From Actinomycetes bacterium (lineage in GTDB: Bacteria > Actinomycetota > Acidimicrobiia > Acidimicrobiales > Ilumatobacteraceae): 40,585 nt of DNA. How positions within the stretch are numbered: position 1 is the first letter of the stretch; the number at the start of each line of letters is the position of its first letter. Under the pieces are notes generated by a model. It was not told the origin of the DNA. It worked only from the letters and a program-made list of their open reading frames with translations, and made no database searches. Location: NCBI GenBank assembly GCA_027491335.1, contig JAIXWJ010000003.1:1-40585 (forward strand). Direction: 5' to 3'. Both the position numbers and the translations under genes were made by a program. Below, in pieces: positions 1 to 40,585 of the stretch.

Positions 1-2
1 CC

Positions 3-182
3 GAGTACGACGAGCTGGCCGATCAAATCGGTCACGTCCAGGTTGAACCTGGCGTCGAGTTCACCGCAGCCACATGGATTGTCGAGTTGTCGGCGCCCAT
101 CGGACCACTGTCGAGTTTCCGGGGATACACGAGACCAGCCGTTACGGAATCTTCGCTCGTGTCGGACGAAACCTGGAGCTAA
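3..182 (+). CDS. C-terminal end of an unknown protein (5'-truncated)
   Basis: An open frame runs in from the window edge and ends at TAA 180-182, leaving about 59 residues that end in ETWS. It is a mixed polar and hydrophobic segment with no motif I recognise. It is preferred over the two overlapping frames here because the next gene begins 2 bases after its stop behind a GGAG ribosome-binding sequence inside its 3' end, the tight spacing seen through this whole operon. Function cannot be assigned from the fragment. Confidence 0.55.
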   Translation, partial: EYDELADQIGHVQVEPGVEFTAATWIVELSAPIGPLSSFRGYTRPAVTESSLVSDETWS

Positions 183-184
183 GT

Positions 185-448
185 GTGACTGGGGTGCTCG
201 CCTACATCGCATTCGTGATGATTCTCACTGTGTGGTGTCTGGGGTGGTTGGGAATCAGTGCGTTCATCGGTTCTCTCCTTGATGTGCCAACAAAGGTGTC
301 GGTCGCATCCGGGGTGATTCTCGGGCCGCTTGGTGTTCTGTTCGTCCTGTTGTCGGGAGTGATTCAGAAGCGCAACACTCGAACAGCCGGACGGGCTACA
401 ACAACTTCGGTGGGTTCGGTTCCATTCCCAGGGGATCCGTTCGCATGA
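185..448 (+). CDS. Small two-segment membrane protein
   Basis: GTG start at 185, chosen because GGAG lies about 8 bases upstream (174-177) and the preceding stop is at 180-182; the ATG at 74 would overlap the upstream gene by over 100 bases. The product is 87 residues: a hydrophobic segment near residues 3-30, a short polar turn, a second near 38-58, then a basic and Thr/Ser-rich tail ending in PFPGDPFA. No family recognised. Its stop overlaps the ATG of the next gene (ATGA at 445-448), so the two are probably translationally coupled. A membrane accessory role for the following polytopic protein is inference. Confidence 0.6.
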   Translation: MTGVLAYIAFVMILTVWCLGWLGISAFIGSLLDVPTKVSVASGVILGPLGVLFVLLSGVIQKRNTRTAGRATTTSVGSVPFPGDPFA

Positions 449-1521
449 GCGACCCCTTCGTAGATCCATTCGCTGACACGGCCGTGGCGCCGGCAGTATC
501 GCCCGTCGGAGCATCCAATGATTCGCGAGTGCGTCGTTCGGTGTTGCCGGTATCGCTCCTGATCGTGTGCTTTACCGGGGCAACCATGCCGTGGGTGCTG
601 TTTCGACCTTTCGGAGACGAACGTCGCGGGTTCAACGTCACCGATGTTCCGGGAGGAATGGGGATCATCTGGACCCTGGTGCTTCTAGCGATCCCCGGCT
701 TCGCCCTCTTTATGGCGGGTCGACGGTCCGGTCTGATCATCATGGCCTTGGCCGGAGGAATGCTCGGCTGGATGGCGACGATCTCCGGGCTACTCCTTGG
801 AGTTGTCTCTTCTTTGTTGCCGTCCGTCGAGCTGGCCGGAATCGATCTCACCAAGACCCAGGTCGGCCAAGGACAAGGCGTGCCAGTGACCGTGTTGACC
901 AGTTTGATTCTTGGCTTCATTGCGATTCAGGCACTTCAGCGAGATGCTTCAAATGCGAGTTCGATCCGTGTTCCGGTCGCTCCGATTCTCGCGTTGACAC
1001 CACTCGTTCTTTTGGCGGTGAATCATCACAGCGAATGGCTCGAACTGGGAAATGAGAGCACCGCTGTCGTCGCTGCGGTTCCGGGCGATTCGCTGTATGG
1101 AAGCGGATTGCTATTGGTGGGTTCGTGGATTGCGGTTGGAACGTGGATCATCGCCCTCGTGTTGCGTCAGCGAATGGTCTACGTGTTCGCGGCCGCAATT
1201 TCGACAATCGTCGGGGGAGTTTCTGTTGTCTACTCGGTTCTCGTGTGGCTGGGTGGGAAGACCTTGGTTTGGTTGATGCCGCAATCGGTAGAAGGTTGGT
1301 CGTCGCTGCGCGTGGCGCCGGGCCTGTATGTGACGCTGGTTTCGGCATTGTTGCTTCTGGGGGTATCGCTCGCCACCTTCATTCCTTCGACTACCGAAAA
1401 GTCCGTTCAGGTGAACACAGCGGCCTCGTTGGGTGCCCGTACCGCTCGCACTTCGGATCTGGTCGGCGTCGTAATTCTGCTTCTGTTCGTGGTGTATGTG
1501 GTCGTCCGTGTCGTGACCTGA
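445..1521 (+). CDS. Polytopic membrane protein, unknown function
   Basis: 358 residues. A polar N-terminus (about 30 residues, beginning MSDPFVDPF) is followed by roughly eight hydrophobic segments, the last close to the C-terminus. No transporter signature, catalytic motif or ATP-binding motif is visible. It shares start/stop overlaps on both sides (ATGA at 445-448, TGATG at 1519-1523), so it sits in the middle of a compact membrane-protein operon. The N-terminal PFVDPF resembles the PFPGDPFA at the end of the upstream small protein, which may be coincidence. Function unknown. Confidence 0.75.
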   Translation: MSDPFVDPFADTAVAPAVSPVGASNDSRVRRSVLPVSLLIVCFTGATMPWVLFRPFGDERRGFNVTDVPGGMGIIWTLVLLAIPGFALFMAGRRSGLIIMALAGGMLGWMATISGLLLGVVSSLLPSVELAGIDLTKTQVGQGQGVPVTVLTSLILGFIAIQALQRDASNASSIRVPVAPILALTPLVLLAVNHHSEWLELGNESTAVVAAVPGDSLYGSGLLLVGSWIAVGTWIIALVLRQRMVYVFAAAISTIVGGVSVVYSVLVWLGGKTLVWLMPQSVEGWSSLRVAPGLYVTLVSALLLLGVSLATFIPSTTEKSVQVNTAASLGARTARTSDLVGVVILLLFVVYVVVRVVT

Positions 1522-1910
1522 TGAATACGGTCCTCCGTCAATGGAGTTGGACCAATCAATTGGTTGCTTCTGCCGGAGTGGCGGCAGCTGGAAGCTTCGG
1601 GGTTGCGATTGGCGGCATGTTCGAATTCCAATGCCCGTTCGCATCGTTTGGGTTGGCGTGTGCCGGGTGTGGTTGCTCCCGCGCCGTCACGATTGCTGTT
1701 CAGGACGGTGTGATTGCTGCGTTTGAACGACAGCCCTCGGCGTTGCTTTTGGTCGCTGGGCTGATTGTTTCAGTCGCGGTATCCACAATTGCCGTGGTTC
1801 GTGAACGTAGAGATCGAGTGATCGCACGATTTACGCCGCGAATCATGCTGAGTGGATTGCTGATCCTGGCGGCAGCAAACCTCGCATTTCAACTGAACGC
1901 GAATCTCTGA
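1521..1910 (+). CDS. DUF2752 family membrane protein
   Basis: 129 residues, ATG overlapping the upstream stop by one base. Residues 38-54 carry the DUF2752 signature: a CP pair (C38-P39), the spacer, then C-x-G-C-G at 47-51 and SRA at 53-55. The usual second CP is CA here. Hydrophobic segments flank it (about 13-33, 75-95 and 108-125). DUF2752 proteins are small membrane proteins of unknown biochemical function, common in Actinomycetota and Bacteroidota. The conserved cysteines suggest a redox or metal role, which is inference. This is the last gene of the operon and is followed by a palindrome (1922-1973) that may terminate it. Confidence 0.85.
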   Translation: MNTVLRQWSWTNQLVASAGVAAAGSFGVAIGGMFEFQCPFASFGLACAGCGCSRAVTIAVQDGVIAAFERQPSALLLVAGLIVSVAVSTIAVVRERRDRVIARFTPRIMLSGLLILAAANLAFQLNANL

Positions 1911-1921
1911 ATTCACACCAC

Positions 1922-1973
1922 CGTTCTGGGTAACCAAAGTGCCCGTTTTCGGCCACATTTGGTACCCAGAACG
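1922..1973. repeat. Palindromic intergenic element, copy 1
   Basis: Left arm CGTTCTGGGTAACCAAAGTG (1922-1941) and right arm CACATTTGGTACCCAGAACG (1954-1973) pair over about 19 bases with two single-base bulges. The loop itself contains CCG-TTTT-CGG. A near-identical copy in the same orientation lies at 6545-6594. Both copies sit between convergent coding regions and 4-6 bases from a minus-strand stop codon. Bidirectional terminator or REP/MITE-like element are both possible; no T-tract follows. Confidence 0.8.
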
Positions 1974-1978
1974 CGGGG

Positions 1979-2032
1979 TTACTCGATGTACTTCTGGACC
2001 CAGTCGACGATCTCGTGGCGTTTATCGAGTGA
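1979..2032 (-). pseudogene. Possible 3'-end gene relic (in-frame tail after stop)
   Basis: On the minus strand, 17 sense codons followed by TAA (1979-1981) directly continue the frame of the secreted-protein gene after its TGA at 2033-2035. The encoded tail ends in KRHEIVDWVQKYIE, which looks like the amphipathic C-terminus of an ordinary cytoplasmic protein and unlike the secreted protein before it. Its TAA lies next to the palindrome at 1922-1973, just as the clpC stop lies next to copy 2. It may be a captured gene end, a readthrough extension, or chance. Parent gene not recognised. Confidence 0.35.
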
Positions 2033-2701
2033 TCACAGTCCGGCCCTAGGGCAGGCTCCGTCCACGAATCGCTCGGAGGGTTTTGGAGCAGGCACCCCCA
2101 AGACATAGGTGTAGATCCTCATGCGGCAGGTGGTGGTGACCCCACGACCGTGGTACACGTGCTGGAAGCCTCCGTTGACACAGCGCTTGATGATGCGGAC
2201 TGACTTGTAAGCGGCAGCCTCGGTATAGACCGTCACGAATCCTGACCCGTTGTCAAAGCGCCCATCTTTCGTGCCAACAGTGGACTCGGTGTATCCGTCC
2301 GTACGTGGCGGAACCCCGCCGTAGTTGGTGAGTAGGACACCCTTTCGAGTGGTGTAAGTGCCGGGTTTCAGATTGACCACGGTGGGAACGGCCTTCTCTT
2401 CAACAAGAGTTTCGGAGCCATTGACACATGGTCCCGAACCTGCGGACTCCACGTACCAAGGAGCTGGCTGGCCAACGACAGGACCTCCCGGAGCAGGCTT
2501 GACGCATTGAGCGTTGGGGTAGCCGGGGATCGCGCAGATAGTGGTCGTCGGGGCGGGCGGCTTGGTGGTGGCGGGCGGCCGTGGTTTGGTGGTTGTCGGT
2601 GATTTGGCCGAACCGGAACCAGCAGCCATCACGACAACGAGCAACGAGGTGAGAACCGCACCGACAATGAGTCTGCGAGCCTGATGCATGTTTTGGGTCA
2701 T
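2033..2701 (-). CDS. Secreted protein with Thr/Pro-rich linker
   Basis: 222 residues. The N-terminus has basic residues then a hydrophobic core (about 11-28) and AxA-like small residues, a classical secretion signal probably cleaved near residue 32. A low-complexity Thr/Pro/Lys linker follows (about 34-55), as in many actinobacterial cell-wall-associated proteins. The remaining globular part contains six cysteines and several Tyr/Gly-rich beta-like segments. No domain recognised. ATG at 2701 is the first start; a second in-frame ATG five codons later would give the same signal peptide. Likely role is extracellular or at the cell surface, by inference from the signal peptide only. Confidence 0.7.
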   Translation of the reverse strand: MTQNMHQARRLIVGAVLTSLLVVVMAAGSGSAKSPTTTKPRPPATTKPPAPTTTICAIPGYPNAQCVKPAPGGPVVGQPAPWYVESAGSGPCVNGSETLVEEKAVPTVVNLKPGTYTTRKGVLLTNYGGVPPRTDGYTESTVGTKDGRFDNGSGFVTVYTEAAAYKSVRIIKRCVNGGFQHVYHGRGVTTTCRMRIYTYVLGVPAPKPSERFVDGACPRAGL

Positions 2702-2825
2702 GCTGGGTTAACGAACCACTGACTCTGTTTGTGACTGATTCTGTCGACATCTTGGCAACAGCCAGAGCCGACAGATTCAAACATCACCAATCAGGACCCA
2801 AATAGGACCCCTAAATCCGAGCCGC

Positions 2826-2915
2826 TTAGTCCGTGGTGTCGGAGTCGGGTGAGCCTTCGCCCACACCGGCCAACTCGACGGCCGACGGCGGCTTGAAGCC
2901 CTCAACCAAACGGAA
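2826..2915 (-). pseudogene. Duplicated clpC 3' end (29-codon remnant)
   Basis: Bases 2835-2907 are identical over 73 bases to 6607-6679 inside clpC, and similarity extends from the TAA stop (2826) to about 2915. On the minus strand it encodes the ClpC C-terminal tail from about residue 826, with only a few changes (final SDTTD instead of SDTSE). The frame is open further upstream to an ATG at 3014, but that part bears no resemblance to ClpC. Same orientation as the genuine clpC end 3772 bases away, so the two form direct repeats around the genes at 3071-6508. Confidence 0.85.
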
Positions 2916-3058
2916 ACATCCTCCATTGTTGGGTACCGCGCGAAAGAAGAGACAGCCAGTATCGAACTGGCCGCACCGACCGGGCCCCGACGAGGCATCG
3001 CACGTCAACAACATGGTCGGTGGTCGGCCAAAGCGAACTGGGACCCATGAGGTGAACC

Positions 3059-3064
3059 TATTAT
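3059..3064 (+). promoter_or_regulatory. -10 box TATTAT, leaderless start of 3071
   Basis: TATTAT ends 6 bases before the GTG at 3071, with no Shine-Dalgarno sequence between. A leaderless mRNA beginning at or next to the start codon is inferred. Confidence 0.6.
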
Positions 3065-3070
3065 TGGCTC

Positions 3071-4114
3071 GTGAACCCTCGTAGAGAATTCCGAGTCAAA
3101 GCCGGCGCAATACTGCTTGTGGCGCTTTCGGTTATTGCTGGATGTGGCGGAACGGAGTCGTCGAGCAAAGATCCCGAACGCGTGCTCGACGAGCCGGATG
3201 GTGGTGATGATTCGTCCGACCAAGATGCGACGGACGAAGAGACAGACAAACCCGAAGACACGACAACGACTAGCGCACCGTTTGCCTCTCCGGCAGACCC
3301 CCGAGAGGCACTAGGTCTCTACTCCTTTTTCAACGGAGGAATTCCGATTTCCGAAGTCTCCGTATCACAGTGCGGCCAATTCGCAGTGGCCTACGACGCA
3401 ATCACGCCACGCTTCCTTGAATTCTCGTCGAATCAATGGGTGGAGCGCTCAAAGTTGATGCCGGCCCTGCACAACTACGCACCGGACAGAGTATTGAGTC
3501 TTGACCTCAACCTCGACGGAGCATTGGAGTTTGTGTTCTTTTTCAACTCTGCCGAGCGAAACGAGGAGAAGCCGTTCGGATCGATCTTCTATCAAGTCGA
3601 CTGCGAATGGAAGTGGGGCGAGATCTATCAGGCAATGACCGGAACATCGACGAGAGCTACCAACCTCGACTTCGACGGTTCAAAGAATGAGCTCTTTGGA
3701 TACAACGTCGAAGATACGGCCGGGTATTTCGTCAAGCATGTACTCCGATACGCGCCTGCCAGTCGAGCGTTCGTGTACGAACCGATCGTTTACGACCCGC
3801 CGCCGGTCGCATGTGTCAGCGCATTTGCGAGCATGTACCGATCAGATAAACCAGATGTCATCGTCTCCTTCTACAACAACTCCGTGATTCGAACACTGCA
3901 GAATTGTCGTGAAGGTGACTGGATCATGGAGGCCAAGAAGCGTCGTTCGGAGTACGAGACGTTTGGAGACGCCGACTACTACGAGGGCAACGTCATCCTT
4001 CTTCAGGATGAAAACGCCAAGGACATCGTCGAAACTCTTTGTGCCTATGTCAACCCAAGTGGCTACTACATCTTTCGAAGAATAAGTCCCGTCTCTATTG
4101 CATGTGAGGATTGA
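3071..4114 (+). CDS. Secreted lipoprotein with FG-GAP/VCBS-like segments
   Basis: 347 residues, GTG start supported by a -10 box 6 bases upstream. Basic N-terminus, hydrophobic stretch and lipobox VIAGC with lipidated Cys25, then a long acidic Asp/Glu/Ser/Thr linker (about 28-75) and a globular domain. The globular part includes LDLNLDGALEFVF and LDFDGSKNELFG, Asp-rich turns like those of FG-GAP/VCBS beta-propeller blades; that assignment is tentative. The protein should be anchored on the outer face of the membrane. It is followed after 6 bases by the large acidic protein gene, so both are likely one unit. The pair lies between direct copies of the clpC tail and looks lower in GC than the flanking genes. 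Confidence 0.7.
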   Translation: MNPRREFRVKAGAILLVALSVIAGCGGTESSSKDPERVLDEPDGGDDSSDQDATDEETDKPEDTTTTSAPFASPADPREALGLYSFFNGGIPISEVSVSQCGQFAVAYDAITPRFLEFSSNQWVERSKLMPALHNYAPDRVLSLDLNLDGALEFVFFFNSAERNEEKPFGSIFYQVDCEWKWGEIYQAMTGTSTRATNLDFDGSKNELFGYNVEDTAGYFVKHVLRYAPASRAFVYEPIVYDPPPVACVSAFASMYRSDKPDVIVSFYNNSVIRTLQNCREGDWIMEAKKRRSEYETFGDADYYEGNVILLQDENAKDIVETLCAYVNPSGYYIFRRISPVSIACED

Positions 4115-4120
4115 CAGCAG

Positions 4121-6508
4121 ATGAATCAACCAACTTCAGTCAGCAGGCTTTCGTGGAGAGCGCTTTCATTGAGACCTAAGGCCTTGTTCTTGTTCTTGAT
4201 GATTGCCGTGGCTGGCGTGGCCGCATATCTCTTCGTGGGCAGTGAAGATGGTGACTCGGCCTCGACCAAGTCCATTGCGATGGCAGCGACGTTGGATGGA
4301 GATGAAGTCGATCATCTTCAATTCGGATCCCGGAGTTCGATCGAAGGTGTGCTTGCCGACGCATTCCGTATGCGCCTCGACGGGCTGCCGTTGGAGATGA
4401 AGGTTCTTGACGACGACGAAATTCGTCCGGTTCGGTTTCACGTCGCACCAAATGGACGAATCGCGCTTGTCGGGGTTCGAGACGAGTCTCAGGGCCTCGT
4501 GCTCGTCGATCCGAAGTCCGGCAAAGAAGTCGAACTGATCGAGTATGACGATGTCTCGATTTCGGCGACATTCGTGCAAAGCAGTAGTCAGTTCTTCGCG
4601 ACGGTTGCGGAAGAAGATCGAAGCCGTTGCATCGGAGTCGATCTGCGTGGCAATCAAACGCTCATAGGCCGGGGCTATTGCCAGGTTCTCACGTCAGGTG
4701 ATGTTCTGGCAATCGACGAAGATGACGACTCCGATGATGTAACGGTCGTCAAGGCAAATAGCACTGGTGAGCAAACGGGTCGATACGACTTCGAAATGGC
4801 CGAGATCGCTGTTATCGCGGACGGGACACTTGCCTTCGGTTACCAGCGAGACGGCGTGGATGAACGTCCTCTCCTGTCCGTTTTTGACTTCCGCGAGGAA
4901 GAGGTATGGCGACAGCCAGAAGATGCTCTTTCCGCCGAAGTGGTCGATGAATCACAGGGCGGCATCCTGATCGCCGTGGATGTTGGCAATGAGGAAGTCA
5001 GTATCGAGCTGGTCAAGAGCGTCGACGATGGTGCGGAAGTGACGACAATCGCAAGCGCCGAAGAAGTTTCGGTCTTTGTGGCCAACGCGGGAGAGACCAT
5101 CATTGTCGGGGAGTCAATGGCCGACAAAGAGATCGACGAGTGGCGGCTTGTATCGAATTCGGGTGTCGCCAGCGAAGATGTGTTTTTCGAAGAAACCTTG
5201 ACCTCTTGGTTCGAAGTTCCATCCCTGAATCGAGTCGTCGCCTTTGATGGCTCCAAAGGGGAGGTTTACAGTGGCTCGATCGATGGTGGTCTCGAGTTCG
5301 TGGATGATGTCGATGCCGATTTCATTTCGGTCTACGTCTCCGGTCAAGATGTTTTCGTCCACGCCTCCGACACTTTCTATTTGCTCGATACTCAGTCGAA
5401 CGAACTGTTCCGACTTTCAAACGATGTTGCGGAAGTCCAGTTCGTTTCGGAGGATTCCGGAGTAGTCGTCTTCACGGATGACGACGAGAACAGCAGACTC
5501 GCTCGCTTCGTCGACGGTGCCTTGGTCGACCTCGACGAAGATGACAACATTTTCTCGGTGTTGATTGGCGGAGACGGGTTTCTCTACTACACGACGTCGG
5601 ATTTTGACGGGGACAACCTCACGCTGAAAGCGATCAAGTTGCAAGAAGATCGTGGGCGCCAAGGTTCCGAGGTGAGCAAAGACATTGCTGATGAAGTACT
5701 GCTCGGGTCGGCCGTCACACGTTGGAATACGGGTGTGGAGCCGTCGTACTCTCGTGCGTTCGAAGCCATAATCGATGAACGCCGGCGCGCTTGTCGTGAT
5801 GAAGGTCTCGAGATTCTCGAAGTGTCCGGCACCACGACGCTGCAGTCGATACCCGGTCAGGGAAGTGTCATCTGTCTGACGGTCACCGAATCCGACGTCG
5901 CCGGAAATCCCTATTTTGGTGTCGAGGTGTCCAACGATGCCGATTTTGACCTCGCGATGACCATTGAAATGGACGGGGACACGCTGTACGAGGCCGACGA
6001 CCAAATGGAAGGTGGGAAAATCGTCTCGTATAGCCCCGTGCGAGACGACATGTTTTTGGAAGTTGGCACCTATCGATTGAAGGTGTTCCCCGTCGAAGGT
6101 GGTGGGGTCTCGGCTCCGACGGCCATTCGATTCTTCACGACCACCACCACCTCTTCGGAGTATTCCGAGGTGACGGGCAGTGAGTCATTCTCGACTTCGG
6201 GTTGTGACTACATCTTGGAGAGCAGCGATTACTCGGTGGTTGTCGAAGTTACTTACGACTTCACCAACGTTCTCTGCATCGAAAGACTTGCAACAGACAC
6301 GATTCTGCTGTTCGAGATTGGGACTGTGTACGACGGTTCGTATCTTGACGTCAATTACGACTGTGATGATTTCGGTGGCGATTTCTATCTCGGTAAGTAC
6401 TCAGAGCTTCAGTTGGCCGGGAAGGGTTACAACCGTTGCTCGATTACCGAGATTTGGCCAAGTGACGGCTCAAATGGGGAGCTGATCGTCTCGTACGGTG
6501 GTGAGTGA
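4121..6508 (+). CDS. Large acidic membrane-anchored extracellular protein
   Basis: 795 residues. A basic N-terminus and a hydrophobic segment (about 21-39) form an uncleaved anchor or signal; the rest is strongly acidic, with many Asp-Asp and Glu-Asp pairs, and alternates short hydrophobic strands with Asp/Gly turns. This periodicity suggests a beta-propeller (about 60-500) followed by beta-sandwich-like domains with several cysteines near the C-terminus. No named family or catalytic motif recognised. Acidic surfaces of this kind often bind calcium, but no canonical calcium-binding loop is certain. Co-transcribed with the lipoprotein upstream (6-base gap), which suggests the two act together at the cell surface. 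The palindrome at 6545-6594 follows and may terminate the unit. Confidence 0.65.
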   Translation: MNQPTSVSRLSWRALSLRPKALFLFLMIAVAGVAAYLFVGSEDGDSASTKSIAMAATLDGDEVDHLQFGSRSSIEGVLADAFRMRLDGLPLEMKVLDDDEIRPVRFHVAPNGRIALVGVRDESQGLVLVDPKSGKEVELIEYDDVSISATFVQSSSQFFATVAEEDRSRCIGVDLRGNQTLIGRGYCQVLTSGDVLAIDEDDDSDDVTVVKANSTGEQTGRYDFEMAEIAVIADGTLAFGYQRDGVDERPLLSVFDFREEEVWRQPEDALSAEVVDESQGGILIAVDVGNEEVSIELVKSVDDGAEVTTIASAEEVSVFVANAGETIIVGESMADKEIDEWRLVSNSGVASEDVFFEETLTSWFEVPSLNRVVAFDGSKGEVYSGSIDGGLEFVDDVDADFISVYVSGQDVFVHASDTFYLLDTQSNELFRLSNDVAEVQFVSEDSGVVVFTDDDENSRLARFVDGALVDLDEDDNIFSVLIGGDGFLYYTTSDFDGDNLTLKAIKLQEDRGRQGSEVSKDIADEVLLGSAVTRWNTGVEPSYSRAFEAIIDERRRACRDEGLEILEVSGTTTLQSIPGQGSVICLTVTESDVAGNPYFGVEVSNDADFDLAMTIEMDGDTLYEADDQMEGGKIVSYSPVRDDMFLEVGTYRLKVFPVEGGGVSAPTAIRFFTTTTTSSEYSEVTGSESFSTSGCDYILESSDYSVVVEVTYDFTNVLCIERLATDTILLFEIGTVYDGSYLDVNYDCDDFGGDFYLGKYSELQLAGKGYNRCSITEIWPSDGSNGELIVSYGGE

Positions 6509-6544
6509 TCAGCGATTCGATCTCTGAGAATCGCCAGAAACACG

Positions 6545-6594
6545 GTTCTGGGTAACCAAAGTGCCCGTTTCCGGACACATTTAGTACCCAGAAC
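6545..6594. repeat. Palindromic intergenic element, copy 2
   Basis: Left arm 6545-6563 is identical to copy 1; the right arm CACATTTAGTACCCAGAAC (6576-6594) differs by one base. The loop has CCCG-TTT-CCGG. It lies between the convergent ends of the acidic-protein gene (6508) and clpC (6598), only 3 bases from the clpC stop codon. No poly-T tract on either side. It may act as a two-way terminator or be a REP/MITE-type repeat. Confidence 0.8.
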
Positions 6595-6597
6595 GCG

Positions 6598-9162
<2,565 letters not shown>

Positions 9163-9168
9163 GGAGTC

Positions 9169-9174
9169 ATGCTA
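9169..9174 (-). promoter_or_regulatory. -10 box TAGCAT of clpC
   Basis: On the minus strand TAGCAT is followed by 6 bases and the clpC ATG, with no ribosome-binding sequence, which indicates a leaderless transcript. Confidence 0.6.
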
Positions 9175-9222
9175 CCTATGGCCCGAGGGTGAACGAGGTG
9201 GCGGGGACACACCGAAACACGT

Positions 9223-9249
9223 GTGAGACATGGCTCACCGATTGTCTCA
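9223..9249. promoter_or_regulatory. Nested inverted repeats, possible operator
   Basis: Two inverted repeats overlap between the divergent clpC and alkylsulfatase genes: GTGAG-N6-CTCAC (9223-9238) and TGAGACA-N12-TGTCTCA (9224-9249). They resemble a Crp half-site arrangement, but the GTGA...TCAC spacing is 8, not the canonical 6. The regulator is unknown. Confidence 0.45.
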
Positions 9250-9304
9250 AAATGTTGTCAAATCGGGGAATAATCGAAGGAAATCTCGCGCATCGGCGGG
9301 CATC

Positions 9305-9310
9305 TAAGGT
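9305..9310 (+). promoter_or_regulatory. -10 box TAAGGT of the sulfatase operon
   Basis: TAAGGT ends 6 bases before GTG 9317, which favours that codon over the GTG at 9314 as the leaderless start. Confidence 0.5.
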
Positions 9311-9316
9311 GCGGTG

Positions 9317-11032
9317 GTGCCCGTGAATCCGAACCGTTCTTTCGCTCCCGACGCGTCGTCGTCGATCACTCTGGACGGCGGCCAAGTGGCGCACCGGAAT
9401 CATGTCGAACAGAGTCGAATTCTCGAGCGACGTCTGTACTCGCCGAGACCGAGCGTGCACACGTTGGTGGGCAACGGGCTGTCCAACCAGACCTTCATCG
9501 AGGCCCCCGAGGGCGTGATCGCCATCGACACCGGCGAGTCCGTGGAAGAGATGCGCGACGCCATCGCCCAGCTGCGCACGGTCTGCGATCGACCGATCGT
9601 GGCGGTGATGTACACCCACTTCCATTACGTCGGGGGCACTCAGGCCGTTTTCGCCGATGGCGCCGCCGCCGATATCCCCATCTGGGCCCACGAAAAGGTG
9701 GCGTACAACCGGGCCCGAACCGCGTCCGAGATCTCCCCGGCGTATTCGCGCGGTCTGGTCGAGCAGTTCGCCATCAACTTGCCCGAATCCGGCCCCGACG
9801 GGCGGGTGAACGTGGGTCTCGGCCACTTCTACCGCAACCCGGCCCATGCCCCGTTCACCTCGGTGTTCGTCCCGCCGACCCACACCTTCGGGTCCGTGGC
9901 CTCCATTCGCGTGGCCGGCCTCGACATCGAGGTCACACTGGCGCCGTCCGATGCCGACGACTCGGTGACGTATTGGTTTCCGGCGTTGGGCGTGGCAGTC
10001 CACAACCTGGTCTGGCCCGTGCTGTTCAACATCTTCGCCATCCGGGGCGAGGAGTATCGCGACCCCCGGGTCCTGCTCACGGGCATCGATCACCTGCTTT
10101 CGCTGGGCGCCGAACACCTGGTGGCGGCCCATGGACCGCCCATGAGCGGGGTGTCGGAGATTCGTCGCCGGGTGACCCGCTACCGCGACTCCATCCAGTT
10201 CCTCTGGGATCAGAGCGTGCGTCATATAAATAGGGGTGTCTTGTCCGCAGACCTGGGGCACGCGATCTCGTTGCCCCAGTCGTACGACGACGATTTCATC
10301 ACCGCCGAGCGATACGGCGTGTCCGAGCACCACGTCAGGCAGATCCGCAACGGACTGTTCGGCTTCTTCGACGGCGATGAATCCCAACTCTTTCCACTTC
10401 CCTCCATCGAACGAAGCGACCGACTGATCGCCGGTTTCGGTGGTCGAGCGAAGGTTCGATCGTTGGTGGCCGACGCCATCGACGCCGACGACGTTCGGTG
10501 GGCCACCGAGATGGCCACGTGGTTGGTGCGATCGACGGATGCCGAGCAAGACGACCGCAACCTTTTGGCGCGCGCGTTGCGCATCATCGGACAACGATCA
10601 TCGGCGGCCAACATTCGAAGTTGGTGCCTCACTCGGGCGCTCAGTCTGGAAGGAGCCATCGACACGTCGCGATTGTTCCAACATCGCTTCGGTCGTCAGC
10701 AGATCCTGGCGTCACCCATCGAGCGATCGGTTCACGTGTTGCGCGTTCTGGTCGATCCGGAGTTGTTGGGAGACATCGATGTGCACGTGGGTTGGGACAT
10801 TGGCGACGGCGTGTCCACCGGCGTGCACTTCCGCAATGGCATCGCGTGCCCCACCGATGGCGACGGCTGCACGGCCGTTCTGCGGTGCACGCTCGAGAAT
10901 TGGGCCGACCTCATGACGGGACGCGCCACGTTGTCGGCGCTCGTGCGAGAGGCGACCGCGTCCATCACCGGTGACGATGTGGCCGCACTGGCCGCGTTGC
11001 GCGCCTGCGACCTCGAAGGACTTCGTTCATGA
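9317..11032 (+). CDS. Alkylsulfatase-like metallo-beta-lactamase-fold protein
   Basis: 571 residues. Residues about 30-300 form an MBL-fold hydrolase domain (AIDTGES strand, then the metal loop), about 310-430 resemble the alkylsulfatase dimerisation domain, and about 440-571 an SCP2-like domain that holds alkyl chains, the order seen in SdsA1/BDS1 enzymes that release sulfate from alkyl sulfates. The metal loop reads THFHYVGG (100-107), whereas active family members have THxHxDHxGG; the Asp-His pair seems deleted. Activity is therefore uncertain, and it may act on another substrate. The ATGA overlap with the arylsulfatase gene (11029-11032) points to a joint role in organosulfate use. No signal peptide is visible. 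Start chosen from the -10 spacing. Confidence 0.8.
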   Translation: MPVNPNRSFAPDASSSITLDGGQVAHRNHVEQSRILERRLYSPRPSVHTLVGNGLSNQTFIEAPEGVIAIDTGESVEEMRDAIAQLRTVCDRPIVAVMYTHFHYVGGTQAVFADGAAADIPIWAHEKVAYNRARTASEISPAYSRGLVEQFAINLPESGPDGRVNVGLGHFYRNPAHAPFTSVFVPPTHTFGSVASIRVAGLDIEVTLAPSDADDSVTYWFPALGVAVHNLVWPVLFNIFAIRGEEYRDPRVLLTGIDHLLSLGAEHLVAAHGPPMSGVSEIRRRVTRYRDSIQFLWDQSVRHINRGVLSADLGHAISLPQSYDDDFITAERYGVSEHHVRQIRNGLFGFFDGDESQLFPLPSIERSDRLIAGFGGRAKVRSLVADAIDADDVRWATEMATWLVRSTDAEQDDRNLLARALRIIGQRSSAANIRSWCLTRALSLEGAIDTSRLFQHRFGRQQILASPIERSVHVLRVLVDPELLGDIDVHVGWDIGDGVSTGVHFRNGIACPTDGDGCTAVLRCTLENWADLMTGRATLSALVREATASITGDDVAALAALRACDLEGLRS

Positions 11033-13356
11033 CTTCCATCCCGCGACCGACACAACCTTTCGCCGGCACGACCGGACGACTGATTCCCGAGTCCACGGGC
11101 GCCCCCGTCCAACAAGTGAAGGCTCCGAACGGAGCACCGAACATTCTCGTCATCATCCTCGATGACGTCGGTTTCGGTTCGTTCGGAACGTTCGGTGGTC
11201 CCGTGCCCACACCGGGGCTCGATCTGGTGGCGCGCACGGGGCTTCGTTACAACCGCTTCCACACCACGGCGTTGTGTTCGCCCACGCGCGCGGCGTTGTT
11301 GACCGGACGCAATCACCACGCGGTGCACATGGGTGGAATTCCCGAGATGGCCAACGGGTTTCCCGGATACGACACCATCATTCCTCCCGAAGCGGCCACC
11401 GTGGCGCAGGTGCTTCGCATGAACGGATACGCCACCGGTTGTTTCGGAAAGTGGCATCTCACTCCGATGTGGGAGATGGGGCCCGGTGGTCCCTTCGATC
11501 GTTGGCCCACCGGTTTGGGCTTCGATCGCTTCTACGGAATTCTGGGTGCGGAGTCCTCGCAGTACGAACCGCCGGTGTACGACCAGACGACGCCGATCTC
11601 GCCACACATCGGTCGCGACGACTACCACCTCACCGAGGATCTGGTGGACCAGGCCATCACCTGGGTCGATCGCGTGCGGGCCTCGTCACCCAACAAGCCG
11701 TTCTTCTGTTACCTGCCCACGCCCGCCGTGCACGCCCCGCACCATGTTCCACGCGAGTGGATCGACAAGTTCGCTGGTCGATTCGACGCCGGGTGGGACG
11801 CGTTGCGCGCCGAGATTTTCCAGCGACAAATCGAGCTTGGTGTGATTCCGGCCGACACCGAACTCACGCCGCGACCCGAGTCGATCATGTCGTGGGACGA
11901 ATACCCCGATCGGTACAAGCCGGTCGCGAGTCGTTTGATGGAGACCTTCGCGGCCTTCCTCGCGCACACCGACCATCACATTCACCGTTTGCTCGACGCG
12001 TTGCATCAGCGAGGCATGTTGGACGACACGCTGGTCTTCTACATCACGGGCGACAATGGGGCATCCGGTGAGGGAACGCTTCACGGTGCGTGGAGTGCTC
12101 CGTCGTTCCAGAACGGGCGACCGGAAGATCCCGAGTGGCTGCTCGAACGCATGGATGACTTCGGCAGTGCCGACTGCGAGAACCATTACAACTACCCGTG
12201 GGCATGGGCGCTGGATTCGCCGTTCCAGTGGATGAAACAGGTGGCGTCGCACTTCGGAGGCACGCGCAACGCGATGGCGGTGTCGTGGCCCAAGCGCATC
12301 GCTGACGCGGGCGGTCTGCGATCACAGTTTCACCATGTGGTCGATGTGGCTCCGACCATCTACGAAGCATGCGGTATCGAACAACCGTCTCGCGTGAACG
12401 GCATCGATCAGATGGAAGTGCACGGAACCTCGATGGCGTACACGTTCGATCAGGCCGATGCTGTCGATCGCCACGAAACGCAGTACTTCGAGATGATGGG
12501 AAATCGCGGCGTCTATCACCGCGGTTGGATGGCCTCGTGTTTCCACGGTCGTCCACCGTGGATTCGGTGGCAAGGCATGCCGTTCGATGGCGAACAAGAG
12601 CGCTGGGAGCTGTACGACCTGCGCACCGACTTCTCGCAAGCCGTCGACGTGGCCGCGAGGTATCCGGAGAAGTTGGCCGAGTTGATGGAGGTCTTCGATC
12701 GCGAGGCTCGACGCAACAGCGTGTACCCGATGCGCGATCCGGGATCGGGGTCGCAACAAGTTGCTCCGGTGCCGATCAGTCTCGGAGACCTCACCAAGAT
12801 GACCTACACCTCGGCGCACGTGCGCATGCCGGAGGCCAACGTGGTGAACGTGAAGAACTCCTCGTGGCGCATGACGGCGGTGATCGACGTCGACGCCGAA
12901 GCTCAGGGAGTGATCGCTTGCCAAGGTGGCAACATGGCCGGGTGGTCGTTGTACCTGTCGACGAGCGGCATACCGACGTTTCATTACAACTGGTTCGGAC
13001 ATCAACACACCTCGGTGGCATCGCCGCACGCTTTGGCCACCGGGCGACACGAGATCGAGATGGTGTTCGCGTACGACGGCGGCTTCGCCGCCGGGGGTGA
13101 CGTGATGTTGTCCGTGGACGGAGTCGTGGTGGCGATGGGTCGCGTTCCCAACACCGTGCCGGTGATCTTCTCGATGAGCGGCGAGACCTTCGATGTCGGC
13201 GTGGACACGGGAGCACCCGTTGGTCCGTATCCGCACCAATTCCCCTTCTCCGGTTCGATCGTGGGGGTGACCATCGAACGCTTGGGGGAACGCCCAGCCG
13301 AGGTGACGGACGCCATGCGGAGCGGTCATATCCGTGCCACCTTGAGTTCCCAATGA
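11029..13356 (+). CDS. Arylsulfatase (formylglycine-dependent)
   Basis: 775 residues, AtsA-type sulfatase. The N-terminal metal-binding strand VIILDDVG holds Asp45-Asp46. The sulfatase signature C-x-P-x-R is CSPTR with Cys83, the residue that FGE/SUMF1-type enzymes oxidise to formylglycine, followed by LLTGRN. A second signature region, GCFGKWHL, lies near residues 131-138. A C-terminal beta-rich region (about 590-775) is typical of long arylsulfatases. It hydrolyses sulfate esters to release sulfate. No secretion signal is evident, so it may act in the cytoplasm or be exported otherwise. It is coupled to the upstream alkylsulfatase-like gene by a 4-base overlap. No formylglycine-generating enzyme lies in the window. 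Confidence 0.95.
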   Translation: MTSIPRPTQPFAGTTGRLIPESTGAPVQQVKAPNGAPNILVIILDDVGFGSFGTFGGPVPTPGLDLVARTGLRYNRFHTTALCSPTRAALLTGRNHHAVHMGGIPEMANGFPGYDTIIPPEAATVAQVLRMNGYATGCFGKWHLTPMWEMGPGGPFDRWPTGLGFDRFYGILGAESSQYEPPVYDQTTPISPHIGRDDYHLTEDLVDQAITWVDRVRASSPNKPFFCYLPTPAVHAPHHVPREWIDKFAGRFDAGWDALRAEIFQRQIELGVIPADTELTPRPESIMSWDEYPDRYKPVASRLMETFAAFLAHTDHHIHRLLDALHQRGMLDDTLVFYITGDNGASGEGTLHGAWSAPSFQNGRPEDPEWLLERMDDFGSADCENHYNYPWAWALDSPFQWMKQVASHFGGTRNAMAVSWPKRIADAGGLRSQFHHVVDVAPTIYEACGIEQPSRVNGIDQMEVHGTSMAYTFDQADAVDRHETQYFEMMGNRGVYHRGWMASCFHGRPPWIRWQGMPFDGEQERWELYDLRTDFSQAVDVAARYPEKLAELMEVFDREARRNSVYPMRDPGSGSQQVAPVPISLGDLTKMTYTSAHVRMPEANVVNVKNSSWRMTAVIDVDAEAQGVIACQGGNMAGWSLYLSTSGIPTFHYNWFGHQHTSVASPHALATGRHEIEMVFAYDGGFAAGGDVMLSVDGVVVAMGRVPNTVPVIFSMSGETFDVGVDTGAPVGPYPHQFPFSGSIVGVTIERLGERPAEVTDAMRSGHIRATLSSQ

Positions 13357-13370
13357 TCGCGGACCGGGCG

Positions 13371-13376
13371 TAACCT
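13371..13376 (+). promoter_or_regulatory. -10 box TAACCT before the polyprenyl synthase
   Basis: TAACCT is followed by exactly 6 bases and GTG 13383, with no Shine-Dalgarno sequence, so a leaderless transcript is inferred. Confidence 0.6.
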
Positions 13377-13382
13377 GACGCC

Positions 13383-14357
13383 GTGAGCGCCCAGCCACTT
13401 TTCGATCTTGCGAACTCGACCGACGATCGTCGTCGTGTGGAGGAGGCCCTGCTGGCCTCGGTGCGCACCCCGGACGCGTATCTCACCGAGATCGCCTCGC
13501 ATCTGCTGGTGGCCGGTGGAAAGCGTTTGCGCCCCATGTTCTCGGTGGTCGCCTCGCAGGTGGCCGGCGCACCCGCCACCGATGATGCGGTGCAGGGCGG
13601 CATTTCGTGCGAGCTGGTTCATCTCGGTTCGCTCTATCACGACGACGTGATGGACGAGTCCCCCACGCGACGCGGAGTGGACACGGTGAACGCCAAGTGG
13701 GGCAACCTGCAGGCGATTCTGGCCGGAGACTTCTTGCTGGCGCGGGCGTCGGAGATCGCGGCATCGCTGGGCACCGAAGTGGCCGGACTGCTGGCACGCA
13801 CCATCGGACGCTTGTGCGAGGGTCAGATCGAGGAACTGCGACACACGTACAACGTGGCTCGCCCGGTCGACAGTTATCTGTCGTCCATCAACGGCAAGAC
13901 CGCGTCCTTGTACGGAACGGCGGCGCGGATCGGCGGACTGGTGTCGAAGTTCGATCGCAAGACCGTCGACGCACTCACCGCATTCGGTGATGCCTACGGA
14001 ATGGTCTTCCAGATCGTCGATGATCTCTTGGACATCTCGTCCACCGACGAACAGTTGGGCAAGCCCGCGGGTCACGACATGGTCGAAGGTGTGTACACCT
14101 TGCCGGTGTTGCACACGCTCGCCAGCGGCGGAGTGCCCGCTCGCGAGTTGGCCGATCTGTTGGGCAAACCGTTGAGCCCGGTGGAAAAGGACAAGGCGTT
14201 GTCGATCGTGCGCTCCAGCGGCGGTATCGACGCCGCGATCGCGTTGGCTCGAACTTACGTGGACGCCGCCGAGCAGGCCTGCGACCAGCTGCCGAACTCG
14301 GCGGCCACCATGGCGCTGCGCGCGACCCCGGCCGCTCTGCTGGCCTCGGTGGGGTGA
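13383..14357 (+). CDS. Polyprenyl diphosphate synthase (trans, long-chain type)
   Basis: 324 residues. Shows GKRLRP (46-51), the first Asp-rich motif DDVMD (87-91) that binds Mg-diphosphate, GKTASL (171-176) and the second Asp-rich motif DDLLD (213-217). It condenses isopentenyl diphosphate onto an allylic diphosphate. Small residues just before the first motif (Gly82, Ser83) fit a long-chain product such as the menaquinone side chain, by analogy with heptaprenyl/octaprenyl synthases; geranylgeranyl diphosphate is a weaker alternative. It heads the stretch that ends with the heliorhodopsin, and ispD/ispF of the precursor pathway lie at 34129-35390. GTG start fits the -10 box. Confidence 0.93.
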   Translation: MSAQPLFDLANSTDDRRRVEEALLASVRTPDAYLTEIASHLLVAGGKRLRPMFSVVASQVAGAPATDDAVQGGISCELVHLGSLYHDDVMDESPTRRGVDTVNAKWGNLQAILAGDFLLARASEIAASLGTEVAGLLARTIGRLCEGQIEELRHTYNVARPVDSYLSSINGKTASLYGTAARIGGLVSKFDRKTVDALTAFGDAYGMVFQIVDDLLDISSTDEQLGKPAGHDMVEGVYTLPVLHTLASGGVPARELADLLGKPLSPVEKDKALSIVRSSGGIDAAIALARTYVDAAEQACDQLPNSAATMALRATPAALLASVG

Positions 14358-14375
14358 CACAGCCTCCCGTCTTGA

Positions 14376-14381
14376 TACCCT
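14376..14381 (+). promoter_or_regulatory. -10 box TACCCT before the small Cys-rich gene
   Basis: TACCCT lies 7 bases before ATG 14389. The intervening AGGGGGT could also serve as a weak ribosome-binding sequence, so a leaderless start is likely but not certain. Confidence 0.55.
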
Positions 14382-14388
14382 AGGGGGT

Positions 14389-14562
14389 ATGTGTAGACGA
14401 GTGAATTGCAGTCAATGTGGAAAGCCGTCGTGGGCCGGATGCGGCGCTCACGTGGAGAGCGTCCTGGGAGACGTTCCCAAGAATGAGCGGTGTCGTTGCG
14501 ATGAGCAACCACCCGCGAAGAATCAGCGCAAGGGATTCATCGCCACGATGATGGGTCGCTGA
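14389..14562 (+). CDS. Small Cys-rich protein (GKPSWAGCG family)
   Basis: 57 residues with cysteines at 2, 7, 10, 18, 35 and 37; the pattern CSQCGKPSWAGCGAHVE followed by RCRC matches a widespread, uncharacterised bacterial family of about 60 residues. The paired cysteines suggest one zinc site. A function in redox or metal handling is inference. Its TGA overlaps the ATG of the rhodanese gene (TGATG at 14560-14564), so the two are translated together. Start is set by the -10 box and because the ATG immediately precedes the conserved Cys-Arg opening. Confidence 0.8.
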   Translation: MCRRVNCSQCGKPSWAGCGAHVESVLGDVPKNERCRCDEQPPAKNQRKGFIATMMGR

Positions 14563-14951
14563 TGAGGCGCGCACTGATCATCACCGGAGTCGCGGCCACG
14601 CTTTTGCTCGGATGCGGTGGCGACACGTCGTCCACCGGGGGGAACGAAGCTAAGGCAGCGGTCGAGTCCGCCGTCGAAGCGGGCACCGTCATCATTGATG
14701 TTCGTTCCGTCGAGGAATTCTCGGCCGGTCACCTCGAGGGCGCACTGAACTTCAACGTCGAGGACGGGACCCTCGCCACCCAACTTTCGGTTCTCGATCC
14801 CGCCGCCGAATACATCTTGTACTGCCGCAGCGGTCGTCGATCCGCGATCGCCGTCGACATGATGCGCAACGCCGGATTCGACGCGGTCGTCGACCTGGGT
14901 TCCATTGAGGATGCCTCGAAGTCCACGGGACTGCCGATCACCACCAACTGA
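14562..14951 (+). CDS. Rhodanese-domain lipoprotein
   Basis: 129 residues. Lipoprotein signal with lipobox LLLGC (Cys18), short linker, then a single rhodanese domain (about 33-125) with IIDVRSVEEFSAGHLEGA and active-site loop YCRSGRRS, where Cys88 would carry the persulfide. It is predicted to sit on the outer face of the membrane and transfer or hold sulfane sulfur; the physiological acceptor is unknown. Its translation is coupled to the 57-residue Cys-rich protein. The heliorhodopsin gene starts 64 bases downstream and may be in the same transcript. Confidence 0.92.
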   Translation: MRRALIITGVAATLLLGCGGDTSSTGGNEAKAAVESAVEAGTVIIDVRSVEEFSAGHLEGALNFNVEDGTLATQLSVLDPAAEYILYCRSGRRSAIAVDMMRNAGFDAVVDLGSIEDASKSTGLPITTN

Positions 14952-15004
14952 CGTTGGGATCCGACAACGGGCACCCGGAAGTTGGGACAATACCTCTCGA
15001 ACCC

Positions 15005-15010
15005 GAGGAG
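15005..15010 (+). promoter_or_regulatory. Ribosome-binding site GAGGAG of the heliorhodopsin
   Basis: GAGGAG ends 5 bases before ATG 15016. Unlike most first genes in this window, this one has a clear Shine-Dalgarno sequence. It decides the start over longer in-frame extensions that would run into the rhodanese gene. Confidence 0.75.
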
Positions 15011-15015
15011 TACCC

Positions 15016-15753
15016 ATGAAGTCGTTGCAACGTCTGAACATCATCGCCACCATCCTGCATCTGGTGCAGGGAGTCGCGATCCTGCTGCTGGCGAATGACT
15101 TCGCATTGCCGGTCACCAGCTTCTTCTGGAACGACGCACCCAACAATCGCCTCGACGTGACGCGTCTGGATCGCATGTTTGATGTGTCGGTTGCCTGGGC
15201 CGGAGCAACGTTCCTGTTCTTGTCGGCGCTGTTTCACTTCATCGTGTCGACGGTTGGTCGCTCCAAGTACGACGGCGAAATCGCTGCGGAGCAGAACCGC
15301 TTCCGCTGGGTGGAGTACTCGATCTCGTCGACGTTGATGATTCTCACCATCTGCCTGGTGTTCGGCATTGGCGATGTGGCGGGCCTCATCGGTATCGCCG
15401 GCGCGAACGTGGCGATGATCTTGTTCGGCTGGATCATGGAAGTGGTCAACAAGCCCGGACGCGAGGTGTGGTGGACGCCGTTCTGGTTCGGCTGCATCGT
15501 GGGTGTGATGCCGTGGATCGGCCTGCTGATTTATCTCTTCGGCCCCGGCGACGAGATGCCCAAGTTCGTGTACGGAATCTTCGTGAGCATCTTCATCTTC
15601 TTCAACTTGTTCGCGCTGAATCAGTATCTGCAGTACCGCAAGAAGGGTCGCTGGGCGGATTACGTGTACGGCGAGAAGATGTATTTGTGGCTGAGCCTGA
15701 TCGCCAAGAGCGCATTGGCGTGGCAGCTCTACGGGAACACGCTCTCCGCCTGA
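15016..15753 (+). CDS. Heliorhodopsin
   Basis: 245 residues with seven hydrophobic segments. It matches heliorhodopsins throughout: LANDFALP in the first extracellular region, FRWVEYSISS with Glu100 as Schiff-base counterion (Glu107 in the 48C12 protein), ILFGW, PFWFGC, PWIGLLIY, the SLIAKSALAWQ motif of helix 7 with Lys231 as the retinal lysine. Heliorhodopsins are light-absorbing retinal proteins inserted in the membrane with the N-terminus inside, opposite to type-1 rhodopsins, and do not pump ions in the members tested. The length is typical. No beta-carotene cleavage or carotenoid gene lies in the window, so retinal must come from elsewhere. The 3' end overlaps the convergent MFS gene by 25 bases. 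Confidence 0.97.
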   Translation: MKSLQRLNIIATILHLVQGVAILLLANDFALPVTSFFWNDAPNNRLDVTRLDRMFDVSVAWAGATFLFLSALFHFIVSTVGRSKYDGEIAAEQNRFRWVEYSISSTLMILTICLVFGIGDVAGLIGIAGANVAMILFGWIMEVVNKPGREVWWTPFWFGCIVGVMPWIGLLIYLFGPGDEMPKFVYGIFVSIFIFFNLFALNQYLQYRKKGRWADYVYGEKMYLWLSLIAKSALAWQLYGNTLSA

Positions 15754-17048
15754 GTCGTGTTTCCGAGGGACGACGGTTCTAGCTGTTGGTCGTTCTCGTC
15801 GTCCGGTTCATCCTGATCAATATCGGCGCGACGCATCACGAAGAGGCCAGCGGTGCCGAGCGAAGCAACGATGGTTGCCACGACCATCAAGCTGATGGCT
15901 CCCGCGTTCGTCTCGAATGCCAGCGTCGTCACGATTCCCGCGAGAAAGGCGATGTTGTACGACAGGTCGTAAGCGGCGAACGTTCGTCCACCGGCCCCGC
16001 GGCGGGCATTCGACTGAATGGTGGCGTCGGTACACAGACGAAGGTTCTGGAAGAAGAAGGCGACGAGTAGAACGTTCGTGAGGTAGGCGAAGCGATCATC
16101 GATGGCGCATGACAGCCCGGTCGACATTGACGTGGCCGCGAAGGTGAGAACCGTCAATGGCTTGCGGTGGAGATGCTCGTTCACCCATTCGGCGGTCAGC
16201 GTTCCGAGAAACGATCCCAGACCGTTGCAGGCCACCACAGAACCGAAGGCGATGGTTGTTCCCGTGGCGAGGGAGTCCACCCGAAGTGCGGTGGCCGCGA
16301 GTATTCCACCGAAGATCAATCGATGCGAACTGGTGGCCACGATGGAGTAGCGAGTCTTGGCATGACGGAACTGTTTCACGACCTCGGCCCACGTGACCTC
16401 CACGTGCTCGGCGCCTCCACCGAGGGGAGTACGAATTCGACACCACATCAGCATGGCCACCGAATGCCCGACGATCACCAGAATCATCGCGGTCACCCCC
16501 ATGTAACGCGAGGCAAGGATCGCGATCGACGCGCCGACGACGCCTGACACCGAACTCAACATCAAACTCAACGAGTTGGCTGCCACCAGTTCGTGATCGC
16601 GGACCACGTGGCGGACGCTGGCGATACGCGCGTTGTACAACACACGATTCGTGCATAGTCCGAGTGCCCACAGCACGGCCGCCGTTCCGGACCAATCGGC
16701 GATCAACACGAAAATGAGCGTCGCGGAGAGAGCGATCCGGAGGAACTGGCCGCTGACCAGAATCGTTCGGCGCGAGAAGTGATCCGCGAGCCATCCGGCA
16801 ACGGGACCGGCGATCAACAAAGGGATGGCGGCCGCCACCACCATGTGCATCAGCCTGGTGTTGGTTGGACCCTCGGAGCGAGCCAGCAGTAGCTGCGTCG
16901 TGAGGATCACCGAGAGAGCCGCGTCGGAGATTTGTCCGAGAACTTGACCACCAATGAGGCGGCGAACGTCCACGTACTTCAGCAATGCCAGACGCGAAAC
17001 ATGAACCGACTTGTCGTGGCGTAGAAGCGTCTTCTCGGCTCGACTCAT
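15729..17048 (-). CDS. MFS transporter (MFS_3/EntS-like exporter)
   Basis: 439 residues from ATG 17048, with about 11-12 hydrophobic segments. Between segments 2 and 3 it has GWLADHFSRRT, the major facilitator motif A (G-x-x-x-D-x-x-x-R-R). The order and the QxxGQ-like start resemble exporters of the MFS_3 group (siderophore or macrolide exporters). Substrate unknown. The acidic C-terminal tail (DQDEPDDEND) is hydrophilic. An open frame continues 41 codons upstream to 17171 but is Arg-rich and unlikely coding. Divergent from the polysaccharide operon, so a role in the same pathway is possible but unproven. Confidence 0.85.
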   Translation of the reverse strand: MSRAEKTLLRHDKSVHVSRLALLKYVDVRRLIGGQVLGQISDAALSVILTTQLLLARSEGPTNTRLMHMVVAAAIPLLIAGPVAGWLADHFSRRTILVSGQFLRIALSATLIFVLIADWSGTAAVLWALGLCTNRVLYNARIASVRHVVRDHELVAANSLSLMLSSVSGVVGASIAILASRYMGVTAMILVIVGHSVAMLMWCRIRTPLGGGAEHVEVTWAEVVKQFRHAKTRYSIVATSSHRLIFGGILAATALRVDSLATGTTIAFGSVVACNGLGSFLGTLTAEWVNEHLHRKPLTVLTFAATSMSTGLSCAIDDRFAYLTNVLLVAFFFQNLRLCTDATIQSNARRGAGGRTFAAYDLSYNIAFLAGIVTTLAFETNAGAISLMVVATIVASLGTAGLFVMRRADIDQDEPDDENDQQLEPSSLGNTTQAESVFP

Positions 17049-17222
17049 GGTCACGTTGTGAAAACTATTGACTCGGTGCGTTCGGTCGCAGTTGTGCCGG
17101 TGAACGATGAGCGTACGTTTGAAGAACAATCGAGTTCGACCCATGTTCCGACGATCCGATTCGTTCACCAACTTGTCGATCGACGGTTGGTTGTTGGCAT
17201 TCCTGCCGAAACCTGGCGTTGT

Positions 17223-17228
17223 TACCTT
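17223..17228 (+). promoter_or_regulatory. -10 box TACCTT of the polysaccharide operon
   Basis: TACCTT is followed by 6 bases and GTG 17235. This supports GTG 17235 as start of the first glycosyltransferase instead of GTG 17058. Confidence 0.55.
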
Positions 17229-17234
17229 CCGTCC

Positions 17235-18302
17235 GTGACGTTCGAGGGGAACTCCGTGCCGGTCGCTTCACCCCTCGTTCCCCGTCACTTCTTCTTTTTG
17301 TGGACGGGCCCATCGTTTCCCCGCATGAATCTCGTCGCCTTGGCGCGGCTGCGTCGACAGGAACCAACTGCTCGAATTTCCGTTCACTTCATCGACTGCA
17401 CACCGACGACGTCGGCGCTCGACGATATTGCGTCGATCACATCCATCGAAGTCAGAGTCGACCGTTCGGCCGACATCCTCGCCGCGTTGCCCGAGCGGAT
17501 GGGGCACGTGTCCGAGGTCTTCGAACGCCTCTCACCCCGGGCTTTGTCCGCTCGGAGCAATCTCGTCCGCTACGCGATTCTTTATGTCCAAGGCGGCATT
17601 TACCTGGACTTCGATGTTCTCGCCATGCGACCGATCGACGACGACCAACTGGGGACGTGTTTCATCGGAGAAGAACTGGTCTGGAGCGCTGATCAGGAAA
17701 GGGTCCGAGGAGCCTGGTGGGTGTGTTTGCGCCCGCGCAACATCGGGTGGGCCGTGGCCTGGTTCGTCCGCTGGATCGACGGACTTCTCTTCTTCGGACG
17801 ATTTCGTACGGCGCGTTTGCTCGACCGGTTGAATTGCCTCTGGAGTCATCGGCAAGTCAACAACGCCATCATTGGGGCCAGGGCCGGCTCAACATTCATC
17901 GAGCGGGTGCTGTTGGACAGTGTGTCAGCCGACCCCACGGTGCGTTACGCAACTGGTCCGACGTTGGTGGATCGGGTGGCCCGTCGCAATCCCGGATTGG
18001 TTTCGATCCTGCCCCCCGAACACTTCTATTTCGTCGCACCGGGAGAGAGTCACCGACTCTTTCGTGATCACACTCTTCGTTTGCCTCACGAGGCCGTCTA
18101 CGTGCACTTCGCCGCTTCGAATCACAAGAAGGTTTTGCGTTCGTTCGAATCCACGGGGAGATGGTGGGGAGATCGTGGCTCGATCATCGGCGACGTCGTC
18201 CAATCGGTTGGATTGGCAACGACGAATCCGAATCGACCGGAATCCTCGATCGACTGGGCATCGCTTCAGTCGCCCATCGATGAGCGGGGAATCCTCCTAT
18301 GA
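17235..18302 (+). CDS. GT32-type glycosyltransferase
   Basis: 355 residues from GTG 17235. The segment SNLVRYAILYVQGGIYLDFDVLA is characteristic of GT32/DXD sugar transferases (for example capsular and mannosyl transferases); LDFD holds the DXD that binds the nucleotide-sugar metal. Upstream lies PRHFFFLWTGPSFP, the usual first strand of this family. A downstream His-rich AVYVHFAASNHKK probably closes the site. It is cytoplasmic or membrane-associated and adds a sugar to a lipid-linked or surface glycan. An alternative start at 17058 adds 59 residues without family similarity and would consume the promoter region. First gene of a seven-gene operon; the next ATG overlaps its stop. Confidence 0.85.
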   Translation: MTFEGNSVPVASPLVPRHFFFLWTGPSFPRMNLVALARLRRQEPTARISVHFIDCTPTTSALDDIASITSIEVRVDRSADILAALPERMGHVSEVFERLSPRALSARSNLVRYAILYVQGGIYLDFDVLAMRPIDDDQLGTCFIGEELVWSADQERVRGAWWVCLRPRNIGWAVAWFVRWIDGLLFFGRFRTARLLDRLNCLWSHRQVNNAIIGARAGSTFIERVLLDSVSADPTVRYATGPTLVDRVARRNPGLVSILPPEHFYFVAPGESHRLFRDHTLRLPHEAVYVHFAASNHKKVLRSFESTGRWWGDRGSIIGDVVQSVGLATTNPNRPESSIDWASLQSPIDERGILL

Positions 18303-19099
18303 CCGAACCATTGGTCAGCTGCTTGATGGTGACCGGAGGAAGGCCCGAATTGGTTCGGCGCGCCGTGTGGTGCTTCCTTTCCCAGTCGTACCCGAACAGG
18401 GAATTGGTGATTCTCTCCGACCACGCACCTGATGAGGTCGAGTTGCGTCCCCTCGAAATGGTGGATTCTCGCATTCGTGTGCGTATGACCGCGCACGATC
18501 CGAATCGCCGGCTGGGTGAGCTACGCAACATGACCATCGACTTGGCTCGCGGAGAGTGGCTGACGCAGTGGGACGACGATGATTGGTACGGATCGCGCCG
18601 AATCGCGGTGCAGTTGAAGGCCGCTATGGACGAGGACAAGGGTGCGAGCGCCCTGAAGTTCACGCTGATGCACTTGTGCTCCGCCGACGGGCGAACGATG
18701 TCATTTCGTGGAGACACCGGAATCGCCACTCCGGGGACCATTCTTCACCGTCGTACCCACGTGCGTTACCCCAACCTCGGCAAGAACGAGGACGGACAGT
18801 TTCTGCGTGCGGTGAGGGACGAACTGGGATTGGCGGTCCTCGGTGAGGAGCACTCATCTTCCTTCGTGAGGGTGTTTCACGGTTCGAACACGTGGGACGA
18901 ACGGCACTTCCTGCGACGACTTCGACGGACGCCGAAGCTTTGGATCGAGTATCAGATCGCAGCCAACTTTCGGCGCGACGTGAGAGAACATCCTCGATTC
19001 CGTTTGCGTCCCGACGAATTGGAAGCCTTGCGAGAACTCACCGAGTATCGGGAGACAGCTGCCTCGATGGCGAGCGCGGACGAAGCGAGAGTTCGGTGA
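18299..19099 (+). CDS. GT2 family glycosyltransferase
   Basis: 266 residues. The GT-A fold start VSCLMVTGGRPELVRRAV is followed by GELRNMTIDLARGEWLTQWDDDDWYG, where the Asp run (about 97-100) is the DXD metal site. The C-terminal third is Arg-rich and amphipathic, which may hold it on the inner membrane. It transfers a sugar from a nucleotide donor; donor and acceptor are not predictable. The ATG overlaps the previous stop by 4 bases (ATGA) and its own stop overlaps the next GTG, so it is translationally coupled on both sides. Confidence 0.9.
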   Translation: MTEPLVSCLMVTGGRPELVRRAVWCFLSQSYPNRELVILSDHAPDEVELRPLEMVDSRIRVRMTAHDPNRRLGELRNMTIDLARGEWLTQWDDDDWYGSRRIAVQLKAAMDEDKGASALKFTLMHLCSADGRTMSFRGDTGIATPGTILHRRTHVRYPNLGKNEDGQFLRAVRDELGLAVLGEEHSSSFVRVFHGSNTWDERHFLRRLRRTPKLWIEYQIAANFRRDVREHPRFRLRPDELEALRELTEYRETAASMASADEARVR

Positions 19100-20571
19100 C
19101 GGCCGTTCTTAGTCCGGATGTGACGACCAACGAGGCTCCGTTGATGAGTCGAGTTCGGGCATTGGCCATCGGGCAAACGTTGGTCAAGGTGTGCTACATC
19201 GCGATCGCTTTCGTGTTGGTTCGATCGCTTACCTCCGGGGTGTGGAACGAGGTCGCCCTGGGCTTGAGCGTTTACATGGTCGCCACTGTCGCCGCCACTT
19301 TGAGTCTCGAACAGAGCATCGTCTATCAGGTTCCGCAGCAAACGAGGAACGCGGCACTCGGTTTCGCTCGGCGCACTCTCGGGACCCTCGTGGGTCTGGG
19401 TGTTGTCGGTGCATTCGTGCTGTGCCTGATCGAGTGGCGATTCGCGATACTTGGTTTCCCCACGATGCTCGCTGTTGCCTTGACGGTGCTGGTCGACGCA
19501 CCTCTCACGATGGTGTCGCCTTGGCTGATCGTCAACCAACGCGAGAACACGGCTGGATGGTGGATGGGATCCTCTGCGGTTCTCATGTTCTGCGGCGTTG
19601 TGTGTGGTTCTTTGCCTTCGGGAGCAACGGCACGAACGATTTTCATTGGGATGGCGATCGCCGCCCTCGTTCGACTCCCCGTGGCGCTTCGACTTCTGTG
19701 GCCCGTCATCGTCCACTCATCGCCCGAGCGAACGTCTATCTCGTTGCGTCTCCAACTGGGATTCTGCGTGCCGCTGGCCTTGGCCTTGACGGGAGGAGTT
19801 CTCACGCGCGCCATCGACAAGTGGATGGTGGCGGTTTTCGACCCGATGTCGCTCGGGTCCTACGTCATCGCGGCACAGGAGATACCGCTGCTGTCGGTGT
19901 TGCCTTTCGCCGGAGCCACGGCGATCGCCGCCTCACTGTCGAAAAAATTGGCCCTCGGTCGAGTGGAGGATGCGTTCGACGAATGGTCGCACCAGGTGAT
20001 CACCATGATCGACGTGGTCGTGCCGATCACACTCGCCTTGACGGTGATCGGACCCGAGCTATTGCGAGTGATGTCCGGCAGAAGTTCGGCGACCGCGGCG
20101 TTGGCGTTCCAGTTGTTCACCCTGATCGGTCTGCATCGAGTCACCGAGTACGGCGCGGTGTTGAGGGCCGCGGGAAGGTCGTCCGACGTGATCAAGGCAA
20201 GCCTGGTGCTCCTCGTACTCAATGGTGCGATGGCCGGAGTGGGTGGTGCGATCGCGGGCATGGTGGGTGTCACCATCGGATCGTTGTGTGCGTTCGTCGT
20301 GGCGTGGTTCTTCGCTCTTCACTTGTTGGGGCGAGTCCTGTCGAAGAGCGTTCGTGAAGTTTTCCCGTGGCTGGTTTGGGCGCGGGCGATAGCGACGTAT
20401 TCGCCACCGATGATCGCCATCTACGCGATCACCTCATCGATCGGCGACTGGACCACTCGTCTGGGTGTCAAGTCCTTGCTGCTGGTCGTGGTGGTGGTCG
20501 GTCTTCGCATCATCGATCGCGGCCGGGACGGAAGCACACGAAAAGCAATGGAAGGAACGAATCGTGAGTGA
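19096..20571 (+). CDS. Wzx-like oligosaccharide flippase
   Basis: 491 residues from the GTG overlapping the previous stop (GTGA at 19096-19099). About 12-14 hydrophobic segments span from residue 25 to near residue 475, with short polar loops and conserved charged positions such as the RAIDKWMV segment (flippase family Arg-x-x-Asp-Lys). This fits the MOP superfamily (Wzx/RfbX) that moves undecaprenyl-linked repeat units across the membrane. No polymerase (Wzy) or chain-length regulator is recognised in the operon, so the glycan may be short or completed elsewhere. The next gene starts 8 bases before its stop. Confidence 0.88.
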   Translation: MTAVLSPDVTTNEAPLMSRVRALAIGQTLVKVCYIAIAFVLVRSLTSGVWNEVALGLSVYMVATVAATLSLEQSIVYQVPQQTRNAALGFARRTLGTLVGLGVVGAFVLCLIEWRFAILGFPTMLAVALTVLVDAPLTMVSPWLIVNQRENTAGWWMGSSAVLMFCGVVCGSLPSGATARTIFIGMAIAALVRLPVALRLLWPVIVHSSPERTSISLRLQLGFCVPLALALTGGVLTRAIDKWMVAVFDPMSLGSYVIAAQEIPLLSVLPFAGATAIAASLSKKLALGRVEDAFDEWSHQVITMIDVVVPITLALTVIGPELLRVMSGRSSATAALAFQLFTLIGLHRVTEYGAVLRAAGRSSDVIKASLVLLVLNGAMAGVGGAIAGMVGVTIGSLCAFVVAWFFALHLLGRVLSKSVREVFPWLVWARAIATYSPPMIAIYAITSSIGDWTTRLGVKSLLLVVVVVGLRIIDRGRDGSTRKAMEGTNRE

Positions 20572-21766
20572 TGTCGTTGTACGCCGCGAAATGCCGCAGG
20601 CATCCATTCCCACGAACGACGTTGTCGATGCCAAAGGGCGACTACGAGTTTTGGTGGTCACGGAAACGTTCCTGCCCCAAGTGAATGGTGTCGTGAACTC
20701 CGTTCTACGAATCCTCGAGCACATGGCCGCACGAGGTCACGAACTGATGGTCGTCGCCCCGGGCCCGGGTCCCGAATCCGTGTCGGGAGTGAACGTCGTT
20801 CGCACGCGTTCGGTGGGACTGCCGGTCTATCGAGAGTTGCGAATCGGTGTGTCGAGAAAGGAACTGGCGTCGGCGATCGATTCGTTCGGACCTGACGTCA
20901 TTCACGTGGCCGCTCCGACGATTCTCGGGAACATCGCCCTCAAGGAAGCGCAACGTCGTGGTATTCCGACCGTGTCCGTCTACCAAACCGACCTGGCTGG
21001 ATTCGCATCCCGCTACCACCTGAGCATCGCCAACTCGGGAATCTGGTCCCATACCGTGCGTGTTCATCGGCGATCGGGGCTGTCGTTGGCGCCGTCCACC
21101 GCCGCGATGTGGGACCTCAGGCATCGGGGTGTGCCGCATGTGAAGCGATGGATGCGCGGCGTGGATGGAGTGAAATTCGCCCCGAGTCACCGTGACGAGA
21201 AATTGCGACGTCTGTGGGCACCGAACGGAGAGGTGATCGTCGGATACGTCGGACGATTGGCTCGAGAGAAGCAGGTCGATCGTTTGGTCGATGTAAGCCG
21301 CATGCCGAACGTGAAATTGGTGATCGCTGGTGACGGACCGCATCGTTCGCGCTTGGAACGCCAGATGCCGACGGCTCACTTCACCGGCTTCTTGCAAGGT
21401 GTGGAACTCAGTCGTTGCTACGCGAGTCTCGACCTGTTCGTGCACACGGGGATCGACGAAACTTTCTGCCAATCGGTTCAGGAGGCGTTGGCGGCGGGGA
21501 TACCCGTGGTGGCACCGGCTCGCGGAGGACCGCTCGATCTGGTCCGTCATGGAGAGAACGGCTATCTCTGGTCCCCGGATTCGGAAGTGTCGTTGATCGG
21601 TGCGGTGAGCGAGTTGGTGGAGAATTCCATCAAGCGCGAGAAGATGGCGTCGCGAGCTCGGGAGTCGGTGATCGAGCGAACGTGGACTTCGGTGATGTCC
21701 GAGTTGGAAGGTCATTACCGTTCGGTGGTGAGTGGTCTCGAGTTCGCGTATCGGGAATTGCGATGA
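20564..21766 (+). CDS. MgtA-like GT4 mannosyltransferase
   Basis: 400 residues. N-terminal GT-B domain starts VLVVTETFLPQVNGVVNSVLR, the hallmark of the MgtA/PimB-type alpha-mannosyltransferases; the C-terminal domain has GYVGRLAREKQVDRL, the VIAGDGPHR loop and the E-x7-E type motif (FCQSVQEALAAGIPVVAPARGG). It probably adds alpha-mannose from GDP-mannose to a lipid or glycan acceptor at the inner membrane. GTG 20564 is chosen because GGAAGGA precedes it closely; ATG 20591 is an alternative. It overlaps the flippase gene by 8 bases. Confidence 0.9.
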   Translation: MSDVVVRREMPQASIPTNDVVDAKGRLRVLVVTETFLPQVNGVVNSVLRILEHMAARGHELMVVAPGPGPESVSGVNVVRTRSVGLPVYRELRIGVSRKELASAIDSFGPDVIHVAAPTILGNIALKEAQRRGIPTVSVYQTDLAGFASRYHLSIANSGIWSHTVRVHRRSGLSLAPSTAAMWDLRHRGVPHVKRWMRGVDGVKFAPSHRDEKLRRLWAPNGEVIVGYVGRLAREKQVDRLVDVSRMPNVKLVIAGDGPHRSRLERQMPTAHFTGFLQGVELSRCYASLDLFVHTGIDETFCQSVQEALAAGIPVVAPARGGPLDLVRHGENGYLWSPDSEVSLIGAVSELVENSIKREKMASRARESVIERTWTSVMSELEGHYRSVVSGLEFAYRELR

Positions 21767-22542
21767 AGAATCGATTCGTCGTCAGCGTCCACGACGTGGC
21801 TCCGTCGACGGCCGAAGCAAGTCGTCGATGGGTGGAGATACTGGATTCGCTGCGTATCAAGTCATCCTTGTTGGTGGTTCCCGGCCGATGGCGTGGTCGT
21901 GACCTGCGATCGAACCCAAGTTTCGTCTCATGGCTGAAAGATGTGGCCGCCAACGGCCACGAAGTCGTCCTTCATGGTTGGGAGCATGCGTCGACGTCGG
22001 TGCTTTCCGGTCCATCTACTTCCACCACCCGTGATCGGTTCGGCCGTCTGATGGCTCGCGGATGCCAGGAGTTCTGGAACCTGGACGAAAACGACGCCAG
22101 AACCCGAATCGAACGGGGGATGGAGACCCTGAGCGAGGTCGGTTTCGATATCCAAGGATTCGTGGCTCCGGGTTGGCTGATGTCGGAAGGAACACGTCGA
22201 GCATTGCGGGCGAGCGGCCTCACCTACACCTGCGACCACACGCGACTCATCGATCTCACGTCGAATCACGCGCGCCGTCTACTGACCACGTCCCAGCGCC
22301 CCAACAGTGTGCTCTCAGTCCCCGGCGCGATGGTGACCTCGGTGATCGCCGGTGCCCATGTGCGAACGGGTCGTTCGTTTCGGATCGCTCTTCATCCCGA
22401 TGATCTCGGATCCGCGCGATTGCGCAACTCCAATATCGCGGCCTGTCAGCGGGCCGTCACGAACGGGTTCGAGTCGAACACCTATTTTCAAGCGTGGTAC
22501 TCGCTTTTCGGTCGCCACGTGATCGGAACGGAGAAGAGCTGA
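21763..22542 (+). CDS. DUF2334 polysaccharide deacetylase-like protein
   Basis: 259 residues; ATG overlaps the previous stop (ATGA). NodB-like fold of the DUF2334 type: VSVHDVAPST at the N-terminus supplies the Asp of the active site, GHEVVLHGWEHAS supplies the two metal-binding His residues, and GFVAPGWLMS the later conserved Pro-Gly region. Members are thought to remove acetyl groups from glycans, though few have been tested. In this operon the likely substrate is the glycan under assembly. No signal peptide is visible, so it would act on the cytoplasmic side, before flipping. Confidence 0.9.
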   Translation: MKNRFVVSVHDVAPSTAEASRRWVEILDSLRIKSSLLVVPGRWRGRDLRSNPSFVSWLKDVAANGHEVVLHGWEHASTSVLSGPSTSTTRDRFGRLMARGCQEFWNLDENDARTRIERGMETLSEVGFDIQGFVAPGWLMSEGTRRALRASGLTYTCDHTRLIDLTSNHARRLLTTSQRPNSVLSVPGAMVTSVIAGAHVRTGRSFRIALHPDDLGSARLRNSNIAACQRAVTNGFESNTYFQAWYSLFGRHVIGTEKS

Positions 22543-22544
22543 TC

Positions 22545-23636
22545 GTGCGCATCGTTCAGGTCGCGAATTTCGTTGGTCCGAAGTCCGGTGGAGCGTCCCG
22601 GGTGATGCAAAGTCTGCGATCCGTCTATCGATTGCGGGGTCATGACGTGGTCGAAGTGGTTCCGCGTTCGAGCGATGCGGCCTTCGATGACGGGCCCGGC
22701 CGTCGAACGATCGCCGGGACCGTCCGACTTCCGGGGTCCGGTGGATATCGCGTTATTAGGGGTCGACGCGAGTTGACGGGTGTTCTCGAAGAACTGAGTC
22801 CGGATCTGGTGGAGCTCTCGGATTTGTCGACATTGACGTGGGTCGCACAATGGTGCTCCGAGAGGTCGATCGATTGCACGGTGATCGCGCACGAACGAAT
22901 CGATCACGCGGTCGGTCGAATCCCGATCATCGGAGGATCATCGAGGTGGTTGAGCCAACGTTGGATCACCACCGTGGAAACTCACGCAACACGGATCATT
23001 TGTCCGAGTCGATTCGCCGCCGAGCAGTTCCTCGATGGACGCAAGGTGGTCGTTCGCCCGTGGGGAGTCGATCACGAGGTCTTTCATCCGAACGGAGCTC
23101 CTTCGGAATGGGGGGAGGAACCCGTGGCACTCGTGGTGTCGCGGTTGTCGCCCGAAAAGTGCGTCGATGACTCCATCAATTTCGCGTTGGGTGTCGTGGA
23201 GGCCAGAGGGGGATTCGTGAGGGTGATCGGAGACGGTCCCTCGAGGCGACGTTTACAGCAAAGGTATCGCGAACGCCCGGTGTCGTTCGATGGTCATGTG
23301 TCCGACCGTTGGGGAGTTGCCGGAGCGATGCGGTCGGCCGATTTCTTGGTGAATCTGGGGCCGGTGGAGACGTTCGGACTCGTCACCCTGGAAGCGATGG
23401 CCTGTGGCGTGCCGGTGGTGGTGCGTAGTCGGGGTGGCGCCGGAGAATTGGTTGATCCAGATGTTGGTTGGTGCCTGACCGACGACGATCTCACTGACCG
23501 CGCATTCTCCGAAAAGGTGTTCGGACGCCGACGTTCCCTGATGAGTCGACGTGCGGCGGAACGAGCATCCGAGTTCACGTGGAACGATGTGGCCGACGTG
23601 ATGATTGGTGCGCGGGATCTCTTTCATGTCCGTTGA
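22545..23636 (+). CDS. GT4 glycosyltransferase
   Basis: 363 residues from GTG 22545, two bases after the previous stop. GT-B enzyme: N-terminal Gly-rich loop VGPKSGGASRV, C-terminal domain with VVSRLSPEKCVDD, the VIGDGPSRRR loop and ETFGLVTLEAMACGVPVVVRSRGG, where the glutamates bind the nucleotide sugar ribose and phosphate. It is a retaining sugar transferase of unknown specificity, a second GT4 next to the MgtA-like one. The gene for the GNAT enzyme starts 11 bases before its stop. Confidence 0.92.
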   Translation: MRIVQVANFVGPKSGGASRVMQSLRSVYRLRGHDVVEVVPRSSDAAFDDGPGRRTIAGTVRLPGSGGYRVIRGRRELTGVLEELSPDLVELSDLSTLTWVAQWCSERSIDCTVIAHERIDHAVGRIPIIGGSSRWLSQRWITTVETHATRIICPSRFAAEQFLDGRKVVVRPWGVDHEVFHPNGAPSEWGEEPVALVVSRLSPEKCVDDSINFALGVVEARGGFVRVIGDGPSRRRLQQRYRERPVSFDGHVSDRWGVAGAMRSADFLVNLGPVETFGLVTLEAMACGVPVVVRSRGGAGELVDPDVGWCLTDDDLTDRAFSEKVFGRRRSLMSRRAAERASEFTWNDVADVMIGARDLFHVR

Positions 23637-24294
23637 CACTTTGCCGTTGGTGATCCGACGATGGGAAGATTCCGATTGCCCAGCGATTGTCGACCTCTTC
23701 ATGCGAACCGCGTTCGCCGATGCGATTCGATTGCCGACGCCACGGGAATTGTCCCCGTACGTCGGGCTTTCCCTGGATTACTACTTCCAGGATCCGACAA
23801 CGGAGATCATGGTTGCTTCGTGTGATGGTGAAGTGGTGGGGTATTCGATCTTCTGCACTGACCCCGAAGCCATGAACCGATGGTTGGCTCGGCGGTCTTT
23901 GCGGATATTCGTTGACGTGATGGAAATGTTGGTGACCGGACGTCTGTCCCGCGTTGGCTGGGGTTTCTATTTGCGTCGAACCTTTGATTCAATTCTGATC
24001 ATGTGGAGTCGCCGCCGTGGTGAGGCCGGGGATCTTCCGCACGCCCACCTGAACATTCGGGAAGGCTTTCGAACCGGTTCGGTGGCGCTTCAGTTGCTGA
24101 ATGGCATCGATGAACAATGTCGTCGTGTCGGAGCCGCCGCGTGGTTGGGCGAAATCAACGGAACCGAAAACACCAGAAGGCGGGCCGTCGAACGACTGCT
24201 GGGTGAAGTGATCGACGTGCGACGAAACGTCACGCATTCGTGGCTCTCGGGCCGGACCGTGAACCGCATCAGCGTCCGACGAACCGTCCTCTGA
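23626..24294 (+). CDS. GNAT family acetyltransferase
   Basis: 222 residues from ATG 23626 (seven further codons upstream are open but would overlap more). LVIRRWEDSDCPAIVDLF is a typical first strand and helix of GNAT enzymes, and a central GEVVGYSIFC matches the second core strand. The usual acetyl-CoA loop (Q/RxxGxG/A) is not clear, but NIREGFRTGSVALQLLNGI occupies its place with R-x-G-S. It may acetylate an amino sugar or its precursor, a fit to the neighbouring deacetylase-like gene. Last gene of the operon, followed by a strong hairpin. Confidence 0.8.
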   Translation: MSVDTLPLVIRRWEDSDCPAIVDLFMRTAFADAIRLPTPRELSPYVGLSLDYYFQDPTTEIMVASCDGEVVGYSIFCTDPEAMNRWLARRSLRIFVDVMEMLVTGRLSRVGWGFYLRRTFDSILIMWSRRRGEAGDLPHAHLNIREGFRTGSVALQLLNGIDEQCRRVGAAAWLGEINGTENTRRRAVERLLGEVIDVRRNVTHSWLSGRTVNRISVRRTVL

Positions 24295-24302
24295 CCCTCG
24301 AA

Positions 24303-24347
24303 TCTGGGATGGTTTCGTGTCGCTACGGCGCGCGAAACCATCCCAGA
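24303..24347 (+). terminator. Strong stem-loop terminator of the polysaccharide operon
   Basis: A perfect 15-base-pair stem (24303-24317 with 24333-24347; arm CTGGGATGGTTTCG) closes a 15-base loop, 8 bases after the GNAT stop. No T-tract follows, as is common in actinobacteria. It makes a coding start at 24317 for the next gene unlikely. Confidence 0.85.
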
Positions 24348-24399
24348 AGCACGGTGGGCTGAAGGTGCGTCCGACATCGTCGATGGTGCTTGGTGGCCG

Positions 24400-24405
24400 T
24401 ACCAT
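24400..24405 (+). promoter_or_regulatory. -10 box TACCAT before 24413
   Basis: TACCAT is followed by 7 bases and GTG 24413, the same leaderless layout as other first genes in the window. Confidence 0.5.
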
Positions 24406-24412
24406 CGCGAGC

Positions 24413-24781
24413 GTGGCGACCCAAGTGGAGGAATTCATCGGTGTGTACGACGCCAACGGCACGATCGTCGGCGAGGTGTCGTATTGGATCGGAGCCCGAT
24501 TGGGTCGAACTCATTGTTCGCTCTGCGAGCTGACGCACGGCCTGTTCACCGTGAAGCGGGAATGGCGCGAGTGTTCGGTCACTCTCGGTGTCCCGTTCAC
24601 CACCTGGCATCGCGACGACGCACCCGCCGAGGTGTTGGCCGCGGCAGCGGGGTCGTATCCGGTGGTGTTGGCGCGTGATGCGGTGGGACTACGGGTGGTG
24701 GTCGACGCAATACGGCTGGAGACGTTCGACGGCGACACCACGAAGTTCGTAGCTCATCTACATGCGTTGGCGGGCTCGTGA
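24413..24781 (+). CDS. Conserved protein with CSLCELTHG motif
   Basis: 122 residues from GTG 24413; ATG 24383 is an alternative. The central [11 protein letters not shown] followed by [22 protein letters not shown] gives a C-x-x-C pair, a conserved His and a second His-Arg-Asp-Asp, which suggests a small metal- or redox-active protein. I recognise this as a conserved but uncharacterised family and cannot name a reaction. It is translationally coupled to the DUF2256 zinc protein by a GTGA overlap (24778-24781). The region upstream holds the polysaccharide terminator, so the pair is its own unit. Confidence 0.65.
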
Positions 24782-24957
24782 CGCGCGTGGCTCGCACGAA
24801 GAACGGATTCGCGCCGCGTATGTGCGACGGTTGTGGCCGGACGTTCGAGTGGCGAAAGAAATGGGCCCGTGATTGGGACAACGTGCGCTGGTGTTCGGAC
24901 GCCTGCCGTCAACGAGGCGCGAGCGCGAGCCCGGCGGAGTCGCCTCCAATGGCCTGA
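24778..24957 (+). CDS. DUF2256 zinc-ribbon-like protein
   Basis: 59 residues. [28 protein letters not shown] is the DUF2256 signature: C-x-x-C, the Trp-Arg-Lys-Lys-Trp core and C-x3-C, which together probably bind one zinc ion. The tail after RQRGAS is short and non-conserved. DUF2256 is widespread in bacteria without a known role; it is often found near photolyase or cryptochrome-type genes, which are absent here. GTG 24778 overlaps the previous stop; ATG 24820 is a possible shorter start that keeps the zinc motif. Confidence 0.88.
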
Positions 24958-25010
24958 AGCTCGTTGTGCCGCGGAAAAGCGACGAGATTTCCCGGCCAAG
25001 AGCCGTGCGA

Positions 25011-25658
25011 CTACTTGCGCTTCTGCGGCTTCGCCTTCGGGGTGTCCCATCCCAAAGCCGCCTGAACCGTTTCGCCGTTCTGACTCATGTAACCGATGTA
25101 CGAGAGAACATCTTGCCTCTGTTGTTCGGTCATGTCGTTCACTTCGGCGAACGTATTCATGGCTTGGACAATCAAGGTCCCGATCAGAACAAGGTTGACC
25201 CTGGTGCGATCCTGCACATTGGGGTTGGTCGATTGTGAAGCCACTGATTCAAGAACCATTCTCTGACTCAGCTGAAACCGTTCAGGACCAACGCCACAAC
25301 CCAACAAATAAGCGATCGTTCTCATTCGCGCCTGTGCGAGTTTCTGTACGTCGGCCTTGCCTTCGAGAACCAAGTTGAGTCGAGTGGTTTCTCCGTCATT
25401 GGTGCTCAGGAAGACGCCAAGAAATGCGGCTTCGATGGCTTGGCACAGCAATTCTTCGCGGGACCCGAAGTAGCGCACCACATAATCGGGATGAACCCCA
25501 GCCTTGTCGCAGATCTGCGCGACCGTGACTTCACGGGGGACGTTCTCGAGGAGCAATTGGGCCGTGGCGCTCAACATGCGCGCGGTGGCCTCGGCCTGAC
25601 TGAGCCTGGGTCTCTTGGTCACACCCGACGCTGGGTTCCTCTTGGGTGCTGGCGCCAT
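25011..25658 (-). CDS. TetR family transcriptional regulator
   Basis: 215 residues. The N-terminal DNA-binding domain (about 20-72) has VTVAQICDKAGVHPDYVVRYFGSREELL, the TetR helix-turn-helix with recognition helix about 55-64. The C-terminal part is helical and would bind a ligand or dimerise. The last residues are a Lys/Pro-rich tail (PKAKPQKRK). No obvious target gene adjoins it: the downstream side faces the DUF2256 gene convergently and the upstream side the tRNA-Lys. ATG 25658 sits 6 bases from a consensus -10 box. Confidence 0.92.
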   Translation of the reverse strand: MAPAPKRNPASGVTKRPRLSQAEATARMLSATAQLLLENVPREVTVAQICDKAGVHPDYVVRYFGSREELLCQAIEAAFLGVFLSTNDGETTRLNLVLEGKADVQKLAQARMRTIAYLLGCGVGPERFQLSQRMVLESVASQSTNPNVQDRTRVNLVLIGTLIVQAMNTFAEVNDMTEQQRQDVLSYIGYMSQNGETVQAALGWDTPKAKPQKRK

Positions 25659-25664
25659 GCGGCA

Positions 25665-25670
25665 ATTGTA
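25665..25670 (-). promoter_or_regulatory. -10 box TACAAT of the TetR gene
   Basis: Minus-strand TACAAT is followed by 6 bases and ATG 25658; the best consensus match among the leaderless promoters here. Confidence 0.65.
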
Positions 25671-25727
25671 CGACCGGGGCGCCGAGCAGGTTCGGTTCCG
25701 GGCGTTCCGAACTAGCCTGAAGGAGAT

Positions 25728-25803
25728 GCGCCTTTAGCTCAGTCGGTAGAGCATCGGACTTTTAATCCGCTGGTCGAGGGTTCGAGCCCCTCAGGGCGCA
25801 CCA
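25728..25803 (+). tRNA. tRNA-Lys (anticodon UUU)
   Basis: Cloverleaf: acceptor 25728-25734 pairs with 25793-25799, D arm from 25737, anticodon loop CTTTTAA with anticodon TTT at 25761-25763, T arm with GGTTCGAGCC, discriminator A25800 and encoded CCA 25801-25803. The outermost anticodon-stem pair (25754/25770) is a U-C mismatch. Confidence 0.97.
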
Positions 25804-25846
25804 CGGCGAGGGTCGGCGGCGGGTGTCGCCGGCCCACCACCCGTGC

Positions 25847-25852
25847 GAGACT
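25847..25852 (+). promoter_or_regulatory. Weak -10-like box GAGACT before 25859
   Basis: GAGACT keeps the A at position 2 and T at position 6, followed by 6 bases and GTG 25859. Weaker than the TANNNT boxes. Confidence 0.35.
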
Positions 25853-25858
25853 GCCACT

Positions 25859-26635
25859 GTGAGTTACGACAACATCGAACTGTCTCGCCAGGGTGCCATC
25901 TCCACCCTCACGCTGAATCGTCCGGAGAAGCGCAACGCTCTGTCGCTCGACACCATGCTCGAGATCATCGAAGCCGTGCAGTCGGTGGCGGCGTCCGATG
26001 CCGACGGTCTGATCATCGCGGCCAACGGACCGGTGTTCAGCGCGGGTCACAACTTCGCCGACATGGCCGGAGCGTCGGCCGACGTCACTCATCATCTCTT
26101 CGACACCTGCACGCGCATGATGGACGCCGTGCAGAACATCCCCCAGCCCGTCATCGCCCGAGTGCACGCTTTGGCCACCGCCGCCGGCTGTCAGTTGGTG
26201 GCGTCCTGTGATCTGGCCATCGCGGCGCAATCGGCGTCGTTCGCCATTCCTGGCGGCAAGGGCGGACTGTTCTGCCACACACCTCTGGTGGCGGTGGCGC
26301 GCAACATCGGTCGCAAGCGCGCCCTCGAGATGGCCATGACCGGTGATCCCATCACCGCCGCCGAAGCCGCCGACTGGGGGCTCATCAATCGTGCTGTTCC
26401 CGACGACGAACTTGATTCGGCCGTGCTCGATCTGATCACTCGCGCCACCCGCGGCTCGGCGTGGAGCAAGGCCGTGGGCAAGCGCACCTTCTACGACCAG
26501 ATCGGTCTGGATCAACCCCTCGCGTACGAGATCGCCGTCGACGTGATGGCCGATGCCGCCGTGTCGCCCGACGCCCAAGAGGGCATCGACGCGTTCCTCA
26601 ACAAGCGACACCCCGAGTTTCGCGAGCGTCCGTAG
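25859..26635 (+). CDS. Enoyl-CoA hydratase/isomerase family protein (ECHDC3-like)
   Basis: 258 residues, crotonase fold. RPEKRNALS near residue 22 and GPVFSAGHNFADMAG (about 57-71) form the first oxyanion-hole strand; the second CoA region reads CDLAIAAQSASFAIPGGKGGLFCHTP. The active-site glutamates of classical enoyl-CoA hydratases are not apparent: the second region has GGKGGLF where hydratases carry an acidic residue, as in the ECHDC3 group. It probably acts on an acyl-CoA ester, but hydration is uncertain. GTG 25859 lies just after the tRNA gene and 6 bases from a weak -10 box; its stop TAG overlaps the copZ promoter. Confidence 0.88.
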   Translation: MSYDNIELSRQGAISTLTLNRPEKRNALSLDTMLEIIEAVQSVAASDADGLIIAANGPVFSAGHNFADMAGASADVTHHLFDTCTRMMDAVQNIPQPVIARVHALATAAGCQLVASCDLAIAAQSASFAIPGGKGGLFCHTPLVAVARNIGRKRALEMAMTGDPITAAEAADWGLINRAVPDDELDSAVLDLITRATRGSAWSKAVGKRTFYDQIGLDQPLAYEIAVDVMADAAVSPDAQEGIDAFLNKRHPEFRERP

Positions 26636-26638
26636 ATT
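26633..26638 (+). promoter_or_regulatory. -10 box TAGATT of the copper operon
   Basis: TAGATT begins on the stop codon of the upstream gene and ends 6 bases before ATG 26645. Confidence 0.55.
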
Positions 26639-26644
26639 GAACCC

Positions 26645-26854
26645 ATGACCACCACCACGTTCCGGGTGCCCGGCATGACCTGCGGCCATTGCAAGCAGGC
26701 CGTCACCACCGAACTGTCGAAGCTCGCGGGTGTGTCGACGGTCGAAGTCGATCTGGACACCAAGGCCGTGACGGTCACCAGTGGCGCCGCGCTCGCGTGG
26801 GCCCAGATCGCGGAAGCCGTCGATGAAGCCGGATTCGAAGCCATCTCCGACTGA
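26645..26854 (+). CDS. copZ: Heavy-metal-associated chaperone CopZ-like
   Basis: 69 residues, a single HMA domain (ferredoxin-like fold). The metal motif GMTCGHC (residues 10-16) provides two cysteines that bind Cu(I). It would carry copper in the cytoplasm to the ATPase encoded immediately downstream, whose ATG lies inside this gene. A copper substrate is inferred from the motif and the partner. Confidence 0.93.
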   Translation: MTTTTFRVPGMTCGHCKQAVTTELSKLAGVSTVEVDLDTKAVTVTSGAALAWAQIAEAVDEAGFEAISD

Positions 26855-29021
26855 CGACCCCGTCGTCCTGGCCGTCACCGGCATGACGTGCGCCGCCTGT
26901 GCGGCGCGCATCGAGAAGAAACTGAACAAGCTCGACGGCGTGGTGGCCACGGTCAATTACGCCACCTCGAAGGCCACCGTCACCGGGATCGAAGCCCGAC
27001 CCGACGCGTCGCATCTGGTGTCGGTGATCGAAGGACTGGGTTACGGCGCGGTCGCACCCAACATCGACGATGGCGAATCCACGGTGGAGATCGCCACCGA
27101 AGCACATCTGGTCGACATTCGACGTCGGCTGATGGTGGCCGTCGTCTGCGCCACGCCCGTGATGGCGATGTCGATGATCGGTGCACTGCAGTTCGACGGA
27201 TGGCAGTGGGTGTCGTTGGCGTTGGCGGCCCCGGTGTCCACGTGGTGCGCGTGGCCCTTCCACAAGTCGGCGTGGCGCAACGCTGCGCATCGCACCACCA
27301 CCATGGACACGCTCATCTCCTTGGGTGTCGTCGCCGCCGTGGCGTGGAGTCTGTGGGCTCTGGTGTTCGGCAACGCCGGCGAGATTGGCATGAAGATGAA
27401 CATGAGTCTGTTGCCGCGCACGGAGTCGCACCATGGCGCGATGGCTCACGACGAGATCTATCTGGAGGTGGCCACCACGCTGGTGGCCTTCATCCTCGCC
27501 GGTCGTTGGTTCGAAGTGCGCGCGCGCCGTCGCGCCGGCGATGCGTTGCGCGCCCTGCTGGATCTCGGTGTGCGTTCGGTGACGTTGTGGCGCGACGGAA
27601 CCGAAACCGTGATTCCCATCGGCGCGTTGGGTGTGGGTGAAACGTTCGTGGTTCGGCCGGGCGAGACGGTGGCCACCGACGGTGTGGTGGTGGAAGGCAC
27701 CAGTGCCATCGACGCCAGCATGATCACCGGCGAAAGCGTGCCGGTGGACTGTCATCCCGGTGACGTCGTCACCGGCGGGACGCTGAACACCAACGGGCGT
27801 TTGTTGGTGCGAGCCACGCGCATCGGTCGCGACACGGTGCTGGCGCAGATGGCCCGCTTGGTGGAACGCGCGCAAGACGGCAAAGCGCCGGTGCAGCGAC
27901 TCGCCGACAAAGTGAGTTCGGTGTTCGTTCCCGTGGTGATCGCGCTGTCGGTGGCCACGCTGGCGGGGTGGCTGATCATCAGCGGTGACGTTCAGCGTTC
28001 GTTCGAGGCGGCCGTGGCGGTGTTGGTGATCGCGTGTCCGTGCGCGTTGGGTTTGGCCACGCCCGTGGCGTTGCTGGTGGGCACCGGACGCGCCGCTCGA
28101 GAGGGCATCATCATCAAGGGTGCTCACGTGTTGGAAGCGACGCGTGCCGTGGACACCATGGTGTTCGACAAGACGGGCACTCTCACCACCGGCGTCATGA
28201 CGTTGCAGGGCGTCGACGAACGGGAAGCCGGACATCTCGGTGCGGTGTTGGCATTGGAGGCCAACAGCGAGCATCCGATCGCGCGTGCCGTGGTGCGCGG
28301 GTTGCGCGAGCGTGGCGTGGTGCCGGCAACGTCGGTCGAGGAGTTCGTGAACACCCCCGGAGTTGGAGTGTCGGCGTTGGTCGACGGACGTCGCGTGGCG
28401 GTCGGTCGAGCCGAGCACGGTGATGACTCCGGCTCCACGGTGGTGGAAGCCACGGTCGACGGAATCGTCGTGGTGCGTTTGTCGGTGAGCGACGAAGTGA
28501 AGCCAACGGCCGCGGGAATCATCGCCGAGCTTCGTGCATTGGGCGTGCGTTCGATGATCGTGTCGGGCGACGCCGATGGTCCGGTGCGACACGTGGCGTC
28601 GAAGGTGGGCATCGACGCGCGCGACACCCGTGGCGCCGTGTTGCCCGCCGACAAGTTGCGCATCGTGCACGAACTGCAGGCCGGCGGTGCGTCGGTGGCG
28701 ATGGTGGGCGACGGGGTGAACGATGCCGCGGCGCTTGTGGCCGCCGATCTGGGTGTCGCCATGGGCACCGGCACCGATGCCGCCATGGAGGCGGGCGACC
28801 TGACCATCGTGAACGGTGACTTGGCCAAGGTGCCCCGAGCCTTGGCACTCAGTCGTCGCACACTGGGCATCATTCGCGCCAATCTGTTCTGGGCCTTCGC
28901 GTACAACGTGGCCGCGTTGCCGTTGGCAGTGGCGGGATTGATGAACCCGGTCATCGCCGGTCTGGCCATGGCCTTGTCGAGCGTCTTCGTGGTCACGAAC
29001 AGTCTGCGACTTCGGCGCTGA
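26823..29021 (+). CDS. copA: Copper-translocating P1B-type ATPase
   Basis: 732 residues from ATG 26823, which overlaps copZ by 32 bases. One N-terminal HMA domain (GMTCAAC, 20-26), then membrane helices with a Met/His-rich loop (MKMNMS, ESHHGAMAH) between early helices, TGES actuator motif (302-305), the transmembrane CPC metal site (405-407), phosphorylation motif DKTGTLT with Asp449, SEHP for nucleotide binding and GDGVNDAAA (629-637). The order is that of Cu(I) exporters. It pumps Cu(I) out of the cytoplasm at the cost of ATP. No copper-responsive repressor is adjacent. Its 3' end overlaps the convergent HTH gene by 29 bases. Confidence 0.96.
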   Translation: MKPDSKPSPTDDPVVLAVTGMTCAACAARIEKKLNKLDGVVATVNYATSKATVTGIEARPDASHLVSVIEGLGYGAVAPNIDDGESTVEIATEAHLVDIRRRLMVAVVCATPVMAMSMIGALQFDGWQWVSLALAAPVSTWCAWPFHKSAWRNAAHRTTTMDTLISLGVVAAVAWSLWALVFGNAGEIGMKMNMSLLPRTESHHGAMAHDEIYLEVATTLVAFILAGRWFEVRARRRAGDALRALLDLGVRSVTLWRDGTETVIPIGALGVGETFVVRPGETVATDGVVVEGTSAIDASMITGESVPVDCHPGDVVTGGTLNTNGRLLVRATRIGRDTVLAQMARLVERAQDGKAPVQRLADKVSSVFVPVVIALSVATLAGWLIISGDVQRSFEAAVAVLVIACPCALGLATPVALLVGTGRAAREGIIIKGAHVLEATRAVDTMVFDKTGTLTTGVMTLQGVDEREAGHLGAVLALEANSEHPIARAVVRGLRERGVVPATSVEEFVNTPGVGVSALVDGRRVAVGRAEHGDDSGSTVVEATVDGIVVVRLSVSDEVKPTAAGIIAELRALGVRSMIVSGDADGPVRHVASKVGIDARDTRGAVLPADKLRIVHELQAGGASVAMVGDGVNDAAALVAADLGVAMGTGTDAAMEAGDLTIVNGDLAKVPRALALSRRTLGIIRANLFWAFAYNVAALPLAVAGLMNPVIAGLAMALSSVFVVTNSLRLRR

Positions 29022-29880
29022 TCGTCAGAATGTCGCGGGCGCGCTTCAATGCCGAGGCCCGTCGGTTGCGCGCCGAGCGCGCGTTGATGCGTAGTTCCTC
29101 GGCGGCCTCGGCCGAGGTGACGTCGTTCATCACGGAACGCAACATCTGAATGTCTGCCACCGACAACCCCGCGCGAGCCAAGTCGTTCAAAAGCGCTTCG
29201 ACCTCGCCGACGGCGGCCACCGGATCATGGTCGCCGTTCGCACGCGCATGATTCGCTCCGGCCAGGTCGAGAACCTTGTCGCCGACCACCGCTTCGATGG
29301 TGGCACTCTTCAGCCGCTTGTCGCGCACGAAGGCCGCGTACTCGATGTCGCGCATCAGGTTTCCGGCCACGTGCACCGGTCGACGGTCGATGGGGTAGCG
29401 GCGAATCACCACCCACGCCGATGACACCAGCATTTCGAAGGCGCCGATGGTGCCGTTGTCGGTGATGGGTGCGCGCTTGGTGGCGACGGACAGCATCGCC
29501 GGCATCAGACGCTGCAGCATCACGCGCGCGGCCAGCTCGTCGGTGGCGGCGCGCTTCTGGATGAGCGCGAGGTAGTGGTCGGAATCGTCGTCCTCGGAGC
29601 GACCATCCAGACCGGACCGAATCAAGAGTTCATCCAGATGGCCGATGGGCAATCCCGGCAATCCCCAACCGTTGACCTCGCGCAACAGTCGACGGTTCGC
29701 ACACATGGCCGACCATTCCACATATATGGCGTGAGCCACGGGGATTCGGCCCGAGATGGTGGGTCGACCACCGCGGGACACGGTGTGCAGGTCGGGCCGC
29801 ACCACGCAGGGCAGATCCCATGGTCGAGGAGGAGGCGCGGTGAAAGTGTCGTGTTCGAGGACGGGTGTGTGGTTGTTCAT
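28993..29880 (-). CDS. Sigma-like/HTH protein, unknown
   Basis: 295 residues from ATG 29880 (a GTG at 29907 is also in frame). The C-terminal about 50 residues (DLARAGLSVADIQMLRS, then SAEAAEELRINARSARNRRASALKRARDIL) look like a sigma region-4 type helix-turn-helix. The middle resembles a helical region with Arg/Trp patches (VIRRYPIDRRPVHVAGNLMRDIE). The N-terminal 60 residues are Pro-rich and variable. It could be a sigma-factor-like or other DNA-binding regulator; I would not call it a true sigma factor without region 2. It diverges from the EccC-like ATPase gene, with a small palindrome between, suggesting it controls that gene. Confidence 0.6.
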   Translation of the reverse strand: MNNHTPVLEHDTFTAPPPRPWDLPCVVRPDLHTVSRGGRPTISGRIPVAHAIYVEWSAMCANRRLLREVNGWGLPGLPIGHLDELLIRSGLDGRSEDDDSDHYLALIQKRAATDELAARVMLQRLMPAMLSVATKRAPITDNGTIGAFEMLVSSAWVVIRRYPIDRRPVHVAGNLMRDIEYAAFVRDKRLKSATIEAVVGDKVLDLAGANHARANGDHDPVAAVGEVEALLNDLARAGLSVADIQMLRSVMNDVTSAEAAEELRINARSARNRRASALKRARDILTISAEVADCS

Positions 29881-29956
29881 GCCCCGATGAGGCCGCGGTG
29901 AACTCACTCATGGTCGCCCCACCCGTCACGCGCGTTCACCGACGCTCACTCGGGGT

Positions 29957-29968
29957 CTCACTTGTGAG
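29957..29968. promoter_or_regulatory. Palindrome CTCAC-TT-GTGAG, possible operator
   Basis: Perfect 5-base arms around TT in the 122-base gap between the divergent HTH and ATPase genes; similar half-sites (TCACTC, GGTGAG) lie on both sides. Confidence 0.4.
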
Positions 29969-30002
29969 CCCATCGGTGAGTGGTGGGTGGCATCACGAGC
30001 CC

Positions 30003-32768
30003 ATGACACCTCGACCGTTCCATCGGCCTCCCCTTCGACCATGGCGCCAACCCGTCGTTCCCGAACCGTTGCCACCCGAGCCGGCACCCATGACCAACGT
30101 CGACGACACCGACGTGTTCGGCCGCTTGACGGCGCTGGTGCCGGGCATCGTGACCGCCGGTCTGTTCGGACTGGTGACCGGGAACATGACCTTCGCCGCG
30201 GTGTCGGTGGTGGCCGCGATGGTGACCATCGGGGTGTGGCGAGCGGACGTGTCGAGACGACGTCGGCGACGCCGACGCGAGACCGAGCAACGAGATCGGA
30301 CGCGAGCCGACATGGTGGCCGAGCACGTGGGGTCGTGGACACGGTTTCATGAGGCGCGCGCGGATCGACTTCGCTACGAGCACCCGAGTGCGAAGGAACT
30401 GGCCACCATGGCGGCCGCTGGCGACGAACGGTTGTGGCATTGGCGCGCCACCCGACACGACGACGCATGGAGGGTGGCACTCGGACGAATGAGCGAGACC
30501 ATGGGGGTGGAAGGAACCGGAACGACCATCGTGGTGGACGAGATGCCGCGGTTGGTCGACCTGGCGCCGGGTTCGGTGATCGGGGTGCACGGATCGTCGG
30601 CGATGGCGGTGGCGCGGTCCATGGTGGTGCGCCTGGCCGTGCGTTCGGGCCCGGCCGACTGGCGTCTGACGGCGTGGCCCCGTTCGGTGCGTCGAACGAT
30701 CGGGCTGGCCGGTCTGCCGCACTTCAGTGAATGCGCGCCGCACGTGGTGTGCGTGGTCGACGAACCGTGGCGTTGGGTGGAGTACTCGCGAAGCCGCGGG
30801 AGCGAGTGCGTGCTCGTGGTCTCGAGCCGTCGAGAGGAACTACCGGCCGACTGTGCGGTGATCATCGATGCCGATGAGGCCGAGTCGATGGACGCCAAGT
30901 CGGCCGACGAAGTGGTGCGCGCGCTGTGCCGTTGGATCGATCCCGAAGTGATGAAGACAATCGAGCAAGAGCCGAACGGGCACGATGAGCGATCGAGCGT
31001 GGACACTGAATCACCGTTCGCCGTGGTGCTCGGCGAGGACGATCGAGGTCGCGAGGCGCGGATCGACATCGTGCGAGACGGCCCGCACGCGGTGGTGGTG
31101 GGCTGCACCGGCTCGGGCAAGAGCGAACTTCTCCTGCGATGGATCACCGAGATGACCGCGAACGTGGACGTGTCCATGTTGAACGTTCTGGCGGTGGACT
31201 ACAAGGGCGGCTCCACCAGCGACGTGTTGGAGCGTTCGCCGCACACGGTGGGGGTGCTCACCGATCTGGATCAACGCACCGTCGATCGCGCGGTGGCGGC
31301 GTTGCGGTGCGAGTTTCGCGATCGCGAGGAGCGATTGCGAACCGTGGGTGTGCGCAGCATCGACGACTGCGCGCACGGGTCCATACCTCGTTTGCTGGTG
31401 GTGGTGGACGAAGTCGCCGCGCTGCGCGCACAATCACCGGAGTTCTTGCAAGAGCTGTTGACCATCGCCCACCGCGGGCGTTCGTTGGGCATTCATCTGA
31501 TCCTCGCCACGCAACGACCCCATGCTCTGACCGCCGACATCGTGGCCAACAGCGACATACGTGTGGCATTGAGGGTGTTGAACGCCGGCGACAGCATGGA
31601 CGTGGTGGGTACGCCGATCGCGGCCTCGTTTCCGCGGCGAACACCGGGACGCGCGGCCGTGTCGTGCTCGGGGTCCGAGCCCATCGTGGTGAACGCGCGC
31701 GTCGCGAATGTGGGAGACGTGGTGGGGGAGAAGGCTTCGCCATTGTGGCGGTCGGCCTTGCCGTCTCGCGTGGATCGGACAACGCACCCGGACGCGTTGG
31801 CGGTGTTGGACGACATCGAGCGGCGTGATCAACCGCGCCTGCGAGACGTGGATGGTTGGTGGCTGGTGGTGGGTGAATCGCTGGCCCGACGGGTGGCCGT
31901 GGATGCGATCGCCGCGCACATCGATGCGGACGTTCTGAGTTCCACCGACTGCGACGCCGAGCTCATTCATCGCACCGTGTTGGCGTTGGAATCACGAGCC
32001 ACCAATGCCCTGGTGCTCGACGGGGTGGACGACATCGTGGCGCATTGCTTGGTGGATGCGGCGAGTCGTCTGGCCTGGAGCCGATTGGAGAGCTGTCTGT
32101 CGTCGGGCGGTGTGGCGACCGTGATCGCCACGTGCGCGCGCGAGTCGGGAACACCACTGGTGATTCGTGATCGGTGCTCACGAACGTTCCGCATGATCGA
32201 CGTTCATGGCGGATTCGAAACGCTCGTCGATGGACGGAACGCTTTCGGACGCTTCGTGACGCCGACGACTCCATCGAGACTCCGCGCGGTGGAGAGACTT
32301 CGTCGGCGCGCGCAACACGATGTTGCGTTCGCGGTGTACGCCGACGACGGCCGAGCCGTGGAGTTGTCGCCGCTGGATCCGTGGCGCGTGTTGATCATCG
32401 GCGAGGCCGGATCGGGAAGGACCACCGCCATGCGATCCCTCGCCGAACATTGGCGACGAGAGCGCGGTCATCTCGAGCGCCGATTGGTGTCGGTGGATCA
32501 TGACGAGGTCCCCGACGAAGCGAACATCGATGGTGACGACGTCGACCTGATCGCGGTCGCCGATCCGCTGGAGTTGCGCAACTCGTTCGATCATTGGGCC
32601 CATATCGTGCGTCGGCAACGGACTGGGCTGCTTCTGGGACGTGCGGCCAGCGAACACGCCGATCTATTGGGTGTCGCACCACCACCGCGCCCGTACGCGA
32701 TCGCACCCGGCCGAGGCGAGTGGGTGCATCACGGCAACGCCATGGGCATCGTGCAGGTGACGGTCTGA
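30003..32768 (+). CDS. FtsK/SpoIIIE-type ATPase, EccC-like (orphan)
   Basis: 921 residues from ATG 30003. After a Pro-rich start comes a hydrophobic hairpin (about residues 40-80) followed by an Arg-rich stretch (RRRRRRRR), then a long region to residue 350 resembling the EccC N-terminal part. The first intact ATPase has Walker A GCTGSGKS (367-374) and Walker B LLVVVDE (Asp469-Glu470), with the ATQRPHALT segment typical of FtsK/EccC. A second ATPase-like domain has GEAGSGRT (800-807), where Arg replaces the Walker A Lys, so it is probably inactive. This is the build of ESX/type VII secretion ATPases; no WXG100 substrates or EccB/D/E genes are in the window. Confidence 0.82.
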   Translation: MTPRPFHRPPLRPWRQPVVPEPLPPEPAPMTNVDDTDVFGRLTALVPGIVTAGLFGLVTGNMTFAAVSVVAAMVTIGVWRADVSRRRRRRRRETEQRDRTRADMVAEHVGSWTRFHEARADRLRYEHPSAKELATMAAAGDERLWHWRATRHDDAWRVALGRMSETMGVEGTGTTIVVDEMPRLVDLAPGSVIGVHGSSAMAVARSMVVRLAVRSGPADWRLTAWPRSVRRTIGLAGLPHFSECAPHVVCVVDEPWRWVEYSRSRGSECVLVVSSRREELPADCAVIIDADEAESMDAKSADEVVRALCRWIDPEVMKTIEQEPNGHDERSSVDTESPFAVVLGEDDRGREARIDIVRDGPHAVVVGCTGSGKSELLLRWITEMTANVDVSMLNVLAVDYKGGSTSDVLERSPHTVGVLTDLDQRTVDRAVAALRCEFRDREERLRTVGVRSIDDCAHGSIPRLLVVVDEVAALRAQSPEFLQELLTIAHRGRSLGIHLILATQRPHALTADIVANSDIRVALRVLNAGDSMDVVGTPIAASFPRRTPGRAAVSCSGSEPIVVNARVANVGDVVGEKASPLWRSALPSRVDRTTHPDALAVLDDIERRDQPRLRDVDGWWLVVGESLARRVAVDAIAAHIDADVLSSTDCDAELIHRTVLALESRATNALVLDGVDDIVAHCLVDAASRLAWSRLESCLSSGGVATVIATCARESGTPLVIRDRCSRTFRMIDVHGGFETLVDGRNAFGRFVTPTTPSRLRAVERLRRRAQHDVAFAVYADDGRAVELSPLDPWRVLIIGEAGSGRTTAMRSLAEHWRRERGHLERRLVSVDHDEVPDEANIDGDDVDLIAVADPLELRNSFDHWAHIVRRQRTGLLLGRAASEHADLLGVAPPPRPYAIAPGRGEWVHHGNAMGIVQVTV

Positions 32769-32774
32769 CAGAAT
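32769..32774 (+). promoter_or_regulatory. -10-like box CAGAAT before 32781
   Basis: CAGAAT is followed by 6 bases and ATG 32781; position 1 deviates from TANNNT. Confidence 0.4.
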
Positions 32775-32780
32775 CGACGC

Positions 32781-33434
32781 ATGCGCACCACGCTCTCGTC
32801 TGGAACATCGGCCGAAGTACATCACGTTCCGTCGGCACCGTTCGGATTGGTGGTGCATCCCGACATCTTCGGTCTGCGTCCGTTGTTCGATGAACACGTG
32901 CGCCGATTCGCCGAGGAGTGGGGCATGTCGACTGTGGCCATCGAACCGTTCCCGAATCTCGCCGCTGACGCGACGATCGAGGAGCGGTTCGCCTCCATGC
33001 CTTCCAAGCGCGATGGCGACGTGTTCGCCGATCTGCAACTGGCCGCCGAGCTGACCGGGTGCACCAGCGTGCGCATGATCGGCTTCTGCATGGGTGGCAT
33101 GTACGCGTTCAAGGCCGCGTCCACCGGCATCTTCGACCGCATCGTGAGCGTGTACGGCATGATCTCGTTGCCCGAGGCCTGGCGCGGACCCGAACAAGCC
33201 GAGCCGTTGTCGTTGTTGGCCCAAGGGGACGCGTCGAGCGTGCTGGCCATTCTGGGTGGTCGCGACGTGTGGACTCCTCACGACGACATCGAACGGCTGC
33301 GCGAAACCGACGCGACGATCGCGTACTACGAAGAGGGTGAGCACGGGTTCGCGCACGACCCCAGTCGTCCGGCGCATCGAGCCGCCGACGCCGCGGACGC
33401 GTTCATTCGCGCGCGGAATTGGTTGACGCGCTGA
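32781..33434 (+). CDS. Dienelactone hydrolase family protein
   Basis: 217 residues, alpha/beta-hydrolase fold. The nucleophile elbow GFCMGG places Cys103 as nucleophile, which is typical of dienelactone hydrolases; Asp162 (GGRDVWTP) and His188 (GEHGF) complete the triad. Cytoplasmic; the substrate could be a lactone or an ester and is not predictable. It ends one base before the end of the convergent crp-type gene. Confidence 0.92.
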   Translation: MRTTLSSGTSAEVHHVPSAPFGLVVHPDIFGLRPLFDEHVRRFAEEWGMSTVAIEPFPNLAADATIEERFASMPSKRDGDVFADLQLAAELTGCTSVRMIGFCMGGMYAFKAASTGIFDRIVSVYGMISLPEAWRGPEQAEPLSLLAQGDASSVLAILGGRDVWTPHDDIERLRETDATIAYYEEGEHGFAHDPSRPAHRAADAADAFIRARNWLTR

Positions 33435-33435
33435 A

Positions 33436-34098
33436 TCAGCGAGCGCGAAGCTCGAGGCGATCGCGCATGACGATCTTGTAGCGGCGCTCGTGCTGCTCGA
33501 TCCAACCCAGTCGGATGAAGCTGCTGATGGCCTTGTTCACGCGCTCGCGTGACGCACCCACCATGCCGGCCAACTCTTCCTGGGTGACGGGCAGAACGAA
33601 TTCGTCGGCACCGGCGGCAAGTTCGAGCAGGCGCTTGGCGGTGCGACCGGTGACGTCGAGGAACACCGAGTCGGCCAGGGCGCCGTCCATCACGCGCAGA
33701 CGTTCGGCCAACATGCGCACCACGCCGCGCAACACCTTGGGGTTGTTGTCGAGCAACTCACCCACCGGGTCGTAGGGAATCTCGAGAACTTCGCTGGGTT
33801 CGATGGCGCGCGCCATCGCCGAACGCGGACCCGCGTCGAGCAGACCCATTTCACCGAAGAGGTCGCCGGATTCCATGAGAGCCACCATGCTCTCTCGCTT
33901 GTCGACTTCGCTCGCGATGGCGATGGCGATGCGACCCGAGAGAACGATGTACATCGACTCGGCTTCTTCACCGGCCTCGAACAGATGGTCACCGCGCGAC
34001 AAGATGCGCTTGCGACCCTTGGCGGCGATGGCCGCCACGTCGTCGGCGGGAGCCTCGCCGAAAAAGTCGGACTTCATGAGGACGTCTTCGTAAGCCAT
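33436..34098 (-). CDS. Crp/Fnr family regulator
   Basis: 220 residues. N-terminal cyclic-nucleotide-binding domain (about 10-125) with the phosphate-binding cassette FGEMGLLDAGPRSAMARA (Arg and Ser at the expected places), a long dimer helix (about 125-150) and a C-terminal winged helix with TQEELAGMVGASRERVNKAI (about 168-190). It resembles the actinobacterial cAMP receptor protein, so cAMP is the likely ligand. Divergent from ispD with 30 bases between the two start codons; the two -10 boxes nearly touch. Confidence 0.93.
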   Translation of the reverse strand: MAYEDVLMKSDFFGEAPADDVAAIAAKGRKRILSRGDHLFEAGEEAESMYIVLSGRIAIAIASEVDKRESMVALMESGDLFGEMGLLDAGPRSAMARAIEPSEVLEIPYDPVGELLDNNPKVLRGVVRMLAERLRVMDGALADSVFLDVTGRTAKRLLELAAGADEFVLPVTQEELAGMVGASRERVNKAISSFIRLGWIEQHERRYKIVMRDRLELRAR

Positions 34099-34107
34099 TA
34101 CGGCATG

Positions 34108-34113
34108 ACGGTA
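34108..34113 (-). promoter_or_regulatory. -10 box TACCGT of the Crp gene
   Basis: Minus-strand TACCGT lies 9 bases before ATG 34098, a short 5' leader at most. Confidence 0.4.
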
Positions 34114-34114
34114 C

Positions 34115-34120
34115 TACCCT
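34115..34120 (+). promoter_or_regulatory. -10 box TACCCT of ispD
   Basis: TACCCT ends 8 bases before ATG 34129; only one base separates it from the divergent Crp -10 box, so the two promoters probably compete. Confidence 0.5.
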
Positions 34121-34128
34121 CAACCCCC

Positions 34129-34890
34129 ATGTCGGATGTCCGAGCACGAACTCGGGTGGAGGATTCCACCGGACCGGTGTGGACGGTGGTGGTGGCCGGC
34201 GGTTCCGGTCGTCGCTTCGGAGCGATGAAGCAATACGAGTCTCTCGGAGATCGACGCGTGGTGGACCATGCGGTGGAAACCGCGCGACTCGTCGGCGACG
34301 GCGTGGTGTTGGTGTTGCCGGAATCGGATGTGGCGGACGAGATGACACGGGGTTCGACGTCGCGGGATTCCCAACCGAATGTGATCGTGGTGGCCGGCGG
34401 CCCCACGCGCACCGCCAGCGTGCGCAACGGTCTGGCGGAGGTTCCCGCCGATGCGGGCATCGTGTTGGTGCACGACGGTGCTCGACCCTTCGCCTCGGCC
34501 AATTTGTATCGCTTGGTGATCGACGCGGTGCGTGGCGGGGCCGATGGGGCGGTGCCCGGTCTTCCCGTGACCGACACCGTGAAGGTCATCGAGGTGGTGG
34601 AGTCCGCCAGCATCGGCCTGAGCGGTTCGGTGGTGCCGCACATCGTGGACACCCCCGATCGTGCGACACTCCTGGCGGTTCAGACGCCGCAAGGCTTCGC
34701 GGCGGATGTTTTGCGACGGGCGTATCTGTCGGAGGTGGACGCGTCCGATGACTCCGCCCTCGTGGAGTCCATCGGCGGTACCGTCATTGCCGTGCCCGGT
34801 GAGATCGACAATCGCAAGATCACCCATCCCGAGGATTTGGTGTGGGCCCGCGACCTGCTGGCTCGACGCGATGGCACGGTGATGTCATGA
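34129..34890 (+). CDS. ispD: IspD, 2-C-methyl-D-erythritol 4-phosphate cytidylyltransferase
   Basis: 253 residues. VVVAGGSGRRFGAMKQY near residues 20-36 is the CTP-binding Gly-rich loop with the conserved Arg and Lys; the later VLVHDGARPF and PVTDTVK motifs complete the family signature. It joins CTP to methylerythritol phosphate in the non-mevalonate isoprenoid pathway. ATG 34129 is chosen over in-frame upstream codons from the -10 position and divergence from the Crp gene. Its TGA overlaps the ispF ATG. The pathway feeds the polyprenyl synthase at 13383. Confidence 0.96.
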   Translation: MSDVRARTRVEDSTGPVWTVVVAGGSGRRFGAMKQYESLGDRRVVDHAVETARLVGDGVVLVLPESDVADEMTRGSTSRDSQPNVIVVAGGPTRTASVRNGLAEVPADAGIVLVHDGARPFASANLYRLVIDAVRGGADGAVPGLPVTDTVKVIEVVESASIGLSGSVVPHIVDTPDRATLLAVQTPQGFAADVLRRAYLSEVDASDDSALVESIGGTVIAVPGEIDNRKITHPEDLVWARDLLARRDGTVMS

Positions 34891-35390
34891 GCATCGACGC
34901 GATTCGCGTGGGCCAGGGTTTCGATATCCATCGATTCACCGACGATCCCGAGCGCCGTCTGGTGCTGGGTGGCGTGGTGTTCGAGGGTGCGCGAGGTTTG
35001 GTGGGGCACAGCGATGCCGACGTGATCGCGCACGCGTGCGCCGACGCCTTGTTGGGTGCGGCCGGCATGGGCGACATCGGCGAACACTTCCCCGACACCG
35101 ATCCGCAGTGGAAGGGCGTCGATTCGTTGGTGATTCTGGATCGCGTGGCCGCGATGGTGCGCTCGGCGGGATGGACCGTGGGCAACATCGACTGCAGCGT
35201 GGTGTGCGAGGAGCCCAAGTTGGCCCCGCATCGCGACGCGATGCAGCGCAAGTTGAGCGACGTCACCGGTGCGCCGGTGTCGGTGAAAGGGCGACGCGCC
35301 GAGGGCCTCGGTGCGCTCGGTCGTCGCGAAGGCATCGCGTGCTGGGCGTCGGCCGTGATTTATCGAGTCGACAGCAGGAGTGAGATCTGA
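34887..35390 (+). CDS. ispF: IspF, 2-C-methyl-D-erythritol 2,4-cyclodiphosphate synthase
   Basis: 167 residues. RVGQGFDIHRF gives the zinc-binding Asp and His, GHSDADVIAHACADALLG the third ligand and core helix, and FPDTDPQWKG the substrate loop. It cyclises the CDP-methylerythritol phosphate product to the cyclodiphosphate. ATGA overlap with ispD upstream and TGATG overlap with rlmB downstream show a coupled operon. Separate IspD and IspF genes here, not the fused form. Confidence 0.97.
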   Translation: MSIDAIRVGQGFDIHRFTDDPERRLVLGGVVFEGARGLVGHSDADVIAHACADALLGAAGMGDIGEHFPDTDPQWKGVDSLVILDRVAAMVRSAGWTVGNIDCSVVCEEPKLAPHRDAMQRKLSDVTGAPVSVKGRRAEGLGALGRREGIACWASAVIYRVDSRSEI

Positions 35391-36382
35391 TGGCCGCACG
35401 CAAAGGAACGGGACCGCGCAAATCGACGGGCAAGCCGAAGCCGGTGTCGATGGGCAAGGGCAAGCCGGCCAAGCCGCGCACTTCGTCGGCTGGATCGGGC
35501 AAGGGTCGCAATCTGGGACCGAGCGCGCGTGGTCCTCGCGTGGTGGATTCGCGCGGTGCCGGTCGAACCGGTGCGGTGAAGCCGGGCAAGACCGCCGGTC
35601 GTGGTGCCGGTCGCGCGGCGACGGCCGAGAAGGACGACGATCTGGGCGGCACGCAGATCGAGGGTCGTCAAGCGGTGCGCGAGTTGTTGATCGCCGGTCG
35701 TCGTCGGGTGCACGAGGTGTGGTTGGCCGCCGATCTCGACGAGAGTGACGTGGTGGAGGACATTCGCGATCTCGCTCGCGCCAACCGCGTGTTGGTGGTG
35801 GAGGTCAGTCGCAAGAAGTTGGAGTACACCTCGCGCAGCGAGGCGCCCCAGGGTGTGTTGGCACACGCCGATCCCATTCCATCGGTGCCCATCGATGCGT
35901 TGTTGAAGCGTCGACCCGGCAAGGCGCCGTTCCTGGTGGCCGTGGATGGCGTGACCGACCCGGGCAACCTGGGCGCGTTGTTGCGTTGTTGCGACGGTGC
36001 GGGTGTGGACGGCGTGATCCTTCCGCGACATCGTTCGGTGCACATCACGCCGACCGTGGCCAAGGCGTCGGTGGGTGCGGTGGAGTACGTGCCCATGGCG
36101 GTGGTGGGTGGACTGCCCACCACGTTGGCGAAGATGCGCGAATTGGGCATCTGGGTGGTCGGCCTCGACGACGCCGCCGACAAGAGTCTGTTCGAGTTGG
36201 GCGATTTGGCCACCGAGGGCATCTGTCTGGTGTTGGGTGCCGAGGGTCCGGGCTTGTCGCGACTGGTGCGCGAGCGCTGCGATCTGATCGTGAGCATTCC
36301 CATGAAAGGCCGCTTGAGTTCGCTGAACGTGTCGGCCGCGGCGTCGTTGGCCACCTACGAGGTGGCCCGCCACCGGCGGTGA
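35390..36382 (+). CDS. rlmB: RlmB-type 23S rRNA 2'-O-ribose methyltransferase
   Basis: 330 residues. Residues 1-80 are a very basic, low-complexity Lys/Gly/Pro/Arg extension; the SpoU substrate-binding domain starts near IEGRQAVRELL. The SPOUT methyltransferase has motif 1 DPGNLGALLR, motif 2 LVLGAEGPGLS and motif 3 IPMKGRLSSLNVSAAASLA. It methylates a guanosine ribose of 23S rRNA (position 2251 in E. coli numbering) with S-adenosylmethionine. The cysS gene that often lies between ispF and rlmB is absent here. Confidence 0.93.
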   Translation: MAARKGTGPRKSTGKPKPVSMGKGKPAKPRTSSAGSGKGRNLGPSARGPRVVDSRGAGRTGAVKPGKTAGRGAGRAATAEKDDDLGGTQIEGRQAVRELLIAGRRRVHEVWLAADLDESDVVEDIRDLARANRVLVVEVSRKKLEYTSRSEAPQGVLAHADPIPSVPIDALLKRRPGKAPFLVAVDGVTDPGNLGALLRCCDGAGVDGVILPRHRSVHITPTVAKASVGAVEYVPMAVVGGLPTTLAKMRELGIWVVGLDDAADKSLFELGDLATEGICLVLGAEGPGLSRLVRERCDLIVSIPMKGRLSSLNVSAAASLATYEVARHRR

Positions 36383-36397
36383 ACCTGGGCGAGAATC

Positions 36398-36414
36398 GGT
36401 ATCAGATTGATACC
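36398..36414. promoter_or_regulatory. Operator-like palindrome of the toxin-antitoxin operon
   Basis: GGTATCA-GAT-TGATACC, a perfect 7-base inverted repeat that overlaps the -10 box of the antitoxin gene; typical place for autoregulation by the antitoxin. Confidence 0.65.
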
Positions 36415-36416
36415 AT
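36411..36416 (+). promoter_or_regulatory. -10 box TACCAT of the toxin-antitoxin operon
   Basis: TACCAT is followed by 6 bases and ATG 36423, giving a leaderless antitoxin mRNA whose promoter is half covered by the palindrome. Confidence 0.6.
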
Positions 36417-36422
36417 TGCGTC

Positions 36423-36626
36423 ATGGCGATGACGCTTCGACTGACCGACGCCGAACAGGACGCCCTGCGGGAACGGGCCGCGGCCGAAGGCATCACGATG
36501 CAGGAGGCGGCACGACGTGCGGTTCGCGAGTTCGTGGCGCGTGGCCACCACATGGATCGTGTGCACAACGTCGCGAGTTTGATCATCGATCGACACGCTG
36601 ACGCCTTGCGTCGACTCGGCGAATGA
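36423..36626 (+). CDS. Ribbon-helix-helix-like antitoxin
   Basis: 67 residues. MAMTLRLTDAEQDALRERAAAEGITMQEAARRAVREF reads as the strand-helix-helix of a CopG/Arc-type DNA-binding domain; the C-terminal half would wrap the toxin. It would neutralise the Doc-like toxin and repress its own operon through the palindrome at 36398-36414. Its TGA overlaps the toxin ATG (ATGA at 36623-36626). Confidence 0.82.
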   Translation: MAMTLRLTDAEQDALRERAAAEGITMQEAARRAVREFVARGHHMDRVHNVASLIIDRHADALRRLGE

Positions 36627-37021
36627 ATCAGTCGAACGGAGAGTTCGAGTATCTCGACCTCGACGACCTTCTTCGTTTGGCGACGATGTTGTTGGGTGAT
36701 CCGCCCCCGGTTCGAGATCTCGGATTGTTGGGTTCGGCCGCGAGCCGTCCTTCGACGTCGGCATTCGGGCGTGATGCGTATCCGGATCTCATCACCAAGG
36801 CGGCCGCCCTGTTGCAGTCGATCGTGAACAACCATTCTCTGATCGATGGGAACAAGCGGCTCGGTTGGTTGGCGACCGCGGTCTTCCTCGAACTCAATGG
36901 ATGTCGAGCCTCGAGCATCACGAATGACGACGTGTTCGACCTCGTGATGTGGATCGCATCGTCGAACCCGGATCTTTCCGACGTCGCGGAACGGCTCGGA
37001 AATCTGACAAGTAATCTGTGA
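36623..37021 (+). CDS. Doc/Fic-family toxin
   Basis: 132 residues. The Fic motif is HSLIDGNKRLGW: His71 and the anion-hole DGNKR (75-79), close to Doc (H-x-F-x-D/N-A/G-N-K-R-T). Doc toxins phosphorylate EF-Tu; Fic relatives transfer AMP. The two core helices around it and the short length fit Doc more than long Fic proteins. The partner antitoxin gene overlaps upstream; tRNA-Thr starts 6 bases after the stop, suggesting the module sits next to a tRNA insertion point. Confidence 0.88.
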   Translation: MNQSNGEFEYLDLDDLLRLATMLLGDPPPVRDLGLLGSAASRPSTSAFGRDAYPDLITKAAALLQSIVNNHSLIDGNKRLGWLATAVFLELNGCRASSITNDDVFDLVMWIASSNPDLSDVAERLGNLTSNL

Positions 37022-37027
37022 CCCGTC

Positions 37028-37099
37028 GCCGGGTTAGCTCAGTGGTAGAGCAACCGCCTTGTAAGCGGTAGGTCGTGGGTTCAATCCCCACACCCGGCT
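37028..37099 (+). tRNA. tRNA-Thr (anticodon UGU)
   Basis: Acceptor 37028-37034 pairs with 37092-37098, anticodon stem ACCGC/GCGGT, loop CTTGTAA with anticodon TGT at 37060-37062, T arm GGTTCAATCC. CCA is not encoded. It ends 1 base before the end of the convergent uridine kinase gene. Confidence 0.96.
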
Positions 37100-37100
37100 C

Positions 37101-37745
37101 TCAGGCCAGCAGTTCGCGCACGCGCGCCAGCAACACGTCGAACGCGGCGTCGTTGTGGCCACCCTCGGGGAAGATCACGTCGGCATGGCGCTTGCTCGGT
37201 TCGATGAACTGCAAATGGCTGGGCCGCACCGTGGTGAGGTACTGGTTGATGATGCTCTCGGGGGTTCGTCCGCGGGCGACCACGTCGCGTTGCAGTCGAC
37301 GAATGAAGCGAATGTCGGCGTCGGTGTCGACGAACACCTTCAGGTCGAACAAATCACGCAGGTTCTCGTCGTACAGCGCCAGGATGCCCTCGAACACGAT
37401 GATGGGCGCGGACTTCACCACCATCACCTGGTCCGAACGATTGTGGTTCGGGTAGTCGTAGACCGGAACCTCCACCGTCTCGCCGAGAATCAGTCGACCG
37501 AGTTGGTCGTTCGTGAGATCCCAGTCGAAGGCGTCCGGGTGGTCGTAATTCGCCGCCGCCCGTTCGTCGAAAGATTGATGGTCGCGTCGTATGTAATAGG
37601 AGTCCTGCTTGATGACGGCGAGGCGATCGGCGCCCACCACATCTTCCAGACGCTCGGTGACGGTTGTTTTTCCCGAACAAGTGCCCCCGGCGACCCCAAT
37701 GACGAATGGCTTTTCGCGTGCCGAGTCGGTGTTTGCCCTGCTCAT
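37101..37745 (-). CDS. udk: Uridine kinase
   Basis: 214 residues from ATG 37745. Walker A GGTCSGKT (20-27) and the family pattern ANYDHPDAFDWDLT plus VPVYDYPNHNRS, the uridine-binding segments. It phosphorylates uridine and cytidine with ATP or GTP in the pyrimidine salvage pathway. A longer in-frame start at 37790 is rejected because the -10 box TACCCT ends 6 bases before ATG 37745. The sequence ends one base after tRNA-Thr. Confidence 0.95.
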   Translation of the reverse strand: MSRANTDSAREKPFVIGVAGGTCSGKTTVTERLEDVVGADRLAVIKQDSYYIRRDHQSFDERAAANYDHPDAFDWDLTNDQLGRLILGETVEVPVYDYPNHNRSDQVMVVKSAPIIVFEGILALYDENLRDLFDLKVFVDTDADIRFIRRLQRDVVARGRTPESIINQYLTTVRPSHLQFIEPSKRHADVIFPEGGHNDAAFDVLLARVRELLA

Positions 37746-37751
37746 GGGGCA

Positions 37752-37757
37752 AGGGTA
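37752..37757 (-). promoter_or_regulatory. -10 box TACCCT of udk
   Basis: Minus-strand TACCCT, 6 bases, then ATG 37745; leaderless layout. Confidence 0.6.
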
Positions 37758-37806
37758 GCCGCGGGGGTGCTTGTAATGGGGTGCCCGCAACGGGCAGGCT
37801 TACACA

Positions 37807-38067
37807 ATGTCGTTGACCGAACGTGAACAAGCCATCCTCGATTTCGAGCGGGGCTGGTGGACCGAGGACGGGGTCAAGGATCTGATGCTGCGCGAGCGCT
37901 TCAACTGCTCGGCCGACGACTACTACAACGAACTGAACAGGCTGCTGGATAGCCCCGACGCACTGGCGTACGATCCTCTCGTCGTCCGCCGTCTGCAAAG
38001 GGCGCGCGAGCGGCGTCGACGCATGCGCCTCGATGGCACATCCGAAACCGGAGGATTGCAGGCATGA
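37807..38067 (+). CDS. DUF3263 family protein
   Basis: 86 residues. The pattern LTEREQAILDFERGWW, ERFNCSADDYYNELNRLLDSPDALAYDPLVVRRLQRARERRR matches DUF3263, a small actinobacterial family with a helix-turn-helix-like core and basic C-terminus. Function unknown; DNA binding is inference. The stop overlaps the LytR_C gene start (38064-38067), and the same gene pair occurs in mycobacteria, so they may act together. Confidence 0.93.
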   Translation: MSLTEREQAILDFERGWWTEDGVKDLMLRERFNCSADDYYNELNRLLDSPDALAYDPLVVRRLQRARERRRRMRLDGTSETGGLQA

Positions 38068-38678
38068 GCAACGATCAGTCAGCCAACGAGGGCCGCGGCC
38101 GCGGGGCCGCCGCCAACGGCGTCAGTGTCTCCACCACCCTCAGCGTCATCGTGGCCGCCATCGCGGTGTTGCTCGGCTTTCTCATCCTGCGCGATGTGAA
38201 CCGCGACCGCAACGACTCCTCGGTGCCCGTCGATACCGGCGCCACCACCACGTTGCCCGTCGACCCCACGCAGTCAACCGTGCCCACCGACAGCACCACG
38301 CTGCCGCGCACGGGTTACAAGGTGATGGTGGCCAACGCCTCGGGCGTCACCGGTTCGGCCGGCCAGATGAGCACCGCGCTGCAGGCGCAGCAGTTCATCG
38401 TCACCCAGCCCACCAACGCCGCCGAAACCGTGGGCAAGCAGACCGCCACCAAGGTGTACTACGTGCCCGGCTACGAAAGTGGCGCCGCCGCGGTCGCCCA
38501 GGTGTTGGGTGGTGTGCCCATCGAGGCCGTTCCCACTCCGGCGCCCGTGGAGTCCGGCGATTTGGGCGAGGCCACCGTGTTGGTGGTGCTCGGCACCGAT
38601 CTGGCCGGCAAGTTGTTGCCCGGCGCGTTGCCCACCGCACCCACCGACACGACGACCACCACTCTCGCCCCGGCCTGA
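38064..38678 (+). CDS. LytR_C domain membrane protein
   Basis: 204 residues. Basic and Ser/Gly-rich cytoplasmic start, one membrane helix (about 23-42), a Thr/Pro/Asp-rich periplasmic linker (about 50-85), then the LytR_C domain (about 87-180: YKVMVANASGVTGSAGQMST, ATKVYYVPGYESGAAAVAQVL) and a Thr/Pro tail. LytR_C domains usually accompany LCP ligases that attach polymers to peptidoglycan; here the domain stands alone. It is likely anchored at the cell surface. Confidence 0.92.
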   Translation: MSNDQSANEGRGRGAAANGVSVSTTLSVIVAAIAVLLGFLILRDVNRDRNDSSVPVDTGATTTLPVDPTQSTVPTDSTTLPRTGYKVMVANASGVTGSAGQMSTALQAQQFIVTQPTNAAETVGKQTATKVYYVPGYESGAAAVAQVLGGVPIEAVPTPAPVESGDLGEATVLVVLGTDLAGKLLPGALPTAPTDTTTTTLAPA

Positions 38679-38709
38679 TTCGCGCGTCGCGTCACGTCAC
38701 GACGTCGCG

Positions 38710-39720
38710 TCACGATGTCATCGCGCGCAACACGTCCAATGCGGCGTGTTCGATGCACCACAACGGTTCGTTCATCGCGCGTTCCACCCCGTTGAGCGCG
38801 CTGATATCGGCGATCGGCGAGGGCAACATCAGTTCGCGATCGAGTTCGTCGTCCAGATCCACTCGTCCGACGATGGCCCCCACGCGCTTGTTCAGTCGTG
38901 TGGCCGCTTCCATCACGCCACCGATCACCTTGCCGTCGTAACTGGTGTGGTCCAGACAACCCTCTCCGGTGATCACGATGTCGGCCGCCTTCATGCGTGA
39001 TTCGAGGTTCACCTCGTCGGCGACCAACTCGAAACCCGGAATCAACTTGCCACCGAGGGCCACCAGACCACCGGCCAAGCCACCGGCGGCTCCGGCACCT
39101 TCGATGTCGGAGACGTCGACACCGAGGTTCTCCTTGTACATCTGAACGAGTCGCTCCAATCGTCCGGTGAGCAACCGAATCTGACTTGATGTCGCACCCT
39201 TTTGCGGTGCGAACACCGACGCGGCATCGACGAACCGCGTGGTCACGTCGCAAGCGATGAGGAACTCAACACCTTTCAGACGCGCCGGCGCGTGAATGGC
39301 GCGCACCGCACCCAAACCACCATCAGTGGTGGCCGATCCACCGAGGCACACGATGATGCGTTCGGCGCCGAGATCCAACGCGCGGTCGATCAGCTCTCCG
39401 GTGCCGGTGGTGGAGGCGGCGATCGGATCGTTGTGCTCGCGACCGCCGACGAGGGTCAGGCCCGATGCGCGGGCCATCTCGATGACCGCGGTGCCCTGAT
39501 GGAATCGCCAGGCGGCCACCACGGGATCTCCCAAGGGTCCGGTGACGGTGTTCTCACGGTTCGGTCCGCCGAGAACATCGAGCGTTCCCTCGCCACCATC
39601 GGCCAACGCGACCTCGTCGCACTCGAAGCCGAGTTCCCAACACGCGTGCCCAATGGCGCGGGCAACATCGGCCGCCGACGCGGTGCCCTTGAACTTGTCG
39701 ACCGCGGCCAGAACTCGCAC
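38710..39720 (-). CDS. Glycerate 2-kinase
   Basis: 336 residues from GTG 39720. VLAAVDKFKGTASA at the start, ADGGEGTLDVL, GGSATTDGGLGAVRAI and the late DIVITGEGCLD are signatures of the GlxK/GarK glycerate kinase family. It forms phosphoglycerate from D-glycerate with ATP, linking glycolate/glyoxylate or sugar-acid metabolism to glycolysis. The frame stays open for another 276 codons upstream, but that is antisense to the lipoprotein and MoaD-like genes. A CAGACT box lies 6 bases upstream of the start. Confidence 0.93.
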   Translation of the reverse strand: MRVLAAVDKFKGTASAADVARAIGHACWELGFECDEVALADGGEGTLDVLGGPNRENTVTGPLGDPVVAAWRFHQGTAVIEMARASGLTLVGGREHNDPIAASTTGTGELIDRALDLGAERIIVCLGGSATTDGGLGAVRAIHAPARLKGVEFLIACDVTTRFVDAASVFAPQKGATSSQIRLLTGRLERLVQMYKENLGVDVSDIEGAGAAGGLAGGLVALGGKLIPGFELVADEVNLESRMKAADIVITGEGCLDHTSYDGKVIGGVMEAATRLNKRVGAIVGRVDLDDELDRELMLPSPIADISALNGVERAMNEPLWCIEHAALDVLRAMTS

Positions 39721-39726
39721 CCCGTC

Positions 39727-39732
39727 AGTCTG
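39727..39732 (-). promoter_or_regulatory. -10-like box CAGACT of the glycerate kinase gene
   Basis: Minus-strand CAGACT followed by 6 bases and GTG 39720; decides the start. Confidence 0.4.
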
Positions 39733-39752
39733 TCGCCCATTCGGACACGAAC

Positions 39753-39758
39753 TAACGT
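39753..39758 (+). promoter_or_regulatory. -10 box TAACGT before 39766
   Basis: TAACGT is followed by 7 bases and ATG 39766. Confidence 0.55.
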
Positions 39759-39765
39759 TGGGACC

Positions 39766-40095
39766 ATGAAGCGAATTCTTGGCACCAAAATTCTCGGATC
39801 GATGCTCGTGTTGTCGGGCGCCCTGTTGATGAACTCGTGCGGTGGTGACAGCGAGCCGGCCGGCGATCAGGCGGCGGCCGCCGAGCTGTACATCAAGTTG
39901 TACAGCCCATCGAATCCGGATTGCGTTCGTTCCGAGCACGACAAGGTCGACAACGCCACGGCGACACATTTGCTCGAGGCGTACACGGCGTATGAAGCAT
40001 TCGACTACGCCAAGGAAGACGCGGCGTACGCGGCCATCGACGACGAGGTCGAGACGAAGCTCACCGCGGCGTTGAACAAGTGCGCGATGGGCTGA
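39766..40095 (+). CDS. Small secreted lipoprotein
   Basis: 109 residues. Signal KRILGTKILGSMLVLSGALL and lipobox MNSC (Cys25), then a short Gly/Ser/Glu linker and an alpha-helical acidic domain with Tyr and Asp repeats (LYIKLYSPSNPDC to TKLTAALNKC), where two cysteines may form a disulfide. No family recognised. ATG 39766 follows a -10 box by 7 bases. Confidence 0.75.
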   Translation: MKRILGTKILGSMLVLSGALLMNSCGGDSEPAGDQAAAAELYIKLYSPSNPDCVRSEHDKVDNATATHLLEAYTAYEAFDYAKEDAAYAAIDDEVETKLTAALNKCAMG

Positions 40096-40106
40096 TCCCC
40101 TCACGG

Positions 40107-40136
40107 TTGGGATATTCCCGACTCGCTCGGTAGGGT
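40107..40136 (+). promoter_or_regulatory. Promoter TTGGGA-N18-TAGGGT of the MoaD-like gene
   Basis: TAGGGT (40131-40136) is 7 bases before ATG 40144, with TTGGGA (40107-40112) as -35 at 18 bases spacing. The -35 lies in the palindrome GGGATATTCCC (40109-40119), a possible operator. Confidence 0.55.
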
Positions 40137-40143
40137 TTCGTCC

Positions 40144-40419
40144 ATGGCCGTCACCGTGCGCATCCCCACCACTCTTCGTCCGCTGTCCGGAGGCAACTCG
40201 ACGGTGTCCGTCGAGGGCGCCACGCTTCGCGACGTGTTGGTCAACCTGGATGCCGCGCACCCCGGTTTCAAGGATCGTTTGCTCGACGACCAAGGCGCGT
40301 TGCGTCGCTTCGTGAATCTTTTCGTCGCCGATGACGACGTGCGTTATCTGCAGGGCCTCGACACTCCGGTGCCCGCCGGCGAGACCGTCAGCATCATTCC
40401 TGCCGTCGCTGGCGGTTGA
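40144..40419 (+). CDS. MoaD/ThiS-like small sulfur carrier
   Basis: 91 residues with the ubiquitin-like grasp fold of sulfur carriers: LRPLSGGNSTVSVEGATLRDVL early and the required C-terminal Gly-Gly (SIIPAVAGG), which is adenylated and thiolated by an E1-like enzyme. It could serve molybdopterin synthesis (MoaD) or cysteine synthesis (CysO); no moeB or cysM lies nearby to decide. Confidence 0.93.
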   Translation: MAVTVRIPTTLRPLSGGNSTVSVEGATLRDVLVNLDAAHPGFKDRLLDDQGALRRFVNLFVADDDVRYLQGLDTPVPAGETVSIIPAVAGG

Positions 40420-40442
40420 TCGATGGCGCTGTCCTGATTCTG

Positions 40443-40548
40443 TTGGGATCGCAAAGCGGTCAGAAATGGGGGTTCTTTTACCCAATGATTTCCGCGTGTG
40501 AAAGCTTGGGCGAATAAACCCCCCAAAATGACCGCTTTGCGATCCCAA
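40443..40548. repeat. 106-base inverted-repeat element with 20-base perfect ends
   Basis: TTGGGATCGCAAAGCGGTCA (40443-40462) is repeated exactly inverted at 40529-40548. Inside lie GGGGGTT (40468-40474) with AACCCCC (40517-40523) and CCCAA (40481-40485) with TTGGG (40506-40510), giving a three-stage stem with internal loops. It could be a MITE-like element or a strong structured terminator. The 37 bases beyond it are G-rich and show no gene. Confidence 0.8.
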
Positions 40549-40585
40549 TGAAAGTGGGGGTGGGGGATTAGGCGGGGAGGAGTTC

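Follow-up and report, generated by a model that had tools for sequence, protein, structure and literature searches.

A 48C12-like heliorhodopsin gene from an Ilumatobacteraceae genus in which searches found no known route to carotenoids or retinal

Introduction

How can a bacterium use rhodopsins when none of the known pathways to retinal is found in it? This question is sharpened by the setting of a heliorhodopsin gene in an Ilumatobacteraceae genome (2.52 Mb, 94.6% complete), although the gene itself is one more heliorhodopsin in a well-populated family with solved structures. We analyzed the stretch of 40,585 nucleotides that carries the gene, referred to here as the window (contig C7 of genome G000), together with related genomes, to ask what the protein is, what it might do and where its chromophore might come from.

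Gene structure and family identity

The heliorhodopsin gene lies at 15016..15753 on the forward strand and encodes 245 residues, including the predicted Schiff-base lysine Lys231, the putative counterion Glu100, Ser227 of an SxxxK motif, His15 and His74. The reading frame runs from an ATG at 15016 to a TGA at 15751-15753 with no internal stops, and a Shine-Dalgarno-like GAGGAG (15005..15010, forward strand), as read from the sequence, stands 5 nt 5' of the ATG. An alternative TTG start at 14905, which would give a protein of 282 residues, is unlikely because, counted from the ATG, the Pfam match opens as early as residue 4. A first-pass annotation made from the DNA letters had placed Lys231 in SLIAKSALAWQ and Glu100 in FRWVEYS of a 245-residue heliorhodopsin, and these positions agree with the translation.

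The protein matched the Pfam heliorhodopsin profile PF18761 at 308.9 bits (cut-off 26.7, E = 2.7e-92), aligning with the whole profile from position 1 to position 242, and the NCBIfam model NF038020, "heliorhodopsin HeR", at 288.4 bits against a cut-off of 100. Heliorhodopsin was the sole Pfam family at E <= 0.001, a threshold at which PF01036 (Bac_rhodopsin) gave no match. A sequence search of the PDB (E <= 1) returned 10 distinct sequences, six of them heliorhodopsins and the remainder at chance level: three were 48C12 or near copies of it (250 bits, E = 2e-73 to 3e-73), two were TaHeR (178-180 bits) and one was 9VFC (145 bits), while the best type-1 rhodopsin, 4HYJ, appeared only at a chance-level E = 0.45. 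The profile search proposed with the first-pass annotation, together with the 48C12 fold match described below, therefore bore out its family assignment. We conclude that the window gene is an intact heliorhodopsin and an ordinary member of an already known family.

Predicted fold, key residues and selection

An AlphaFold model with a mean pLDDT of 91.4, built on an alignment of 43 sequences, has seven long helices, with two paired strands in the loop between helices A and B. The alignment was made after 23 duplicates and four incomplete sequences (L037, L059, L060 and L061) had been dropped; a fragment in G020 that tblastn missed, and the heliorhodopsins of genomes without a fetched locus, fall outside it. 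When the model was used in a structure search, the 10 best PDB chains were all heliorhodopsins, with query TM scores of 0.89-0.92; channelrhodopsins and type-1 rhodopsins came next, at E = 1.5e-4 and weaker.

Among solved structures the closest was the 48C12 heliorhodopsin (6SU3, 6SU4, 6UH3), whose host has been described as an uncultured freshwater actinobacterium (PMC8612252). The window protein is 50% identical to 48C12 over its full length and its model superimposes on 6SU3 with a TM score of 0.92 over 245 aligned columns, with the same lysine, counterion and two histidines; it differs in an N-terminus about 8 residues shorter and in small loop differences. TaHeR, from a Thermoplasmatales archaeon (6IS6, 7U55), likewise has the same fold and key residues, but its identity to the window protein is only 38-39%. 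In the model, helix 7 (residues 216-243) holds S227-LIA-K231 with K231 at mid-helix, and E100 is in helix 3, so the prediction agreed with the first-pass proposal of a lysine within the helix bundle; based on the match to 6SU3, E100 and K231 would face each other.

Residues K231, E100, H15, H74 and S227 were invariant in all 43 aligned sequences and correspond to K241, E107, H23, H80 and S237 of 48C12, of which we take H23 and H80 to be functionally important. The loops contain 8 lysines and arginines on the N-terminal side versus 3 on the opposite side, a small difference that is in the direction of the inverted, N-inside topology. E107 has been reported as the counterion in 48C12 (PMC9385722), and SxxxK has been given as a heliorhodopsin criterion (PMC8612252).

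Of 13 full-length pairs compared, 12 had dN/dS ratios (Nei-Gojobori) of 0.03-0.17 and one was saturated at silent sites; the ratios are rough because several dS values exceeded 1. At the codon level these pairs show the signature of purifying selection on the heliorhodopsins of the genus, which argues that the protein is in use. Sequence and model together thus establish the fold, the Schiff-base lysine, the counterion position, a conserved pocket and purifying selection, as far as a predicted structure can; beyond family membership, we infer rather than observe the light response, the binding of retinal and the partner.

Distribution among related genomes

Heliorhodopsin was found in 43 of 81 genomes, comprising 17 of 24 in the genus, 37 of 49 in the family-level group and 6 of the 32 others of the order. 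Type-1 rhodopsins were found in 6 of the 24 congeners, five of which, the window's genome included, have both kinds; one congener (G007, estimated to be 97% complete) has neither.

In a tree of the 43 sequences the window protein grouped with those of G024 (a member of another genus), REEB451 and WB6_2A_070 (support 98/89, starred), and with none of the 11 other congener sequences. Heliorhodopsin fragments from two sister species, too short for the tree, were 96-97% identical to the window protein over 70 (G002) and 30 (G015) residues. The 12 congener sequences in the tree gave 6 label changes, at least 4 of them forced by well-supported branches, so there are at least 3 heliorhodopsin lineages in the genus. 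On the tree, these lineages would have arisen by transfer or by uneven loss of old copies.

Genes surrounding the heliorhodopsin

Upstream of the heliorhodopsin, on the same strand, are genes for a polyprenyl diphosphate synthase (13383..14357), a cysteine-rich small protein of 57 residues (14389..14562) and a rhodanese-domain protein of 129 residues (PF00581; 14562..14951), whose start is overlapped by the stop of the small protein and whose N-terminus reads as lipoprotein-like. The rhodanese gene ends 64 nt 5' of the heliorhodopsin, and it is possible that the two are co-transcribed. Downstream, a convergent MFS transporter gene on the reverse strand (15729..17048) overlaps the 3' end of the heliorhodopsin by 25 nt, and this overlap is also found in G002 and G015. 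Orthologues of the MFS transporter were confined to 3 of 49 genomes searched, namely G000, G015 (93% identity) and G002 (68-71%), the remaining matches being no more than about 34% identical.

Of the 23 other congeners, 14 carry the polyprenyl diphosphate synthase at 80-95% identity, including one partial match. Its best NCBIfam matches were nonaprenyl and heptaprenyl types, below their cut-offs, and the CrtE model scored only 118 bits versus 247 bits for the best model; this long-chain synthase therefore offers no evident carotenoid link. In 16 relatives (13 congeners and 3 from other genera), the region 3' of the synthase showed no small protein, rhodanese, heliorhodopsin or MFS gene, with L149 and L150, which end within 0.7 kb, being uninformative on the heliorhodopsin, and L148, L151, L153 and L154, which end within 1.5 kb, saying little on the MFS gene.

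The contigs compared indicate that the location of the heliorhodopsin is variable and not conserved across the genus. The MFS orthologue is limited to three genomes and always faces a heliorhodopsin, and the pair probably dates from an ancestor of the three sister species. The neighborhood comparison, in which neighbors were read with a rough ORF script that left the heliorhodopsin unmarked in, and hence excluded, L052, L080, L083 and L084, revealed no conserved operon partner around the window heliorhodopsin. None of the adjoining genes is shared by enough genomes to make a safe partner candidate, and the occupation of several unrelated places within one genus calls for caution in deducing heliorhodopsin function from neighbors. 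A single scan for heliorhodopsin on viral contigs, based on a pair of short peptide patterns, gave 4 candidate stretches, none of which was confirmed.

Several features of these regions are recorded here as separate observations. In five congeners, heliorhodopsins 63-71% identical to that of the window adjoin a divergent metallo-beta-lactamase-type gene (loci L049 in G019, L050 in G010, L052 in G001, L058 in G014 and L048 in G011), and the L049 copy matches alkyl-sulfatase domains. In the window, an alkyl-sulfatase-type metallo-beta-lactamase gene and a sulfatase gene lie between clpC and the polyprenyl synthase (9314-13356). The clpC-synthase distance is about 0.17 kb in G019 and G001, so the pair is missing there, and 4.4 kb in G009, a spacing that would fit the pair. 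Past the heliorhodopsin and MFS genes, positions 17058-24294 hold glycosyltransferase genes, a DUF2334 gene and a gene that matches MatE weakly, short of the cut-off; together they are probably a surface-glycan cluster. Two adjoining ORFs of 795 and 347 residues (4121-6508 and 3071-4114) had no Pfam or PADLOC match.

Proposed role

The product of the window gene is a genuine heliorhodopsin of the 48C12 type, and we think it fairly probable that it serves as a light-sensing regulator whose chromophore reaches the cell from outside, either as retinal or as a carotenoid precursor. All-trans retinal would be bound at Lys231 and isomerized there by light, with Glu100 acting as counterion, and the resulting conformational change would be relayed to a partner protein through the cytoplasmic face; such a relay would make the protein a light-sensing regulator and not a pump. 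Less certainly, the retinal, or a carotenoid that can be cleaved to it, may be acquired from the surroundings. Heliorhodopsins have been reported as regulators of a glutamine synthetase, a photolyase and an ABC transporter (PMC9529153, PMC9769723 and PMC11109279).

Based on the reported action of a heliorhodopsin on a membrane transporter (PMC11109279), the product of an adjacent gene, either the convergent MFS transporter or the upstream rhodanese, could be what the window heliorhodopsin regulates. The MFS orthologue faces the heliorhodopsin in all three genomes that carry it, and we found no sigma-70-like promoter or terminator-like site between the rhodanese and heliorhodopsin genes. However, the MFS gene is on the opposite strand and so forms no operon with the heliorhodopsin, and in G002 it has diverged while the 70-residue heliorhodopsin stretch there is 96% identical. 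The rhodanese-heliorhodopsin pair was seen in the window alone, the G002 and G015 contigs stopping inside the heliorhodopsin, short of that place, and heliorhodopsins 78-87% identical to the window's have other gene neighbors. We therefore regard regulation of an adjacent gene's product as unlikely. Transport of protons or other ions has a precedent in V2HeR3 of a giant virus, a light-activated proton transporter among heliorhodopsins (PMC9448325), but is very improbable here: the window protein is nearest to 48C12 among solved structures, an abstract of 2021 stated that ion pumping had not been demonstrated for heliorhodopsins (PMC8612252), and a pump is already present in the genome, since another gene encodes a type-1 rhodopsin that resembles xanthorhodopsin and has a pump-like motif.

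Source of retinal

As light-sensing membrane proteins, heliorhodopsins need retinal (vitamin-A aldehyde), and searches of the genus for genes that would supply it were negative. Blh (PF15461) was found in none of the 24 congeners and in 5 of the 81 genomes searched, and phytoene synthase (PF00494) in none of the 24 congeners and in 22 of the 81 genomes. Just 7 of the 24 congener genomes reach at least 90% completeness with no more than 5% contamination, and PF00494 was found in none of these. In 14 control genomes PF00494 was found in 7 and PF15461 in none, so the five relatives with Blh are its sole positive control. Among the 43 heliorhodopsin genomes, 38 had no PF15461 match and 33 had no PF00494 match.

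Since the genus yielded none of the known genes for these pathways, retinal may be taken up; scavenging, or else synthesis by some route not yet recognized, is the probable source. Similar cases have been described. Actinobacteria of the Luna-1 group, many of whose genomes have both a heliorhodopsin and a type-1 rhodopsin, have been proposed to depend on exogenous retinal, most being without blh but with crtB (PMC12422013). Aurantimicrobium minutum has been reported to contain retinal and C50 carotenoid genes in the absence of the known retinal genes (PMC7734400), and for this reason the absence of Blh is no proof of uptake. The window's genus goes further than these published cases in that no carotenoid entry enzyme was found: in Luna-1, crtB and crtY are reported in 82-83% of genomes (PMC12422013), compared with PF00494 in 0 of 24 congeners here. 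In the open-access literature we found nothing on the retinal or carotenoid supply of Acidimicrobiia heliorhodopsins or rhodopsins, a search that left subscription papers mostly outside and novelty unproven.

The precedent of A. minutum also raises the alternative that the cell produces its own retinal in some unrecognized way, perhaps through the action of one of its two RPE65-type oxygenases (G000 C21:8780-10057 and C48:6311-7612) on an unusual precursor, and that the heliorhodopsin is a self-sufficient photosensor. Genes of the RPE65 family, which is broad, were present in all 24 congeners. For both oxygenases the best NCBIfam model was that of the 8'-apo-carotenoid 13,14-cleaving enzyme (412 and 516 bits, cut-off 675) and the best PDB matches were carotenoid 9,10-dioxygenases or NCED1; neither was closest to the retinal-yielding 15,15' enzymes, and lignostilbene-cleaving enzymes scored well too, which leaves room for a different substrate. 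Moreover, with no PF00494 in the genus, no C40 carotenoid precursor is expected. Synthesis within the cell thus seems unlikely, and uptake from the surroundings is the reading that we prefer.

Type-1 rhodopsin and CrtR-like desaturases

The sole PF01036 match in the window's genome is a type-1 rhodopsin (locus L085; G000 C66:2694-3323, reverse strand) that is closest to xanthorhodopsin (175 bits) and has Asp-Thr-Glu at the places that we take to be the pump motif. A carotenoid antenna on this rhodopsin was unsupported, as a helix 5 Trp is aligned with the xanthorhodopsin glycine that presumably makes room for the antenna. Only 0.2 kb away, on the opposite strand, begins a divergent FA_desaturase gene (C66:3566-4564) that scores 72 bits to CrtR. 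An FA_desaturase gene was also found about 1.4 kb from the type-1 rhodopsin of G014, and none was seen in the 19 remaining regions with a type-1 rhodopsin that were examined.

Across the 81 genomes, an FA_desaturase gene was within 1.5 kb of at least 7 of 69 rhodopsin matches, and a further case, in G021, was found by BLAST at a contig end. These eight cases were counted as four arrangements because five of them look like one inherited arrangement. Among the matches listed, four arrangements compare with 0.29 expected (P = 2e-4), a value that makes the proximity only a lead because the test was post hoc, the match list was incomplete and one gene family was tested. We regard the association of CrtR-like FA_desaturases with rhodopsin genes as a weak lead. 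In the open-access literature, subscription papers being mostly outside the search, nothing was found linking heliorhodopsin with a carotenoid hydroxylase. If the lead is followed, we speculate that a genus without carotenoid synthesis runs two unrelated kinds of rhodopsin on a scavenged chromophore, and that CrtR-like enzymes modify the scavenged retinoid or carotenoid to place a modified retinal, for instance a hydroxylated or desaturated one, in both the heliorhodopsin and the pump, a scheme that we consider quite improbable.

The window heliorhodopsin has no FA_desaturase neighbor. Such genes adjoin some heliorhodopsins of another lineage, which are 40-47% identical to that of the window, and for three of these desaturases that were tested the best NCBIfam model was the beta-carotene hydroxylase CrtR, at 55-100 bits versus a cut-off of 475.
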